Assembly (NCBI GenBank): GCA_945905735.1
Contig: CAMDQC010000009.1
Span: 1-64,000 of the forward strand
DNA from: Prosthecobacter debontii
Lineage (GTDB): Bacteria > Verrucomicrobiota > Verrucomicrobiia > Chthoniobacterales > Chthoniobacteraceae
Direction: 5' to 3'
Length of the DNA: 64,000 bases
Both the position numbers and the translations under genes were made by a program. This document shows, piece after piece, positions 1 through 64,000 of the stretch (positions are counted from its first letter, which is position 1; the number at the start of each line of letters is the position of its first letter). Below the pieces are notes generated by a model. It searched no databases. It was not told where the DNA came from and worked only from the letters and a program-made list of their open reading frames with translations.

Positions 1-119
1 CTCGCCCTCACGGCTTGACCGTGCCCGCATCGCACCAAAACGGGGCAAAAACAGCAATTTCTCGATGACTTTCCGCCTCAGAACCCCACTCACTACCACC
101 CTGCCTCGCGCTTCTCTGC

Positions 120-2019
120 TCAACTCGCTTTATTCAGCGTTTCCCTAATGGTGACTGTACCACCAACGTTCACGCTATTCCCGATGGTTTGGGTGGTGCT
201 GGCGCGAAACGTCCCGCCATTCAGAGAAATGGTGCCTGTTCCGAACGGGCCGCTGGTCGGAGGCGGGCCGCCAGCGGAGCTTCCACCGATGAGAATCATC
301 CCCGACGTCAAGGTCACGCCCCCAGTAAAGGTGCTCGTGCTCGTGCCGAAGGTGACTGTCGGCCCGTTCACGATGATGCCGCTGCCTGCGCTGCCCGTCA
401 CTGCGGGGGCCGTGCCATCGCCCACGCTCAGAGCACCGGTGCCGAGAAGCGTGAGGCTCCCAGTTCCCGATAGGGCTCCGCGAATCGCGCCAGTGCCGGT
501 GTTGGTGACGGTAAGCTCCCGGTCCGCCCCCCACGCGAGTCCGTTGCGGAAGGAGTAATTGCCGCTGCCCGCGAAGGTCGCGTTGCTATTCAGCGTGAAG
601 GAGCCCGTGGTGAAAGCGGTGACGTTTGTGCTGTTGAAGTTCACCGTTGGGTTGCCGCTGATGGCGACAGCCCCTGTGAGCGTGAGCGAGCGATTGCTCG
701 CCGTGCTTGATGCAAAAGTAGAGGTCCCGCCGGTAATGGCGACGGCATTGCCTATAGTGCGATCCGCGCCAGTGCCGGGGCGGAGTGTGCCACCGCTCAG
801 CGTCACAGTTCCAGTGCCAAAGCCCGTGTCGCTTTGAATCTCTGTGATGCTGTTGGTGAGCTTTACCCCACCATTATACGCATTGGCCGTGGTGAATTTG
901 AAGACCCCGGCAGCATCGCCATCCACGACGAGGAGCGGGGCATTTGCACCACTCGTGATTGCCCCGATGTTGTTATTACTCCCCGTGCCCGCGAGCGTGA
1001 TGGATTGCCCGGCGGCGGTGCCTGCCAGAGGGCCGGATATCGTCACTGCACTTGCGCCATTGCTGAGAGTGATGGTGCGGTTCGCGCCATTGACGGTGAA
1101 GCCGCCGCTAAACGTGAAGCTCGCCGCCACGCCTGCACCCGGCGCATTCACAGTGAGCCCACCGCTCAAGATCGCGGGAGCGGTGGTGAAGGAGACGCCG
1201 TTATTATCGCGGGAGCTGAGGACGGCTCCGTCGAACGTCTTGGTTGCCCCAGAAAAGGTGTAGCTATTTCCCGTGAACGCACCATCGCTGATGAGCACGG
1301 CTCCATTCACCAAAAGATCATTTCCAAACACCCGGTCGCCCCCGCCCCCGGCTGCGCTGCTGGTGATGGTGCCGCCCGAAAGCGTCAGCAGACTCGACGC
1401 GGCCCCGGCGATCAGATTGGTCGCATTGGTCGTTCCGACGATCAGCTTGCCGCCGCTGAGAGTCAGCCCGCCGGTGCCGGTGTTGGTCTGATTATTCAGG
1501 CGGACATCGCCGCTGCTCACCGTCAGCCCGCCCGTGTAGCTGATGGCTCCACCCACCGTGAGCAGGCTCGACGAGTTGTTCGCCCAAGTCTGCGCCGCCT
1601 CGATCGTCACCGCCGCCGAAATGCTTGTCGATCCCGCACCGGCATTAATCGTGAGCCCGCCACCCCAAAGGCTGAGATTTCCTCCACTCACGGAGACAGT
1701 GCCTTCTTCAATACTCAGCGAGTTTCCCGTTTGGATGCCCGTCAGGGTGATGGTGGACGCACCCGTGGCACGCACCCGTGGCATTTGCTCCTGCGGAAAA
1801 TATGAGGTCGTCCAGCGAGGTCGTCGTCGCTGTGAATGTCCCGGCTGTTCCGTCCGCGAGATTATTCCAAAAGAGGTTCGACCCATTCCACGCGCCAGTG
1901 GCCGAAGTCGTGTCGGTCGCGCCGGTGTTCACATCGTTGATGTCCCAGTAGAGACTGGCTGCGTTGGAGTGAACCACGCAGATAAGTGCGGCGACGGATG
2001 TGGTAAGGATCTTGTTCAT
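120..2019 (-). pseudogene. Autotransporter-associated beta-strand repeat surface protein, frameshifted
   Basis: The N-terminus (MNKILTTSVAALICVVHSNA) is a clear signal peptide. It is followed by a Trp/Asn-rich stretch and then hundreds of residues of Gly/Ser/Thr-rich beta-strand repeats (GGTLRPG, LTLSGG and similar). This is the pattern of autotransporter-associated beta-strand repeat proteins, which are exported surface or extracellular proteins. The reading frame breaks near 1758-1783, where an exact 13-bp tandem duplication adds one base to the frame. Removing one copy restores AGANATGASTITL and a continuous protein of about 628 residues. The C-terminus (TIRETLNKAS) ends abruptly with no sorting signal or barrel, so the 3' end may also be truncated. 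It lies 57 bp downstream of the FecR-PA14 gene and is probably its regulatory target. Whether it is a true pseudogene, a phase-variable gene or a sequencing error is open. Confidence 0.75.
1758..1783. repeat. 13-bp perfect tandem duplication causing a frameshift
   Basis: The 13-mer CGCACCCGTGGCA occurs twice back to back (1758-1770 and 1771-1783) inside the beta-strand protein gene. Thirteen is not a multiple of three, and the two ORF halves join in frame only if one copy is removed. Confidence 0.9.
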
Positions 2020-2076
2020 GTTGTTCGGAGTTGTTGGTTGGTTGTTGTAGGTGAAAATCGGAGAGAGTGAATTAGT

Positions 2077-3441
2077 TCAGCGTTTGCGGTCAGGGACAGC
2101 GCGGAGCTCCCCGAGTGCTGGGAGGTTGTCGCGCTGGGGTGGGTGGAGTTGTGTCTGTGGCACTACTTCCATCGGCTGGCTGAGGCTTTGCCAGAAAAGG
2201 GAGACGTTTGCCTGCTGGGTGCGCTCACAGTATTCGAGGCGGATGGTGTGGCGCTGCCCGGCGCGCAGTTCCACGGGCTGTGTGTAGTATTTCTTCGCGT
2301 TGCTACTGCCCCACGCATCGAGAATCTGCCGGCCGTCAATCCACAGCTTCGCCCCATCATCCACTACGATGAGGAACGTGTAGCTCTCGGAGAACCGTGG
2401 CTCGATGAAGCCCGTCCACCGCACCCCGAAATGCTCCGGGTGGGCCTGCGTCACCGGCGTCGGCGCACCCTTGCCCCACTGGAAGCGGATGCGCGCATCC
2501 AGCCGCTCGTAGGCGGGCGGCGCGCTGTCCATCGAGGCGTAATTGTGATTGTAGTACTCGCCGAGCAGCCCAATGCCTGAGCCATCTCCCGGCCACTCCT
2601 TCGCCGTGGGCACTACCGCATCGGACGCCGCCGCAAACTGCCCAGCGCGAACCTCCGCCGCTCCGCGCTCATCAGCATCCGCCAGTCGCACGCTCCCCTC
2701 ACTGACTCGCAGTTGCGTAGCACTGGAGCCGCGATGGAGCGAAAAGCGAGTGCCGGTGATCTTGGCCGTGGCGTCGGGGGTTTTGAAAAAGAGCGGCTTC
2801 TTCCCGGCGCGCGTCACTACCTGTGCATCGAGAGCGCCCGACTTCAGCTCGCAAAGCTCCGGCGTCGGCCAAGTCATATCGCTTAACTCGGCGAGGGTGA
2901 ACTTCGCGTCCTCGTGCAGCCACTTCACATCGGCGGAAGATTCGAAGCCCACCGTGAGCCTCTCTCCGCTGTTCACGATGTCGCCTTTCTTTGCCGGACG
3001 CTTTTTTCCGCCCGCTTGAATCCAAGCATCGCCAGTCATCGCAGCAATTTCCCCTACCGGCACCGGCCGCACGGGTGACAACCATGTGAGAGTGCCGATG
3101 ATCCCCAAAACGACCAGCGCTGCGGAAGCGAGCAGCCAATTTCGCCGCCAGCGCGTAGGCGTCGCGCGCGAAACTGCCGCCGCCCGCACCGGGCTCGTTG
3201 CCGGGATTTGCGACATCACTCGGCTGACGATGCGGCGCTCTAGCTCCGCCGTGAGCCGCGCCATGGTGGGCAGAGTTATATCCACATCGCGCTGCCCGCG
3301 CAGGAGTGCTTCGATATTCAAGAGCGCGAGGCAGGTTTCCCGAGCTTCGGCAGATTCCGTCAAAGCCATCAACTCGGTGACTTCCTCGGAAGCGATTTCA
3401 CCATCGGCGAGCAAAAGCGTGAGTTCCTCGATGCGCGTCAT
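2077..3441 (-). CDS. FecR-type membrane regulator with C-terminal PA14 domain
   Basis: A 454-residue protein. Residues 1-100 form a cytoplasmic helical region of anti-sigma type. One membrane segment lies at about 101-121 (LLASAALVVLGIIGTLTWL). A FecR domain spans about 130-285 and a PA14 domain about 292-420, with the PA14 signatures GLLGEYY, VRWTGF and VDDGAKLWIDG. FecR proteins transmit periplasmic signals to ECF sigma factors; PA14 domains usually bind glycans. The start was set at MTRIEEL because its ATG overlaps the sigma-factor stop (ATGA); the open frame continues upstream but only as a shadow of the sigma gene. Co-translation with the sigma factor and a surface protein directly downstream suggest a signalling unit controlling surface protein production. 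No TonB receptor is adjacent. Confidence 0.85.
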   Translation of the reverse strand: MTRIEELTLLLADGEIASEEVTELMALTESAEARETCLALLNIEALLRGQRDVDITLPTMARLTAELERRIVSRVMSQIPATSPVRAAAVSRATPTRWRRNWLLASAALVVLGIIGTLTWLSPVRPVPVGEIAAMTGDAWIQAGGKKRPAKKGDIVNSGERLTVGFESSADVKWLHEDAKFTLAELSDMTWPTPELCELKSGALDAQVVTRAGKKPLFFKTPDATAKITGTRFSLHRGSSATQLRVSEGSVRLADADERGAAEVRAGQFAAASDAVVPTAKEWPGDGSGIGLLGEYYNHNYASMDSAPPAYERLDARIRFQWGKGAPTPVTQAHPEHFGVRWTGFIEPRFSESYTFLIVVDDGAKLWIDGRQILDAWGSSNAKKYYTQPVELRAGQRHTIRLEYCERTQQANVSLFWQSLSQPMEVVPQTQLHPPQRDNLPALGELRAVPDRKR

Positions 3442-3986
3442 GTCGCCTGCCTTTCGATACACTCGCGCAAAAGCACACGCGCCCGATTGAGCATGACCCG
3501 CACGGCATCTGCCGAACGAGAGAGTCGCGTGCCGATTACCGCAAAGTCTTCGCCCTTTTCGTAGCGCCAACGGAGTGCGTCGGCGATGGGCGACTTCAGC
3601 TCTCCGACGCAACGCGCCAGCCGCGCCTCTTGGTCCGCCTGTAGCGCGTCCGCTTCGTGATCGGCGAGCCCGACGAGGAGCTGTTGCTGGTAGATGTCGA
3701 GCCTCCGCCCCTCCCGCTCCATACGGCGAAACTCCATCTTCACCTCATTGCGAGCGAGCGTACGAATCCACGGGCCGAACTCTCGCTGCGTATCGAACGT
3801 ATCGAGCGCCATAAACGCCTTGATGAACACCTGCTGCGCTAAATCCTCCGTCCGGTGAAAGCCACTGAGCATCGACGCAACGACCTTCAACACATCGCGC
3901 TGATACCGTCGCACCAACTCAGCAAAAAGCTCGCGCTGCCCGGAGCGGATCGCGGCGATTAGTTCTGAGTCATGGATTTCGTTCAT
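3438..3986 (-). CDS. ECF-subfamily RNA polymerase sigma factor
   Basis: A protein of 182 residues with sigma region 2 (DLAQQVFIKAF, then the -10-recognition helix around FGPWIRTLARNEVKMEFRR) and region 4 (YEKGEDFAVIGTRLSRSADAVRVMLNRARVLLRE, a helix-turn-helix, residues about 135-170). It resembles the planctomycete/verrucomicrobial ECF groups. The frame opens at a GTG at 4043, but the ATG at 3986 (MNEIHDSEL) gives the usual family N-terminus. It overlaps the FecR gene by four bases, so the two are translationally coupled and FecR is its likely anti-sigma or activator. The surface-protein gene downstream may be a target. Confidence 0.88.
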   Translation of the reverse strand: MNEIHDSELIAAIRSGQRELFAELVRRYQRDVLKVVASMLSGFHRTEDLAQQVFIKAFMALDTFDTQREFGPWIRTLARNEVKMEFRRMEREGRRLDIYQQQLLVGLADHEADALQADQEARLARCVGELKSPIADALRWRYEKGEDFAVIGTRLSRSADAVRVMLNRARVLLRECIERQAT

Positions 3987-4124
3987 CACAACCAGATATG
4001 CCGCAGGGGTTCGGATAGAACGCAGGAAATCTACCTTTTCCACATCGCACCGCCTTCGCGAAATAGTGCGTTCTCACAATGAAGCGACGGCATACTGCGC
4101 TTGAACCACACTGTTTCATTTTTT

Positions 4125-5990
4125 ATGCACCCATCTTCGTCTCGCTTCGCCACAATCTTGAAAACAATCGCCCTCGGATTCGCAGTCACAGGCTACGCGC
4201 AGAACGACATTCTCGCGTATGCAGGGGGTGCAGGAAATGTCCGCTTTACGTACGTCCACGCGTTGACCGAAGGGGCCATCCTCGTCGCGGGTGGTGCCGA
4301 TAATCTCGACTGGCTGCCCGCAGACACGAAGCGCGTGGAGCTTGCGGGCGCACCGCCTGCGGGCGCTTCCGGCAAGACCGCATTTCTCCTGCTCGTCCGT
4401 CCCGACTTGAGCAAGGTCGGCACCGTGCTCGCGCTGCCCAAAGATGTCGCAAAGAGCATCCGTTGGGTGAAGACAAGCGGAGCCCCCGGTGCGCCGACGG
4501 GGGAACTGTTCATCTCGGGTGAAAACGCGGGCGGGTATTTCATCGCGAAGCTCGACAGCAATTTCGTGAGCGGCGTCCCTTCAAAGCTGGCGTGGTTTTT
4601 TCAGGCGAAAGCGAAGAAGGACATTGCCGAAAAACAGCCGTGGGATGTGGGCGGCGACGGGCGCGTCGTCTTCGCCAGCGGCGAAGCGCACAGCCCTGAC
4701 TGGGCCGACGTGCAGCGACTCGATGCGGATGGGAAACCGGGCATCGTCGAGCATTGGCGCAATCACTGGACCGAGAGCGGCAGCGATTGGCAGGGGGCAC
4801 CAGCCACCGCAAACCCGAATGGCAAGAGCACGCGCTCAGCGATTGTTTTCAAAATGACCGGCCGAGGTTCCCTGCGCTCGTGGACGGATGCGGACTACAC
4901 CGCGCAGACCAGCGACGGTAACGGCGGCACGAAGCAAGGGCGCTGGCCGTGGGACTACTATTTTTCCGGCCCCTTCAATAGCGAGAACCCCGGCTCCAGC
5001 CCCGGCGGCCCCGGCTACACCGGCTACAAATGGGGCCGCAATCCCGTCGGCCATCCCCAAGCCATCGCCGTGGACCGCCGCACGAACGACATCTACCTCG
5101 GCGGGAACAACCAATCCAAACTCCCGGACGGGCAGCCCGACTTCGAGCCGTTCGTCATCGCGTTCACGAAAGACGGGAAACAAAAGTGGTGGCAGCGCCT
5201 TTACAAAGAGACGCCGCAAAACTCCACGCCCGATCAATACGTGGACGGCCTCGCCATCGACTACGGGACGGAAGGCGCGCTCATCGTTCTCGCCCGCTGC
5301 CACGGCAACAACGTCATCAACTTTTGGAGCGGTAATAAAATCGAGCACCCGAAAAGTCCGAAGACCGCATTCCAAAACTCATTCACCGGAAAGAGTGGGA
5401 ACATCCACATCGGCTGGCTGGGGCGCATGACCCTCGATGAAGGCACCATGCTCCACTCAACCTATGTCGCCGAATGGGCCGACACCGCGAAGCTCGACGG
5501 CAAGCCGCACCCCGACCCTCTGCTCGACGGATGGCCCTCGCCCAACGGTGGATGGCCCGACGTAAACACCACGCGCTGCCAGCCCGCGCTGCACGTCGAT
5601 AGCACAGGGAACATCTATCTCATCGGAACCGGGCGACGCGTGATCACGACATCGAATGCCTTTCAAAAAATGCCGAAGATGGACGAAGGCGAGAGCAAGT
5701 GGAGCGACTTCGTCCGGGTCTATGACCGCGAGCTGAAGGCGCTCAAATACAGCAGCATCATCACCGGCGCGTGGGACGCGAAGACCAAAGGCTCCCCGAC
5801 GAGCGACGTGAAACTCGAAGGTGTCTTTCCCATCCAAGGCGGCGTGCTCATCACCGGCTACGCTCCACTTTCCAAAGACGGCAGCCTGCCCGCAGGTCCA
5901 GACGTGCCTGTAAAAAACGCTCCCCCTTGGGCGGCGAAATCGCGCACGGGCGAAATGGGCGTCATCGGAGCCCTGCACTTCGCGAAGTAG
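4125..5990 (+). CDS. Secreted protein of unknown function
   Basis: A protein of 621 residues. The N-terminus from MHPSSSRF is a signal peptide ending near VTGYAQ; an upstream TTG at 4101 would add eight residues and is less likely. The body carries several segments of propeller type, such as GGDGRVVFASG, VDRRTNDIYLGGNNQ and HVDSTGNIYLIGTGRR, which are typical of SBBP/NHL-like beta-propellers that report per-site values. I do not recognise a catalytic motif. It is divergent from the ECF sigma gene, with about 140 bp between the starts. Likely extracellular or periplasmic; function unknown. Confidence 0.75.
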   Translation: MHPSSSRFATILKTIALGFAVTGYAQNDILAYAGGAGNVRFTYVHALTEGAILVAGGADNLDWLPADTKRVELAGAPPAGASGKTAFLLLVRPDLSKVGTVLALPKDVAKSIRWVKTSGAPGAPTGELFISGENAGGYFIAKLDSNFVSGVPSKLAWFFQAKAKKDIAEKQPWDVGGDGRVVFASGEAHSPDWADVQRLDADGKPGIVEHWRNHWTESGSDWQGAPATANPNGKSTRSAIVFKMTGRGSLRSWTDADYTAQTSDGNGGTKQGRWPWDYYFSGPFNSENPGSSPGGPGYTGYKWGRNPVGHPQAIAVDRRTNDIYLGGNNQSKLPDGQPDFEPFVIAFTKDGKQKWWQRLYKETPQNSTPDQYVDGLAIDYGTEGALIVLARCHGNNVINFWSGNKIEHPKSPKTAFQNSFTGKSGNIHIGWLGRMTLDEGTMLHSTYVAEWADTAKLDGKPHPDPLLDGWPSPNGGWPDVNTTRCQPALHVDSTGNIYLIGTGRRVITTSNAFQKMPKMDEGESKWSDFVRVYDRELKALKYSSIITGAWDAKTKGSPTSDVKLEGVFPIQGGVLITGYAPLSKDGSLPAGPDVPVKNAPPWAAKSRTGEMGVIGALHFAK

Positions 5991-6041
5991 AGCAAATCGA
6001 ATGAGGCGCGACGCCGAGGGCCTTCATCATTCAGCCTTGGG

Positions 6042-6419
6042 TCACGGCTTCTTCTCTTCGAGCTTCTTGAGTTGCTCGGTGAGGTAGTCGCCGCATTTCA
6101 CTTCTGAGCCATCCTTGAGCTTGATGAGGTAGGGCTTGCCGGAGGTGCCGGAGACGGATGCGGCCTTGGCGATGAAGTCGGCTGCGGTCTTGATGTCGCT
6201 GTCGTTCGACTTCCACTTGCCGCGCAGGAAGGACACGGCGGATTTCGCGTCGTAGGTGCTGCCGTTGCGGATGAACTTCGCGTCGGGAAGCGCGCCGACA
6301 TTGGCGATGAGCGCCTCGATTTTCGCCTTCTCCGCAGGGGCGATGTCGGCGGCGTGTGTGGGCGTAACGGCGATGATGAGGGCGGAGAGGATGGCAAAGA
6401 AGAATGCGCGTGGTTTCAT
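6042..6419 (-). CDS. DUF5329-like small secreted protein
   Basis: A 125-residue protein with signal peptide MKPRAFFFAILSALIIAV ending near THA. The mature part has FIRNGSTYDAKSAVSFLRGKW, then IKTAADFI and SGKPYLIKLKDG, which match my memory of the DUF5329 family. That family is usually about 110-130 residues, so the length fits. The start was taken at the ATG at 6419; a TTG 36 bases upstream also opens the frame but would spoil the signal peptide. It is convergent with the preceding secreted-protein gene. Function unknown. Confidence 0.75.
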   Translation of the reverse strand: MKPRAFFFAILSALIIAVTPTHAADIAPAEKAKIEALIANVGALPDAKFIRNGSTYDAKSAVSFLRGKWKSNDSDIKTAADFIAKAASVSGTSGKPYLIKLKDGSEVKCGDYLTEQLKKLEEKKP

Positions 6420-6549
6420 GGGGAGGTACCGTTGCAGTGTGAGGGCGGCGGGCAATCTTCATTTACCCGAAACGCTATGGACCCGGCGCGTGCATTTCGC
6501 ACGGCACGCTTGCCGGATTCTGCGTGGCGTGCATCTTCCCCGGTTCTAC

Positions 6550-9075
6550 ATGCCCGCTCTTTCGATTCCTGATCACAATGCCCGCGTCTTCACTTTGCCC
6601 AATGGGCTGGAAATCCTTGTGCAGGAGGACCACTCGGCTCCGGTGACGAGTGTGCAGGCGTGGGTGAAGACGGGGAGCGTCCACGAGGGGCGCTGGCTGG
6701 GGGCGGGGCTGTCGCACTTTTTGGAGCACATGCTTTTCAAGGGGACGCCGTCGCGCGGGCCGCAGGAGTTTGCGCGGTCGGTGCAGGATTTTGGCGGGTA
6801 TATCAATGCTTACACGTCGCTGGACCGGACGGTTTACTGGATCGATATACCGACGCGGGGGACTTCGGCGGCGATTGATCTGCTGGCGGATGCGCTGATG
6901 AATTCGCTACTGCCTGCGGATGAGGTGGTGAAGGAGCAGGAGGTGATTCGGCGGGAGTTTGCGATGGGCTTCGATGACCCGGATAGTGTGTCGGGGAAGC
7001 AGATGTTCGCGACGGCGTTTGCGCAGAGTCCGCTGCGGCATCCGGTGATTGGGCACCTGGATGTGTTCAACCGAATCACGCGGGAGGATTTGCACGAGTA
7101 TTACAAGGCGCGGTATGTGCCGAATAATGTGTTCTTCGTGGTGGTGGGGGATGTGGATGCGGAGGCGATCCATGCGCAGTTGGCGGCATTCTTTGAGAAG
7201 CATCCGCGTTGTCCGCTGGCGGACGTGTTTATGCCGTCGGAGCCGCTGCAACTGGGACGGCGGGAGTGCCACACGGAGATCGAGACGGAGCTGACACGGC
7301 TGGGAATCACTTGGCATGTGCCGGAGGTGACGCATCCCGATATGCCCGCGCTGGACCTTTTAGCGACGGTGCTGGGCGGGGGGCGGAGTTCGCGGTTGTA
7401 TCGGCGGTTGCGGGAGGATTTGGCGCTGGTGCATAGCGTGGATGCGTGGTGCTACACGCCTGCGCAGGGCGGGCTGTTCGGTGTGGATGCGATGCTGGAC
7501 CCGGAGCAGCGCGTGGCGGTGGAGCGGGAGGTTTTGGCGATCATTCAGGATGTGGTGGAGAACGGGGTGCGGCACGAGGAACTGGAGAAGGGGCGGCGGC
7601 AATTCCTGAGCGCGCAGATCAGTGCGCTGACTTCGATGCGCGGGAAGGCGTCGAACCTCGGAAGCGACTGGCTTTTTGCGAGGAGCGTTCACTTTACCCG
7701 CGACTACTTGGCGGCGGCGCAGCTCGTGACGCCGGAGGATATTCGGCGGGTGGCGGGGAAGTATTTTACGGATGCGAATCTGACGATTTCCTCGGTGAGT
7801 CCGAAGGGTCACTCGGCGGCTGCGGTGGCTGCGGATACGGCGAGCAAGGCCGGGGAGACGCAGGCGTTTGTGCTCTCGAACGGGCTGCGGCTGCTGGTGC
7901 GCGAGGATGCGCGGCTGCCGCTCGTGGCGATTGTTTCGAGCTTCAAAGCGGGGCTGCTGGCGGAGACTGCGGGGGATAATGGAATCAACCGCCTGCTCTC
8001 GCGCACGATCCTGAAAGGGACGACGACGCGGACGGCGGAGGAGATCGCGGGGAGCATCGAATCGGTGGGCGGCGGGCTCGGCGCGGAAAGCGGGAACAAC
8101 AGTCTAAATATCACGGCGCGTGTGCTGGAGCCGGACTTGGCGCTGGGGCTGGAGCTGGTGGCGGATGTGCTGTGCAACTCGACTTTCCCGGCGAAGGCGG
8201 TGGAGCGGGAGAAGGCGGTGCAGCTTGCATCCATCAAGGCGGACGACGAGGAGATGACGAGCGTGGCGCGGAATATCCTCCGCACGGGGCTGTTCGGCGG
8301 ACATCCGCTGGGGCTGCGTTCGCTGGGGACGCCGGAGAGCATCGCGGGGATCACGAGGGAGCAGCTTGCGGCGTTTCGGGAGTGCTACGTGTGTGCGCGA
8401 AATGGCGTGCTGTCAGTGTTTGGCGCGGTGAAGGCGAGCGAGGTGGTGGCGCTGGCGGAGAAATTTTTCGGCGGGCTGCACGCGGGCGGGAAGGCGTTTG
8501 AGAATCTGGCGCTGCCGGTGTTCCCGACTGCGCCGGTGGAGGTGACGGAGCGGAAGCAGAAGGAGCAGGCGGTGCTGATGGTGGGCTTCCCCGGCGCGGA
8601 TATGTTCAGCGCGGATCGGGGTGCGCTGGAGCTGCTGGATGAGGCGTGCAGTGACTTGGGCTCCCGCCTTTTCAACCGCATCCGCGAGGAGATGGGCTTG
8701 GCGTATTTCGTGGGGAGTAGCAATTTGATGGGGCTGGTTCCGGGGGCGTTCACTTTCTACCTCGGCACGGACCCGGCGAAGCTCACGGAGGTGCGCGCGG
8801 CGCTGATGGAGGAGATCGGCAAACTGGTGACGGATGGGCTGGATGAAAGCGAGATCGCGCGGGCGAAAGAGAAGCTGCTCGGCGGGCAGGAGATTCGGAA
8901 TCAGAGCAACGACGCGCTGGCGTTTGGCTGCACGCTGGATGAGCTGTATGGCCTCGGCCACGCGCACTATCGCACGCTGCGGCAGCGCATCGAGTCCATC
9001 ACGGGCGATGACATCCGCCGCGTGGCAGCGCGCTATTTTACACAGCCGTCGGTCACGGCCATCGCGACGCCGTAG
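6550..9075 (+). CDS. Two-domain M16 zinc metallopeptidase (pitrilysin/insulinase family)
   Basis: An 841-residue protein made of two M16 peptidase repeats. The first (about 1-420) has the inverted zinc motif HFLEH at residues 56-60 and the downstream Glu-rich helix (EVVKEQEVIRREF) that supplies the third ligand. The second (about 430-841) has the same fold pattern, but the equivalent helix reads INRLLSRTILKG, so the zinc motif is lost. This active-plus-inactive pairing is normal for fused M16 enzymes, which close like a clamshell on peptides. No signal peptide is visible from the chosen ATG, so a cytoplasmic role is likely. The stop directly abuts the ATG of the next gene, implying coupling. 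Confidence 0.92.
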   Translation: MPALSIPDHNARVFTLPNGLEILVQEDHSAPVTSVQAWVKTGSVHEGRWLGAGLSHFLEHMLFKGTPSRGPQEFARSVQDFGGYINAYTSLDRTVYWIDIPTRGTSAAIDLLADALMNSLLPADEVVKEQEVIRREFAMGFDDPDSVSGKQMFATAFAQSPLRHPVIGHLDVFNRITREDLHEYYKARYVPNNVFFVVVGDVDAEAIHAQLAAFFEKHPRCPLADVFMPSEPLQLGRRECHTEIETELTRLGITWHVPEVTHPDMPALDLLATVLGGGRSSRLYRRLREDLALVHSVDAWCYTPAQGGLFGVDAMLDPEQRVAVEREVLAIIQDVVENGVRHEELEKGRRQFLSAQISALTSMRGKASNLGSDWLFARSVHFTRDYLAAAQLVTPEDIRRVAGKYFTDANLTISSVSPKGHSAAAVAADTASKAGETQAFVLSNGLRLLVREDARLPLVAIVSSFKAGLLAETAGDNGINRLLSRTILKGTTTRTAEEIAGSIESVGGGLGAESGNNSLNITARVLEPDLALGLELVADVLCNSTFPAKAVEREKAVQLASIKADDEEMTSVARNILRTGLFGGHPLGLRSLGTPESIAGITREQLAAFRECYVCARNGVLSVFGAVKASEVVALAEKFFGGLHAGGKAFENLALPVFPTAPVEVTERKQKEQAVLMVGFPGADMFSADRGALELLDEACSDLGSRLFNRIREEMGLAYFVGSSNLMGLVPGAFTFYLGTDPAKLTEVRAALMEEIGKLVTDGLDESEIARAKEKLLGGQEIRNQSNDALAFGCTLDELYGLGHAHYRTLRQRIESITGDDIRRVAARYFTQPSVTAIATP

Positions 9076-10086
9076 ATGAACGACTTCGCGCAGAGCGGGC
9101 TGATCACGACGCTCCAGCGGCTGAGCGAAACGCACTTCGCCACGCTGGAAGCGGAGCTGGCCGCGATGGGCGGCGCGATTGCGCTCATCCTGCCGTGCCA
9201 CACGGCCGATCTCGACCGCCCGCCGCTGGAACACATCATCCGCGAACTCGCCGAGGCGCGCTGGCTCGGCGAAGTCCTCGTGAGCATGAACGGCCCAGAC
9301 CGCACGGCGACGGAGCGCGCGGCGGCGCTGTTCGCCCCCCTCCCCTGCCCGTTCCGTGTGCTGTGGAATGAAGGCGGAGGCAAAGGCGAGAACGTCGCCC
9401 GCGCGCTGCGGGTGATCGGCGATGAGGGGAAGCGCCGCGTGGTGGCGACCCAGGATTGCGACGTGGCGAGCTTCCGCCGCCACGACCTCGCGCGGCTGTG
9501 CTACCCAGTCGCCGCGCTCGGCTACGACTTCGCGAAAGCCTACTACTCGCGCGCCACGGACCGGCTGTATGGGCGAGTGACGCGGCTCTTTCTCGCGCCG
9601 CTACTCCACGCTTGTGTGAAGGTCGCCGGGCACCAGCCGCTGCTCGATTTCCTGCTCAGTTTCCGCTACCCGCTGGCGGGAGAAGTCGCACTTTCCACAG
9701 CCAGCGCGCGGCTGCTCCCCATCGCGCCCGGCTGGGGGCTGGAGCTGGCGATGCTGTGCGATGTCTTCCGCCACATCGACCCGCGCAACGTCTGCCAAGT
9801 GGACGGCGGCTCTGGCTACGACCACAAGCACCAGCCCGCCACGACCGCCCTCGCCGAGATGACCGCGCACATCGCCGCCGAGCTGTTCCGCCAGCTCGCC
9901 GCCGAAGGGCTGCCCGCGACGGCGGAGTTCCGCCAAACCATCGCCGAAGCCTACCGCCGCGAAGCCGCCCACGCCCTCCGCCGCTCCGCCGCCCTCGCGC
10001 AGATCAATGGCTTGCCCTACGACGGCGAGGTGGAAAAAGGGACGGTGGAAATGTTCTACGAGCGGCTCTTGCTTTGCGGCCGCTAA
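9076..10086 (+). CDS. GT81-like glycosyltransferase (glucosyl-3-phosphoglycerate synthase family)
   Basis: A protein of 336 residues with a GT-A fold pattern: ALILPCHTADLDRPPLEHI near the N-terminus, a GGKGENVARAL nucleotide-loop segment, and a DxD-type metal site DCD at 127-129. The sequences VTRLFLAPLL, SFRYPLAGEVAL and GWGLELAML are typical of GpgS and mannosylglycerate-type enzymes. GpgS transfers glucose from an NDP-sugar to 3-phosphoglycerate on the way to the compatible solute glucosylglycerate. The actual acceptor here cannot be read from the sequence. It starts at the base after the M16 stop codon, so it is probably coupled to that gene. No phosphatase partner (GpgP) is in the window. 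Confidence 0.75.
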   Translation: MNDFAQSGLITTLQRLSETHFATLEAELAAMGGAIALILPCHTADLDRPPLEHIIRELAEARWLGEVLVSMNGPDRTATERAAALFAPLPCPFRVLWNEGGGKGENVARALRVIGDEGKRRVVATQDCDVASFRRHDLARLCYPVAALGYDFAKAYYSRATDRLYGRVTRLFLAPLLHACVKVAGHQPLLDFLLSFRYPLAGEVALSTASARLLPIAPGWGLELAMLCDVFRHIDPRNVCQVDGGSGYDHKHQPATTALAEMTAHIAAELFRQLAAEGLPATAEFRQTIAEAYRREAAHALRRSAALAQINGLPYDGEVEKGTVEMFYERLLLCGR

Positions 10087-10224
10087 ACCCAATTTAGGTA
10101 GATGACCTTTACGGTCCCCGCCCGCATCCGGGAAGCCTGACACCCGCCCCCGAGGAAAAATCTGTAAGTCGCCCTTGACGCCTCGCCAGTCCTACCCGAC
10201 AACTCCGCGCCCCAAAATTAAACC

Positions 10225-10683
10225 ATGAAACTTGTCCCATTTATCGTATCTACCGTGGCGGCTGCTGCGGCTCTGATTCTCGGCGTGAAAGTATGCGCTG
10301 AGCAGGGTTCGCTCGCATCCGTCCAAGCGGAAAACCTCGGCCACCAGGAAAAGCTCCTCAAGCTCCAACAGGAGATGACGAAGCTCGAACAGGAGGCCCA
10401 GACAGTAAACCAAGCGTATCAGCTCAAGCAGGGTGAAGCCCAAGCCCAGCAGCGCGAAATCGAAGCTGGCGCTTCTGTTGCACAGAAATACGGCCCGCCG
10501 ATTCTCCGCGACATCGGCTACCTCGCCGAGAAAAACAAGAACGAGAAACTCCGCGATGTGCTCAAACATCACAAGCTGGAGTCGTTCGTTCCAAACGCCG
10601 AGCAGATGAAAGTTATCGATGAACAGCTCGAAAAAGCCAAAGCCGCACAGGCTGCTGGCGGCACACCTGCACCAACCCGCTAA
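10225..10683 (+). CDS. Membrane-anchored coiled-coil protein, unknown
   Basis: A 152-residue protein. An N-terminal hydrophobic segment (FIVSTVAAAAALILGVKV) is followed by a Glu/Gln/Lys-rich heptad region (about 30-85) and a C-terminal helical part. It could be an uncleaved signal anchor or a signal peptide. It lies 12 bp before a second gene of the same general architecture, and one terminator follows both, so they look like a two-gene operon. No family recognised. Confidence 0.65.
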   Translation: MKLVPFIVSTVAAAAALILGVKVCAEQGSLASVQAENLGHQEKLLKLQQEMTKLEQEAQTVNQAYQLKQGEAQAQQREIEAGASVAQKYGPPILRDIGYLAEKNKNEKLRDVLKHHKLESFVPNAEQMKVIDEQLEKAKAAQAAGGTPAPTR

Positions 10684-10695
10684 TTTACCAAATCC

Positions 10696-11178
10696 ATGGA
10701 CTACGTATATCCACACGAACAAGCGCAACTGCCCGCGAAGCCGGAGAATCCTTTCATCAGCGTTCACCTGCCACTCACATTTGTCTCAGTCGCGATCGCC
10801 CTCTTCTTTGTCGGCGAAAGCAAAGCGACGAAGCAAAAACTCGACGAAGCAAAGCTCGAACAGAGCGGACGCGTCTGGGCGCAGGAGAACTTGAAGTGGC
10901 GCAAAGAGACCACCGAGAAGCAGCTCAAGGCTCTCCAAGACGCGAAGGACGCGCTCGAAAAAGCAGTGGGAGAGCGCAAGGAACTCGTCGCCACTTCTGC
11001 GGCTACACAAGCGCAGTTCACTTCTGTGATGAAGGAACTCGATGAACTCGCGAAAGGCGGCGATAAAGACGCCACTCTCATCATCACCAGCTATGGCATC
11101 AAAGTGAACGACCCCGAGAAACCGGCGGAGAAACCTGTGGAGAAGAAAGAAGAGAAACCCGCGGACAAGCCGAAATAG
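10696..11178 (+). CDS. Membrane-anchored coiled-coil protein, unknown
   Basis: A 160-residue protein with a short cytoplasmic head, one membrane segment at about 25-42 (LPLTFVSVAIALFFVG), a long charged coiled coil (about 45-125) and a Pro/Glu/Lys-rich tail with repeated EKPAEKP-type units. Second gene of a probable operon with the upstream coiled-coil protein, ended by the strong hairpin just downstream. The two could pair through their coiled coils; that is inference only. Confidence 0.65.
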   Translation: MDYVYPHEQAQLPAKPENPFISVHLPLTFVSVAIALFFVGESKATKQKLDEAKLEQSGRVWAQENLKWRKETTEKQLKALQDAKDALEKAVGERKELVATSAATQAQFTSVMKELDELAKGGDKDATLIITSYGIKVNDPEKPAEKPVEKKEEKPADKPK

Positions 11179-11200
11179 CAGGCGCTCCAATCGAATTTAG

Positions 11201-11241
11201 AAACCGGCTTGGACTTTCTCGTCCAAGCCGGTTTTCTTTTT
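11201..11241 (+). terminator. Rho-independent terminator after the coiled-coil operon
   Basis: A perfect 14-bp stem (AAACCGGCTTGGAC with GTCCAAGCCGGTTT), a 6-base loop and a T-rich tail (TTTTCTTTTT). It sits 23 bp after the stop of the second coiled-coil gene. Confidence 0.93.
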
Positions 11242-11271
11242 GAACGATCACTCGCGCGAAGCGCCCAACAA

Positions 11272-11299
11272 ACTCTCAGCTCTCAGCTATCAACTCTCA
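11272..11299 (+). repeat. Period-7 repeat, CTCTCAA family, before cca
   Basis: Four consecutive 7-mers: ACTCTCA, GCTCTCA, GCTATCA, ACTCTCA. The array ends four bases before the cca ATG and occupies the place of the ribosome binding site. The same 7-mer family occurs inside the next gene (13433-13460). Confidence 0.85.
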
Positions 11300-11303
11300 A
11301 CCA

Positions 11304-12608
11304 ATGCAAGAATCCATCGCCCGCTCCATCGTCCGTCGCCTCCGCGACGAGGGCTTCGTAGCGCTCTACGCGGGTGGCTGCGTGCGTGATATGCTGCTTG
11401 GGAAACTTGCGAAGGACTACGACGTGGCAACGAGCGCACGCCCGGAGGAAGTGCAGGCGATTTTCCCCACCACCTACGCCGTGGGGGCGCACTTCGGCGT
11501 CGTCGTGGTCCATGAGCAGGGAGAGGATTTTGAAGTCGCGACCTTTCGCAGCGATGGCGCTTACGTGGATGGGCGGCGGCCCGAGGGCGTCGTCTTCAGC
11601 TCTCCGCAGCTCGACGCCGAGCGCCGCGACTTCACGATTAACGGGCTCTTTTTCAATCCCTTTGAGAGCAAGGTCATCGATTACGTGAATGGTCAGCGCG
11701 ACCTAGATGCGAAGGTGCTGAGAGCCATCGGCGACCCCGTCGCGCGCTTCCGCGAGGATAAGCTGCGGCTACTACGCGCGGTGCGCTTCGGGGCGAGTCT
11801 CGGCTTTAAAATAGACGCTGCGACTTGGGCCGCGGTGCAGCAACATGCGGCGGACATTCGGGAAGTGAGTGCGGAGCGAATCCGCGAGGAACTCGTCCGC
11901 ATCTTCACCGCGCCGACGCGGGTGCAGGGCTTCGATTTACTCGTGGAGAGCGGGCTCATGGAGCAAGTGCTGCCGGAGATCATGGCGCTTCGCGGCTGCG
12001 AGCAACCGCCGCAATTTCACCCCGAAGGCGACGTATTTGTGCATACCCGCGCGATGCTCGGACTGCTTCCCGAGGAGGTGAGCGTGGCGCTCGTCTTCGG
12101 CGTGCTCTTTCACGACATCGGTAAGCCGCCGACGCAGACCGTGGATGAGACGGGCCGCATCCGCTTCAACGGCCACGACAAACTCGGCGCGGAGATGACG
12201 CAGCGCATCATGGAGCGGCTGAAGTTTAGCAACGCCGATGCAGAAGCCATCGTCAGCGGCGTGGCCAATCACATGATCTTCAAGGACGTGAAAGAGATGC
12301 GAGTCTCGAAACTGCGGCGCTTCATGGCTCGCCCCGGTTTTGCCGACGAGCTGGAGTTGCACCGCGTGGATTGCACAAGCGCCAGCGGGATGCTGGACAA
12401 CTACGACTTCATCCGCGCCCGCATCGAAGAGTTTGCCAACGAGCCGCTCATCCCCCCGCCGCTCATCACCGGCCATGACCTGAAAGCTCTCGGCCTCACG
12501 CCCGGCCCGAAGTTCAAAGAAATCCTCGAAACTGCGGCGAACCTGCAACTCGATGGTACACTTACCACTCGCGAAGCTGCGCTGGAATGGGCAAGGGAGA
12601 ACGCATGA
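11304..12608 (+). CDS. cca: CCA tRNA nucleotidyltransferase / poly(A) polymerase family protein with HD domain
   Basis: A 434-residue class II nucleotidyltransferase. The head has GGCVRD at 24-29 and the metal-binding pair DYD at 38-40. RRDFTINGLF at about 108-117 and the template-like helix EDKLRLLRAVRF follow. An HD phosphohydrolase domain is in the second half (LFHDIGKP, HD at 270-271, with GHDKLGAEM downstream). Such enzymes add or repair the CCA end of tRNAs, and the tRNA at 15213 has no encoded CCA, which fits. The related poly(A) polymerase role cannot be excluded from sequence. Its stop overlaps the start of the U32 gene (ATGA). Confidence 0.88.
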   Translation: MQESIARSIVRRLRDEGFVALYAGGCVRDMLLGKLAKDYDVATSARPEEVQAIFPTTYAVGAHFGVVVVHEQGEDFEVATFRSDGAYVDGRRPEGVVFSSPQLDAERRDFTINGLFFNPFESKVIDYVNGQRDLDAKVLRAIGDPVARFREDKLRLLRAVRFGASLGFKIDAATWAAVQQHAADIREVSAERIREELVRIFTAPTRVQGFDLLVESGLMEQVLPEIMALRGCEQPPQFHPEGDVFVHTRAMLGLLPEEVSVALVFGVLFHDIGKPPTQTVDETGRIRFNGHDKLGAEMTQRIMERLKFSNADAEAIVSGVANHMIFKDVKEMRVSKLRRFMARPGFADELELHRVDCTSASGMLDNYDFIRARIEEFANEPLIPPPLITGHDLKALGLTPGPKFKEILETAANLQLDGTLTTREAALEWARENA

Positions 12609-15145
12609 GACACGACTTACCCGAACTCCTCGCGCCCGCTGGCGGCTGGGACTGCCTGCGCGCCGCCGTAGCGAATGGCGCGGATGCCGTGTATTTCGGC
12701 CTGCCGCGATTCAACGCACGGCTTCGGGCGGACAATTTCCGCGATGAGGAACTCGTGGAGGTCGTGAAGTTTTGCCACCGCCACGGAGTGAAAGCGTATG
12801 TCGCTTTTAACACGCTCGTCTTCACCAGCGAACTCGACGCCGCCGAGCGGATGCTCCGCGATTGCAGCCGTGCGGGCGTGGACGCGCTCATCGTGCAAGA
12901 CGTGGGCCTCGTGCGATTGGCGCGGGAACTCGTGCCGGACTTGGCCATCCACGCCAGCACACAAATGACGATCACCTCGCCGGAAGGAATCGCGTTCGCC
13001 AAAGAGCTGGGCATCGCCCGCGCAGTGCTGGCGCGGGAGCTGAGTCTGCGGGAGTTGGAGAAGTTCGACGCCGTCCTACCGCTGGAAACATTCGTCCACG
13101 GCGCGCTCTGCGTGGCCTACAGCGGCCAATGCCTCACGAGCGAGAGCCTCGGCCAGCGCAGCGCGAATCGCGGTGAATGCGCGCAGGCGTGCCGAATGCC
13201 GTACGAGCTGATCGTGGACGGTGCGGTGCTCGACCTCGGCGACCGACGCTACCTGCTTTCTCCGCAAGACCTCGCTGCCGTCGCGGAGATTCCCGCGCTG
13301 CTCGCACGCGGCGTCACGAGCTTCAAAATCGAAGGCCGACTCAAAGCGCCGGAATACGTCGCCGCCGTCTGCCAAGTCTATCGCAAGGCGCTCGACGCCG
13401 CCCTAGCGACACGCGGCGAAGCCGCCTCGAAAACTCTCAACCCTCAACCCTCAACTCTCAACGTGAGCGCGAGCGACATGTATCAGCTCGAAATGACCTT
13501 CTCGCGCGGCCTTTTCACCGGCTGGGTGAACGGCGTGGACCACCAGCAACTCGTGCCCGCCCGCTCCGGAAAAAAGCGCGGGCCTTTCGCCGGACGCATC
13601 ATCGCCGTGGGGCGCGACCACATCGAGCTGGCGCAAGAAATCGCGCTCAAGCCGGGCGACGGCGTCGTCTTCGATACCGGCGGCGACACGAACGCCGAGC
13701 AAGGCGGACGCATCTACCAAGTGAACGCCGCGCGCCTCTACTTCGAGCACGGCAAGATTGATTTCTCCGTTCTCCGCCCCGGCCATCGCGTGTGGAAAAC
13801 GGACGACCCCGCGCTCAATAAACGCCTCCAGCAAAGCTACGCCGGCAACCTGACCCCGCGCCGCCGCAAGCCCATCGCGCTCACCGTGCGCGGCTGTGCC
13901 AATGAGCCGCTCACCATCCAAGCCGCAGGCGTCTCAGTCCACTCCACCATCGCCCTGCAAACCGCCCGCACCGCGCCGCTCACCGAGGCAAAACTGCGCG
14001 AGCATCTCGGACGCTTCGGCGAGCATCCGTACGAACTCGGCGAGTTGCAAATCGAGCTGCAAGGCGAAGTCATCCTGCCCATCGGCGAGCTGAACCGCCT
14101 CCGCCGCGAACTCGCCTTCGCCCTCGACGCCGCCTTCGAGGAACACCGCACCGAGTTGCCCGGAACGTGGCGCAACCTCTTCACTGATAGCCATTCGCAA
14201 ATAGCAAATAGCCAATCGGCTGCTGAGGCCGCTCCTGCGGAGTCTGCTATCGGCTATTTGCAATCTACTATCAATCTCACGGTCCTCGTCCGCTCCGACG
14301 ACCAACTCGCCGCCGCGCTCGATGCGGAAATCGGAACGATCTACGCCGACTACGAAGACATCCGCCGATACAAAGACGTCGTGGCAAAAGTGCGCGAGCA
14401 TCCGCACAAAGCCGCCATCTTCTTGGCCACGCCGCGCATTCAAAAAGCGGGCGAAGAAGGCTTCTTCAAGCTCATCGAAGCCGCCGCGCCCGATGGCGTG
14501 CTAATCCGCAACCTCGGCGCAATCGACTACTTCCGCGACACCGCGCTGCGCCGCATCGGCGACTTCTCGCTGAACGTCGCCAACCCGCTCACCGCCGCGC
14601 ATTTCATCAGCAAAGGGCTGGAGCGCCTCACCATTTCCTACGATCTGAACATCGAGCAAATCCTCGCCCTCCTCGTCGCCGCGCCGCCCGAATGGTTCGA
14701 GCTAACGCTGCATCAACACATGCCGATGTTTCACATGGAGCACTGCGTCTTCGCTGCATTCATGAGCAAAGGCAGCACCTTCCTCGACTGCGGGCGGCCA
14801 TGCGAAAAGCACCGTGTCCACCTCCGCGACCGCGTCGGCATGGAGCACCCGCTGCGCGCCGATGTCGGCTGCCGCAACACGCTCTTCAACGCCGTCGCCC
14901 AAACCGGAGCCGGATTTTTCGCCGAGTTGAAAGCCGCCGACCTCCGCCACTTCCGCATCGAGCTACTGGAGCAAGACGCCGCCGAAACCACCCGCATCCT
15001 CACCACCTACAAAGCCCTCGCCAGCGGCGAACGCGACGGCGCAGACCTATGGCGCGACCTCCACGCGCAAAGCCAACTCGGCGTCACCCGAGGCACCCTC
15101 GCCGAAAAACCGACCGCCTCCGCGACAGCCGCAAGATCGCAGTGA
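12605..15145 (+). CDS. U32-family protein (RlhA/TrhP-like RNA hydroxylation factor), long form
   Basis: An 846-residue protein. The N-terminal U32 domain starts ELLAPAGGWDCLRAAVANGA and has the conserved Cys set at 169, 176, 192 and 196 within a YSGQC / RSANRG / CAQACR context. The later region (about 300-520) resembles DUF3656. The C-terminal part has a second Cys cluster near HCVFAAF, DCGRPC and DVGCRN. In E. coli, members act in tRNA U34 hydroxylation (TrhP) or 23S rRNA C2501 hydroxylation (RlhA); the old peptidase label is doubtful. The start is the ATG at 12605, overlapping the cca stop. Two low-complexity insertions (residues about 277-286 and 528-557) come from period-7 DNA repeats that keep the frame open. 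Confidence 0.85.
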   Translation: MRHDLPELLAPAGGWDCLRAAVANGADAVYFGLPRFNARLRADNFRDEELVEVVKFCHRHGVKAYVAFNTLVFTSELDAAERMLRDCSRAGVDALIVQDVGLVRLARELVPDLAIHASTQMTITSPEGIAFAKELGIARAVLARELSLRELEKFDAVLPLETFVHGALCVAYSGQCLTSESLGQRSANRGECAQACRMPYELIVDGAVLDLGDRRYLLSPQDLAAVAEIPALLARGVTSFKIEGRLKAPEYVAAVCQVYRKALDAALATRGEAASKTLNPQPSTLNVSASDMYQLEMTFSRGLFTGWVNGVDHQQLVPARSGKKRGPFAGRIIAVGRDHIELAQEIALKPGDGVVFDTGGDTNAEQGGRIYQVNAARLYFEHGKIDFSVLRPGHRVWKTDDPALNKRLQQSYAGNLTPRRRKPIALTVRGCANEPLTIQAAGVSVHSTIALQTARTAPLTEAKLREHLGRFGEHPYELGELQIELQGEVILPIGELNRLRRELAFALDAAFEEHRTELPGTWRNLFTDSHSQIANSQSAAEAAPAESAIGYLQSTINLTVLVRSDDQLAAALDAEIGTIYADYEDIRRYKDVVAKVREHPHKAAIFLATPRIQKAGEEGFFKLIEAAAPDGVLIRNLGAIDYFRDTALRRIGDFSLNVANPLTAAHFISKGLERLTISYDLNIEQILALLVAAPPEWFELTLHQHMPMFHMEHCVFAAFMSKGSTFLDCGRPCEKHRVHLRDRVGMEHPLRADVGCRNTLFNAVAQTGAGFFAELKAADLRHFRIELLEQDAAETTRILTTYKALASGERDGADLWRDLHAQSQLGVTRGTLAEKPTASATAARSQ
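13433..13460 (+). repeat. Period-7 repeat, CTCTCAA family, inside the U32 gene
   Basis: Four consecutive 7-mers: ACTCTCA, ACCCTCA, ACCCTCA, ACTCTCA. They are read through as KTLNPQPSTLN between two normal-looking protein segments. Confidence 0.88.
14187..14273 (+). repeat. Period-7 inverted repeat, AATAGCC family, inside the U32 gene
   Basis: The left arm holds ATAGCCA, TTCGCAA, ATAGCAA, ATAGCCA and ATCGGCT. The right arm holds GCTATCG, GCTATTT, GCAATCT and ACTATCA, which is largely the reverse complement. The element is 87 bp, exactly 29 codons, and adds a Ser/Ala/Gln-rich stretch to the protein without a stop. Confidence 0.85.
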
Positions 15146-15163
15146 AATTGAAGTAAAAGCGGC

Positions 15164-15191
15164 TTGCCACTTTGGGGAAAGCCACTAGTTT
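15164..15191 (+). promoter_or_regulatory. Possible sigma-70-type promoter of the tRNA gene
   Basis: TTGCCA and TAGTTT with a 16-base spacer, ending 21 bases before the tRNA. The match is partial and rests on position. Confidence 0.3.
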
Positions 15192-15212
15192 TCGCGCCCC
15201 GCAACCGGAAAC

Positions 15213-15284
15213 GCCAGGGTAGCTCAGCGGTAGAGCAGGGGACTCATAAGCCCTTGGTCGCGAGTTCGATTCTCGCCCTTGGCA
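15213..15284 (+). tRNA. tRNA with CAU anticodon (elongator Met, or Ile2)
   Basis: A cloverleaf can be folded by hand. The acceptor is GCCAGGG with CCTTGGC (one G-T pair), the D arm GCTC/GAGC, the anticodon loop CTCATAA (anticodon CAT), and the T arm GCGAG TTCGATT CTCGC, with discriminator A. CCA is not encoded. Pairs 27-30 of the anticodon stem form, but 31-39 would be an A-G mismatch. It lacks the three-GC anticodon stem of initiator tRNA, so it is elongator Met or the lysidine-modified Ile2; I cannot decide which. Confidence 0.9.
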
Positions 15285-15290
15285 CTTCGG

Positions 15291-17009
15291 TTAGTGGTCC
15301 TCGGACGTCGTCCGCAGGACTTCTTCTAGGGTGGTGATGCCTTCGCGGGCTTTGTCGATGCCGACCATGCGGAGGGTCTTCATGCCTTCGCTGATGGCTT
15401 GGTTTTTCACCACGGAGGCGCTGGCGCGTTTGATGACGAGGCGGCGGATGGCTTCGCTGACTGGGAGGACTTCGATGATGGGTGCGCGCCCGAGGTAGCC
15501 GCGTTTCTTGCACCGCCCGCAGCCCGCGCCGTGGTAGAAGACGGCCCCTTCGTCTTCGATGCCGAGTTTTTGGAGGAGTTCGGGTTCGGGATGGAATTCT
15601 TCGCGGCAGTTGGGGCAGATGCGGCGGACGAGACGTTGTGCGCAGGTGAGGATGACGGAGGATGAGATGAGGAAGGGCTCGATGCCCATGTCGTCCATGC
15701 GGGTGATGGCTCCGGCGGCGTCGTTGGTGTGGAGGGTGGAGAGGACTTGGTGGCCGGTGAGGGCGGCTTTTACGGCGATGTCGGCGGTTTCGTTGTCTCG
15801 AATTTCGCCGATCATGACGATGTCGGGGTCTTGGCGGAGGATGGAGCGAAGGGCTTCGGAGAAGCCCATTCCGATGTCGGATTTTACGGCGACTTGGTTG
15901 ATGCCGATGAGCTGGTATTCGACGGGGTCTTCGACGGTGACGACGTTGTAGATGGGGTTGTTGAGCTCGCCGAGGATGGTGTAGAGCGTGGTGGTCTTTC
16001 CAGAGCCGGTGGGGCCGGTGATGAGGATCATGCCGTGGGGGGCGTCGATGGCTTTTTTGAAGACGTTGAGGGCGTAGTCGTCGAGCCCGAGGGAGTCGAT
16101 TGAGCCTTGGAGGTTGGCTTTATCGAGGAGACGCATGACGATCTTTTCGCCGTAAACGGTGGGGAGCATGGAGACGCGAAGGTCGATCTCTTTGCCGGAT
16201 ACGCGGATGCGGAAGCGTCCATCTTGCGGGATGCGGCGTTCGGCGATGTCGAGGCCGGCGAGGATCTTGATGCGGCTGGCAATGGGGAGCTGGAGGGCTT
16301 TGGGTGGGGAGCTGGCTTCGATGAGTGCGCCGTCCACGCGGTAGCGAAGTTTGAGTTCTTTCTCGAAAGGCTCGATGTGGATGTCCGAGGCTTTTTCTTT
16401 GATGGCTTGGACGAGGATGAGGTTGACGATTTTGACGACGGGGGCGTCTTCGGAATCGTGGGCCATCCGATCGAGATCTACCTCCTCGCGCTTTTGTGTG
16501 GTGTCTTCGTTACTTTCCTCGGCGGCTGCTTTGTTCGCAGCATCCTTGATGACCATGTCCATCGCAGCGCTGGAGTTACCGACGCCAGAGAGGGCTTCGT
16601 TTACAGCGCGCTCGGTGGTGATCATGGGGATGATCTCCATTTTCGTCCGCTGCCGCAGATCGTCGAGAGCGAGGACGTTGAGGGGGTCGGCCATGGCTAC
16701 GAAGAGCTTGTTGCCGAGCTTGCAGACGGGCGCGAGTTTGTAGGCGCGGGCCATGTCTTTGGGGACGAGTTCGAGGACTTTTTCCGGGACGCGGACGCGA
16801 GAGAGATTGATGGGCGGGGTGTCGAGGCAGCGGCCCATGGAGATGACCATGTCTTGCTCGGTGACGTAGTTATGGTCGGTGAGAAGTTTGAGCAGGCGCC
16901 CACCTTGCTTTTTTTGCAGCGCTACGGCTTCTTCGAGTTGGCTTGGGAGGAGGAGGCCGTCTTCGATCAGGACATCTGCGATACGTTCACCGAATGATTT
17001 AATGCTCAT
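15291..17009 (-). CDS. gspE: GspE/PilB-type secretion or pilus assembly ATPase
   Basis: A 572-residue protein. The N-terminal MshEN-type domain (about 1-150) has [16 protein letters not shown] and [17 protein letters not shown]. The ATPase core has Walker [10 protein letters not shown] at about 330-338, the Asp box before it ([15 protein letters not shown]), and Walker B/His boxes [12 protein letters not shown] and LSTLHTNDA. The C-terminal zinc site has ICPNC and [12 protein letters not shown]. These hexameric ATPases power pseudopilus or type IV pilus assembly at the inner membrane. The start (MSIKSF) lies 2 bp after the stop of the TPR-MshEN gene, so the two form an operon. The pseudopilins near 56 and 61 kb are plausible substrates. 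Confidence 0.93.
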
Positions 17010-17011
17010 GG

Positions 17012-17956
17012 TTATTCGAGGCGGTAGGTGTCTTGGAGCACTTTGAGGAGCGCTGAGGGGGATGCGAGGTGCCACTGGATGTTATAGTCGAGAAGCTGTT
17101 GCACGGCTTCCTTGCCGACGGCGTCGAAGGGATTGGCGACGGCGACCATCATCGTGCGGCTGATGATGTCGAAAGGGACGATTAAGCGTCCGAGCGTGAG
17201 TGCGTCGGGGAGCATTTTTACCACTTGTCGGTCAACGTCGTAGCACTCCAGCGGGATGTAGGCGAACTTGGAGCGGTCGAGGATTCCGCAGAGCAGTTGC
17301 TCTGCGTTGACGGCTCCGCGGGTGACGATTTCATCGAGCAGCGAGGCGGATACTTGGTTGCTGTTTCTCTCGGTGTTTTTGCGGCGGATGATGTGGAGGG
17401 ATTGGGAGACGATGTCCTCTGGGGCGAGATGATTTTGGACGAGGAAGCGCGCCAGTGCGTCGTTCCCGTCTTCGGAACCTGAGAGCTTTTCGGCCACGGC
17501 TTGACTATCGCCCGACATGGTCGAGTTCATCCGCTCTTTAGCCTGCGTCTTTTTGGTGGTGATGAGGTTGCCGCCGTCTTGCACGACGCTCCGGAAGTCG
17601 AGGGCGATGGCTTCGGTCTGCGGTTGTCCGGCGGTTTGCAGCGAGTGGAGGCGTTGCTCTACCTCGCCCAGAGCGGCGATGATTTCGGCGTTGTCGGGCT
17701 CTTTTTGTAAAATGCCCTCATATTCGAGAAGGGCAGACGAATACTGGCCGAGCTCCATGTAGGTGTCTGCCAGTCGCCGCCCGACGCCGAGCGACTCGGT
17801 TTGCTTGCCGAGCTTGAAATACGCTTCCTTCAGGATTTCCATGCTCTGGGTATCCTGTGGATTCGCCTGTGTGATGACCTCGAACATTTCGATGGTCTGG
17901 CGAATTTGCTCCTGCTCTTCGGTTGAAAGCGGTTGCGCGGTTGAAGTTGCGGTCAT
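17012..17956 (-). CDS. TPR protein with a GspE N-terminal (MshEN) domain but no ATPase
   Basis: A 314-residue protein. TPR-like helices occupy about 10-110 (ILKEAYFKLGKQ, LADTYMELGQYSSALLEYEGIL). A linker follows, then an MshEN-type domain at about 180-314 with ARFLVQNHLAPEDIVSQSL, YIPLECYDVDRQVVKMLP and LIVPFDIISRTMMVAVANPFD. MshEN domains bind nucleotides, often cyclic di-GMP, in type II secretion and MSHA ATPases. There is no Walker A or B. The gene is 2 bp upstream of the full ATPase and is likely its regulator or a scaffold. Confidence 0.85.
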   Translation of the reverse strand: MTATSTAQPLSTEEQEQIRQTIEMFEVITQANPQDTQSMEILKEAYFKLGKQTESLGVGRRLADTYMELGQYSSALLEYEGILQKEPDNAEIIAALGEVEQRLHSLQTAGQPQTEAIALDFRSVVQDGGNLITTKKTQAKERMNSTMSGDSQAVAEKLSGSEDGNDALARFLVQNHLAPEDIVSQSLHIIRRKNTERNSNQVSASLLDEIVTRGAVNAEQLLCGILDRSKFAYIPLECYDVDRQVVKMLPDALTLGRLIVPFDIISRTMMVAVANPFDAVGKEAVQQLLDYNIQWHLASPSALLKVLQDTYRLE

Positions 17957-18010
17957 GGGCTAAGTGGACTGCCTTAAAGCCAAAAGCGTACCGTGCCCCG
18001 CTGTGGCGGA

Positions 18011-18044
18011 AAATTACCCCAGGAGCTTTGCAAAACTCCTGGGG
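18011..18044 (-). terminator. Terminator of rnpB
   Basis: A stem CCCCAGGAG / CTCCTGGGG (18017-18044) with a self-complementary centre. Read on the minus strand it is followed by TAATTTT, about 12 bases past the rnpB 3' end. Confidence 0.8.
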
Positions 18045-18055
18045 CAAAAAGAAGT

Positions 18056-18467
18056 GGACGACCGTAAGCCGGATTCTGTGACGCGGCGCTTGCGCACCAC
18101 GCGGCAGTCATTTCTCTCGCCTGCTTGCGCAGGACGCCGCTCGCCCCAGCCGAAGCCAGAACGAGCAGTGCGACTATTACCCGGTGAGTGTTTCGCCGAA
18201 GCGAAACCGGCCAGACGCCAGCTCCCCTGCTTTGTCTTGCACCGCGGAAGGTTTATCGTGCCCCGCTGATTACTCAGCGGGCGGTGGGCTCTTACCCCGC
18301 CTTTTCACCCTTACCGAGCTTGCGCCCGGCGGTTTGTTTTCTGTGACACTGTCTGTCGCCTTTCGCTTTCGCGAAAAACGCCCGCATGTTCTCTGTGGTC
18401 CGCTGTCTAGTGGTGTCCGGACTTTCCTCCCGCAGGCAAAAAAGCTGCGGGCGACTGCCGGTCGTCC
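18056..18467 (-). ncRNA. rnpB: RNase P RNA, bacterial class A
   Basis: The RNA of the ribonuclease that trims tRNA 5' leaders. On the minus strand it contains the universal 5' core GAGGAAAGTCCGGAC and the 3' core ACAGAATCCGGCTTAC. The ends were set by the P1 helix, where GGACGACC at the 5' end pairs with GGTCGTCC at the 3' end. At about 412 nt it is in the usual range. A plausible promoter lies upstream and a hairpin terminator downstream. Open frames called across it are shadows. Confidence 0.95.
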
Positions 18468-18473
18468 GTGGGC

Positions 18474-18503
18474 TTGGTAGCTCGCAGGCGTGGGGATGTC
18501 CAA
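18474..18503 (-). promoter_or_regulatory. Possible sigma-70 promoter of rnpB
   Basis: On the minus strand TTGGAC and TACCAA are separated by 18 bases, ending 6 bases before the P1-defined 5' end of rnpB. Confidence 0.45.
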
Positions 18504-18557
18504 CGTTATGGGACGGATGGTTGCACTCTCGCGAGTTCTCCGCTCATGCTCGCGCAA

Positions 18558-19772
18558 ATGAAAACGCTCCTTCTCCTTGCCACTGCAACCGCCGCCGTCA
18601 TCGCCGCGCCGCCAGAACCGAAGTTCACCGCCCAAGACATCGACCGCACCGTGAAAATCGGCTACGGCACCGCCATCGCGGATGTGGATGGCGACAAGCT
18701 CCCCGACATCCTCCTCGCCGATGCCCGGCAGATTCGCTGGTACAAAAACCCAGGCAAACGCGGCGCAGACTGGCCCCGCTACATCATCGCCGAGGAACTG
18801 ACGAAAAACGACAACGTCTGCATCGCCGCGCAAGACATTGACGGCGACGGCAAATGCGAAGTCGCCATCGGAGCCGAGTGGAACCCCGGCGATACGGAGA
18901 AAAGCGGCGCAGTCTTTTACCTCATCGCGCCCGCCGACCGGACGCAGAAGTGGGAGCCGGTGAAATTCCCCAGCGTCGAGCCGACGACACACCGGATGAA
19001 GTGGGTGCAGCTTGGCGAAAAGGAATGGGGCCTCGTGGTGTTGCCGCTGCACGGACGCGGGAACAAGAACGGCGAAGGTGCGCCGGTGAAAGTCCTGCTT
19101 TATCGCAAGCCTGCGGATGTGAAGGCGGAGTGGCCCAACGAGGTGCTGGATGAGTCCATGCACGCGACGCATAATTTTGATCCCGTCTCGTCGAAACTGG
19201 GAGTGGCGTCGCAGATGGCGATTTGCGGGAAAGAGGGGATCGCTTTTCTCTATCTCGGCCCACTTCAAAGGCTGAGCGCCTCGGCGACGCGAGGGAGAAA
19301 GCAAACCCTCAGTGCGATGGGCTTCAAGGGCGAATCTGTTGCAGGAGGAGAGATTCGAATCGGCGCGTTAAAAGGTGCCAGCGGGTTCTTTGCCGCAGTA
19401 GAACCCATGCACGGCAACACGTTGGCTCTTTACCACCTTAGTAAAACAGAGACTCGGGAACCGCAGCTAGAACGCACCGTCCTCACCGACAAACTCAACC
19501 AAGGCCACGCCCTCGCCTGCGGCGATTTGCTCGGCCTCGGCGGCGACCAAATCACCGTCGGCTGGCGCGGCGCGAAGCCCGGCGACAGCGTGGGCCTCGC
19601 CGTCTGGACGGCGCTCGACGACAAAGGCGAGCAATGGCGCGAAACCGTCATTGATAAGGAAACCGCCTGCGAAGACCTCGCCCTCGCCGACCTCGATGGC
19701 GACGGCAAACTCGACATCATCGCCGCCGGTCGCGCCTCGCACAATCTGCGCATCCTATGGAACGACCGCTGA
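18558..19772 (+). CDS. Secreted FG-GAP/VCBS-like repeat protein
   Basis: A 404-residue protein with signal peptide MKTLLLLATATAAVIAAP. It contains calcium-loop repeats of FG-GAP/VCBS type: IADVDGDKLPDILLADA near the start, AAQDIDGDGKCEVAIGAEW, and ALADLDGDGKLDIIAAGR at the end. Such proteins are extracellular beta-propellers common in Planctomycetes and Verrucomicrobiota. A second ATG at 18546 (MLAQMKT) is possible. It is divergent from rnpB. Exact role unknown. Confidence 0.82.
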   Translation: MKTLLLLATATAAVIAAPPEPKFTAQDIDRTVKIGYGTAIADVDGDKLPDILLADARQIRWYKNPGKRGADWPRYIIAEELTKNDNVCIAAQDIDGDGKCEVAIGAEWNPGDTEKSGAVFYLIAPADRTQKWEPVKFPSVEPTTHRMKWVQLGEKEWGLVVLPLHGRGNKNGEGAPVKVLLYRKPADVKAEWPNEVLDESMHATHNFDPVSSKLGVASQMAICGKEGIAFLYLGPLQRLSASATRGRKQTLSAMGFKGESVAGGEIRIGALKGASGFFAAVEPMHGNTLALYHLSKTETREPQLERTVLTDKLNQGHALACGDLLGLGGDQITVGWRGAKPGDSVGLAVWTALDDKGEQWRETVIDKETACEDLALADLDGDGKLDIIAAGRASHNLRILWNDR

Positions 19773-19812
19773 AACGCTGCCTTCCAGATGTGTGAAAGGG
19801 CGGGAGTCGCCG

Positions 19813-20739
19813 CTACTTCGCTGGCTCGGGCGCTTTGGGCGCGTCGGCGGGCTTGGCGGGCTCAACCGGAACCGGCGCTGCGGGCGGCGCTGGGACTGCG
19901 GGAGCAGGAGTGACGACTGGTGCGGCGGGTGCCGGTGTGACGACTGGCGCGGCGGGTGCCGGTGTGATGGCGGCAGGCGGAGTATTCGGTGCGCCGGGCG
20001 TCGGTGCGGGCACTTCTGGCGGTGCGGGTGGCGCGGGGCGTGGGGTGCCGCCGGTCTTGCGGGCGTTTGGATTTTTGAGCGATGCTTGCATTTGCATGGC
20101 TTCGGAGGCGAAGCCGCCGGGGCCCGTGGAGCCAGCGCGCTGGATGATGCCGTCCAGGGTCTTGATGGCTTCGTCGGTCTTGCCTTGGGCGGCTTGAATG
20201 CGAGCGATACCGATGAGTGCGATGGCGAGGTGGCCGCTGTTGGCGTAGCTGGACTGGATGCGCTGGTACGTAGCGAGCGCGTCATCGGTCTTGCCTGCAA
20301 TCTCGAAAGTCTGGCCGAGGCTGGCGATGGAGCCTGCTACGAGCGGGTGCGTGGGATTCTTCGTCGCGAAGTCGCGGTATTCTTTGACGGCTTCGTCGTA
20401 TTTCTTCTCTTTCCGAAGTTCGTCGGCGACGCGGAATTGCGCGGTCGCGGCAGCAGCGGTGCCGGCCCATTCGGTGGTCACTTTGCGCAGCTCATCGACG
20501 GTCTTTGCGGTGGCAAGAGCGGTCTGAGAGCCTTCCTCTTTGCGCTTCTCCATATACATATACGCGACCCATAGGATGCCTCCGAGGACGGCGAGATTGA
20601 TGCACCGGATGATGAGCTTGCGGTACTGAATCCAGAACGCCAGTAGGTCAAACTCCTGCGGCGGCGGCGGCGGCGCAGTCGGTGTGACGGTGGCTTTTAG
20701 TGGCTGTGGTTTATCGGACCCCGATGTGGTTTCGGACAT
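19813..20739 (-). CDS. Membrane-anchored TPR protein (YfgM-like) with Pro/Ala-rich tail
   Basis: A 308-residue protein. A Pro-rich N-terminus is followed by one membrane segment near residues 46-62 ([17 protein letters not shown]) and TPR-like helices at about 70-225 ([39 protein letters not shown]). The tail is a Pro/Ala/Val repeat containing duplicated APAAPVVTP units. The anchor-plus-TPR layout resembles YfgM, a periplasmic chaperone partner, but the Pro-rich tail is extra. It is convergent with the VCBS gene. Confidence 0.75.
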
Positions 20740-20841
20740 AGGGCGGCGGAAGGTGCCAGAGGCGCGATAAAAGGCAAGCGCGCTGGTGCGATATTCACGA
20801 TTGCTCTTTCGCGATGTGGGCGGCGGGCGCTATTACGCGGC

Positions 20842-22176
20842 ATGATCCGCTCTTTCATCGCCCTGTTTATCTGCCTGTCCGTGTGCCACGCGAAGCCGCT
20901 CAATGTGGTCGTTCTTTATGCCGACGATTGGCGGCACGATACGCTGGGCTGTGCGGGGAATCCGGTGGTGAAGACGCCGAATCTCGACGCGCTGGCGAAG
21001 CAGGGCGTGCGCTTTACGCAGAACTGCGTGACGACCTCAATCTGCGGGGTGAGCCGGGCGACTTTGCTGACGGGGCAGTGGATGTCGCGGCACGGAAATA
21101 AGGCGTTCGATATGTTCAAGACGCCGTGGGCGGAGACCTACCCAGGGCTGTTGCGCGGGAGCGGGTATTGGGTCGGGCACATCGGGAAATGGCACAATGG
21201 GAAGTTCCCCGCCGGGCAGTTTGACTTTGGCCGGAGCTATAGCGGGACGCACTGGATGAAGGAGCCCGACGGCTCGCTCATCCACGTCACGAAGAAGAAC
21301 GAGCGCGATGCGATGGAGTTCCTCAAGACGCGCCCGAAGGACAAGCCGTTCTGTCTCACGCTGGCGTTCTTCGCGACGCACGCGGAAGACGGGAATCCGA
21401 AGCAATATCTCCCACAGCCGGAAAGCATGTCGCTTTATACGGATGTGACGGTGCCCGTGCCTGCGACGGCGGGCGATGAGTTCTTCCACAAGCTCCCGCC
21501 GTTTGTCGCCACGGAGAAAAATGAGGGGCGGACTCGCTGGCGGTGGCGCTTCGATACGGCGGAGAAATATCAGGAATATATGAAGAACTATTACCGCCTC
21601 GCGACGGAGGTGGACGCGACTTGCGGGCGGGTGCTGGCGGAGCTGGAGGCGCAAGGGGTGCGCGGGGAGACGCTGGTGATTTTCACCACGGATAACGGCT
21701 ACTTCCACGCGGAGCACGGGCTGGCGGATAAGTGGTATCCGCACCAAGAGAGCATCCGCGTGCCGCTCATCATCCGCGACCCGCGCATGGCTGCGGCGAA
21801 GGCGGGGACGACGAACGAGGACTTCACGTTGAACGCCGATCTCGCTCCGACGATTCTCGCAGCAACGGGCGTCGCAGCACCAGCGACGATGCAGGGCCGG
21901 GACATCGCGCCGCTTTATCTCGCGGCGAAACCTCCCGTTTGGCGGACGGAGTTTTTCTACGAGCACGCGATCATCAAGAACTCGAATTTCATCCCCGCAT
22001 CCGAGGCGCTGGTGCGGAAGGATGCGAAGTTTATGCTGTGGCCGGATTTTCAATATGAGGAGCTGTTCGACCTGCGGGCAGACCCCGGCGAGACGAAGAA
22101 TGTCGTCGCGGAAAAGAAGGAGATTGCCGACCAGATGCGGCGGCGTTTTGTGGAGCTGAAGGCGGCGGCACGGTGA
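20842..22176 (+). CDS. Sulfatase (arylsulfatase-like)
   Basis: A 444-residue protein with a short signal peptide ([17 protein letters not shown]). Alkaline-phosphatase-superfamily motifs are present: [11 protein letters not shown] (metal Asp 28/29), the sulfatase signature around Cys68 ([15 protein letters not shown]), GHIGKWH, and FTTDNGYF (metal Asp/Asn). The Cys would be converted to formylglycine by a maturase. The usual CxPSR reads CGVSR here; I recall Val at this position in other members of this subfamily. It probably removes sulfate esters from polysaccharides outside the cytoplasm. No maturase gene is in the window. Confidence 0.92.
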
Positions 22177-22239
22177 AAATAACGGCTTTTTCTCACCTCC
22201 TCGCTTGAATGCCTGCGGAGAGCGGGCAACCTCGCGGCC

Positions 22240-23112
22240 ATGAAATCCGTCCTTCTTAGTTTATCCGCTCTGAGCGTCCTCACGCTCTCGGCCTCTGCGC
22301 AGCTCGAAGTCTCGATCGATCTCGCGCGCACGCTGTATCTGCGTGGCGAGCCTATCGAGGCGACGGTGAAGGTGCGCAATCTTGCGGGTAAAGATGTGAC
22401 GCTCCGTGATTTGCCGGGGCACCAGTGGTTCGGCTTCCAGATCGAGCGCGGGGCGGATAATCCAATCGGACCATTTGACCCAGAGTATCGCAACGCTCCG
22501 GTGACGATTCTCACGGGCGAAACGCTGGAGCGGAAGGTCAACTTGCTCAAACTTTACCCCGTCAATGAGATGGGCCCCTATAAGGTGCAGGCAGCGATTT
22601 ATTTCCCCGAAACCCGCAAGTATATGGTGTCGCAGCGACTCCCAGTAGAGGTGACGGACGGAAAACATCTCTGGTCGCAGACCGTCGGCGTGCCGCAGGG
22701 TAAGGAAGGCGGAGGGACTTACCGCGAGATGGAGTTGATGTCCTTTCAGCTCCCTCGGGAGCGTGCGCTTTATGCTCGGGTCACGGACCAGACGACGGGC
22801 GACATTCTCGCGACCTTCCCGCTTGGCCACATGCTGGTGGGGATGAATCCTTCCACGGAGTTTGACGACCAAAACACGCTGCACGTCTTCCACATGGTCG
22901 GGCCCAACACCTACTGGCTCTCGAAGATCGGAGTCAACGGCGAGTGGCTCGGGCAGACGATCTACACCGCCCCCAAGAGCCGTGCGATGCTGCGCAAAAA
23001 GCCGGACGGTTCACTCGTCGTCGTGGGTGCATCCCGCAAGCAGGAGGCCGCCCCAGGCGCCCCTCCAGTGCCGAAGCTGAGCGAGCGCCCCGTGGCGATC
23101 CCTGCACAGTAG
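22240..23112 (+). CDS. Secreted protein, unknown
   Basis: A 290-residue protein with signal peptide MKSVLLSLSALSVLTLSASA. An N-terminal beta-sandwich-like region (LYLRGEPIEATVKVRNLAG) recalls transglutaminase-type or Ig-like folds, and a second half has LHVFHMVGPNTYWLSKI. No catalytic motif recognised. It follows the sulfatase by 63 bp on the same strand. Confidence 0.7.
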   Translation: MKSVLLSLSALSVLTLSASAQLEVSIDLARTLYLRGEPIEATVKVRNLAGKDVTLRDLPGHQWFGFQIERGADNPIGPFDPEYRNAPVTILTGETLERKVNLLKLYPVNEMGPYKVQAAIYFPETRKYMVSQRLPVEVTDGKHLWSQTVGVPQGKEGGGTYREMELMSFQLPRERALYARVTDQTTGDILATFPLGHMLVGMNPSTEFDDQNTLHVFHMVGPNTYWLSKIGVNGEWLGQTIYTAPKSRAMLRKKPDGSLVVVGASRKQEAAPGAPPVPKLSERPVAIPAQ

Positions 23113-23185
23113 CGGGCAAAGAATTGTGTGCGGAAACAAATTCCGCGCTTGCTTTCCATGCCCCCGACTCGCAACGGAATCCTGC

Positions 23186-23668
23186 ATGTTAAACGATGAG
23201 CAAAAACTAAAGGTCAGCACATGGATCGCTGACGGTGTGAAACTTTCCGACATCCAGAATCGCCTCGGCGAGGAGTGCGGTGTGCGGCTTACCTATATGG
23301 AGGTCCGCCTCTTGGTGGATGACCTCAAGCTGGTGCCCCTCGACCCAGTCGTATCGGCACCGCCAGCAGCGCCCGTAGAGGCCGCAGCGCCGACCGCTCC
23401 GAGCCAGGTCCCCGCACCGGAGGAGGTGCAATTTATGCCGCCCGCGCCGAGTGGGAATGTGACGCTAACGGTGGACACGATCGCCAAGCCAAGCACCGTG
23501 GCGAGCGGCGCGGTGACGTTTAGCGATGGAGTGACCGCTGTCTGGTATCTCGACCAGACGGGGCGCCTCGGCGTAACTGCTCCAGACCCCGGTTATCGCC
23601 CGCCGAATGCCGATGTGCAGGAGTTCCAGATGTTGCTCGATCAACAACTGGCGAAGATGGGATTCTGA
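23186..23668 (+). CDS. Hypothetical protein with N-terminal helix-turn-helix-like region
   Basis: A 160-residue protein. Residues 1-45 (DEQKLKVSTWIADGVKLSD, then VRLTYMEVRLLVDDL) look like a small helical, possibly DNA- or protein-binding, module. A Pro/Ala linker (50-85) follows, then a compact C-terminal domain ending VQEFQMLLDQQLAKMGF. The start was set at the ATG at 23186; upstream codons in frame look non-coding. I believe similar proteins occur in other Verrucomicrobiota but cannot check. No signal peptide, so probably cytoplasmic. Confidence 0.65.
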   Translation: MLNDEQKLKVSTWIADGVKLSDIQNRLGEECGVRLTYMEVRLLVDDLKLVPLDPVVSAPPAAPVEAAAPTAPSQVPAPEEVQFMPPAPSGNVTLTVDTIAKPSTVASGAVTFSDGVTAVWYLDQTGRLGVTAPDPGYRPPNADVQEFQMLLDQQLAKMGF

Positions 23669-23686
23669 GCGAGAGTCCCGCCCTAC

Positions 23687-25072
23687 ATGATTGAATGTCT
23701 CGAATCCCGAATAGCGCCCGCTGGCCTGATCGACGTGTCCTTTTCCCACGGCAACGTCGTAATGAAAGCCGTCACCGGCGACGCGGGCGATGAGTCTGCA
23801 ACGCTGACTCTGCCTAGCGCAGACCGGCTGCTCATCACGCCGGGGGCGAACGTCGCCATCCGCTTCGAGGGCACCACGAGCGCTCCCGGCGCGGCGCTGG
23901 CGCTGGACGGCTTTACCGGCAAATTAACCGCTTCTCTCGGCGGCGGAAATGACACGCTGACGCTGAGCGGCGGCACGTATCCCAACGACGTGAGCATCGA
24001 TCTCGGCGGCGGCGCAAATCAGTTTTTCACCGAGGCGGGCGACCTTCGCATCATGGGCAAGCTGCAAGTGCGCGGCGGCTCGGGGGACGACCTCGTCGTC
24101 TTCAAAAATCCGAAGCTCACCGTGGACGGCCCCCTCTCCGTGGCCTCCGGCGCGGGCAGCGACACCGTGCAATTCACATCGGCCATCGCCGAGCTTTCCG
24201 TCGCGGGAAATGTGACCATCGCCGCCAGCGGTTCTCGCTCAGTGATCGTCGAGCAGAGCATCACCGGCGTCGGCAAAGTCGCCATCGGCGGCTCGCTCAA
24301 AATGATCGCTGGCACGGGTGATCGCGTGCAGCAGACCGTCAGCGGAACGGCGGGCAGCTTCACCCTCGGCGGCGGCGTCACATTTTCCGCCACGAATCCC
24401 ACGGAGCACACGCAGGTCCTCGCGACGAACGGCACAGCGATGGAGATTCCCGGCGATGTGCGCATGACTTCGCGGGCGCTCGCCTCTAGCCAGACGGTAT
24501 CCGTCCAGACCTCGCTCACCACCGCACTCGGCGGGCGCATCATCCTCACCGGCGGCACGGCGGTCATCCTCTCGGTGGACGCCACGCTCGCCGATCCCGT
24601 GAGCATCACCACTTCCACCGGGCGCAATGCCAGCGTCTCCGTGGGCGACACGCACTTCGGCGGCAGCCTGCGCATCGCGACGAAAGAAGCGTTCGGCTTC
24701 ACCGCCAGCATCGCGCTTGCAAACATCGAGGTGGACGGCGACCTCACTATTACCGGCGGCATCGGCGCGACGACGCTCCGGGTGAATCAAACTCACGCCC
24801 ACGCCCGCTTCACCGCCACCCTCGGCGACGGCGCGAACCGCTTCCTCATCGAGCAAGACAATCAAGCGGGCGCGTCCACTTTCGACGGATTCGTGGAACT
24901 CACCGGCGGCATCGACGCCGATACCTTCCTCCTCGGCGGGACCGGCAACGACGCAATCCAGTTCCTCGCCGCCGTCATCGCCAACGGGCGCGGCGGCACC
25001 GACACGCTCACCGAAGGCGCAGCCTCCACGCACCCGAGCGGGCTGCCGCTCATTCAAAAGAGCATCCCTTAG
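23687..25072 (+). CDS. Gly-rich beta-roll surface protein with LExR-type N-terminus
   Basis: A 461-residue protein. It begins MIECLESRIAPAG, matching the LEPR/LExR-type N-terminal motif seen before large exported proteins in Planctomycetes and Verrucomicrobiota. The rest is repeated Gly/Asp-rich beta strands (GGGNDTLTLSGGTYP, GGSGDDLVVF, GGTGNDAIQF) resembling RTX-like calcium loops and beta-helix rungs. Probably extracellular. No classical signal peptide is visible; the start was chosen at the LExR motif. It starts 18 bp after the previous gene. Confidence 0.7.
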   Translation: MIECLESRIAPAGLIDVSFSHGNVVMKAVTGDAGDESATLTLPSADRLLITPGANVAIRFEGTTSAPGAALALDGFTGKLTASLGGGNDTLTLSGGTYPNDVSIDLGGGANQFFTEAGDLRIMGKLQVRGGSGDDLVVFKNPKLTVDGPLSVASGAGSDTVQFTSAIAELSVAGNVTIAASGSRSVIVEQSITGVGKVAIGGSLKMIAGTGDRVQQTVSGTAGSFTLGGGVTFSATNPTEHTQVLATNGTAMEIPGDVRMTSRALASSQTVSVQTSLTTALGGRIILTGGTAVILSVDATLADPVSITTSTGRNASVSVGDTHFGGSLRIATKEAFGFTASIALANIEVDGDLTITGGIGATTLRVNQTHAHARFTATLGDGANRFLIEQDNQAGASTFDGFVELTGGIDADTFLLGGTGNDAIQFLAAVIANGRGGTDTLTEGAASTHPSGLPLIQKSIP

Positions 25073-25084
25073 CACCCGCGAGAC

Positions 25085-25759
25085 ATGCAGCCGAATATCA
25101 CCGAAGGCATCATCTGGTACGTCGTCTTCCTCTACTCCACCGTCTTCCACGAAGCCGCCCACGCATGGGCCTCCTACAAGCTCGGCGACGACACCGCGTA
25201 TCGCGGCGGCCAAGTCTCGCTCGACCCCACTCCGCACATCACCCGCGAGCCCGTGGGCATGATCCTCATGCCCCTCCTCAGCTACGTTTATTACGGCTGG
25301 ATGATGGGCTTCGCGCACGCGCCCTACGACCCGCACTGGGCGCTCCGCTACCCGAAGCGCGCTGCCCTCATGGCCATGGCCGGCCCGGCGGCAAACTGCA
25401 TCCTCGCCCTCATCTCCGGCGCGCTCATCGTGCTCGGCACAAAAGGCGGGCACTTCGTCCCCGACATCGAGCAAACCGGGCACGACACATGGGCGCTCGT
25501 CGGCATGGTCCTCTTCATCACCTTCAAACTGAACACCGTGCTGATGTTCTTCAACCTCCTGCCCCTCCCGCCGCTCGACGGCTCCGCGCTCCCCTCTTTC
25601 TTTCTAAAAGGCAACAAAGCCGAGCAATACCAGCACTTCATCTGGCAGCCGCACATCGTCTTTCTCGGCCTCATGATTGCCTACTCCGGTGCCGGGCAGA
25701 TCGCATGGCGACTCTTCTATCACGTCCACGCGCTGCTCATTCAGCTCTGTGGTTACTAA
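25085..25759 (+). CDS. M50 family (site-2 protease type) membrane metallopeptidase
   Basis: A protein of 224 residues with several membrane segments. The zinc motif HEAAH is at 22-26 inside the first helix. The third-ligand motif PLPPLDGS (near 165-172) replaces the usual NPxxDG. It resembles the small YwhC/Rv1669-like M50 proteins without a PDZ domain. It would cleave membrane or membrane-proximal peptides; the substrate is unknown. It starts 12 bp after the beta-roll gene. Confidence 0.9.
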   Translation: MQPNITEGIIWYVVFLYSTVFHEAAHAWASYKLGDDTAYRGGQVSLDPTPHITREPVGMILMPLLSYVYYGWMMGFAHAPYDPHWALRYPKRAALMAMAGPAANCILALISGALIVLGTKGGHFVPDIEQTGHDTWALVGMVLFITFKLNTVLMFFNLLPLPPLDGSALPSFFLKGNKAEQYQHFIWQPHIVFLGLMIAYSGAGQIAWRLFYHVHALLIQLCGY

Positions 25760-25795
25760 TTGGCACTCCGCAGGATTTTGTGTACATCGGTGGCC

Positions 25796-26086
25796 ATGAA
25801 AATTCTCACATTCATCACGATCCTGTCGTCACTCACATTCACATCCTGCACAAGTGGACCGAACGCTCGCACGGGCACGGTGCTCGGCGCGCTCGGCGGA
25901 GCAGCCGCCGGAGGGATTATCGGCAATCAAAGTGGCCGCGGTCTCGAAGGTGCCGCGGTCGGTGCCGGGCTCGGCGCTCTCGGAGGTAATGTGATCGGCG
26001 GCGCACAGGATGAGCGCGACGCCCGTTACAATGATCGCGGTTATGACCGCCGCTACGATCGCCGCTACGATCGCCGTCGCTACTAA
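25796..26086 (+). CDS. Glycine-zipper lipoprotein
   Basis: A 96-residue protein. The signal ends in a lipobox-like LTFTSC, so the mature protein should begin at a lipidated Cys. A glycine-zipper segment follows (GALGGAAAGGIIGNQSGRG), as in 17-kDa surface antigen-like lipoproteins. The C-terminus carries tandem YDRRYDRR repeats, encoded by near-identical 12-bp DNA units. The start was set at the ATG at 25796 so that the signal peptide begins MKIL. Likely outer-membrane associated. Confidence 0.8.
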   Translation: MKILTFITILSSLTFTSCTSGPNARTGTVLGALGGAAAGGIIGNQSGRGLEGAAVGAGLGALGGNVIGGAQDERDARYNDRGYDRRYDRRYDRRRY

Positions 26087-26113
26087 GGACCTAGTGGTCG
26101 CCCCGTCATGGTT

Positions 26114-26190
26114 TGATGGGCGCTTTAATAATGACGAATGACGAAGTTCGCCGAGTTCGTCATTCGTCATTCGTCATTTTGAGCCCATCA
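26114..26190. repeat. Period-7 inverted repeat, ATGACGA family
   Basis: The left arm ATGACGAATGACGAA (26131-26145) pairs with TTCGTCATTCGTCAT (26156-26170); a third right-arm unit extends it. An outer pair TGATGGGC (26114-26121) and GCCCATCA (26183-26190) lengthens the hairpin. It lies between the lipoprotein and mrp genes and may act as a terminator. Confidence 0.85.
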
Positions 26191-26298
26191 TTTCATACCG
26201 GGTAAGTCACTAGTGAGGGCGGCGTCCTCAAACGGCGCTCTCGGCGCTTGCCAGCCGTGCAACTGCCCGCTTCCCTCCGGCCCCTCGATTTTTCTGCC

Positions 26299-27345
26299 AT
26301 GCTTACTACCGACTCCATTCGCCAACAACTCACCACGGTCAAATATCCGGGCTTCAGCCGCGACATCGTCAGCTTTGGCTTGGTGAAAGACATCCGCATC
26401 ACGGGCACCGAAGTTGTCGTGCAGATGAGCATGTCCACGGCGGACGCGACGGTGCCGAAGATGATCAAAGCGAACGCCGAAGCTGCGCTGGCAGCGCTGC
26501 CGGGGGTGACGAGTGCTTCCGTGCGTATCGACATCACCGCGCCGCAGCAGCAGTCGATGGGAGCGCAGTCCATGCCGCAAACTGCCGTCCCCGGCGTGAA
26601 GCACATCATCGCCGTGGCCAGCGGAAAAGGCGGCGTGGGGAAGAGCACCGTCGCCGCCAATCTCGCCTGCGCCCTTGCCGCGACGGGAGCGTCCGTGGGG
26701 CTGTGCGACTGCGACCTTTATGGCCCGAGTGTGGGCATCATGTTCGGCGCAAACGAGCGGCCTTTTGCGGATGAGGATAACCGCATCATCCCCATCGAGC
26801 GGTACGGCTTGAAGCTGATGAGCATGGGCTTCCTGCTCGAAGACGACGCGCCTGCCATCCTGCGCGGGCCTATGGTGACGAAGTACACCCAGCAATTTCT
26901 CCGGCAGGTAAACTGGGACGGCACAGACTTCCTCATCCTCGACCTGCCGCCCGGCACCGGCGACATCCAGCTCACCATCGTGCAGACAGTCGCGCTGGCA
27001 GGCGCAATCATCGTCACCACGCCGCAAGAGGTGGCGCTGCTCGACGCGCGGAAGGCCGTGACCATGTTCCAAAAAGTGAACGTGCCCGTGCTCGGCATCA
27101 TCGAGAACATGGCGTACTTCCAGTGCCCGAGCGACGGCGTGCGCTACGATATTTTCGGCAGCGGTGGCGGTGAGCGCGAGGCTGCGCGGCAGAAAATCCC
27201 GCTCCTCGGCCAAATCCCCATCGACATCCCGACCCGCGAGAGCGGCGACCGTGGCAAGCCGATCACCGCTGCCGAGCCAGACGGGGTAATCGCGCAAGCA
27301 TTCGTCGAAATTGCGAAGCAACTCCGGCAGACGCTGGGGCACTGA
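26299..27345 (+). CDS. mrp: Mrp/ApbC-family P-loop ATPase
   Basis: A 348-residue protein. The N-terminal DUF59/MIP18-like domain (about 1-95) is followed by a deviant Walker A motif GKGGVGKST near 111-119. DCDLYGPSVG, LILDLPPGTGD and IIENMAYF follow. Mrp/Nbp35 proteins carry and deliver Fe-S clusters as dimers, using a C-terminal CxxC. Here that site reads QCPSDGVRYDIFG, so the second Cys is absent. The start was set at the ATG at 26299 (MLTTDSIRQQL); upstream in-frame codons look like leader. It is convergent with the giant LTD gene, with only 8 bp between. Confidence 0.9.
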   Translation: MLTTDSIRQQLTTVKYPGFSRDIVSFGLVKDIRITGTEVVVQMSMSTADATVPKMIKANAEAALAALPGVTSASVRIDITAPQQQSMGAQSMPQTAVPGVKHIIAVASGKGGVGKSTVAANLACALAATGASVGLCDCDLYGPSVGIMFGANERPFADEDNRIIPIERYGLKLMSMGFLLEDDAPAILRGPMVTKYTQQFLRQVNWDGTDFLILDLPPGTGDIQLTIVQTVALAGAIIVTTPQEVALLDARKAVTMFQKVNVPVLGIIENMAYFQCPSDGVRYDIFGSGGGEREAARQKIPLLGQIPIDIPTRESGDRGKPITAAEPDGVIAQAFVEIAKQLRQTLGH

Positions 27346-27353
27346 CCCCGACT

Positions 27354-30300
27354 TTACTGCTGCGGGGTGACTATTTGGTAGAAGCGCTTTGGCACTCCGG
27401 GCGTGTCGTTCACGGTGGTCACGGTATCCACGCTTGGAGCGGCGATTTGCTGGAGGTTCGTCCACGACGCGCTGGTGAGGTCGTCTTTGTAGCGGACGGT
27501 GTATGTTTTCCCGGCGATGGCGATGAAGGTCACAGCGAATTGGCCGGGAGTGCCGGTGGCGGCTACGGTGGCGGCTAGTTTACTGCCGGGGAATTGTGGG
27601 TTTGTGCCGGCTAGATACTCGGCTTTGTTGGATTGTCCGTCGGCGTCGGCGTCTTGTGTGGCGTCGTTGGCGTCGTTGGGATTTAGGCCGTTGGCGAGTT
27701 CGTAGGCGTCGGGCATCCCGTCGCCGTCGGTGTCGAGGTTGGGGACTTGGTTGGCGGTGCCGGGTGTCGGGGTGAGGGCGACGATGGTTGCGCTGCCATC
27801 GGCGAAGCGGCCTTGGCTGGTGCCGATGGGCTGGGCGTTTACCGCGACGCCGTCGAGCTGCGTGCCAGCGTTGGTGAACAGCCAGAGGCCCTCGCCATTT
27901 TCGATGGTGAAGTTGACGTGGTTCGCGGTCGCGCTGTTGTCGCTGTCGGCGATGAGCTGGAGCCAGCGCGAGCTACCGCTACCGCCAAGGTAGGTGTGCG
28001 GTGGGATGAGGTGCTTCGTTTTATTTCCGAAGGAATCGGTGAGGTAATTGCCGCTGAGGAGGACGGGCGTGGCGGCGGTGTTGTATAGCTCCAGCCACGT
28101 CGGCGCTGGTGTGACTGGCGCGGCGAGCCATTCGTTGAGTTTCACGCTGGTCGCGGCGGTGGTGGCGGCGGCGCTATTGATGGCGTCACGGGTCGGAATG
28201 GCTAGGGCGAATGCGCCAGTGCCGTCGGGGATGCGGGCGAGCGAGAGGTCGGGCAGTTGTTGGCCGAATACGATGCTGTCGCTGAGGCCGCCGCCGAGGG
28301 CGTTGGATTTAAAGAGGAAGATTTGATCGCCTGCTGCGCTAAGGTTGAACGCCGTGTTGCTGGCGCTAACTGCGGCGAGCGGGTTGCAGTAAAGAACGAG
28401 GCGCCCGTTTGCTGCGATGGTGGTGCCGGGCGCGAAGATGAATTTGCGCGGTGTGCCGATGGCGTCGCTGAGCGAGAAGTCGCTGAGGTCGTAGGCGTCG
28501 GTGCCGTTATTGATCAGCTCGATCCAGCCGGAGAATGAGTTGTCTGGATTTTGGTAGGAGACGTTTACGGGCAGGACTTCGTTGATGACGACGGGCACGC
28601 TGAGTAAGGCGGATGTGGTGATGGCGGCGATGTCGAGTTTCATGCCCCATGTGATGTCGGAGCTGCCAGCGCCAGCGCTTTGTGTGTCGGCTTGGTGGAC
28701 GGAGACGGTGAGCACGTTATCGCCGTTTACGAGGCCCGTTGCGTCGAGCACGATGTTCTCGTACGTGACTTCGGGCGCGAGGGAGGCTCGCGTGGAAAAC
28801 GATGCGATGCCGGTGCCTGCGACGCGGAGGCGCGGGGTGAGCGGTTGGCCGTTGAGGTAAAATACCGCGCCGTCGTCGCAGATGACTCGGCCACGGAGTT
28901 CAATGGTCGTATTCGCCGAAGGCAGCGCGCCGTCGTAGGTGAAGTGCTTGCGGAAATAGTAAGTCTGGTACGGCCTCGTGGCGGTGAAGCCGGTGAGCAG
29001 CGTGGTCTTTGCGAAGCCGTCGGTGTTTGCCGGGAATGCGCTGGGCTCAATGTAGAAGCAGCCTGCGGCTGTCGGCCAAGCGCTGTCGTCGTAGAGCGCG
29101 TGGGTGAAGTCGCGTCCGCTGCCGTCGTTTGCGGGTGCGGCGCTGGCGTGGACGAAGTAGCTCCATGTGCCGCCGGCGGTGATGACGTTCGGGACGACGA
29201 CGGTGTTGGTGGAGATGGACGAGTTGTCGAAAGGGTTCGGTGCGCCGGGCGATGGCTGCGGGAATGTGGCGACGTTGAGCGCACCGTCGGGCGAGCGGCC
29301 TTGCGAGATGTCGGTGCGCTGCGGGCCGTAGATGACGACGTCGAGCGCGTCGAGCGTCGGCGACATAAAGCCGAGTTCGCCTTGGAGCGCGGAAAGTTTG
29401 AAGTCCACATGGTCCGGCCCCTGCGAGGTGTCGCCGTCTGCTTTGAACGAAAGGAAGCCGCCTGCGGAGATGAATGTGAGCTGGCGAATGGCGCTGCGAT
29501 TTGGCCACTCGGCAGGATTGTCGGTGAGGAAATGGCCGCCGATGTTCACGGGGTTTTGGCCGGGGTTATGGAGTTCGACGAAGTCGTTCGCGAAGAGAGT
29601 CACAGCTTCGGCGAGCCATTCGTTGATGCGAACTGCGCTGGCTTGCGATTGCGGGGCGTTGATGTTTGCGCTGCCAAATGTTGGCACGCAAAGATCCCAC
29701 GAACCATCGATGCAGCGGCCAATCGAGCGGTCGGGGAGTTGCTGGCCCCAGATGACGGAATCCGCAATTCCACCGCCTGCTGCGACGCTGCGTGTGAGCG
29801 TGAGGTCGTCGCCTGTCGCGCCAAGGCCGAAGCCGGTTTTCGGCGCGGGCACGGAGCCGCTGCCGCTGGCGTAGATGACCAGGTGTGCGCCGGGGGCGAG
29901 CGTGGTGCCGTTGGCGATGGTGTATTTAAATGGGAGCGCGGCGTTGTCCGTGAGGCCCCAGCCGCTGAGGTCGGCGGTACCGTTGCCGACGTTGGTCAGC
30001 TCGATGATGTCTGGGAATGCGGTGCCGAAATTGATCGTCTCGGTGTTGCTCGCGAGCACCTCGCTGATGCGGACGATGGGCGCGGGCGTGGGCGGGACGT
30101 AGGCGGTATCCACGGTCCATGTGCGCGTGGTGGTCGTGCCCGTGGGACCAAAAGCGGCGTCGTCTTGGTAAAAAAACGCGTCGTTTTTCCCCACGACATC
30201 GAGCGTCTGCGGGCCGTTCGCGAGGCCGGTGAGCGCGATGGGATCGGCGATGGGCGTCTCCGCGCTCCATGCGCCGCCGTTGAGCCGGTATTTATAATGC

Positions 30301-33300
30301 GTCCAGCCGGAGCCGAGCGGGAAGCTCACTGCGGTTGCGGGGATCCCGTTGCCCGTCACGAGCGTGCCGACGGTGATGGTCGCGGCGGTCGCGCTGGTCG
30401 TGCCGGTCGGTGCGCCGCTGACGGAAACGCCGAAGGGCCGCACGCCGCCTTTGTCCGAGCCGTTTGGCCCCGTGCCGCGTGCGGGCGAGCAGGTTTGCAG
30501 GCCGAATTGCGCGCGGATTCTTGGTGCGAGATAGCGGAAGTTCGCAGGCGTCGGAATCGGGATGTTCGACGCGCCAGTCAGCGTGTTTACAAATACGTCG
30601 TTGAGCTTTGGATCGACGCTCACATTGCCGGAGCCGGGGCCGGTCCATGTGATGCCGGGCGGGAAGATGTTGTTGTTCCAAGTCACCGTGCTGTTTGCCG
30701 GGATGTAGTTGCGCATGAGGCGCTCGGCGCTGTGGATGATATTGCCCTCGGCATACATGCCCGCGCCGTAGGTCGTGCCGTCGTCCGCGAAATTATACAC
30801 GCCGACGAGAAACTGAGGGTCGTTCGTCGCGTGGTATTCTTCCGTCTCGTCCGAGTTTCGTCCGTTTTGATCCACGACGGTGTTGTTGATGAACGTGTAA
30901 AAATTTCCCTGCTTGCCCGTGCATGCTTGGTCCACGTCGTAGATGAGGTTGCCGATGATCGTGACATTGGAGACATCGCTGCCGTTGTCGCCGCCGCTGA
31001 CCGCGCTCGCGCTGTCGGGCGTGCCGATGCGGTGCGTGTTCATGAGGATGTTGCCCTCGATCCAAGCGTCCGTGCCGTCGAGGTCGAGAATGTCGTCATC
31101 GCCACCCGCGCAGACGTTGTTGATGAATTGCAAAATCGGCCCCGTGCGCTGGCCTCCCGTGAAGTCGAACACGTCGTTGTAGCCAATGCTGTAGCCGAAA
31201 TAGCAGTCGCGCACGATTCCGCGCCCGTCGATACGGACGCCGCCAGCTCCATGAACGACTTCGCCGATTGTTCCGCCAGTCGGGAAAATGCAATTACTGA
31301 CGAGGAAGGACGCGCCATCCAGCGAGAGATAGTCCACGCAGTTTGGGTTAAAATAGCAGTTGTCGATCTCCACATTGCCCGCGTTCACGTCGATTGCGTA
31401 GCTGCTCGCGTGCTCAAAAATACAGTGCCGGAAAACCGACATCGAAGAGCCGACTGCGCCGTTAATATCAAAGCCCGGCCAAGTATTCGTCGTGCCCGGT
31501 GCGCGGGTGAACCGAATCGGATTTACCTCCGTGCCCTCCGCCAAAATTCGCCCGCCAGTTGCCACGATGATGTCCACGCCATTACCGAGATACACGGTCG
31601 TTCCGGCCTCGATATTGATTGTCCCGCCTGCGTTTACGTTTAAGTCTGCGGCGATGACGTAAGGCCCGCCAGCCGCTGTCCACGTCACGTTCGTCGCAAT
31701 TGGCCCGGCGACCGCCGCCGTGCCGCCGTCTTCGTACCACACATCGAAGTCCGCATTTTCAAACTCCACATTCGCCCCATCGAAAGACGTGACGTGCAGG
31801 CGATTGATGCCCGGCGTGAGCGGGATGGAACTCAGCGACCACGTCGTCGTGAAAGCATTCCACGTCGCAGCGACGCCGTTCACTTTCACCGAACGAGTCT
31901 TGCCCGCGTGCGCACGCCCCGTGAGCCGGAAAGTTGCCGCGAGCGACTGCGGATAGCCGCTCACCGTCGTGAGCGCCGTGCCGCCATTCGTCGAAGCCAC
32001 GATGCCGGAAATCGTCACCGGAATCACCGATTGGACATACGCGAGCCGCGAGGCATACCACGTCTTGCGGTCCGCGATAATCGTCTCACTCACCACTCCC
32101 TTGAGGATGTGATCCACGAGCGCGTTAAACTTCGCCTGCGACAAATTCCCGTTCATCAAATCGAGATGCGCTTGAAAAAATTGCGGCGCAAAATCCGGGT
32201 GACGGATGAACGCATTCATCTGCGTCGGCGTCGTCCCGCCGCCGTGATAGCTCATCATTTGAAAAATGCTGTCCGTCGCTGGATACGGTGAATCGCCGTG
32301 ACCGAGAATCGTATCGAGGTCGTGCGGCAGCAGCTTTGCGCGGATGTCCGTCTTGCCAAAATACACATTAAAATCATCACCGTAGCCCCCGATGATACTC
32401 GTCTCGTTATTCCCGAGCAGATTCTGCGTCGCGAACCATTTCATAAATTGCGCCACGTCCAACTTCGACGCGATGTCCGCCGCGTAAGTCGCCGCATCCG
32501 GCGTGTAGCTCACATTCGTCATCGTCGTGGAGACACCATTCGCCAGAGCCTGCGTGAAGTTGATCAAGTCCGACCAATTATCCTCCGACACATTCGTGTC
32601 CTTAAAATAGACCGGGCGATACAAATTCGGGTCTGCGCCGAGATACGCAAGATCGCCCTCCTGCGAAGTGACATCCGAGCGGCGGATGCTGTAAATGTTT
32701 CCGCTGCTATCCAACGGGAAATGATGGTCCGCGAAGTTCGTATCCGCGCTCTCATTTGCCACGTAAAAGAAGTAGCTATCGCCGCCAGTCGTGCCGCCCA
32801 CTACAGCCGGGAGGTCGATGCCATTGATGCGCACTTGCACTTGCCGCGAATCAAAGCACGGAAGCTCTGCGCTCCGCATCAGCGCACTGCCGACGAGCTG
32901 CAGATACGTGTAATCTGAGTTCAGATTCAGCCCCGTCTGCCCCTTCCAATCGGTGTCATTTGGAAAGCCCACATGGAAACTCTGAGGGTCGTGCGAACCG
33001 CTGCCGTGACCACGATTGCGAGCAAAACAATTATACCGCAACTCTGTGCCCGTGCCGTCGCGCGTAATCCACGTCATGCTCATCTTCGCATGACTGCCTC
33101 CCGTTCCTCCGGCCGTATCGTTGATCGTCGCGAGAGTCGCACGATCCACCTCTTTCAGGATCATCCGATAAATCGGCATCGCGCCCGCATACACCGTGTT
33201 ATCGACTTGGTAGAGACAGTTCGCGATCTGCGCCGGAAAGTGAGTCAACGTTCCCGTATCGTACTCCAGCGCCGCCTTTGGCCAAGTCCGCGCATTCGCC

Positions 33301-34181
33301 GCCGCATCGCTCGCCTCCACGTAAAACTCCACAATCGCATCATCCGCCTGCGCCGGGATTTGCGCCCCGTAGCGCCCATCGCCCGCGAGCCCATCGGCGT
33401 GCGCACCGTCATCAAACATCGGCAGCGCAGTGAAAGAACCCGCCGCATCCAATTTGTAATAGAGCGTCGCCGTCAGCCCCGTCGTCAGCTCATCCGCGAG
33501 CTTCGCATTCACCGTCACAACGTCCGTGCTCGTCGGCAAAAGCGGGAAATGCTCCACCTCCAAAATGAACGGCGCAATATTCGCCACCGCGATAGAATTT
33601 GCCACGCCCGGAGTGCCCTCCGCAGTCGCCGAGTCGCCCCAATTTTGCCCCCGCGAATTATCGTGCGCCGCCTGGATCAGCTCCAGCGATTTTCCCCCGC
33701 CATCCGCCGCCGAAAACCAAGTCCACCCGCGATAACCTTGATCCAACACCGCAGCCTTTCGCCGAGTCGCCCAATCGCCATCATCCGCGTAATTTACCGA
33801 ATCGCGAGTGACCAGCAGAGCGTCCTTCAAAGTGACCGTATTCGCGCTATTCGAGAGTTGCCCGACCCAGCCCGCGACGAAGTTCGTCACGGTCGGATAC
33901 TTCGCCGAAAACGCTGCCGAATTTGCCGCCACAACAAGGTAGCCGCCCGCCGGAATCGTCGTCGCCGCCGGGACGGTAAAAGTGACGCCATTCGTAAACT
34001 GCCACCCTGCCACGCTTACCGACGCTGCATCCGGATTGTGCAGCTCGATATACTCCTCAAGCGGGTTCTCCGACTGAGGATGATACATGATTTCCGAAAT
34101 CAGCACATCGGCACGAGCGGCGACAGCGAATGCGAATATAAGCAGCAAAGACAAGAAACGAGCGTATGGAGTGTGGAGCAT
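27354..34181 (-). CDS. Giant secreted LTD / CotH-kinase-like / beta-helix protein
   Basis: A protein of 2275 residues. A signal peptide (about 1-24) is followed by a first lamin-tail domain (about 25-190, VLISEIMYHPQSENP), an Ig-like strand region, and a CotH-type kinase domain (about 330-720) with LLPHDLDTILGHGDSP as its acidic metal loop. A right-handed beta-helix follows at about 860-1200 (repeats such as FRHCIFEHASSYAIDVNAG). Four further lamin-tail modules are spread between about 1390 and 2150, with a sandwich domain in between. The tail is a TSP3-like calcium module (DTDGDGMPDAYELANGLNP), then FIAIAGKTYTVRYKD and the end RFYQIVTPQQ. CotH proteins in Bacillus phosphorylate spore-coat proteins; the substrate here is unknown. 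Domain limits are approximate. Confidence 0.9.
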   Translation of the reverse strand: MLHTPYARFLSLLLIFAFAVAARADVLISEIMYHPQSENPLEEYIELHNPDAASVSVAGWQFTNGVTFTVPAATTIPAGGYLVVAANSAAFSAKYPTVTNFVAGWVGQLSNSANTVTLKDALLVTRDSVNYADDGDWATRRKAAVLDQGYRGWTWFSAADGGGKSLELIQAAHDNSRGQNWGDSATAEGTPGVANSIAVANIAPFILEVEHFPLLPTSTDVVTVNAKLADELTTGLTATLYYKLDAAGSFTALPMFDDGAHADGLAGDGRYGAQIPAQADDAIVEFYVEASDAAANARTWPKAALEYDTGTLTHFPAQIANCLYQVDNTVYAGAMPIYRMILKEVDRATLATINDTAGGTGGSHAKMSMTWITRDGTGTELRYNCFARNRGHGSGSHDPQSFHVGFPNDTDWKGQTGLNLNSDYTYLQLVGSALMRSAELPCFDSRQVQVRINGIDLPAVVGGTTGGDSYFFYVANESADTNFADHHFPLDSSGNIYSIRRSDVTSQEGDLAYLGADPNLYRPVYFKDTNVSEDNWSDLINFTQALANGVSTTMTNVSYTPDAATYAADIASKLDVAQFMKWFATQNLLGNNETSIIGGYGDDFNVYFGKTDIRAKLLPHDLDTILGHGDSPYPATDSIFQMMSYHGGGTTPTQMNAFIRHPDFAPQFFQAHLDLMNGNLSQAKFNALVDHILKGVVSETIIADRKTWYASRLAYVQSVIPVTISGIVASTNGGTALTTVSGYPQSLAATFRLTGRAHAGKTRSVKVNGVAATWNAFTTTWSLSSIPLTPGINRLHVTSFDGANVEFENADFDVWYEDGGTAAVAGPIATNVTWTAAGGPYVIAADLNVNAGGTINIEAGTTVYLGNGVDIIVATGGRILAEGTEVNPIRFTRAPGTTNTWPGFDINGAVGSSMSVFRHCIFEHASSYAIDVNAGNVEIDNCYFNPNCVDYLSLDGASFLVSNCIFPTGGTIGEVVHGAGGVRIDGRGIVRDCYFGYSIGYNDVFDFTGGQRTGPILQFINNVCAGGDDDILDLDGTDAWIEGNILMNTHRIGTPDSASAVSGGDNGSDVSNVTIIGNLIYDVDQACTGKQGNFYTFINNTVVDQNGRNSDETEEYHATNDPQFLVGVYNFADDGTTYGAGMYAEGNIIHSAERLMRNYIPANSTVTWNNNIFPPGITWTGPGSGNVSVDPKLNDVFVNTLTGASNIPIPTPANFRYLAPRIRAQFGLQTCSPARGTGPNGSDKGGVRPFGVSVSGAPTGTTSATAATITVGTLVTGNGIPATAVSFPLGSGWTHYKYRLNGGAWSAETPIADPIALTGLANGPQTLDVVGKNDAFFYQDDAAFGPTGTTTTRTWTVDTAYVPPTPAPIVRISEVLASNTETINFGTAFPDIIELTNVGNGTADLSGWGLTDNAALPFKYTIANGTTLAPGAHLVIYASGSGSVPAPKTGFGLGATGDDLTLTRSVAAGGGIADSVIWGQQLPDRSIGRCIDGSWDLCVPTFGSANINAPQSQASAVRINEWLAEAVTLFANDFVELHNPGQNPVNIGGHFLTDNPAEWPNRSAIRQLTFISAGGFLSFKADGDTSQGPDHVDFKLSALQGELGFMSPTLDALDVVIYGPQRTDISQGRSPDGALNVATFPQPSPGAPNPFDNSSISTNTVVVPNVITAGGTWSYFVHASAAPANDGSGRDFTHALYDDSAWPTAAGCFYIEPSAFPANTDGFAKTTLLTGFTATRPYQTYYFRKHFTYDGALPSANTTIELRGRVICDDGAVFYLNGQPLTPRLRVAGTGIASFSTRASLAPEVTYENIVLDATGLVNGDNVLTVSVHQADTQSAGAGSSDITWGMKLDIAAITTSALLSVPVVINEVLPVNVSYQNPDNSFSGWIELINNGTDAYDLSDFSLSDAIGTPRKFIFAPGTTIAANGRLVLYCNPLAAVSASNTAFNLSAAGDQIFLFKSNALGGGLSDSIVFGQQLPDLSLARIPDGTGAFALAIPTRDAINSAAATTAATSVKLNEWLAAPVTPAPTWLELYNTAATPVLLSGNYLTDSFGNKTKHLIPPHTYLGGSGSSRWLQLIADSDNSATANHVNFTIENGEGLWLFTNAGTQLDGVAVNAQPIGTSQGRFADGSATIVALTPTPGTANQVPNLDTDGDGMPDAYELANGLNPNDANDATQDADADGQSNKAEYLAGTNPQFPGSKLAATVAATGTPGQFAVTFIAIAGKTYTVRYKDDLTSASWTNLQQIAAPSVDTVTTVNDTPGVPKRFYQIVTPQQ

Positions 34182-34323
34182 GAGAATAGATTTCGGAGGC
34201 GTGGCGGTTGCGCTCTTACTCGCAAAAATGCCGTATCCCTAACGGAATATCCTAACGGTTTAGCAATTCTCCTGGAGCGAAATCCTCGCTGGCCAATCGC
34301 GCGAAAGTTCGTTACGAAAGGGT

Positions 34324-35388
34324 GTGCGCCTTACTGCCTTACTCGCTCTCATTGTCTTGCCGCTTTGTGCGGAGGATCGTTTCACCGGCTTCCAATCCTG
34401 TGCCTCATCGGGCTGTCACGGAGGGGGGAAAGGCGACGATCAAACGTGGATCTGGATGAAGAAAGACCCCCACGCTCGCGCCGATTCCATCCTTAGTGCC
34501 GAGCGTAGCAAGCGCATCGGAGAGGCACTCGGAATCACCGATGCCACCAAGAGCGAGCAATGCACCGTCTGCCATTCGCCCATGCAAAGCGCTGCTCCCG
34601 AACGCCTGATGGCTGGTGTGAAACCAATCCACGGAGTGAACTGCGAAGCGTGCCACGGCCCAGCGGAAAAATGGGTGCGCTTCCACACTCGCCTAGATGT
34701 CACCCATGCCCAGCGAGTCGCGTCCGGGCTGCGCGATCTTTCTCAACCAGCCCAGCGTGCGAATGCTTGCGCAGGCTGTCACCTTCACCTTCCGGCCGGG
34801 CTCCAAACCGCTGGGCACCCAGAACTCCGCTTCGAGCTCGCCCGCCAGCTCGCGGGACTCCCACCACACTGGGATGGTGATGTCCCGCTCGACGCTCCGC
34901 GCCATTGGCTCGCCGGCCAAGCCGTCTCCCTCCGAGAGCTTGCGTGGCGTTCGCAAAAAACGCCCGATGCCGGAGTCTCGGCGCGGATCGCTGCGATCCA
35001 CTGGATCCTCACCCAGACAGATGCGGGAAAGGCCGCACTCCCGGAGAAGACGGATAATCTCGCCGAGCTTCGCACCACGGCGGACCGTCTCGCCATTGAT
35101 GCCGCGAAGACCCGATGGACTGAATCCAGCACTCGCACGCAGATTGAGCAGTTATGCAAAAACGCCGCCCTTTTCCGCGACGCTACGCAAGACGCCACGA
35201 TCCTCCGCCGTCGTGCCGAGGTCATCGTCTCATCCGTCCGCGCACTCGCACTACCACTCCGGCGGGAAAAAGACGTAAAAGTCGAAGAACAACTTCGCTC
35301 GCTAGAGGATCAACTTCGCAGCCCCGTATCCTTCACCCCGGCGACCTTCGCGGGACTGCTCGAAGCGCTTCCCGCGCTGCTCCCCTAA
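34324..35388 (+). CDS. Tetraheme cytochrome c (c554-like)
   Basis: A protein of 354 residues starting at GTG. A signal peptide MRLTALLALIVLPLCA precedes four heme-binding sites: an expanded CX4CH (CASSGCH, Cys26-His32), CTVCH at 80-84, CEACH at 107-111 and CAGCH at 149-153. The C-terminal half is helical without hemes. The layout matches cytochrome c554-type multiheme proteins of Planctomycetes and Verrucomicrobiota, which carry electrons in the periplasm. Partner oxidoreductase not seen. It is divergent from the giant LTD gene. Confidence 0.85.
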   Translation: MRLTALLALIVLPLCAEDRFTGFQSCASSGCHGGGKGDDQTWIWMKKDPHARADSILSAERSKRIGEALGITDATKSEQCTVCHSPMQSAAPERLMAGVKPIHGVNCEACHGPAEKWVRFHTRLDVTHAQRVASGLRDLSQPAQRANACAGCHLHLPAGLQTAGHPELRFELARQLAGLPPHWDGDVPLDAPRHWLAGQAVSLRELAWRSQKTPDAGVSARIAAIHWILTQTDAGKAALPEKTDNLAELRTTADRLAIDAAKTRWTESSTRTQIEQLCKNAALFRDATQDATILRRRAEVIVSSVRALALPLRREKDVKVEEQLRSLEDQLRSPVSFTPATFAGLLEALPALLP

Positions 35389-38180
35389 GCTGGCTGCCCC
35401 GCTGCCGCTCGAATCAACGCGGCACGTAGGCGGTCGAGTTCTGCGGGATCCGTCGGCTTCGTTACAGTCATCTGCTTGTCGCATTCGGCCCCCACTTTTC
35501 TGCCGACGAAAAACGTATCCATCGCAGCACCTTTCTCCGTGGCGACGCGAGCGGCGCTAATCTCGAAGTCCGCATCGCTGATGGCGCGAAGCAAGTCGTG
35601 CAGCAGACCGAGACGGTCCGGCGCGGTGAGTTCCACGACAGTGAACTGAGGGTGCGACTCGGAGTCTATGGCGATGCGGATGGGGAAATCGAGCGACGAA
35701 CTCCCGACGCGCCCAAGCGCCTTCTTCATGAGCGGCAGAAAGTCGAACTGATCGTCCTTGAGCGATGCCCGCAGATATTTGGCGACAAGGTCGAGATCGC
35801 GCTTGTCGGAGATGGCCTCGAACCGCGTCGTCGAGATGCGGAACGTATCCAACACGAGGCCATCCTCACGGGTGAAAATATCGGCGCTCAGAATGCTCAG
35901 CCCAGCCGCAGAGATGCTGCCGCAGATGCGCGCGAGGAGTTGACGCCGATCCCAAGTGATGACCTGGAGCGTGCTGTGGCCCGCATTTGGGTGCGTGACC
36001 CAATCGACCGTAGGTTCAAAAATCGCATCCTCGCCGAACCACCGTTCTTCGAGGAACTGCCGGAACATCCGCACATGCTGTGCGATGACTTCTGCCGTGT
36101 GCCGCTCGCTGAGGAAGTAGCGGTCCGGCATCGAGTGAAAGTGCGCGTCGATCTCGAACTCCCAGTCGCTCTCTTTGAGAAGTTGTCCGACTTTCTCCCT
36201 CAACTGTTTTCGCTGCCCTGCCCGCTGCTCACGGTAGGCTGCGGCATCGGTGAAAAACGCCGTCGTCTGGCGATAGAGATTCCACATGAGCGACGCCTTC
36301 CAATCGTTCCACATTTTAGTGTCGCCGACTCCAAGCCCGTCGGCGGTGGTGAGGAGCATGAGTAGGTCGAGGCGCGTCTGATTGCCGACGATGCCGGCAA
36401 ACTCGACGATGGTCGCCATATCGTCGAGGTCCTGTGTTTGTGCCGTCTTGGCGAGTTCGTCGTGGCAATCCACGAGGAAGATCAACATCTGGCGCTGCGC
36501 CACGCTAAGCTTGAGCCGCTTTGCGACATTCTGTGCGTTCATCGCACTCACGTCTGAGTGTGAGCGGACGTTCGCAGCCTTGCCTGTGTCGTGCAAAATG
36601 AGCGCGAGATAGAGGAGGAACGAATCCTCCACTTTCTGAAAAAGGTCGCGGTAGCCGGCAAACTTCGGGTCCTCGGTGTCGAGTAGCCCGTCGAGCTTCT
36701 CGATGCACACCAGTGTGTGCTCATCTGCCGCGTAGCGATGGAAAAACTCATGCTGCACCAGCGCGGTGAGGCTTCCAAACTCGGGCAGGTAGTGACCGAG
36801 GAAATCCACCCGGTGCATGAGCCGGAGGATTGGCCCGACCTGTCCTTTTTGCCGGAGAATCTCCGCGAAGGTTTCGCTGTTCGCCTTGTCTCTCCGGAAG
36901 TCCTCATCCACGTATTTGAGCCGCCGTCGGACGAGGTGGCGCAGCTCCGCAGTCATCACGAGCTGGCGCTGCTGGACGTGGAGGAAGAGCCGCATCATCC
37001 GTGCGCTGTCAGCTTTGAAAATCTGGCGATTCTCAAAGGTCAGCAAGTCGCCCGTGGCGACAAAACCGTCGAACATTTCCTTCTCCGTCGTGCGCCTCCT
37101 GAACGGTAAAAACCGGAAGAGCCTATGCAGCTTTTGCGTCTGCGCCGTGGGCAGCGCGAGCTTCTCGGAGACAAGCTCTGTCAGCTCAAAGATGCTGCGT
37201 GCGCGCCGATAGTAGTCGCGCATGAATGCTTCGGTACGCCGAAGGATGTCGGGATACTTGGCCTCATAGCCGAGCCGATTGGCCAGCGCGAGTTGCTGGT
37301 TGGTGAGGATGATGTCCGTATGTCGCCCGGTGAGATTGTGAATCTCGGTGCGGAGCCGGAAGATGAATTCGTAGGCGTCTTGGAGTTCCGTTTGCTCGCT
37401 TTCGTTGATGTATTTTTTCTCTACAAGGTCGGCGACGGTTCGCACGCCATACTTCACCCGAGCCATCCACAGGAGGTTCTGGTAATCGCGCAGGCCACCG
37501 CACCCGTTCTTGATATTCGGCTCCTGCATGTAAGGCGTCTCGCCGTATTTCCCGTGGCGCTCTGCCTGGTCGGTAACGCGCAGTTTCAAATACCAATCCA
37601 CCTTCCCCGCGACGCATTCCTTTTCGAAGCGCGCGCGGAATTTCTCATAGAGCGTGGGCGCCCCCCACAGCAGGCGGGACTCCAGCATCGCCGTCTTCGA
37701 CTGCATCTCTTTGTTCGCTTCAGAGATCGTCTCATTCAGGCTGCGCGTGCTGTGCCCGAGGGTGAAATCGCAACCGCTGATGATGTCATACACCTCTCGC
37801 ACGATAAACTCGAAGCCCGCCGGAAACTTCGCGCCGCCACCGTGGATAAACGTCACATCGACGTCGCTGATGGGGTTCAGTTCCATCCGTCCGTAGCCGC
37901 CGAGGGCGACGACGACCATCACGGGCGGCGTGCTCTTGCCGGTATTCGCGGCTGAGGCAGCTTCGTCGAGAATGTGGATAAGGAAATCATCCAAACTCTC
38001 CGCCCGCTCACGGCCTTCTGTGAGGCCAGGATAAACGATATCGCGCTTCCGGGTGGAGATAAAATCCGAGTCTTCTTTCAGCGCTACCTTGTACGCGGCG
38101 ATGCGTTTTTCGAGCGTGAACTCCCCGTCACTCTTCAGCCGTTTTGCGATCTCGGCGAGCACCTTGGCGAAACGTCCCAT
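35385..38180 (-). CDS. glnD: PII uridylyltransferase / uridylyl-removing enzyme
   Basis: A 931-residue protein with the nucleotidyltransferase motif GGYGRMELNPISDVD near 93-107, a GlnD-type helical linker, an HD domain (LILHDTGKAANV) and two C-terminal ACT domains (LLARICGSISAAGLSILSAD and LGLLHDLLRAISDADFEIS). It uridylylates and deuridylylates PII proteins according to glutamine and so sets the nitrogen response. The length fits the family. The gene is 11 bp downstream of the Minf_1886 gene on the same strand and overlaps the cytochrome stop by four bases on the opposite strand. No glnB is in the window. Confidence 0.95.
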   Translation of the reverse strand: MGRFAKVLAEIAKRLKSDGEFTLEKRIAAYKVALKEDSDFISTRKRDIVYPGLTEGRERAESLDDFLIHILDEAASAANTGKSTPPVMVVVALGGYGRMELNPISDVDVTFIHGGGAKFPAGFEFIVREVYDIISGCDFTLGHSTRSLNETISEANKEMQSKTAMLESRLLWGAPTLYEKFRARFEKECVAGKVDWYLKLRVTDQAERHGKYGETPYMQEPNIKNGCGGLRDYQNLLWMARVKYGVRTVADLVEKKYINESEQTELQDAYEFIFRLRTEIHNLTGRHTDIILTNQQLALANRLGYEAKYPDILRRTEAFMRDYYRRARSIFELTELVSEKLALPTAQTQKLHRLFRFLPFRRRTTEKEMFDGFVATGDLLTFENRQIFKADSARMMRLFLHVQQRQLVMTAELRHLVRRRLKYVDEDFRRDKANSETFAEILRQKGQVGPILRLMHRVDFLGHYLPEFGSLTALVQHEFFHRYAADEHTLVCIEKLDGLLDTEDPKFAGYRDLFQKVEDSFLLYLALILHDTGKAANVRSHSDVSAMNAQNVAKRLKLSVAQRQMLIFLVDCHDELAKTAQTQDLDDMATIVEFAGIVGNQTRLDLLMLLTTADGLGVGDTKMWNDWKASLMWNLYRQTTAFFTDAAAYREQRAGQRKQLREKVGQLLKESDWEFEIDAHFHSMPDRYFLSERHTAEVIAQHVRMFRQFLEERWFGEDAIFEPTVDWVTHPNAGHSTLQVITWDRRQLLARICGSISAAGLSILSADIFTREDGLVLDTFRISTTRFEAISDKRDLDLVAKYLRASLKDDQFDFLPLMKKALGRVGSSSLDFPIRIAIDSESHPQFTVVELTAPDRLGLLHDLLRAISDADFEISAARVATEKGAAMDTFFVGRKVGAECDKQMTVTKPTDPAELDRLRAALIRAAAGQPA

Positions 38181-38191
38181 GCGTAAGCCAG

Positions 38192-38623
38192 TTACGATTC
38201 CACTCGCTCCGCACGCTTCGCGATCTGCTCCTTTTTCCCCGCACTGTCCGGCAAGTAGGGAGCGACAAACGCATCGTGAAAAGTGAACACATCCTTAAAG
38301 TCGTCGATCGAATCCGTCGGCGTCTTTCCGAAGACACCAAGTTCAATAAGGTTCCAGACCATCGCGCCGAAGTCGTCCGTCTTCTTCACACCCCAGTATT
38401 CCAAAACTGTCGGCACCATCGGGCCATATTGCTTGATCGCAAAAAGCCGGATGCCTTCGCAGAGCTGCGGGCCGGTGACGTGCCCACCCTCGCCGAGTTG
38501 GCGTTTGCGGAGCTTTACCGTCTGGTCGAGCGCATCACGCAGGAACAAGTAAGCCTCACGCGTGTAGCGCGGGTCGGAGTCGATAATGAGTTCTACAGCC
38601 TCTGTAAATTCGAGCTTCTGCAT
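38192..38623 (-). CDS. Minf_1886 family protein
   Basis: A 143-residue protein starting MQKLEFTEAVELI, with DPRYTREAYLFLRDALDQT, HVTGPQLCEGIRLFA and GVKKTDDFGAMVWNLIELG. It matches my memory of the Minf_1886 family, a small conserved protein of Verrucomicrobiota and Planctomycetes with unknown function. The start was chosen at the ATG at 38623; the open frame continues upstream without family similarity. It is next to and just upstream of glnD, so the two may share a transcript. Confidence 0.85.
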   Translation of the reverse strand: MQKLEFTEAVELIIDSDPRYTREAYLFLRDALDQTVKLRKRQLGEGGHVTGPQLCEGIRLFAIKQYGPMVPTVLEYWGVKKTDDFGAMVWNLIELGVFGKTPTDSIDDFKDVFTFHDAFVAPYLPDSAGKKEQIAKRAERVES

Positions 38624-38738
38624 GGTTGAGCGGCTGCAAGGTAGCAACGTCGTGCGGGGCGTCAATCGTTCGGAAGGATTCTTCCGCAGAATTGGTGCAA
38701 AATCACACGTTAGCCAGAAGCCCCCTCATTGCGGAACT

Positions 38739-39236
38739 TTAGTTCCAGAGTTCCGCAAGGTCGGGGTCCTGCTTCATGTTGTTCTTGATCGCGGCGTTGA
38801 GCTTTACCGCAGTCTGCACGCACTGCCGGGCGATTTTTAGATTCCCCCACCGGGCTTCGTAGCAGCCGAGATTGTAGTGGAGGATTCCGGTTCGGCGCAG
38901 CCATTCCGGGGCACCTTGGAGGACTTCGGCGGCTTCATCTCCTTTGTCGAGCTGGTGCAGGGCAAAGGCGCGCTGCACGGTAAATTCATCCTCATCCCGA
39001 AAGAGCGATGAGCCCCTGACAGACAAGCGTGCGGCGGAGGAGAATCGGCGAAGGTGGAGCAAGATTCGGATTCGAGCGATGAGGACATCAGCGGTCTCCT
39101 GTTCGTCTTCCAGAATGGAATCCAGTTGCTTCAAAGCCTCGCGGTGGAGGCCTAGAAACACGAAGCCTTCAGCGGCCTGAAGCGCGTTGTAAGTCTCAGC
39201 ACTATGCTGTTTCGAGCGATTGGAAAGAGTCAGCAT
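38739..39236 (-). CDS. TPR-like protein
   Basis: A 165-residue protein of helical repeats: SAETYNALQAAEGFVFLGL, HREALKQLDSILEDE, HLRRFSSAARLSVRGSSL and LHYNLGCYEARWGNLKIA. It resembles a short TPR protein of the type that bridges secretion or regulatory partners. There is no signal peptide. An in-frame ATG 24 bases upstream (MLNKEIVI) is an alternative start. It is followed downstream by a 115-bp gap before Minf_1886. Confidence 0.7.
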   Translation of the reverse strand: MLTLSNRSKQHSAETYNALQAAEGFVFLGLHREALKQLDSILEDEQETADVLIARIRILLHLRRFSSAARLSVRGSSLFRDEDEFTVQRAFALHQLDKGDEAAEVLQGAPEWLRRTGILHYNLGCYEARWGNLKIARQCVQTAVKLNAAIKNNMKQDPDLAELWN

Positions 39237-39331
39237 GATAACGATTTCTTTGTTTAGCATCGTGTATGCCAGTGCGTTTTTCAACTGGGAGTTTGCCTCC
39301 GAAGCGTCCTCCCATATTCGGCTGGACTGCT

Positions 39332-40195
39332 CTACTTCCGGCGTTGATTCGCGGGCAACTCCGACTTTTTGATTTTGGTAAGCTCCGCACGTTTCGCAGC
39401 GATCTGCTGATTCATGGCTGCGATTACTTTCGACATCGGGCGGAAGTAATCCGCCAACTCCGTTTGCTGCGCCCCCGTACGCTCGCTCGGCTCCAGCGCG
39501 ATGGTTTGCCGGATCGACTCCGGTAGTTCCCGCACGGGCGGTTCCTTGGCCGTGGCGGAAATGCGAATGCGGTTCAGATGATGCGCGCTGTGATCCTGCC
39601 GGAGGGTGAATGTGAGCACCGTCTCAGCGCCGAGGTTTAGCGGCTTGGTCAATTCGAAGACAGCGGCGTGCGGCTTGTCCGTCGAGCCTGCGAAGGCCCA
39701 GCCTGTCTTCGGGTTTCCATCGATCGCAGCCTCCGGCCCGAATTTCTTCTGCGCATAATCCGCGCTCGCCAGCGCGAGCGTCACACCGGTCACTTGGAAC
39801 TCGCTCAGGATCGCGTTCCCATTGCGCCCGATGATTCCGCGCTCCGGGAGCACTTCTACGCGGAACGCCGTGATCTTTCGCAGCGCCGTCGTCGCCCGAA
39901 TCGTGTAGTTTTCCTTTTCCGCGAGTTTCTCGGGAGCCCTCAGCGAGCCGTCCGACAGCGCTTCCAGCTTGCCCTTCCGCGACACAGCATCGAGCACCTT
40001 AAGCGGCTCCCACTGCACTGGCGTGTGCAAGTCGGATTCCCACTCATGCAGCTCACGCTCGAAGTCTTCCGTCATCGCTTTCACCGCAGACTCCAGCGCA
40101 GCGAGTTCCGCCTCCGCCTTACCGCGCAACAGTGACCTGTCCGCGAAAGCAGCATGGGCAAAAATTGTTGCGAGAAAAATGAGCGGTCGAAGCAT
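39332..40195 (-). CDS. Secreted free-standing module resembling the middle part of PSD1/DUF1553 proteins
   Basis: A 287-residue protein with signal peptide MLRPLIFLATIFAHAAFA. The body has ITAFRVEVLPERGIIGRNGN, ILSEFQVTGVTL, IDGNPKTGWAFAGSTDKPHA, LTFTLRQDH and ALEPSERTGAQQTELADYF. I recognise this stretch as the segment that normally sits between DUF1549 and DUF1553 in PSD1/planctomycete-cytochrome proteins. Neither flanking domain nor a heme site is present. It may be a carbohydrate-binding-like part of its own or a remnant of a larger gene. It is divergent from the FtsX half-gene. Confidence 0.65.
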   Translation of the reverse strand: MLRPLIFLATIFAHAAFADRSLLRGKAEAELAALESAVKAMTEDFERELHEWESDLHTPVQWEPLKVLDAVSRKGKLEALSDGSLRAPEKLAEKENYTIRATTALRKITAFRVEVLPERGIIGRNGNAILSEFQVTGVTLALASADYAQKKFGPEAAIDGNPKTGWAFAGSTDKPHAAVFELTKPLNLGAETVLTFTLRQDHSAHHLNRIRISATAKEPPVRELPESIRQTIALEPSERTGAQQTELADYFRPMSKVIAAMNQQIAAKRAELTKIKKSELPANQRRK

Positions 40196-40348
40196 GAGAT
40201 GCGTGTCGCATCGTAAATCCCGTGCCGGGAGAAAGCGTAGCGGGATCATCGGATAGTTCAGAGCACTGTCGAGTTGGTGAAAGAGAGCGTTATCATCTCG
40301 ACTCCGCCTCCGTCTCGCGGGAAACCATCGCACGAAGGGCAAACACCA

Positions 40349-41689
40349 ATGAACGACAACAAAACACAAGCATCAGAGTCCGGCGGAAAACCGAGACGGC
40401 GTCCGGTAATCGCCGTGCTTGCAGGCGTGGCAGCGCTGGCTTTAGCCGCGATGAGCGGAGGCAATCCACAGCTCTTCTTCGGTGCAGGCGCACTCCTTCT
40501 CACTAGCGGTATTCTATTCACCCGCCACGCCATGAGCCGCTTGGCCACAGCTTCCACCCCCGACTCCGTGAGCGACCTCGCCCTGCGCAACACCACGCGA
40601 CGAAGCGGGCGCTCGCTGGCGACGATTGGCGTTCTGGCGAGTGGCGTCTTCATGGTCGTGGCCGTGGATTCTTTCAGAAAAACGGGGACGGATGACACGG
40701 TCGGCACCGGCGGTTTCGCGCTCGTGGGGGAAAGCGCATCCGCCATCTACGAAGACCTTAATTCGCAGAAAGGACGCGACGCTTACGCGCTCGACGACAA
40801 GCTCATGGACGGCGTCCGAGTGGTGCAAATGCGCGTGCGGGACGGGGATGATGCGAGCTGCTTGAATCTCAATCGTGCCGCGCAGCCGAAGCTGCTGGGA
40901 ACGAGGTTTTCAGAGCTTGGAGACATTGCTTTCGGCATCAACTGGAACAGCACCGTTCCCGAAGACCCCGCTGCCATTCCCGGTGTCGTGGACGCCAATA
41001 CCCTCCAATGGGCGCTGCAAAAAAGCGTGGGCGACAAGCTCAACTACACGGACGAACGGGGCCAGTCGCTCGCCGTAGAAATGTCCGCCACGCTCAAAGG
41101 CTCTATGATGCAAGGGCTCGTGCTCCTTCCCGAAGCCCGCTTCATCGAAAAATTCCCGAACTCCGCCGGCTACCGTTTCTTCCTCATTGATTGCCCGCCC
41201 GCCAAAGCCGCCGCCGTGCGCGAGCACCTCACCGCGCAGCTTGGCGACCGTGGGCTGGAGCTGGTCCCGGCGGCGCAGCGGCTCGCGGAGTTCAACGCCG
41301 TGGAAAACACTTACCTCTCCATTTTCCAAGTCCTCGGAGGGCTCGGCATCCTCCTCGGCAGCGCTGGGCTGGGCATCGTCGTAGCCCGCAACGTCCTCGA
41401 AAGGCGGCGGGAGTTTGGGCTGCTGGAGGCTGTCGGATTCAAGCCCGCGCAACTCCGCGCACTCGTCTTCGCCGAGCACCGCTGGCTCATCGTGGCAGCG
41501 CTGGGCATCGGCTCGGTGAGCGCCATCGTCGCCGTCTCGCCCGGTATTTTGCAAAAAGGGGCGAGCTTCCCGTGGGGGCAGCTTTCCATCCTCTTCGTCG
41601 GGATGGCTGCGCTCAGCGTCTTCTGGGTCTGGCTGGCCACCCGCCTCGCCCTACGCGGCTCTCAGCTCAGCGCGCTGCGCGGGGAGTGA
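40349..41689 (+). CDS. FtsX-like ABC permease, probably the C-terminal half only
   Basis: A protein of 446 residues. Two membrane segments near the start (AVLAGVAALALAAMS, FFGAGALLLTSGILF) are followed by the NTTRRSGRSLATIGVLASGVF region, a periplasmic domain, and three C-terminal membrane segments. The FtsX signature VARNVLERRREFGLLEAVG is near residue 350. Full-length permeases of this class usually have a second FtsX domain before this one, and an ATPase next door; neither is present. The frame stays open upstream to a stop at 40240 with coding-like sequence, so the 5' part may have been lost. Possible pseudogene or orphan permease. Confidence 0.7.
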   Translation: MNDNKTQASESGGKPRRRPVIAVLAGVAALALAAMSGGNPQLFFGAGALLLTSGILFTRHAMSRLATASTPDSVSDLALRNTTRRSGRSLATIGVLASGVFMVVAVDSFRKTGTDDTVGTGGFALVGESASAIYEDLNSQKGRDAYALDDKLMDGVRVVQMRVRDGDDASCLNLNRAAQPKLLGTRFSELGDIAFGINWNSTVPEDPAAIPGVVDANTLQWALQKSVGDKLNYTDERGQSLAVEMSATLKGSMMQGLVLLPEARFIEKFPNSAGYRFFLIDCPPAKAAAVREHLTAQLGDRGLELVPAAQRLAEFNAVENTYLSIFQVLGGLGILLGSAGLGIVVARNVLERRREFGLLEAVGFKPAQLRALVFAEHRWLIVAALGIGSVSAIVAVSPGILQKGASFPWGQLSILFVGMAALSVFWVWLATRLALRGSQLSALRGE

Positions 41690-41720
41690 CTCCAATAATA
41701 CGCTACAAGTGCAGCATATA

Positions 41721-42182
41721 TTACTGCTCGCCCGCAGCCCGACAAATGGCGGCGATAAGAGCGTCATCAAACCAGCAGCCAGCGATGGTTTGCAGTTCGG
41801 CGATGACCGAAGAAACGTCCGCTATGAGACCAGCATCTTTCGCAAGAACAAGGCACCCTAGCAGGCCCGTGGTCTTGAGGCCCAGTGCGCGCGCGACACG
41901 ACGACCGAGGCGTTCATCCATCAAGACCGTGCCCGCATGAAGGTCGAGCGCGAGAGCCAGTGCTTCCGACTCGCCAGCGTCGAGGTCTGCAGAGGTGATG
42001 CTCGCAGGGATGTTGCGAGGCTTACGCACCTTCAGCCATTCGGGCAAAATTGAGTGACTGCGCAGCAGTTCGTGTTCGACGGCTGGAGGAATAAATATCT
42101 CGGAGAATAGCTGCTGTAAAAGGTCCGCCCGTCCGACGTTCAACAATGCCGTGAGTGGCGAGGTATCACTGACGACGAGCAT
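41721..42182 (-). CDS. PIN-like toxin (DUF3368 type)
   Basis: A 153-residue protein beginning MLVVSDTSPLTALLNVGR. The acidic PIN residues are visible: Asp6 near the start, Glu in DLDAGESEALALA, and Asp in TVLMDERLGRRVA. DUF3368 PIN-like proteins are RNase-type toxins of type II toxin-antitoxin pairs. It lies 3 bp after the UPF0175 gene, its expected antitoxin. Confidence 0.88.
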   Translation of the reverse strand: MLVVSDTSPLTALLNVGRADLLQQLFSEIFIPPAVEHELLRSHSILPEWLKVRKPRNIPASITSADLDAGESEALALALDLHAGTVLMDERLGRRVARALGLKTTGLLGCLVLAKDAGLIADVSSVIAELQTIAGCWFDDALIAAICRAAGEQ

Positions 42183-42185
42183 GGC

Positions 42186-42434
42186 TCAACGAACGATGGA
42201 CTTCCGCAGTTCCGCGATGGTAATGAGGTCTTCCGCGAATTCATCGACGCCGTAGTGCATCGGGATGCGTCGCCGTCCCAGTTCGCTCATGAACTCCGCC
42301 TGCGACAATCCAGCCGCCTCAGCAGCCTGCCCAAGGGTGACTTCTTCCGCCGTGAAAAGCCCGATGGCGAGGTGCAATGCAGCCCGACTCTCGGTGAGCG
42401 AGGCTTCCAGCGGAGCAGGCAGAGTGATGTTCAT
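42186..42434 (-). CDS. UPF0175-family antitoxin
   Basis: An 82-residue protein starting MNITLPAPLEASL. It has the UPF0175 signature GLFTAEEVTLGQAAEAAGLS, AEFMSELGRRRIPMHYG, a small ribbon or HTH-type DNA-binding fold. The start was chosen at the ATG at 42434; the open frame runs 75 bases further up without family similarity and would overlap the PanB-like gene end. With the PIN gene it forms a type II toxin-antitoxin pair, probably autoregulated. Confidence 0.87.
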   Translation of the reverse strand: MNITLPAPLEASLTESRAALHLAIGLFTAEEVTLGQAAEAAGLSQAEFMSELGRRRIPMHYGVDEFAEDLITIAELRKSIVR

Positions 42435-42501
42435 GATGCGAGCAAGGTAATCACGCGGGGCGCAGTCGGCAAGGCGAGTTCCACTGCCGGTTCGTGTAAT
42501 G

Positions 42502-43311
42502 TCACCCAAGGACCTCCCGCATCACCTCATCCAAAAACGCCGCCTCCATTTCCACGAGGTGACTGCGCTCGGGGAAGCGGTTTTCTTGCACGTCGGCGAT
42601 GTATTCGCGGAAGGCGGCGATGCGTTCTTGCTGGAGGCGGCGGTGCTCGGCGGCGAAGTCGCGGTAGGCTTTGGCGTGACGCGGCGGGCGCTCTTCGTAG
42701 TCGCCGAGGATGTCGTCGGAGAAGAGAAATTGCGTGTCACATCCGCTGCCGCTGCCGAGGGACATGAGGAGTATTTTCGTCTGCGAGCAAAGGAACCGGG
42801 CGAGGTTGTGCGGGACGACTTCGAGCTCGGCGGCGTAAGCTCCGGCGGCTTCGAGCTGCTTCATACGGCGGTGGAGTTCTTTGGCCTCTGCGACGGTGCG
42901 CCCGATGGCGCGATAGCCGGTCCAGGTGACGTGGCGCGGGACGAGCCCGAGGTGCCCGACGACCGGGATGCCTTCGCGGGCCATAGCCTCTATTATAAAG
43001 GGACTGGCGGAACAATAGACGGAGCTTGCACCGAGTTCGAGGGCACGGAATGCGACGCGGACGGCTTCCTCCGGCGAGGCGAGTCCGTGCGGTGTGGCGC
43101 AGGAGAGAAAACTGCGCGGCGCGGCGGCGACGAGTGCGGGCAGACGCGACTGCGCCTCGGGGCTGTCGAAGCTGCAACTCATCAAATCAACTCCCGCCTC
43201 TTCCGCCGCGGCGGCTTCCTGCGGAGACTTGACGTGGATGTGCGTGAGGCAGCGTTTCCCTTTGAGCTGCTGGAGGTCGAAGACGGTGTATTTTTTGCGT
43301 GGCCGAAGCAT
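42502..43311 (-). CDS. Divergent PanB-like (ketopantoate hydroxymethyltransferase family) protein
   Basis: A 269-residue TIM-barrel protein aligned to PanB by eye. Retained pieces are IPVVGHLGLVPRHV (like the family's GHLGLTPQSV), a catalytic-type Glu in ELEVVPHNLA, and CDTQFLFSDDILG. In PanB the metal and substrate are held by Asp45, Asp84, Lys112 and Glu114 (E. coli numbering). The matching segments here read FDSPEAQ, SCATPHG and VYCSAS, so at least the last three are lost. It probably does not catalyse the standard reaction in pantothenate synthesis. Start is the ATG at 43311. It is not in an obvious operon; the antitoxin gene lies downstream on the same strand. Confidence 0.65.
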   Translation of the reverse strand: MLRPRKKYTVFDLQQLKGKRCLTHIHVKSPQEAAAAEEAGVDLMSCSFDSPEAQSRLPALVAAAPRSFLSCATPHGLASPEEAVRVAFRALELGASSVYCSASPFIIEAMAREGIPVVGHLGLVPRHVTWTGYRAIGRTVAEAKELHRRMKQLEAAGAYAAELEVVPHNLARFLCSQTKILLMSLGSGSGCDTQFLFSDDILGDYEERPPRHAKAYRDFAAEHRRLQQERIAAFREYIADVQENRFPERSHLVEMEAAFLDEVMREVLG

Positions 43312-43435
43312 GGCGAGAGTGTGTGGCGTGCGCTGTTCATGGTCCAGCCCGCACTCCTTCCCCGATGAACAGGAGATTCATGTCAGTGCGGCGTGACGGG
43401 GCCGCAGAAAGCCGTTAAGCGTCGGCCTGACAACC

Positions 43436-44575
43436 ATGCGCATCGTATCCCGAAAAGTCCGACTCTTACTCATCACCCTCCTCTGCGGGATCGTCGTGCT
43501 GACGGGCTGGCAGGTGTGGAAACGCTGGCTCGGGCCGTGGATGTTTCCGCCCACCCCGATGATCGTCACGCCCTCGCTCGTGCTCACGGACCTGACTGCG
43601 AAGTCGCTCTTCTTCAGCAATGAAGCGCGCGGCTGGCTGCTCAAGCTACGCCCGGATTTGCTCGCGGCAGACGACCGCGACCCGAGTAGCAACAGGAGCC
43701 GCGCGGTGCGCCAGGCGAACGTGAATCCGGAGCTCTTCCGGCAGTTGGACCGGCAGGTGCGCTTCGACACCGTGCTGCTCCTCGGCGACCCGAGCGGCTT
43801 TCAGCGACTGCTCGATCATCTCATTAAGCCGGAACCATCGAAGCGCGACTTCCAGCTCGTCTATATGGACCACTGGTCCTACGTCTTCAAACGCGGGAAC
43901 GTGAAGCCGTGGGAGCCCGCCGATGCGGATGCGCTGCGGGCGAAAGTGGCTGCTCTATCGTCTAGGGATCGCGCCACTTTCCTCTCCAAGACTGCCGCGA
44001 AAATGCTCGCGATTCGCGAGTATGGAGAGGCGCGGAAATGGGTGGAAGAAGCTCTGGCGCTGGACGGGGATTCGGTAGATGCCCTAGCCGGGATGGCAAA
44101 CTACCAGATCACGCTCGGCAAATGGAAAGAGGCCGAGGCGCTGGCCGACAAAGCGCTGGAGAAGAATGCAGACTTCGTCCCGGCGCTCGCCGCGAAGCTC
44201 GTCGCACAGCGGGCCACAAAGCATTTCCTCGATGCGTTCCGCACATCGAAGCGGCTGAACACGCTCATCCCCGAAGACCCCGTCCGCCTTTTCCAACACG
44301 CAGAAACCGCCCGCGAAGCACGCCTGCGGGCCGAGCAAGTGAAGGCGCTCGAACGCCTCATCAAGCTCGCAGAAGACGAGGGCCGCCCGACCGGCGCGTA
44401 TGAGTTCTACCTCGGCGACGCGCACATTTACCTCTCCACGGAAGACGTCGCGCACGTCCCCCAAGCCGTCGAGCATCTCCGCAAAGCTCTTGCCGACCAG
44501 ACGCTCTCCGCCGAGCACCGCAAGTTCGCCGAAGAGCGCATGGCCACCATCCGCGAGCGCACGGGGCTAAAGTGA
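43436..44575 (+). CDS. Membrane-anchored TPR protein
   Basis: A 379-residue protein. It has an N-terminal membrane anchor (LLLITLLCGIVVLTGWQV), a globular region with no recognised motif, and then TPR helices at about 200-290 (YGEARKWVEEALALDGDS, GKWKEAEALADKALEKNAD) and further helical pairs to the C-terminus. Likely periplasmic or membrane-facing scaffold. It lies upstream of nadD on the same strand with about 50 bp between; function unknown. Confidence 0.72.
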   Translation: MRIVSRKVRLLLITLLCGIVVLTGWQVWKRWLGPWMFPPTPMIVTPSLVLTDLTAKSLFFSNEARGWLLKLRPDLLAADDRDPSSNRSRAVRQANVNPELFRQLDRQVRFDTVLLLGDPSGFQRLLDHLIKPEPSKRDFQLVYMDHWSYVFKRGNVKPWEPADADALRAKVAALSSRDRATFLSKTAAKMLAIREYGEARKWVEEALALDGDSVDALAGMANYQITLGKWKEAEALADKALEKNADFVPALAAKLVAQRATKHFLDAFRTSKRLNTLIPEDPVRLFQHAETAREARLRAEQVKALERLIKLAEDEGRPTGAYEFYLGDAHIYLSTEDVAHVPQAVEHLRKALADQTLSAEHRKFAEERMATIRERTGLK

Positions 44576-44627
44576 GCGGCAAATCGCGCTTGCCCGGCAA
44601 GGGCGCAGCCGACGATGCTCCCCGCGG

Positions 44628-45182
44628 ATGAAAACAGCGCTTTACGGCGGGAGCTTCGACCCGATTCACCACGGACATTTGATCCTCGCTCGCGAGGCCA
44701 TGGAGCAGCTTGGGATCGACCGTGTCGTCTTCATCCCCGCAGCCGTCTCCCCATTCAAACTTGAGGCACAACCCGCTCCCGCAGACGTCCGACTGGCGAT
44801 GGTGCGGGCCGCGATTGCGGGCGAGAAAGGCTTTGAGTGCGACGACTCCGAAGTCCACCGCCCCGGCCCCAGCTTCACCGTGGACACTGTCGAAGCGTGG
44901 CTCAAGCGCGCACCCGGCGACGAGCTGTTCTACTTCATCGGGCAAGATAACGTGCGCGATCTCCCCAAATGGCGGCGCTGGCCCGAGCTGCGGGAACTCG
45001 TGCAATTCGTCGTCTTCGAGCGCGACTCCGGCGCACCCCCGCACGACTTCCCCCGCATCGTGCGCCGCTTCGATGTCTCCGCGACCGAAGTGCGCAAGCG
45101 AGTCGCCGAGGGCCGCAGCACCCGCTACCTCCTCCCCGAAGCCGTGCGCGCCATCGTCGAAGCGCACCGCCTTTACCGGTAG
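44628..45182 (+). CDS. nadD: Nicotinate-nucleotide adenylyltransferase
   Basis: A 184-residue protein with the nucleotidyltransferase motif GGSFDPIHHGHL at 7-18, FIPAAVSPFK, IGQDNVRDLPKWRRW, and the C-terminal motif VSATEVRKR. It joins ATP to nicotinate mononucleotide to give deamido-NAD, the second-last step of NAD synthesis. In most bacteria nadD is followed directly by rsfS. Here a toxin-antitoxin pair separates them, and a second diverged copy of the nadD 3' end lies directly before rsfS. Confidence 0.95.
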   Translation: MKTALYGGSFDPIHHGHLILAREAMEQLGIDRVVFIPAAVSPFKLEAQPAPADVRLAMVRAAIAGEKGFECDDSEVHRPGPSFTVDTVEAWLKRAPGDELFYFIGQDNVRDLPKWRRWPELRELVQFVVFERDSGAPPHDFPRIVRRFDVSATEVRKRVAEGRSTRYLLPEAVRAIVEAHRLYR

Positions 45183-45227
45183 AAATTGCGGGTTGCCTCG
45201 CTCTGGTTTCGGGGTCAGTTTGCGCGC

Positions 45228-45452
45228 ATGATTCTCGAACAAATTCCCAGCGTTCAGCGGCTCTCGTCTGCTGAGAAATGGCAGCTCATTGATGAGCTGT
45301 GGGATGGCCTGCTCCCGCAGCCGGACTCCGCGCCACGGCCTGAGATTGTGGCGCTGCTAGAGGCGCGGCTCGCAGAGTATCGCAGCAATCCTGCGGCGGC
45401 GGCTCCTTGGGCGGAAGTGAAGGCCCGGCTCCGGGCAGCTCGCGGGGAATGA
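45228..45452 (+). CDS. Addiction-module antitoxin (ParD/RelB-like component)
   Basis: A 74-residue protein with SSAEKWQLIDELWDGLL at the N-terminus and PEIVALLEARLAEYRSNP later. This is the layout of the short addiction-module component family that pairs with RelE/ParE toxins. Start at the ATG at 45228. Its stop overlaps the toxin ATG by three bases, as expected for coupled translation. The pair sits between nadD and its displaced tail. Confidence 0.85.
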   Translation: MILEQIPSVQRLSSAEKWQLIDELWDGLLPQPDSAPRPEIVALLEARLAEYRSNPAAAAPWAEVKARLRAARGE

Positions 45453-45751
45453 TGGAACTGGTCGTCCTCTCCCGATCGGAAGGTGAGATTTTGGAGACGC
45501 AAGCGCGGCTCGAAGATGGAGAGCCCGGTCGCGGCGACCGCTTTAATGAGCGTGCGGAACAGGCGCTCGACCGCATCCTTTCCTTCCCAGAATGCGGCCC
45601 GCTCTACTCGGCTCCTTTTCGGCGTCTGCTCATCCGCGATTTTCCGATGGGGATATTTTACAGCATCGAAGGACGCCGCGTGGTCATCCATGCAGTGTTG
45701 GACTTGCGGCAGGACGAGCGCGCCATCGTTCGCAGATTGGGTATTTCATAG
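45449..45751 (+). CDS. RelE/ParE-family toxin
   Basis: A 100-residue protein with EILETQARLEDGEPGRGDRFN, ILSFPECGPLYSAPFRRLL and VVIHAVLDLRQDERAI, which match RelE/ParE-superfamily toxins (ribosome-dependent mRNA cleavage or gyrase poisoning, depending on branch). The start is the ATG at 45449, overlapping the antitoxin stop. Its final codons (IVRRLGIS) run straight into the NadD-like fragment after the TAG. This may be chance, or the toxin end may have been fused to old nadD sequence. Confidence 0.87.
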   Translation: MMELVVLSRSEGEILETQARLEDGEPGRGDRFNERAEQALDRILSFPECGPLYSAPFRRLLIRDFPMGIFYSIEGRRVVIHAVLDLRQDERAIVRRLGIS

Positions 45752-45859
45752 GAAGTGCGTACGCGGGTTGCAGAGCGGCGAAGCATCGGCTATCTCGTCC
45801 CGGAAGCAGTGCGCTCGATGATCGAAACGCACGGTCTTTACCAAGGAGAACGTCATTAA
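45752..45859 (+). pseudogene. Displaced remnant of a nadD 3' end
   Basis: Thirty-five codons in one frame after the toxin stop read EVRTRVAERRSIGYLVPEAV and continue to QGERH and TAA. Aligned to the intact NadD C-terminus from EVRKRV to LYR, 20 of 31 residues are identical by my count. The TAA overlaps the rsfS start by one base. There is no start codon of its own, so it is not a gene; it marks where nadD originally ended. Confidence 0.9.
45843..45857 (+). promoter_or_regulatory. Ribosome binding site and ATT start codon of rsfS
   Basis: AAGGAG (45843-45848) is followed by six bases and ATT (45855-45857). This is the strongest Shine-Dalgarno match near the gene. The first in-frame ATG or GTG would lie inside the conserved domain; TTG at 45879 would cost eight residues and has no ribosome site. 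Confidence 0.75.
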
Positions 45860-46196
45860 CTCAGAAGAACTAGCCCGTTTGTGCGCAAGCATCGCAGCCG
45901 ATAAAAAGGCCGAAGACATCATCGCGATTGACCTGCGCAGTCTATCCACTTTCACCGACTTTTTTGTGATCTGCTCCGGTGCGTCCGAGCCACAGCTCAA
46001 GGCCATCGCGGGGGAGATTAAGGACCGCCTGAAGGTGGACCATGCGACCCCTGCGCTGGGCATTGATGGCTTCCCGCTCAGCCAGTGGGTGGTGGCGGAT
46101 TTCGGCAGCGTGGTGGTCCACGTCTTCCATCCTGAGAAGCGCGCGATTTATCGGCTGGAGGACCTTTGGAATGATGCTCCGCGCTTGAGCCTATGA
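45855..46196 (+). CDS. rsfS: Ribosomal silencing factor RsfS
   Basis: A 113-residue protein with KKAEDIIAIDLRSLSTFTDF, FVICSGASEPQLKAIAGEI, WVVADFGSVVVHVF and YRLEDLWNDA. It binds L14 on the 50S subunit and blocks subunit joining in starvation. The start is most likely ATT, giving M-NSEELARLCASIAADKKAE, which fits the N-terminal length of B. subtilis YqeL. It overlaps the nadD remnant's stop by one base and the pheA-like start by four (ATGA). The nadD-rsfS order is broken by the inserted toxin-antitoxin pair. Confidence 0.93.
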   Translation: MNSEELARLCASIAADKKAEDIIAIDLRSLSTFTDFFVICSGASEPQLKAIAGEIKDRLKVDHATPALGIDGFPLSQWVVADFGSVVVHVFHPEKRAIYRLEDLWNDAPRLSL

Positions 46197-47014
46197 TCGT
46201 CGCTTACCTCGGCCCGGACGGCAGTTTTTCTCATCTGCTCACGCGCCGTCGTTTTCCCGATGCAACGGACTTGCGTCCGTTTGCTGGAGTGCCTGACGTG
46301 TTTGAGTTTGTCCGCGCCACGCCCGGTGCGCTGGGCGTCGTGCCGATTGAGAATAGCTCGGGTGGGATGATCATGCCAACGGTGGACAGCCTGATGGAGC
46401 ATACGCAGTGCGTCTTCGTGCAGGAGCTTCTGCTCCTCGACGTGAAGCTCGCGCTGCTGGGCCGCGCGGGGCGTGTGCCGGAGATTGTGTATTCGCACGC
46501 GGTGCCGCTCCAGCACTCGGAGAAGTGGCTGAAGCGCACGTATCCCGCCGCCGCCGCCGTGGCCTCGAAGAGCACGAGCCACGCGGTGAAGCTCGCCGTG
46601 GACGACCGCACCGCCGCTGCCATCGCCCAGCGCGAACTCGCAGAGCCGAACGGGCTGGACGTGCTGCATTTTCCAATCGAGGAAGGCGTGCCGAACATCA
46701 CGCAGTTCTACGTCATCGGCCACGAGCGAGCGCACACCGGCGACTGCTCGGCCTACGTCGTCGCGCTGCCCAACAAGCCCGGCGCGCTCTACCGTTTCCT
46801 CGCGCCCTTTAATGAGCACGGCGTGAACCTCACGCGCATCCAGTCGAGGCCCATCTTTGGTAAGCCGAACGCGCATCTCTTCTTCATTGAGCTAACCGGC
46901 CACGAAGACGCGCCAAACGTCGCCGCCGCCATCGCCGCCGCGAGTAGCCCGGAAATCTCCGAGCGGATGGACAGCCTCGGCTCGTTCCCGGCAAAGCTAC
47001 GGTTCCAGTCGTGA
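46193..47014 (+). CDS. pheA: Prephenate dehydratase family protein with ACT domain
   Basis: A 273-residue protein. The dehydratase part has AYLGPDGSFSHLL at the start, GVVPIENSSGG in the middle and NITQFYVIG near 170. The ACT domain has NKPGALYRFLAPFNEHGVNL followed by TRIQSRP. Prephenate dehydratase makes phenylpyruvate in phenylalanine synthesis and is inhibited by Phe through the ACT ESRP motif. Here the usual TRF reads TQF and the usual ESRP reads QSRP, so activity and regulation may differ. It is coupled to rsfS by a four-base overlap and overlaps the next gene's GTG. Confidence 0.88.
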   Translation: MIVAYLGPDGSFSHLLTRRRFPDATDLRPFAGVPDVFEFVRATPGALGVVPIENSSGGMIMPTVDSLMEHTQCVFVQELLLLDVKLALLGRAGRVPEIVYSHAVPLQHSEKWLKRTYPAAAAVASKSTSHAVKLAVDDRTAAAIAQRELAEPNGLDVLHFPIEEGVPNITQFYVIGHERAHTGDCSAYVVALPNKPGALYRFLAPFNEHGVNLTRIQSRPIFGKPNAHLFFIELTGHEDAPNVAAAIAAASSPEISERMDSLGSFPAKLRFQS

Positions 47015-47379
47015 AAGCGATCGTTTGTTTCCTCGCTACGCTGCTCGCCACATCCGCCGCTGCGGACAAAAGAAACGTCGGCCCCGCGCTCCCGCAAAAA
47101 GCAGACGATAAAGACGACCCGCTCTCGCTGGAGAACCTCCTCGACCCCGGCAAGCCCGTCCCCGAAATCCTCCCCGCCCCCGACGCGCTACCTAATCCGC
47201 CGAGTAGCAAGAAAAGCAGCGCAAGCTCCGCAAAAGCCGAACTGATCGCCGCCGCAAACGATTACCGCCAAAAGACCGCCCTCTTTCGCAAAGGCAAGCT
47301 CTCCCGCGAAGCTCTCCGCGAATCCGCCCTCCAAGTGGCGCAAGCCGCGAAGACCTACCGCGCGGCGCTGCGACGGTGA
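47011..47379 (+). CDS. Small secreted Lys/Ala-rich protein
   Basis: A 122-residue protein starting at GTG, overlapping the pheA-like stop by four bases. It has a signal peptide (MKAIVCFLATLLATSAAA), a Pro/Asp/Lys-rich linker (30-65) and a helical C-terminus (ELIAAANDYRQKTALFRKGK). The four-base overlap makes it the last gene of the nadD-to-pheA run. Function unknown. Confidence 0.65.
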   Translation: MKAIVCFLATLLATSAAADKRNVGPALPQKADDKDDPLSLENLLDPGKPVPEILPAPDALPNPPSSKKSSASSAKAELIAAANDYRQKTALFRKGKLSREALRESALQVAQAAKTYRAALRR

Positions 47380-48645
47380 TTACCCGATATACGGAATCGT
47401 CAGCGGCCCCTGCGGCAGCACAGCGATGCGCAACGCGGGATTCGCGGCCACTCGTTCCCGGATAAGCGCCGTGATGTCGCGGCACGGAACGAGATGCGCA
47501 GCGCGGATCGTCGCATCGTCTAACTCGGCGTAAACGAGGACCTCCGCTCGGCGCTGTATGAGACTCTGGATTTGGCTCTGCCAACCCTCCGGCCAAGTAA
47601 AACCGGGCGTCTCCAGCTTCCGCAGCAATTCCTCACTGCTCCCGACGCTGCGCAAAAGTTGATCATGCGGGCTGTTGGTCGGCACGCCCTCGCAGCACTC
47701 CGCAGCGATGATCACCGTGCCGCCGTCCCTCACGATCAGGTCCGCCGCGCGCATTCCTTTCACCGCTTGGTAAAGATTCATATCCAGCGGATAGCCGCTG
47801 TTCGTCGTGATCACGATGTCGAACGCGTGCGACACTTTCTGCATCGCTCCGGCGCGCACAAATTCGATCCCCACCTTGTGCGCCGCAATGAGGTCGCCCG
47901 CAAATACACCCGTAATTTCCCGCCGCTCATTGAGCGCGAGGTTCACGAGAAACGACGGTCCGGCCCGCAGCGCGATGTCCCGCATTTCCTCCCAAATCGG
48001 ATTCCCCTCCGTGATGCCAAACGTGCTCCGCTCATCACCGATATTCGTCGCGCCATGATTGCTCATCACCGTGCGCAATGCCGCCACGCCGGGCATGATT
48101 CCCTTCGGCCCGCCGCTAAATCCCGCGAAGAAATGCGGCTCAATAAACCCCGTGATAATGCGCACATCCGCCTCCACCAAATGCCGGTTCAGCAAAGCAG
48201 GCACGCCACTTCGCGTGACGCCCAACTGCACCAATGCCGCATCATTCTCCGGCTCATGATTTACACACCGATAATTCGCCACCACCTCCCGCGTCAGCAT
48301 CCCCTCCAATTCCTCGCGTGTATTCGGGCGATGCGTCCCCAGCCCATTCAAAAGGATGATGTTTTCCCGACTCACCCCCGCGCCTTCGAGATACGCAAGA
48401 ATCCACGGAATGAGCCGATCATTCGGCGTCGCCCGTGTGATGTCCGTGTGGACGATCACAATCTTCGTGCCCGCAGAAATCTGCTTTCGCAAAGCAACCG
48501 CCGCCACCGGTTCATCCAGCGCCGCGACCACCGCCGCCCGCTCATCCGCCAGCCCAGCCATCGGTGAAGGCTCGATGATCGTCGTGCGGTCATCTGGGAG
48601 TTCTATGGCAAGGTGGCCGTGTCCGTAAGCGAGAGATACATTCAT
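47380..48645 (-). CDS. larA: LarA-family lactate racemase-like protein
   Basis: A 421-residue protein with the LarA/DUF2088 signature HTDITRATPNDRLIPWIL near the N-terminus, GTHRPNTREELEGMLT and FSGGPKGIMPGVA. LarA racemises D- and L-lactate with a nickel pincer cofactor made by LarB, LarC and LarE, none of which is in this window; family members act on several 2-hydroxyacids, so the substrate is not certain. Start chosen at MNVSLAYGHG (48645). It is convergent with and immediately abuts the small secreted protein gene. Confidence 0.9.
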   Translation of the reverse strand: MNVSLAYGHGHLAIELPDDRTTIIEPSPMAGLADERAAVVAALDEPVAAVALRKQISAGTKIVIVHTDITRATPNDRLIPWILAYLEGAGVSRENIILLNGLGTHRPNTREELEGMLTREVVANYRCVNHEPENDAALVQLGVTRSGVPALLNRHLVEADVRIITGFIEPHFFAGFSGGPKGIMPGVAALRTVMSNHGATNIGDERSTFGITEGNPIWEEMRDIALRAGPSFLVNLALNERREITGVFAGDLIAAHKVGIEFVRAGAMQKVSHAFDIVITTNSGYPLDMNLYQAVKGMRAADLIVRDGGTVIIAAECCEGVPTNSPHDQLLRSVGSSEELLRKLETPGFTWPEGWQSQIQSLIQRRAEVLVYAELDDATIRAAHLVPCRDITALIRERVAANPALRIAVLPQGPLTIPYIG

Positions 48646-48831
48646 ACAAGTCCGCGTTTCATTGTCGCAAAGCGCCCAGCTTGTCCACACCGACACCGAA
48701 AAGGTAGATGCTTCTACTGGATCTCACCTCACACCTACTCGCATTCCTCGACGTGCCCGAAGTCGCCGATGGCTGTAGAACGTGAGCCTAAAAGAGTGGG
48801 TATTCTCGGTCGAGAAAACCTCCGATCCACT

Positions 48832-51800
48832 TTACTGCTGAGGCGTGACGATCCGGTAGAAACGAGCGACTCCGGCGGTCGTGTCCGTGTGCTGGAATGC
48901 TGTGTCGCTGCCTTGCGCGGGCACGTCGATCAGCTCCAGCCAGGTCGCGTCGGCGAGCGCGTTTTTGTATTGGATGGTGTACGTTTTCCCGGCCTTCGAG
49001 GGGAAGGTGACGATAAAGCCGGGACCCGATGCTTTGACTACGCTGCTAATGAGGAAGCGGTCGGTGGCGTTGTTGGGCGCGGTGCCGGCGAGGTATTCGG
49101 CGAGGTTGCTTTGGCCATCGCCGTCGAGGTCACCAGCCGCGTCGTTCACGAATTTGTCGAGGCCGTTGGCGTCTTCGTACGTGTTCGGGATTCCGTCGCC
49201 GTCGTTGTCGAGAATCGCAGGTTCCCCGACGTTTTTCGCTCCGGCGGTGTGGGTGAAGCCTTCCCAATTTGCCGGGTCGTTGCCGATGGCGGTGCGGGCT
49301 TTGCGCTGGAGTGTCTCGCCGGTGCCGTCCGGCGTGACCGGCCACGGGGCGAAGTCGGTGTAGCTGACTTTGTCCACGTTCACGAACTCGCCCGGAATGA
49401 GCGTGGGTTTTGCGACCTCCACGTCGCCTTCGTCGTTCGCCAGCTTGGGTGAAAATGGGCCGTAAATCAGGACGCTGAGCGGCAGCGAATACGTGGCGCG
49501 AAAGGCGTTCAGCGAGGTCGTGTCGGTCGCGGGATTAAAGCCGACGACGAGGATGTAGTCGCCGGGGCGGAGCGTGGTGCCGTTGGCAAATGTGAAGTCG
49601 CTCGCGCCTTTCAAGCGCCAACCGGAGAGGTCCACTGCGGTCGTCGTTGGGTTGTGGAGCTCCACGAATTCATCGCGTGCATTATCCAACGGACCAGCGA
49701 GGTCGAGCGGGTGGTAGGCGAGTTCGTTGATGATGACGGGAATGACGAGCGAGGCGCTATTCACTGCGCCGGGCGTGCGGGCGACTTGCGGCCAAAACTC
49801 GGGCTTCCACGAGCCGATCGGATTGCCCGTGCGGACGCGGCCAAAGCTTACATTTTCCGCCGCGACGCCGAAACCGACTTGCGAGCGGTAGCCTGTTTCG
49901 TTGCCGCCGCTCGCGGCGGTGAGGACGATCTCGTCGCCGAGCGAACCGAGCAGGAACGGATTTGCGCCTGCATTGAACTGCGATTCGCTGAAGACGACAA
50001 AGCTGCCCGCGGCGACGTTTGTGCCGCCGGGGATTTGGAATTTTTGCCGCGCGGATTTGTCGTCGCTGAGCCACCAACCGGAGATGTCCACGGCGCTGCC
50101 GGTCGGGTTGTGCAGTTCGATGGAGTCTTCGAGCGGGAGAACGGAATTGGTCAGCGCTTCGTTCACGACGACGGCGCTTTCGAGCCAGTTGCTCGCCGCC
50201 TTCGACTCGGTGAGCGTGAAGTTCACAAGCGTGGCGGCGCCATCCGGCAGGCGTCCGCGGGAGACGTTTGCGCCGCCGCTGGTGATGGCGAGAGAGTCGA
50301 TGGTCACGGTGCCTGCGGTGTTCGAGAGCACGAGGTTGTCGCCACCTGCGCTGAGTTTGAAATTCGCGTGGTCAAATCCATCGTTGCTGCCGTCTGCGCG
50401 GAAGTCCGCAAAGCCCGTGCCCGCGATATAGCTGAGCGCGGGAATCTGCGTGATGCGCGGCGTGGCGGGTGTGTCGCTGAGCCACAGTCCGGCGATGCTC
50501 ACGGGCAGCGCGTCGCCATTATAAATCTCGAACCAATCGTCGCCGTGCGCAGGCTGCGCCATCCACTCGTTCACGCGCAACGTCGCGGTGGAACCAAGCG
50601 TCACAGCCACGCTGTTCGTCGCGGCGGGCGTCGGCAGAGTCAGCGTAAACGCGCCCGTTCCATCGCTCACGCGCCCGATGGTGAAGCCGCGCGCCTGCGG
50701 GCCAAATGGCACGTAGTCGCGGATGTTGTTCGCGCCTTGCGTGAGCAGCAAATTTTGCCCGCCCGCGCTGAGTCCGAATCCGGTGACATGCGTGCCGAGC
50801 GTGGCGTCGTTGTCAAAATACACGCGCAGATACGCACCGGCGGCGATGCTCGTGGTTGCGGGGAAAGTGTAGCGGCCCGGCACGAGGATGTCGTCCGTGA
50901 GGCCCCACCCGCTGATGTCCACCACAGCGCCGGTGACATTTTTCAGCTCCACCCAATCCGCGCCGCTCGCCGGGTTCGCGGCGATTTCGTTGATGGCGAT
51001 TTGATTGCCGAGCGACGGGATGGTCGCGGTGAGTTCAATGCCCATCATCACGTCGCTGCTTCCCGCGCCAGTCTGGTGGACTTGCACGGCGATTGTGTTC
51101 ACTCCCTGCACGAGAAACGGGCGCGGGTCCACCCACGCCCACGTGCCGGTGTTGGCGATGGCGCTTGCGATTTGCAGCGACGCTTCGCCCGGTCCCGCAG
51201 CGCCCGAAGTGAACTCGGCGGTCGTGTAGTTGGCCTGCTCGTTGAAGAAGTAGCGGTGGACTTTGTTGCCGTTGATCCAGATGACGCAGCCGTCGTCCAC
51301 GAGGTGCCGGAGTTGAATCGAGGTAATGCTCGCAGGTGCCGCATTTATCGTGAAGGTCTTGCGGAAAAGAACCGCGCGTCCTGCCGGCGAGAGTGTTCCC
51401 GGCGCAGGCAGTACAGTGCCTCCGGTGCCGGGCGTCGGAACGGGCTCGCCGCTTTGGATGAAGACGCCATTTCCGTTTGTCCACGCGCTGTCGTTAAACG
51501 CGGGCAGCGTCCACGAGTTGTCCGTGAACGCGGTGGTGTGGTTGTATTTCCACGAGTCCGTCCAGTTGATGAGCGTCTGGTTCGTCGGCTGTGCGCCGAA
51601 TACGAACGACGCCTCTGCGCTTCGCAGCGATGGATGTGCGCTCGCATCGGTGTACGTCACGCGCCAGAAATACGTTTCGCCGAAGGTCAGTTCGTTAAAC
51701 GGAATCGGGAGCGACGTGAGATTCGTCGTGCTCGTGATGGCGTATATGGGCGCGAAAAATGTGCCGGTCGCGCTGCGGATCTCCCAACGCGATGAAGCGT

Positions 51801-54800
51801 GTGCATTTCCGCCAGCGGTGTTGCCGCTCGTGTGTGTGTAGGTGCTCGCGGTGAGCGATGCAGGCGGGAGCGCGGTCGCTCCGCCGATGGGCGCATTGAG
51901 CGTGGGCAACGTCGGTCGGAAGAAGTCGCTGCCGTCCGCTGCGTGGCCGGTCTGCGTATTCACGCTTTGAAAGCGTGCGTTGATAAAAGTCGCGCCGATG
52001 AAATTGAAGTAGCTGTTCATCGCGCCGTTTTGGTCGCGATAGGTGAGCGTCTGGAGATTCGCGGCGGTGAGGAACGTGTTGTTCAGAATCCAGAGCCGGT
52101 TTTGATACTCGGTGCGGTAGGCTTTAAAGACGGAGTCTTTGAACCAGTTTGGCCCACGGAAATTATTGCCGGGGAATCCCGTCGGCAGGCCGTGTTCGCC
52201 GAGGTAAATCGAGGAGCCGCTGCCGGTGCTGTCGCCCGTGCCAAACATCCCGTCGAAATCCCACAGCATGTGATTCCAGCGCCCGTTCGCACGTTTCCAC
52301 AAGTAGTGATTTTGCGTCGTGTCGTCCCAAGGAGTCATCCAGTTCGCGAGGGCGAGCGAGTCCAGCACGGTGGGTAGATCGAGTTGGCCGTCGAGGTAGG
52401 TGCGGAGGTTGGTGATATTCGGAGCGGGCGCGGTGTGCGTGTCGCCGCGTGCGGTCCACATTCCTTCGATGAAATCCTTTATGGGCTTTGCGCCTTTCCA
52501 TCCGTTGTTTTGCAGCGCGTAAGTCCACTCGTAGCGTTGCAGTGCCGTCCACGGCCCGGCGGCTAGGAGCACGCGCTCGCTGCCGTGGCCGTAGGGGCCT
52601 TCGCCCGCGTCCTCGATGGTGCCGGTGCTTTTATAAAACTCGCCGTTCTCTTCCTTCACGCTGCCGGGGTTCAGGTCTTTGACTCGCTTGTGGTATTTGT
52701 CGAGCAGGTCGCCGTTGTATTCGCCCTGCTGAAGCCGCACCTGCACACCGTTTCCGTTGAGATACCAGTCCACCCAATTGATTTCCGACATCGGCAATCC
52801 GGCGTTGATATAAAGACCCTGCGACACGCTGAAGGAGTCGCTTTTGTCGGTGATGAAAAAGCTATCCGCACCATCGAAAAGCTGCGTGTCCGAGAAGCGC
52901 ATTTTGTAGGACTGCCGGCCTGCGTTGCGGTTGTAGCGGCTGCCGTGGTAGCGGATTTGCGCGTCGCGCACGGTGCCGTTGTGGATGTGAATGCAATGCA
53001 CGCTGCCGTTCCAAATTTGCGCCGTCGCTGCGACAAAAGGCTCGATGCGCGGCAGGCCATTGTTGCTGCCGTCGGTCACGCGCTTCGGGTTGCCGGTGAT
53101 GTTGTAATTCAGCGCAGCGACGCCGTTCAGTCCGTTGAACGCGCCGTTCGTAGAATCGCTGTTTGAAATGAACACGTCGTAAATCGCCGTCTTCGTCGTC
53201 GTGCGGACGGGCTGCACAAAATACGCCGCCCACGCCTCGCGCCCCGTGAGGCTGACGGGCACGATGGCCGCGTCGTCCGTGCGCGGGAACACTTGCTCCA
53301 CGCCGGTTCCACGGTTCGCTTTTACGCGCCAGCGGACGACGCTGCGGTCAGCCTGACCGGGGATCGTGGCGGTGAATTGATTATTGCCCAGCGCCGTCAT
53401 CGCGAGCGTCGAGCGCGGCTCGCTGTAGGCCGTCGCGCCGTCGATCACGTCGATGAAATACTCCACCTGCGGAACCGTGAGCCCCGCTGTCGTGGAAAAC
53501 TGCGCAGTCACACGCACTGCCTGCGTCGCACGAATCGTCGCGCTGTCATCGCTCGCCTGCACCGCGCTAAACGCCACGAGCACCGGCTTCGGCACAGCGA
53601 GCGAGACAGCGTTTGCCGCACCCGGCGTGGGTGCACTGCCGACCGGCGACGCGAGCCAGTTTGCAGGATCGTTGCCCTCCGCATTGGCGCTCACGCGCTG
53701 GAGCGAGCGGCCTTTGTATTGGTAAGTCGCGGAGTTCAGCAGTGTGAAATCATCGCCAGCTCCGAGTGCGTCCGCGCCGCTTGGCCACGGGAACTCGCGG
53801 TCGTAGCTCACGCTGTCCACCGTCGCGCCGGGAGCGTCTTTCAAAGCGACCGTCGTCCCGCCGTTTTTCAGCTCGCCCGTGTAAGGCCCGAGCACGCCCG
53901 TCAGCCCCGCATAAACCGCCTGCAAACGCGCCGGATTTTTTGCGATGACCACGTATCCGTTCGCCGCGATGGTCGTGCCGCCGGGGATGGTAAAGTCCAC
54001 CCCATTATCCAACCTCCAGCCCGCGATAGAAATCGGCGCAGCAGTCGAATTGCGCAGCTCGACAAACTCATGCTGCTCCTCCGTGAGCGTGACCGTCGGA
54101 TTCCCGTTCACATCGAACGCCGGAAGCTCCACCGGGTTGTAATGAATCTCGTTAATCAGCACCGAGCGCGTCACCGCCGCAGCAGTCGTAAACGTCTGCG
54201 AGGCCGATGCCCACACGGTCCCCGCCGCATTCGTCGCCTGTGCGCGGTAGAAGTATTGCGTGTTCGCCGGGAGACCCGCAAGCAGGTGAGCAAACGCGCC
54301 CGACTGAGTCCCCGCGAGCGTCACGTTCGACGCCCACGAGCCCGTGCCGCCATCCGTCGTGCCGTAGAAAAACTTCACCACCGGCGGGTCGTTGCCAATG
54401 CTCGTCACCGTCCCACGCATCGTCGCGGAAAAGCCGTTCACATCGGTCGCCGCGTCGGTCGTCAGCGCAGGCGGCGTTGCATTTGATGTGGTGAAAGTCG
54501 CCGTCGTCGCCGCCCAAGAACTACCCGCCGCGTGCGTCGCAAATGCGCGGAAAAAATACGGCGTATTCACCGCCAGCCCGGACAGCGTCGTCGTCGCCGA
54601 AGTCGTCACTGCACCGAGATTCACGCTGCTTGCCCACAAGCCCGCCGTCGTCCCGCCATCCGTCGTGCCGTAGTAAAGCGTGACGTTTGGCGTGAGCCCG
54701 CCAGTCGTCGTGATTTGCGCTCCGACCGTCGCGCCCGAGGCCACGACATTTGTCGCCGCGATGTTTGCAACCACCGGCGCACCATTCGCTGTTGTGAAAG

Positions 54801-55791
54801 AAATCGCAGGCAGCCCAAAACTATCGCCGCTCGCATTTTGCGCCCGCGCAATTGCGAAGTATTGCGTAGCCGGAAGCAGCCCGCTGATGCCCGTCGTGAA
54901 CGCCGAATTGCGCGTGCCGAGATTCACCGAGTTTGCCCAATTTGCAGGAACCGAACCGCCATTCGTGAGCCCGTAATACATCGTCACCGTCGGGTCCGGC
55001 GAACCCACCTGCAGAAACGAGCCACCAATCGTCGCCCCGCTCGAAGTGATGCCCGAAGCCGCCGCCGTCTGCACCAGCGGCGCATTCGGATTTGTCGTAG
55101 TCGCCGCCGCATAATGCGCCGCCACGCGACCCGCGTTCAGCGCCGTGCCGTAATACGCCACTTCGTCAATCTCCCCCGTGAACCAAAGCGCGTTGATGTT
55201 CGCACCGATGATGATGTCCGTATTCGCCGACATCGAGACCGCGTCCGCCGCCGAACTTCGCACGACGCCATCCACGTAAAGAGAGATGTTGTTTGACTCA
55301 CGAACGTACACGACATGATGCCACGCATTCGTCGTGGTGTTGAAGTTCGGAAGCGTCCCATTGTGCCAACCGCCGATGTCACCCGCGCCCGCACTGTTCG
55401 CAAAAATCCCGAAGTCTATGGAGTTCTTAAAATTGAACATGTCTCCGCGTCCCGTGACTGTTGTGCGGTACCACAACTCCACGGTGAAATTCCCCGCCCC
55501 AAGATTAAATGCCGCATCAAACGGCATCCGCACGCGAGCATTTGTGCCATTGAAAGTCACCGCCGTCCCGAGATTCGGAAACGCCGCCGTCGCGCCAAGC
55601 GTGCAGTTTTCGTAGATACCGTTCTGCGCCGTTCCCGCCGAATCCACCGCAGTCGTCCCCGTCGTTTCATCAAACGACCAAAACGCAATCGGTGAATCTG
55701 CGGAGACGGCGGAGTTATATGTCGCGTTGCCGGCCCGTAGAGCAAGGGCGAGAGCAAAGAATGCGAATATCCGGAGTATGTGTGTTTTCAT
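48832..55791 (-). CDS. Giant secreted LamG / LTD / CotH-kinase-like protein
   Basis: A protein of 2319 residues, start at MKTHILRIF with a signal peptide. A LamG/ConA domain (about 25-235) is followed by four Fn3-like repeats of the CxxATxxG pattern (about 240-560) and a lamin-tail domain. A CotH-type kinase domain (about 900-1280) has MLWDFDGMFGTGDSTG as its acidic loop. At least four more lamin-tail modules and a sandwich domain follow. The C-terminus repeats the layout of the other giant protein: TSP3-like calcium loops, FPSKAGKTYTIQYKN, and the end RFYRIVTPQQ. It is the last gene of the minus-strand VTC, DUF4956, pseudopilin run, about 160 bp after the pseudopilin, with a hairpin between. 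Domain limits are approximate. Confidence 0.9.
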   Translation of the reverse strand: MKTHILRIFAFFALALALRAGNATYNSAVSADSPIAFWSFDETTGTTAVDSAGTAQNGIYENCTLGATAAFPNLGTAVTFNGTNARVRMPFDAAFNLGAGNFTVELWYRTTVTGRGDMFNFKNSIDFGIFANSAGAGDIGGWHNGTLPNFNTTTNAWHHVVYVRESNNISLYVDGVVRSSAADAVSMSANTDIIIGANINALWFTGEIDEVAYYGTALNAGRVAAHYAAATTTNPNAPLVQTAAASGITSSGATIGGSFLQVGSPDPTVTMYYGLTNGGSVPANWANSVNLGTRNSAFTTGISGLLPATQYFAIARAQNASGDSFGLPAISFTTANGAPVVANIAATNVVASGATVGAQITTTGGLTPNVTLYYGTTDGGTTAGLWASSVNLGAVTTSATTTLSGLAVNTPYFFRAFATHAAGSSWAATTATFTTSNATPPALTTDAATDVNGFSATMRGTVTSIGNDPPVVKFFYGTTDGGTGSWASNVTLAGTQSGAFAHLLAGLPANTQYFYRAQATNAAGTVWASASQTFTTAAAVTRSVLINEIHYNPVELPAFDVNGNPTVTLTEEQHEFVELRNSTAAPISIAGWRLDNGVDFTIPGGTTIAANGYVVIAKNPARLQAVYAGLTGVLGPYTGELKNGGTTVALKDAPGATVDSVSYDREFPWPSGADALGAGDDFTLLNSATYQYKGRSLQRVSANAEGNDPANWLASPVGSAPTPGAANAVSLAVPKPVLVAFSAVQASDDSATIRATQAVRVTAQFSTTAGLTVPQVEYFIDVIDGATAYSEPRSTLAMTALGNNQFTATIPGQADRSVVRWRVKANRGTGVEQVFPRTDDAAIVPVSLTGREAWAAYFVQPVRTTTKTAIYDVFISNSDSTNGAFNGLNGVAALNYNITGNPKRVTDGSNNGLPRIEPFVAATAQIWNGSVHCIHIHNGTVRDAQIRYHGSRYNRNAGRQSYKMRFSDTQLFDGADSFFITDKSDSFSVSQGLYINAGLPMSEINWVDWYLNGNGVQVRLQQGEYNGDLLDKYHKRVKDLNPGSVKEENGEFYKSTGTIEDAGEGPYGHGSERVLLAAGPWTALQRYEWTYALQNNGWKGAKPIKDFIEGMWTARGDTHTAPAPNITNLRTYLDGQLDLPTVLDSLALANWMTPWDDTTQNHYLWKRANGRWNHMLWDFDGMFGTGDSTGSGSSIYLGEHGLPTGFPGNNFRGPNWFKDSVFKAYRTEYQNRLWILNNTFLTAANLQTLTYRDQNGAMNSYFNFIGATFINARFQSVNTQTGHAADGSDFFRPTLPTLNAPIGGATALPPASLTASTYTHTSGNTAGGNAHASSRWEIRSATGTFFAPIYAITSTTNLTSLPIPFNELTFGETYFWRVTYTDASAHPSLRSAEASFVFGAQPTNQTLINWTDSWKYNHTTAFTDNSWTLPAFNDSAWTNGNGVFIQSGEPVPTPGTGGTVLPAPGTLSPAGRAVLFRKTFTINAAPASITSIQLRHLVDDGCVIWINGNKVHRYFFNEQANYTTAEFTSGAAGPGEASLQIASAIANTGTWAWVDPRPFLVQGVNTIAVQVHQTGAGSSDVMMGIELTATIPSLGNQIAINEIAANPASGADWVELKNVTGAVVDISGWGLTDDILVPGRYTFPATTSIAAGAYLRVYFDNDATLGTHVTGFGLSAGGQNLLLTQGANNIRDYVPFGPQARGFTIGRVSDGTGAFTLTLPTPAATNSVAVTLGSTATLRVNEWMAQPAHGDDWFEIYNGDALPVSIAGLWLSDTPATPRITQIPALSYIAGTGFADFRADGSNDGFDHANFKLSAGGDNLVLSNTAGTVTIDSLAITSGGANVSRGRLPDGAATLVNFTLTESKAASNWLESAVVVNEALTNSVLPLEDSIELHNPTGSAVDISGWWLSDDKSARQKFQIPGGTNVAAGSFVVFSESQFNAGANPFLLGSLGDEIVLTAASGGNETGYRSQVGFGVAAENVSFGRVRTGNPIGSWKPEFWPQVARTPGAVNSASLVIPVIINELAYHPLDLAGPLDNARDEFVELHNPTTTAVDLSGWRLKGASDFTFANGTTLRPGDYILVVGFNPATDTTSLNAFRATYSLPLSVLIYGPFSPKLANDEGDVEVAKPTLIPGEFVNVDKVSYTDFAPWPVTPDGTGETLQRKARTAIGNDPANWEGFTHTAGAKNVGEPAILDNDGDGIPNTYEDANGLDKFVNDAAGDLDGDGQSNLAEYLAGTAPNNATDRFLISSVVKASGPGFIVTFPSKAGKTYTIQYKNALADATWLELIDVPAQGSDTAFQHTDTTAGVARFYRIVTPQQ

Positions 55792-55887
55792 GGCAAGGAG
55801 CAGAGCGGTGGGAGAGGGAGACAGTTCTTCACCACCCGGCATGCCTCAAGCTGATTTTTCGGATAAGGCATCCCATTTTTCGAAGGC

Positions 55888-55928
55888 AAAAAATCAGGGC
55901 GATCCGACATCTGTCGAATCGCCCTGAT
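55888..55928 (-). terminator. Terminator after the pseudopilin gene
   Basis: A stem ATCAGGGCGATCCGAC / GTCGAATCGCCCTGAT with one mismatch and a 4-base loop. On the minus strand it is followed by TTTTTT. It lies 22 bp after the pseudopilin stop, so the giant gene below probably needs its own promoter or readthrough. Confidence 0.85.
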
Positions 55929-55950
55929 GGGTGAGTTTTGTGAGTCAGCC

Positions 55951-56784
55951 TTAGTTCGCTGCGGGGGCTCCGCCGGTTTTGCCGTTCGGGTCACTTTTCG
56001 GGTCTGTCGTCCAAAGAATCGTGGACTGATTGGTATCCGCATCGGCGGCCCAGATGATTTCCCCCGTGGCAGTGAGCAGATCCTTCCCTGCGACTTCCCG
56101 AGCACCGCCGTCGAGGAATGAGATGACTCCTTTGTTTGTGTAACGGGCGACGAAGGACTTGGCGTTGCCTTTTGGGGCTCCGTCGTAGTCTTTTTTCGAG
56201 ATGGTCTCGTGGGCGCGTTCTTCGCCGGGGAGACCTTGCTCAAGAAAGATTACAGTCCGACTTGGGTTCGTAATGGATTGGATCCGAACATCGTTTTTCT
56301 TGTCGTCCTTATCCTTGCGCTGGAGTTTGCCATTAATCGCGATCGCGAAGAGCGGCTTTTGCGATTTTTTCATTTCAGAATAACGGGCACCGGGCAGGAA
56401 AAGGATATTTTCCTTGGTATAGAAGGCCGCAGTGCGCCCCTCTTTCACATAGTCGGATGGCGATTTTACTCCCATCTGCTTTGGGAGGGCGTTGTACCAC
56501 GCCTTCTGCTGGTCGGGGGTGGTCATTGTGCCCCAGTCTTCCTTCCCTGCGGCATCTTCCTCAGGCAAAAGCCCATCGTGCTGTCCCGCGTAAGTTGCGG
56601 CTGCACTGCCGAGGTTCTTCAGGACAGCCAAGGCGACTGCTTTATTTGAACCCGTTTTTATTTTCGCATAAACGGGCAACGCGATGGCGGCGATGACGAT
56701 GATGATCGCGATGACGACCAATATCTCCATCAAGGTGAATGCCGACTGGCGGCGGAGCATTGTGGCGGACGGTGTAATTTTCAT
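55951..56784 (-). CDS. Type II secretion/pseudopilin-like protein
   Basis: A 277-residue protein. After MKITPSATMLRRQSA comes the class III signal FTLMEILVVIAIIIVIAAIA, giving a prepilin-peptidase site A|FTLME with Glu+5. The body is a long alpha helix plus a globular domain of the H-X9-DG/DUF1559-like sort. Start set at the ATG at 56784, 4 bp after the DUF4956 stop; the frame opens further up but only as a shadow. It would be assembled by a GspE/PilB system such as the one at 15 kb. Its place between DUF4956 and the giant CotH gene is unusual. Confidence 0.88.
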   Translation of the reverse strand: MKITPSATMLRRQSAFTLMEILVVIAIIIVIAAIALPVYAKIKTGSNKAVALAVLKNLGSAAATYAGQHDGLLPEEDAAGKEDWGTMTTPDQQKAWYNALPKQMGVKSPSDYVKEGRTAAFYTKENILFLPGARYSEMKKSQKPLFAIAINGKLQRKDKDDKKNDVRIQSITNPSRTVIFLEQGLPGEERAHETISKKDYDGAPKGNAKSFVARYTNKGVISFLDGGAREVAGKDLLTATGEIIWAADADTNQSTILWTTDPKSDPNGKTGGAPAAN

Positions 56785-56788
56785 ATTT

Positions 56789-57622
56789 CTAGTTTGTGCC
56801 AAGTGTGCGGTTCGGAGCGGTGGAGGTGAGCAGGACGCGGTTGTTTCCGTTGACCTGTTGGATGGCTGCGACAAGTTCCCCGGCTGGATGTTCTGGTTTA
56901 AGGCAAATGTTATAGCGAATCTCCGTCATCATGCCGGCCTGAATGGATTCCACCGAGATGATGTCGTGCTTCTCAAGGAACTTGTTGAAGACTGCCTCAA
57001 ATGCAACGTCATAGTTTATGTCATTTGTGACACGAATGCGGAGGAAGTGGCTGGCTCGGTTTGGCGCGAACCAGTTGCCACGGGAAAAGTAGTAGATAAT
57101 TGCGGCGATAACGGGCGTCGTCGCTACAGCCATGCCGTATTGACGAGCACCGACTGCGAGGCCAGTCGCCATGGCGAGGAAGATAAAGCCGATGTCGCGA
57201 GTTTCGCTTACATCAGCTCGGAATCGGATAATTGAGAATGCCGCGAACATACCGAATGCGGTCGCCTGAGCTTTATCCTTATCACCGAACCGCACGACTA
57301 AGATGATCGCCGTCACGACAACTCCGAGAATCATCAGCGTATGGACATAGTCCTGCGAGAGCTTGGCGCCTCGGAACGTGGAGCGATAGACCGCAGCGAT
57401 GAGTGCATTGAGCATGAACGACAGGAAAATCGCGAAAAGAATCTCCGGCAAACCAGCGTCCGCTGCTTTGAAATTCAGCGTATCGTGGAAGAAAGTGACG
57501 ACGCCGTTTAGGTTCATGTCGTGGAGGACTCTGAGAAGCGGTCCGAGTTTTTCTGGTTCGAGGTCTTCCGCGGACGCATTGGAGGCCGCAGCGGCTAGTG
57601 TTGGCAGTATGGATTGCAGCAT
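56789..57622 (-). CDS. DUF4956 membrane protein
   Basis: A 277-residue protein with about four membrane segments (residues about 55-180, for example LPEILFAIFLSFMLNALIAA, VHTLMILGVVVTAIILVV, GFIFLAMATGLAVGA) and a C-terminal soluble domain with an RAS/VTND and MMTEIRYNICLKPEHPAG pattern. It matches DUF4956 as I remember it; such genes commonly sit beside VTC-domain polyphosphate polymerases and CotH genes. That is the case here. Gap to the VTC gene is 38 bp. Function unknown. Confidence 0.88.
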   Translation of the reverse strand: MLQSILPTLAAAASNASAEDLEPEKLGPLLRVLHDMNLNGVVTFFHDTLNFKAADAGLPEILFAIFLSFMLNALIAAVYRSTFRGAKLSQDYVHTLMILGVVVTAIILVVRFGDKDKAQATAFGMFAAFSIIRFRADVSETRDIGFIFLAMATGLAVGARQYGMAVATTPVIAAIIYYFSRGNWFAPNRASHFLRIRVTNDINYDVAFEAVFNKFLEKHDIISVESIQAGMMTEIRYNICLKPEHPAGELVAAIQQVNGNNRVLLTSTAPNRTLGTN

Positions 57623-57660
57623 TATATAGAGTGACTAAATCGGGTTGAGTGGGCGCGGCC

Positions 57661-58491
57661 TTAGCCGACAGATGGAATTAAAACGCCTTCCGGCGCGGTG
57701 ATGACGTTGGATTGTGCGGGAAGTGGTTTTCTCCAGTTCGGGGCGAGCATTGCGCGGAGTACGGGATCGCTCCGTTCGAGCGCGTTGCAGTACTTGGAGT
57801 GGCTCTGTAGCTTACAGCCCGTCCGAGCAAGCAATACGCTGAGACTGTAGGGGATCGTCCCTGTAATTTTGACCTCCAAGACGGAGGTATCTGCGGGATA
57901 CATGTAGTTCTCTGGGAGAAAATTCTGGTCGTCTGGTGTCGGGTTCAGGTTATCGAGGCGGTAGGCGATTCCTGTGTCGAAAGTGATGCGCAGGTCGCTC
58001 GTTGGGTCTTTCGAAGCATAGGCGCGGCGGTCGTAGCGCATCGTCATACAAGGGCGAAAGCCGCGCCGAATCACCAAATCATTGATGATCTCTTCGCAAG
58101 TCCGCCGGTCCACAGGTCTCAGCGGAATCTCGGGCATCGTTCCTTGCCCCACGAGCATGGCAGCCTCTAGCGGCATCCGAACGCGGCGCTTCACTCCACG
58201 GCCTTCCTGCTTGTGCTTCACTTCGATGAAGACGGTCGGTGGGATTTTGCCTCCGTTGCTGCCATAGACGCGGACACGGAACTTCCGGCGGTTTTTGGAC
58301 CCCCGGACTTTCTCCCAATAGCAGTCCCGCTCCGCGTTATCGTAATAGAGCGAAACAATGGGGTAATACGCCGTCTCGTCCGCATTGGCGTCAGCGCAGA
58401 GTTCAGGTTCGAGGGTTTCCATCAATCGAGCGCGTGTGTCAGCGTCGATGACGAACTTCATCTCAAATCGGTCTAATCGTTGAAAGCTCAC
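57661..58491 (-). CDS. VTC-domain polyphosphate polymerase-like protein
   Basis: A 276-residue protein of the CYTH/VTC tunnel-fold group. It has RLDRFEMKFVIDADT at the start, VSLYYDNAERDCYWEK, an RKFRVRVYG strand, FIEVKHKQEGRGVKRRV, MRYDRRAYAS and EVKITGTIPY. The many Arg/Lys strands pointing into the tunnel fit binding of ATP and polyphosphate. In eukaryotic Vtc4 this domain makes polyphosphate; bacterial members next to DUF4956 have no settled role. First gene of the minus-strand run to the giant CotH protein. Start is ATG at 58491. Confidence 0.88.
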   Translation of the reverse strand: MSFQRLDRFEMKFVIDADTRARLMETLEPELCADANADETAYYPIVSLYYDNAERDCYWEKVRGSKNRRKFRVRVYGSNGGKIPPTVFIEVKHKQEGRGVKRRVRMPLEAAMLVGQGTMPEIPLRPVDRRTCEEIINDLVIRRGFRPCMTMRYDRRAYASKDPTSDLRITFDTGIAYRLDNLNPTPDDQNFLPENYMYPADTSVLEVKITGTIPYSLSVLLARTGCKLQSHSKYCNALERSDPVLRAMLAPNWRKPLPAQSNVITAPEGVLIPSVG

Positions 58492-58673
58492 GGGTGGAAA
58501 ATAATGGTGTAACGGGTTTTGATTGTTGCAGGTGAAAGAGGGCGCGGGTTTTCGTGATCTCTCGCAGAAAAATCAATCAACTAATTTGCGTAAAAGTAAC
58601 ATTTCCTCGGGATTCCTGATTAAAGATTTTTCTGTAATCTGCGGATGAAAACTTGACGCATCGCGTCGCAATC
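58492..58673. other. AT-rich intergenic region between VTC and PBP genes
   Basis: 182 bp with clearly lower GC than its surroundings. It must hold the promoter of the VTC run (minus strand). A short hairpin GACGC-ATC-GCGTC (58655-58667), followed on the minus strand by AAGTTTTC, may terminate the PBP1A transcript. No clear -35/-10 pair was found. Confidence 0.5.
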
Positions 58674-60761
58674 TCAGTTCCCGCCGAAAAACTGACGAAA
58701 TGAACGCAACAATCCCGGCTCTGCTTTCGCTTCCGGTTTACGCAACCCTCCCTCGTCGGGAGTGCCTTCTTTTTTCCCCTGCACAAAATCTCCGCGTCGC
58801 CCCTCGCTCGGCTTAAATCCTTGCGCCGGGTAACGATCTACATCCGCACGCTTCATCACATCCACCCACACGGGAAGGGCTAAGGTCGCACCGTATCCTT
58901 TGGGGACGATGGTCGCCGGTTTATCCAGCCCGACCCATACCCCGCAGGTCAGGCTCGGCGTGTATCCCACGAACCACGCATCGTGATAATCATTTGTCGT
59001 CCCCGTCTTTCCCGCTGCGGGGAACTTCCACCCCAAATCCTTCGCAGCGGACGCCGTTCCTCGCTCGAAGACCTTCGCCAGCACCCCCGTCGTCGTTCGT
59101 GCCACGTCTGCGGAGAGCGCTGCGATCTTCACATGCGAGGCTCGGTAAAGCACCTCGCCCTCTGCGTTGTCGACGCGCTCAATGATGTGGCTCTGTCGCC
59201 GCACGCCGTCATTCACCAGCACCGAATACGCTGTGACTAAGTCCTTGAGCGTCGCCCCGAATGTCCCGATGTAAGACACTGGTGCCAGCGGCATTTCTTC
59301 CAGCCCCACAGCGGTCGCGACCTTTTGCACAGCCTCCAACCCAGCACGTGCGCCCACCCGGACTGTCATCGTATTGCGCGAGCGGATGAGCCCATCTTCC
59401 GCAGGCAACATCCCTCCGTACTTATCGTCCGAATTATCCGGAGTCCAATTCGGCGCTCCCGCTATTTCCCCGCGCCCGATGGCTTCGTCGGAGATCAAGG
59501 TCGAAGGCGTCATCCCTTTCTCAAACGCCGCCGCATACACGAAAGGCTTGAACGTCGAGCCGATCTGCCTTTTCGCATCCAGCGCCCGGTTGAATTTGCT
59601 CTCCCGATAATCTCGCCCACCCACCAGCGCTCGGATCGCCCCGCTCCGATTATCCAGCACCATCACTGCGCCCTGCAAATATTCCGTGGCTTGCTCTGCG
59701 AGCCTCATCTCGTCACTAAACGCCGCTCTCTTAGAGTGCGGATATCCCGGCCTCGCCTCGACTTTCGTCAACTGCCTATCGAGCGCCTTCTGAGCTTCCT
59801 CCTGAAGCACAGGATCAATCGTCGTGTAAATCTTCAGCCCGCCTTGGTCCTGCTGGGCATCATCCAAAAGGATGTCCAAATCCCGATGAATCGCATCCAT
59901 CGCATAATTCTCCTGCGTCGTGAGTCGCTTCGCAGCCACCACCTTCAGTGTTGATTTCTTCGCAGCCTCGATAGCCTCCGGCGAAAGGTCATACTTCTCC
60001 CGAATCCAGTCGCAATCGCTGTTTTTCAGCCGCTCCAGCACCATATCGCGCTCCGCAACCGCTCGTTTGTAGTTGGTAAAAGGCGACGCCCTCGTGGGCG
60101 CTCGGATGATTCCCGCAATCATCGCGGCTTCGCTGAGATTGAGCTGCGAGGCGCTCTTTCCAAAGTACACTTTGCTCGCCATTTCGATCCCATACACCCC
60201 ACTTCCGAAATAGATTCGGTTCATGTAGTGCTCCAGAATATCCCCTTTCCCGTAAGACTTTTCGATCCGTAGCGATACGAACACTTCGAGCAGTTTCCTG
60301 TCTAGGCTCTTCCTCTGCCCTAATGAATCGAAGCTGTTGCGCGCCAATTGCTGCGTCAGCGTGCTCCCGCCTTGCTGCTTCCCCTGTGCAGTCCTCACCA
60401 CCGCCCGCGCCAGCCCCATCGGGTCCACGCCCCAATGACCGAAAAACCGTGTATCCTCCCGCGCCAAAAGCGACGCCACAAACAACGGCGACACCTCCAC
60501 GAGCGGCACCGGCACACGATTCTCGCCCTGCATTCGCCCCCACACTTTCCCGTCCAGATCATACACCGTCGAACGCTCCTTCATCACCGTCACCCCCGTC
60601 ATATCGAATCTCGACGCCCGCCAATAATAGACGGCCAAAACCAGCACCGTCAAAAGGAAGGGCCATCCCACCAAATGAAGCAACCAGCGCTTCCAACGAA
60701 GACGTTTGCGAGGTCGATTGCCGCTACTACGGCGGCTGGTTTTCTTGATGCGGCGTGCCAC
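58674..60761 (-). CDS. Penicillin-binding protein 1A-type (glycosyltransferase and transpeptidase)
   Basis: A 695-residue class A PBP. A basic N-terminus and one membrane anchor (about 27-47) are followed by a GT51 domain with the catalytic Glu102 in REDTRFFGHWG, then GGSTLTQQLARN and RKLLEVFVSLRIEKSYGK. The transpeptidase has GSTFKPFVY (SxxK), SRNTMTVR (SxN) and AGKTGTTNDYHDAWFVGYT (KTG). It polymerises and crosslinks peptidoglycan at the inner membrane. The tail is Lys/Glu/Pro-rich. It starts near the divergent pseudopilin gene. Confidence 0.95.
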   Translation of the reverse strand: MARRIKKTSRRSSGNRPRKRLRWKRWLLHLVGWPFLLTVLVLAVYYWRASRFDMTGVTVMKERSTVYDLDGKVWGRMQGENRVPVPLVEVSPLFVASLLAREDTRFFGHWGVDPMGLARAVVRTAQGKQQGGSTLTQQLARNSFDSLGQRKSLDRKLLEVFVSLRIEKSYGKGDILEHYMNRIYFGSGVYGIEMASKVYFGKSASQLNLSEAAMIAGIIRAPTRASPFTNYKRAVAERDMVLERLKNSDCDWIREKYDLSPEAIEAAKKSTLKVVAAKRLTTQENYAMDAIHRDLDILLDDAQQDQGGLKIYTTIDPVLQEEAQKALDRQLTKVEARPGYPHSKRAAFSDEMRLAEQATEYLQGAVMVLDNRSGAIRALVGGRDYRESKFNRALDAKRQIGSTFKPFVYAAAFEKGMTPSTLISDEAIGRGEIAGAPNWTPDNSDDKYGGMLPAEDGLIRSRNTMTVRVGARAGLEAVQKVATAVGLEEMPLAPVSYIGTFGATLKDLVTAYSVLVNDGVRRQSHIIERVDNAEGEVLYRASHVKIAALSADVARTTTGVLAKVFERGTASAAKDLGWKFPAAGKTGTTNDYHDAWFVGYTPSLTCGVWVGLDKPATIVPKGYGATLALPVWVDVMKRADVDRYPAQGFKPSEGRRGDFVQGKKEGTPDEGGLRKPEAKAEPGLLRSFRQFFGGN

Positions 60762-61006
60762 GGGCTAAAGGTCGAATTTCTCGGCAATCATCGGCCCGAA
60801 GCCAGTGGGAGTCCAGCGCGCATTCGGCCTCATGCCCCTCATATAAAGCGGATCCGAGACGCTCCCAATGCGCTCGATTCCTATTTTGAATGGGCCGCGC
60901 TTGGCTCCAAAACGCGGGCGTTGCGAAAATCCGAAACGAACAAGAAATTCAGTTGTTTCCTTCGCGAGCGCCGATAGTTTCGCCCCAACCACCAAGATAT
61001 TACCAA

Positions 61007-61765
61007 ATGAAACAGAACATCATAAAAACCTCTGATCTCCGCCCACAATTCGCCTTCACGCTGGTCGAACTTCTCACCGTCATCGCCATCATCGCGATTT
61101 TGATGGGGCTGCTCTTTCCCGCCATCAGTAATGCAAAGACGGCCGCCAGTCGCGCCGACGCGGGGACGATGGTGCGCAACATCGTGAACGCCTCCAAGGC
61201 TTACTATAACGATTACGGAAAGTATCCACCGATTGCCAAGGCGCTTGTCGAGTCCACGGGGTCTGGTTCAGGAGGGAAGAATGAGGCTACCGAGTCTTAC
61301 TACGCTTATGGGGACGTAGAGCTGTCGGAGGGTAAGGCGAAAGTGAATACGAACGAGATTTTCGACGTGTTACGCGCGATTTCACGCGGGGAAAATAAGG
61401 ATCACGAGATGAATCGCCGCCAGGTGAAGTATTATGAAGGCAAGAAGGCGTCGGATGTTGTGATCCGCAAGACTCGCAACGGGTTTGCCGATGGCCAAGA
61501 GTTTGGCGACCGTCAGGGGCGGCTCTACGATCCTTGGGGCACGGAGTACTTCATCGTCCTCGATGGCGATGGGAACGAAGAGCTCGACCTCGGCGATTTT
61601 TGGACGGACCTGAAGGCAGGGGACAACGCCGGGGCCAAGATTCGCTTCAGCGCAGTGGCATTCTGCATCGCGAAGGACGCGAAGTTCGGCGGCAAGGGCT
61701 ATGTTACCTTCCGCAAGGACGGCGCGCTCAATGAAGCGCCGGATGATATTGTCTCTTGGCAGTAG
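61007..61765 (+). CDS. Type II secretion pseudopilin-like protein (GspG type)
   Basis: A 252-residue protein. After MKQNIIKTSDLRPQFA comes FTLVELLTVIAIIAILMGLL, giving a prepilin-peptidase site A|FTLVE with Glu+5. A long helix and a globular domain follow, with YNDYGKYPP and DPWGTEYFIVLDGDGNEELDLG, the calcium-site-like loop of GspG pseudopilins. Start at the ATG at 61007. Followed by a heptamer-repeat hairpin shared with the convergent uxaC gene. Likely substrate of a GspE/PilB machine. Confidence 0.9.
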   Translation: MKQNIIKTSDLRPQFAFTLVELLTVIAIIAILMGLLFPAISNAKTAASRADAGTMVRNIVNASKAYYNDYGKYPPIAKALVESTGSGSGGKNEATESYYAYGDVELSEGKAKVNTNEIFDVLRAISRGENKDHEMNRRQVKYYEGKKASDVVIRKTRNGFADGQEFGDRQGRLYDPWGTEYFIVLDGDGNEELDLGDFWTDLKAGDNAGAKIRFSAVAFCIAKDAKFGGKGYVTFRKDGALNEAPDDIVSWQ

Positions 61766-61769
61766 GGGG

Positions 61770-61840
61770 AATGACGGAATGACGGAATGACGAATGACGA
61801 ACGCAAGCGAGGGGGCTTCGTCATTCGTCATTCGTCATTT
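61770..61840. repeat. Period-7 inverted repeat, ATGACGA family, in a convergent gap
   Basis: The left arm (61770-61802) has AATGACGG twice then AATGACG twice. The right arm (61816-61840) has TTCGTCA repeated three times. It fills nearly the whole gap between the converging pseudopilin and uxaC genes and can fold into a long hairpin, so it probably serves as a bidirectional terminator. Confidence 0.85.
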
Positions 61841-61845
61841 TCAGG

Positions 61846-63240
61846 CTACAGCCGCAGGTAATCCCGCGCGTTCGCGTGGCAGATGTTGCGGACCATCGAA
61901 CCGACGAGAGCTTCGTCATCCGGTAGTTCTCCCGATTCCACATCGCGGCCAATAAGGTCGCAGAGGACGCGGCGGAAATACTCGTGGCGCGGGTAGGACA
62001 TGAAGGAGCGGGAATCGGTGACCATGCCGACGAAGCGCGACAGCAGCCCGAGATTGGAGAGGGCGTTGAGTTGCTGAGTCATGCCCTCTTTTTGGTCGAG
62101 GAACCACCAGCCAGAGCCGATCTGCACCTTGGCCGGGATGGTCCCGTCTTGGAAATTCCCGGCCATCGTGGTGAAGGCGTAACTGTCCGAGGGATTGAGG
62201 TTGTAGAGGATCGTTTTCGGAAGGGTGTTCTCGTCGTCGAGCCTATCGAGAAAGCCCGTAAGGCCGCCCATGTGGGAGCCGTCGCCGATCGAATCGAAGC
62301 CAGTGTCCGGCCCGAGCGTGCGGAGGAGGCGGGTGTTGTTATTGCGCAGTGCGCCGACGTGGAGCTGCATCGTCCAGTCGCTCTCGGCGTAGAGTTTGCC
62401 GAGAAAGAGCATGATGAATGCGGACCACGCCGCGTGCTCGGCAGAGGACGCCGCGCGGCCAAATTGGACGGCGTTAAAAATCGCGTTGGCCTCGCGTTCG
62501 GTGCAGGGCTCGGCGTGGATGCGCTCGGGCCCGTGGTCGGACAGTCGGCATCCGATGCTATGGAAGAACTCGCGCCGACTTTTGATGGCGGCGAGGAGGG
62601 ATTCGACATTGCGAATCTCCGTATCGGCGATCTCGGCGAGCTTCGTCACCCATGCGTTGAACGCACCGGGCTGATGGACCGCAAGCGCTTTATCCGGCCT
62701 GAAAGTGGGCAAGATTTTCGTGCCGATCCCCGATCTCCCCAACGCGATATGGTGCGCGAGATCATCGGACGGATCATCGGTCGTGCAAATGTTAGTGACG
62801 CGAAACTTTTCGAGGATCTTGTGCGTGGAAAGCGTCGCAAGTTGCTCGTTGGCCTGGTCCCATATGCGTTGTGCGGAGTCCGCGTTGAGGAGTTCGGTGA
62901 TGCCGAAATAGCGACGCAGCTCCAGATGCGTCCAATGGTAGAGCGGGTTCCGCAAGGTGTGCGGGACAGTGGCGGCCCACGCCTTGAACTTCTCCAGCGG
63001 CGTGGCATCCCCGGTGATGAGGCGCTCGGGCACACCGTTCCAGCGCATCGCCCGCCATTTGTAGTGGTCTCCCTCCAGCCAAATCTCGAAGAGATTCGCA
63101 AAGCGCCGGTCCTCCGCGAGGTCGCGCGGAGGCAAGTGGCAGTGGTAGTCGAGAATCGGCTCCTGCTCTGCAAACTCATGGTAAAGACGGCGCGCAGTGC
63201 GGGTCTGAAGCAAGAAATCGTCGTGGATGAATGCGGACAT
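61846..63240 (-). CDS. uxaC: Glucuronate isomerase
   Basis: A 464-residue protein with ILDYHCHLPPRDLAEDRRF (His/His metal site), NICTTDDPSDDLAHH, DWTMQLHVGALRNNN and DSRSFMSYPRHEYFRRV near the C-terminus. These are the UxaC hallmarks. It interconverts D-glucuronate and D-fructuronate (and galacturonate/tagaturonate), the first step in breakdown of uronic acids from pectin or other acidic polysaccharides. Length is as expected. No uxaB/uxuAB partners are in the window. Confidence 0.95.
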   Translation of the reverse strand: MSAFIHDDFLLQTRTARRLYHEFAEQEPILDYHCHLPPRDLAEDRRFANLFEIWLEGDHYKWRAMRWNGVPERLITGDATPLEKFKAWAATVPHTLRNPLYHWTHLELRRYFGITELLNADSAQRIWDQANEQLATLSTHKILEKFRVTNICTTDDPSDDLAHHIALGRSGIGTKILPTFRPDKALAVHQPGAFNAWVTKLAEIADTEIRNVESLLAAIKSRREFFHSIGCRLSDHGPERIHAEPCTEREANAIFNAVQFGRAASSAEHAAWSAFIMLFLGKLYAESDWTMQLHVGALRNNNTRLLRTLGPDTGFDSIGDGSHMGGLTGFLDRLDDENTLPKTILYNLNPSDSYAFTTMAGNFQDGTIPAKVQIGSGWWFLDQKEGMTQQLNALSNLGLLSRFVGMVTDSRSFMSYPRHEYFRRVLCDLIGRDVESGELPDDEALVGSMVRNICHANARDYLRL

Positions 63241-63410
63241 GTGCGCGATTTATCGTCAAAAAATGCTGGAGGGGTCGATAAAATAGCTACGGAGCGTCGT
63301 GAGCCCAAAGTAAATGGCACCTGCAAAGCGGGAAAGCCAGCGCCCCTTCGAGAGAGAAACTTGCAATTGCCCCTCGCGCTTTCATGTCCACCTGCGAGTC
63401 TCGCGGCCTT

Positions 63411-63539
63411 ATGGGCGACAAATCACCGAAAGCTACGAACAAACAGGCATCACAAAAACAGGCGAAAGCCAACGTCAACAATCAGAACAAAAAGGCCGCA
63501 GCCGCCGCAAAGCAGGCTCCTGCAAAGCCGAAAAAGTAG
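63411..63539 (+). CDS. 42-residue Lys/Ala/Gln-rich basic protein
   Basis: An ATG at 63411 opens a 43-codon frame. It reads MGDKSPKATNKQASQKQAKA, then NVNNQNKKAAAAAKQ, and ends APAKPKK before TAG. I recall very similar short MGDKSPK proteins in other Verrucomicrobiota and unrelated bacteria, but cannot verify. The low-complexity, strongly basic make-up suggests a nucleic-acid-associated or disordered protein. No clear ribosome binding site precedes it. Confidence 0.7.
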   Translation: MGDKSPKATNKQASQKQAKANVNNQNKKAAAAAKQAPAKPKK

Positions 63540-63623
63540 CGCCTGGCTGAGGGCTGCGATGCGACCGAATGGTTACGCTGCCCCTTTATGTGTTCCCGGT
63601 GAAATAAGACACATTGTCGGCCT

Positions 63624-64000
63624 GTGTCTCCGCTTCGACTGCTACGACTTCTCATTTTGCTACTGGTGCCCCTAGGCGGGGTCCGGGCGGGCGTGGTCGT
63701 GTCGGAGATTATGTACCATCCTGCGTCGGGAGATTCGGCGGAGGAGTTTGTGGAGGTTTTCAACAGCGGCGCGCTACCGCAGGACGTCGGCGGATGGCGA
63801 CTGGGCGGGGGAATCAGCTACACGTTCCCGGCTGGTGCGAGCATCCCGGCAGGTGGGCGGCTCGTCGTCGTAGCGAATGCGTCGGCTTTTTCCGCGAAGC
63901 ATCCGGCGGTGACAAATTTCGTCGGCGCGTGGACGGGGCAACTCTCGAATGCTTCCGACACCATCACAATCCGAGATGCAGCGAACGTGATGGTTTGCGA
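63624..64000 (+). CDS. Third LTD-type secreted protein, cut by the window edge
   Basis: The frame starts at GTG 63624, since an in-frame stop at 63600-63602 excludes anything earlier. A signal peptide (MSPLRLLRLLILLLVPLGGV ending near RA) is followed by a lamin-tail domain: VVVSEIMYHPASGDSAEEF, VGGWRLGGGISYTFPAGAS, IPAGGRLVVVANASAFSAKH and TITIRDAAN. These segments closely match the first lamin-tail domain of the 27-34 kb giant protein. It runs off the right end, so its size and further domains are unknown. Confidence 0.85.
   Translation, partial: MSPLRLLRLLILLLVPLGGVRAGVVVSEIMYHPASGDSAEEFVEVFNSGALPQDVGGWRLGGGISYTFPAGASIPAGGRLVVVANASAFSAKHPAVTNFVGAWTGQLSNASDTITIRDAANVMVC

Follow-up and report, generated by a model that had tools for sequence, protein, structure and literature searches.

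Gene content of the locus

The window analysed here (the whole stretch of 64,000 nt) comes from a draft genome of 5.19 Mb, whose relatives with named records are Chthoniobacterales MAGs. Its minus strand carries four neighbouring genes: a VTC-domain polyphosphate polymerase (57661..58491; 276 aa, GTG start), which is the first gene of the operon, a DUF4956 membrane protein (56789..57622; 277 aa), a pseudopilin as third gene (55951..56784; 277 aa) and a giant secreted protein (48832..55791). The intergenic gaps measure 38 bp, 4 bp and 159 bp, respectively. This run of genes, with its coordinates and the two shorter gaps, had been described in an earlier note on the same DNA and is found as given there; the length of 2319 residues reported for the giant also matches, using the signal-peptide start at 55791 (the open frame itself extends to 55842).

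Absent from that description are an intrinsic terminator (55893..55928, minus strand), located between the pilin and the giant, and a gene for penicillin-binding protein 1 (transglycosylase/transpeptidase; 58674..60761, minus strand), located 182 bp upstream of VTC. The latter is found upstream of VTC in nine genomes, the source genome included, and is a conserved neighbour that does not clearly belong to the module. A second pseudopilin gene is seen 4 kb off on the opposite strand (60890-61765, plus strand); among the loci examined it is kept in G002 only.

The source genome contains a single VTC gene, a single DUF4956 gene, 20 prepilin N-termini and 49 places with a CotH domain. Among 117 relatives searched, VTC is present in 21 genomes and DUF4956 in 21, with both present in 20 of the 22 that have either; three of these (G004, G005 and G020) carry the pair without the pilin. 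The linkage of VTC, DUF4956 and pilin goes far beyond chance, and very probably the three genes form one dedicated unit.

The polymerase and its membrane partner

The VTC protein is recognised by Pfam at 1.5e-38 (133.1 bits against a cut-off of 23) and has no predicted membrane helix. VTC-family enzymes make polyphosphate from ATP. The profile of the protein matches yeast Vtc4 (3g3q) at 5.8e-13, and eleven positions are invariant among 15 homologues (R68, R72, R74, K92, K101, R103, R155, R168, E206, K208 and K233), several of which align with Vtc4; their catalytic roles are presumably those that we know from the yeast enzyme. The predicted active-site positions thus appear to be kept, in line with the earlier assignment as a VTC-type polyphosphate polymerase. 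The operon protein shares the catalytic domain family and these positions with the yeast complex, in which synthesis is coupled to translocation, but its chain lacks an SPX or VTC1-type membrane domain and it has DUF4956 as membrane partner instead. The source genome also encodes PPK1, so that storage polyphosphate of the ordinary kind probably does not depend on VTC; a second polymerase, paired with a membrane protein, hints at a special use.

DUF4956 is matched by PF16316 at 8.8e-19 (68.3 bits against a cut-off of 30.6). The AlphaFold2 model (mean pLDDT 66) predicts membrane helices followed by a C-terminal ACT/ferredoxin-like domain (about residues 188-272), and the fold comparison is based on this C-terminal domain only. 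In the model the domain resembles ACT-like folds, including amino-acid and metal sensor domains and the C-terminal domain of MgtC (7qa5: Z 8.6, rmsd 3.6 over 85 aligned residues, one of many ACT-like matches). Foldseek returned no match to the model at E up to 0.001, and Pfam gave no MgtC match (PF02308) at E up to 0.01. Comparing the profile of the membrane part with that of MgtC proteins of relatives (hhalign) yields a probability of 67%, a weak match, against 0.1-0.3% for two controls; this is suggestive only. In the prediction DUF4956 resembles MgtC/SapB proteins in having membrane helices and then an ACT-like domain, but differs in the missing Pfam match and the weakness of the profile-profile match. 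Such a domain, if modelled correctly, fits sensing as well as transport.

A pseudopilin family tied to VTC and DUF4956

The third gene encodes a protein with the prepilin motif A^FTLMEIL, including E5, and an N-terminal hydrophobic helix (Pfam N_methyl 1.7e-5, 24.6 bits against a cut-off of 21.2). It represents a family of its own that is conserved over its full length, with F, T, M and E of the motif invariant in 11 sequences. With the pseudopilins of type II secretion systems and type IV pili it shares the cleavage motif and the N-terminal helix, but its C-terminal part of about 200 residues belongs to its own family and scores below the cut-off of the type II secretion equivalog models (GspG 23.9 against 88.85, GspH 22.5 against 80). 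An AlphaFold model based on five sequences (mean pLDDT about 34.5) is too poor for reading the fold.

Among the 117 relatives, all 11 genes that score 380-466 bits against the pilin lie directly after DUF4956, mostly at a gap of less than 40 bp; they come from two genera of the source family and from a further two families in the same order. Lower scores are 317 and 308 (both in G028), 227, 176 and about 160, after which they fall to 79 bits or less, with matches that mostly concern the shared prepilin N-terminus. A scan of genome contigs with the pilin yields, beyond five loci, mostly generic prepilin N-termini. The order VTC-DUF4956-pilin is also present at two loci from another group of the class, one in G327 (family f15) and one in SS_bin_91, an Akkermansiaceae MAG whose contig ends within the pilin, in both cases with a divergent CotH/lamin-tail gene. 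The pseudopilin is a stable member of the VTC-DUF4956 unit: the earlier note would have given up its proposal if the gene were unlinked to the pair in relatives, and linkage is what these loci display. We also considered that the pilin might be an insertion peculiar to the source genome, and rejected this on the same order in relatives.

Two deviating cases were seen. G028 has two isolated copies of the operon pilin family (L213 and L214) with an altered prepilin motif, AFSxFELL; VTC and DUF4956 were not found in this assembly, which is about 79% complete. In G094 a distant pilin homologue precedes, by 21 bp, a lamin-tail protein bearing passenger-associated transport repeats (L218:5988-9359).

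The gene slot following DUF4956

The gene that immediately follows DUF4956 was listed for about 50 loci from the phylum and identified by Pfam or local profiles. A pseudopilin is present in 13 loci, a Porin_O_P-type outer-membrane porin in 8 (all within 40 bp, in families f15 and f17), a HlyD-type membrane fusion protein in 7, CotH in 4 and a TPR protein in 2; gaps are mostly below 40 bp or the genes overlap. In G004, G005 and G020 no envelope gene occupies the slot. Each Porin_O_P match is partial, covering about 160 residues at 31-46 bits, and members of this family are not always phosphate-specific. The slot is lineage-specific and mostly holds an envelope part, and these loci show the exchange of the third gene.

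A tree of 45 DUF4956 proteins indicates one origin for the porin group (97/97) and one for the HlyD group (89/84), while the pilin group spans two orders. The groups consist in part of close relatives, and long branches make the deep placements unsure. The pair of pilin loci from f15 and Akkermansiaceae is placed just below the porin clade (100/100, 100/99), and because the porin clade nests above them, the porin probably took over the slot of the pilin.

The combination of CotH, VTC and DUF4956 is known: a cotH-PPP-DUF4956 accessory gene group has been described in Gram-positive pel clusters (PMC7112168), in agreement with the earlier statement that the three families are often neighbours in bacteria. 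At our locus the same families are neighbours, but the pseudopilin and the terminator intervene between DUF4956 and the CotH gene. It differs further from the published group, as far as the available text describes it, in that no pseudopilin, porin or HlyD partner is mentioned there; the operon has no recognised pel genes alongside, and the CotH domain here is built into a lamin-tail protein of 2319 aa encoded past a terminator. What appears to be new here is the exchangeable slot: a limited literature search (no proof of novelty) found no paper that mentions DUF4956 together with a pseudopilin, porin or HlyD partner.

Probable separate transcription of the giant

The terminator is a strong one, a 16-bp stem with a 4-nt loop followed by TTTTT, just past the pilin stop and ahead of the giant. 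All four relatives that share this layout (G002, G009, G031 and G033) have a hairpin with a T-rich tail at the equivalent site; its stem sequence closely resembles that of the source in G002 but differs in G009, G031 and G033. A scan for sigma-70 promoters found nothing, a negative of little weight in this phylum. Because the terminator-like hairpin lies between the two and is kept in four relatives, VTC, DUF4956 and pilin would form one transcription unit and the giant probably another, downstream one, which goes against a single run of four co-transcribed genes, a reading that we considered and set aside.

The giant CotH/lamin-tail protein

The giant starts with a signal peptide, followed by a LamG domain (Laminin_G_3, 2.3e-17), an Fn3-like region (a sub-threshold match only), five lamin-tail domains (LTD, 3.2e-71), a CotH kinase domain (5.1e-14) and a Ca-repeat-like and C-terminal region. 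The CotH domain (52027..52953, minus strand; PF08757, 53 bits against a cut-off of 23.8) contains the motifs PWDDTTQNHYLW and LWDFDGMFG, whose WDD and WDFD align with the conserved aspartates of classic CotH proteins. B. subtilis CotH requires D228 and D251 (PMC7821199), a numbering to which the motifs are linked only through a weak alignment of a classic relative to 5jd9. In a sequence search of structures, the CotH domain of the giant alone matched no CotH structure, whereas the classic relative did.

The fusion of CotH with LamG, Fn3 and lamin-tail modules had been called unusual, a view that does not hold for this genome. There are 49 CotH places in 5.19 Mb (about one per 106 kb), mostly within large open frames. 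Besides the giant, the window has two more CotH/lamin-tail genes, at 27354-34181 (minus strand) and from 63624 (plus strand) to beyond its end, so the architecture is ordinary here. Secreted CotH/LTD proteins are very strongly expanded in the source genome. At such a density, proximity of a CotH gene by itself is weak evidence.

In a tree of 61 CotH domains, the giants adjoining VTC in the source genome, G002, G031 and G033 form one clade (100/100) with a long stem. This clade is common to two genera and separate from the remaining CotH copies of the source genome. G009 has the same giant by sequence, the end of one adjoining its pilin. Homologues at the search threshold were obtained from G002, G009 and G018 only (43 relatives searched), and the two in G018 are near neither VTC nor a pilin. 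No giant is present beside the pilin-bearing operon in six genomes (G001, G006, G007, G008, G041 and G073). The giant on the operon side in G327 groups with a different paralog of the source genome (100/100), which implies that at least two CotH lineages came to lie beside the operon; placement of the one in the Akkermansiaceae MAG is ambiguous.

Elsewhere a classic CotH gene directly precedes VTC (in G013, G026, G037 and family f20). These proteins belong to the same family as the giant's domain and the Bacillus spore CotH (5jd9), and those of G013, G026 and G037 precede VTC in sister genera, but they are proteins of about 600 aa with a CotH domain only, and the VTC neighbour in the source genome belongs to another CotH clade. 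The source ortholog of the classic type (100/100) is found on another contig, away from VTC (G000:C2:53085-54914; L293:9085-10914), where it adjoins a DUF6288/HEAT protein. Six classic VTC-linked proteins have HGMD in place of WDFD in the giant and WDYD in B. cereus CotH; judged from the alignment, one acidic position may have been lost. Overall, the part of the earlier note that links CotH to VTC and DUF4956 stands insofar as CotH genes are repeatedly found next to the pair, in various layouts and clades, but not for the giant at six pilin loci; the giant is a looser neighbour of the operon than the pilin.

Possible functions of the operon

We tentatively propose that the VTC-DUF4956-pilin operon makes polyphosphate and moves it toward the cell envelope. 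The anatomy of the operon is well supported; export, and the part of the pilin in it, we infer. VTC, judging from its conserved active-site positions, would polymerise phosphate from ATP on the cytoplasmic side of the inner membrane, DUF4956, a membrane protein with a modelled ACT-like domain, would pass or gate the polymer, and an exchangeable envelope part would carry the process outward (the pseudopilin here; a Porin_O_P porin, a HlyD adaptor or a membrane-anchored CotH elsewhere). This reading is based on the single VTC and single DUF4956 that are nearly always paired in relatives, on the pilin following DUF4956 in 11 of 11 strong cases and also in f15 and Akkermansiaceae, and on a slot that holds porin, HlyD or CotH genes and in which a porin seems to have replaced the pilin. 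It is further favoured by the Vtc4 positions kept in VTC, by the coupling of synthesis to membrane translocation in eukaryotic VTC (PMC10657179), by the additional presence of PPK1, and by the recurrence of CotH genes beside the pair, with a terminator kept after the pilin where the giant follows. The regulator-like domain of DUF4956, the partial Porin_O_P matches and the three slots lacking an envelope gene weaken it.

That regulator-like domain can also be taken at face value. DUF4956 might then control VTC as an MgtC-like sensor that responds to ATP, phosphate or polyphosphate, with an output that tunes secretion or assembly of surface proteins (pseudopilin and CotH included) while polyphosphate stays cytoplasmic. 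The resemblance of the modelled domain to MgtC and to amino-acid and metal sensor domains points in this direction, as do the contrast between the MgtC profile match and the two controls and, to judge by its title, a paper that ties MgtC to phosphate uptake (PMC6658541). We consider this rather unlikely, since it leaves the porins and membrane-fusion adaptors after DUF4956 unexplained, and the MgtC match is weak with no Pfam counterpart.

Two further explanations concern the giant. It might lie beside the operon by genomic habit, as neighbouring secreted-protein genes without a functional tie, which is possible though doubtful: the many CotH places, its absence from six pilin-bearing operons and its separate transcription unit all fit, but the same giant clade occurs beside the operon in two genera, another CotH lineage (and an ambiguous one) does so in G327 and the Akkermansiaceae MAG, and a classic CotH directly precedes VTC in other lineages. 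Alternatively, and in line with the suggestion of the earlier note that it exports the giant, the pseudopilin could serve the export of CotH/lamin-tail giants as a dedicated subunit of a type II secretion or type IV pilus-like apparatus. It does have a prepilin motif, the source genome has 11 T2SSE-type ATPase matches, and the distant homologue in G094 precedes a lamin-tail gene. Yet a terminator separates pilin and giant, the six pilin loci do without an adjoining giant and G018 has giants without a pilin nearby, while one such pilin would face 49 CotH places, the roughly 48 others sharing 20 pilins; we therefore find export of the giant by the pilin decidedly improbable.

Returning to polyphosphate export, the giant would be a separately transcribed secreted client that uses or binds the exported polymer, which could for instance supply the giant's kinase domain with phosphoryl groups or be an anionic constituent of a matrix. 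This is the least certain step, and use of exported polyphosphate by CotH is in our view unlikely. ATP is scarce outside the cytoplasm. In a wider form, which strikes us as equally improbable, VTC-DUF4956 would export polyphosphate in bacteria generally, with interchangeable envelope partners (pseudopilin, porin or HlyD adaptor), and the exported polymer would be the phosphoryl donor for extracytoplasmic CotH kinases; if true, this would account for the association of CotH, VTC and DUF4956 across bacteria.

Summarizing, the operon offers a first clue to what the uncharacterised DUF4956 and one of the many pseudopilin families of the Verrucomicrobiota may do. Both the transfer of polyphosphate across bacterial membranes and the phosphate source of extracytoplasmic kinases become testable here with only a few genes.
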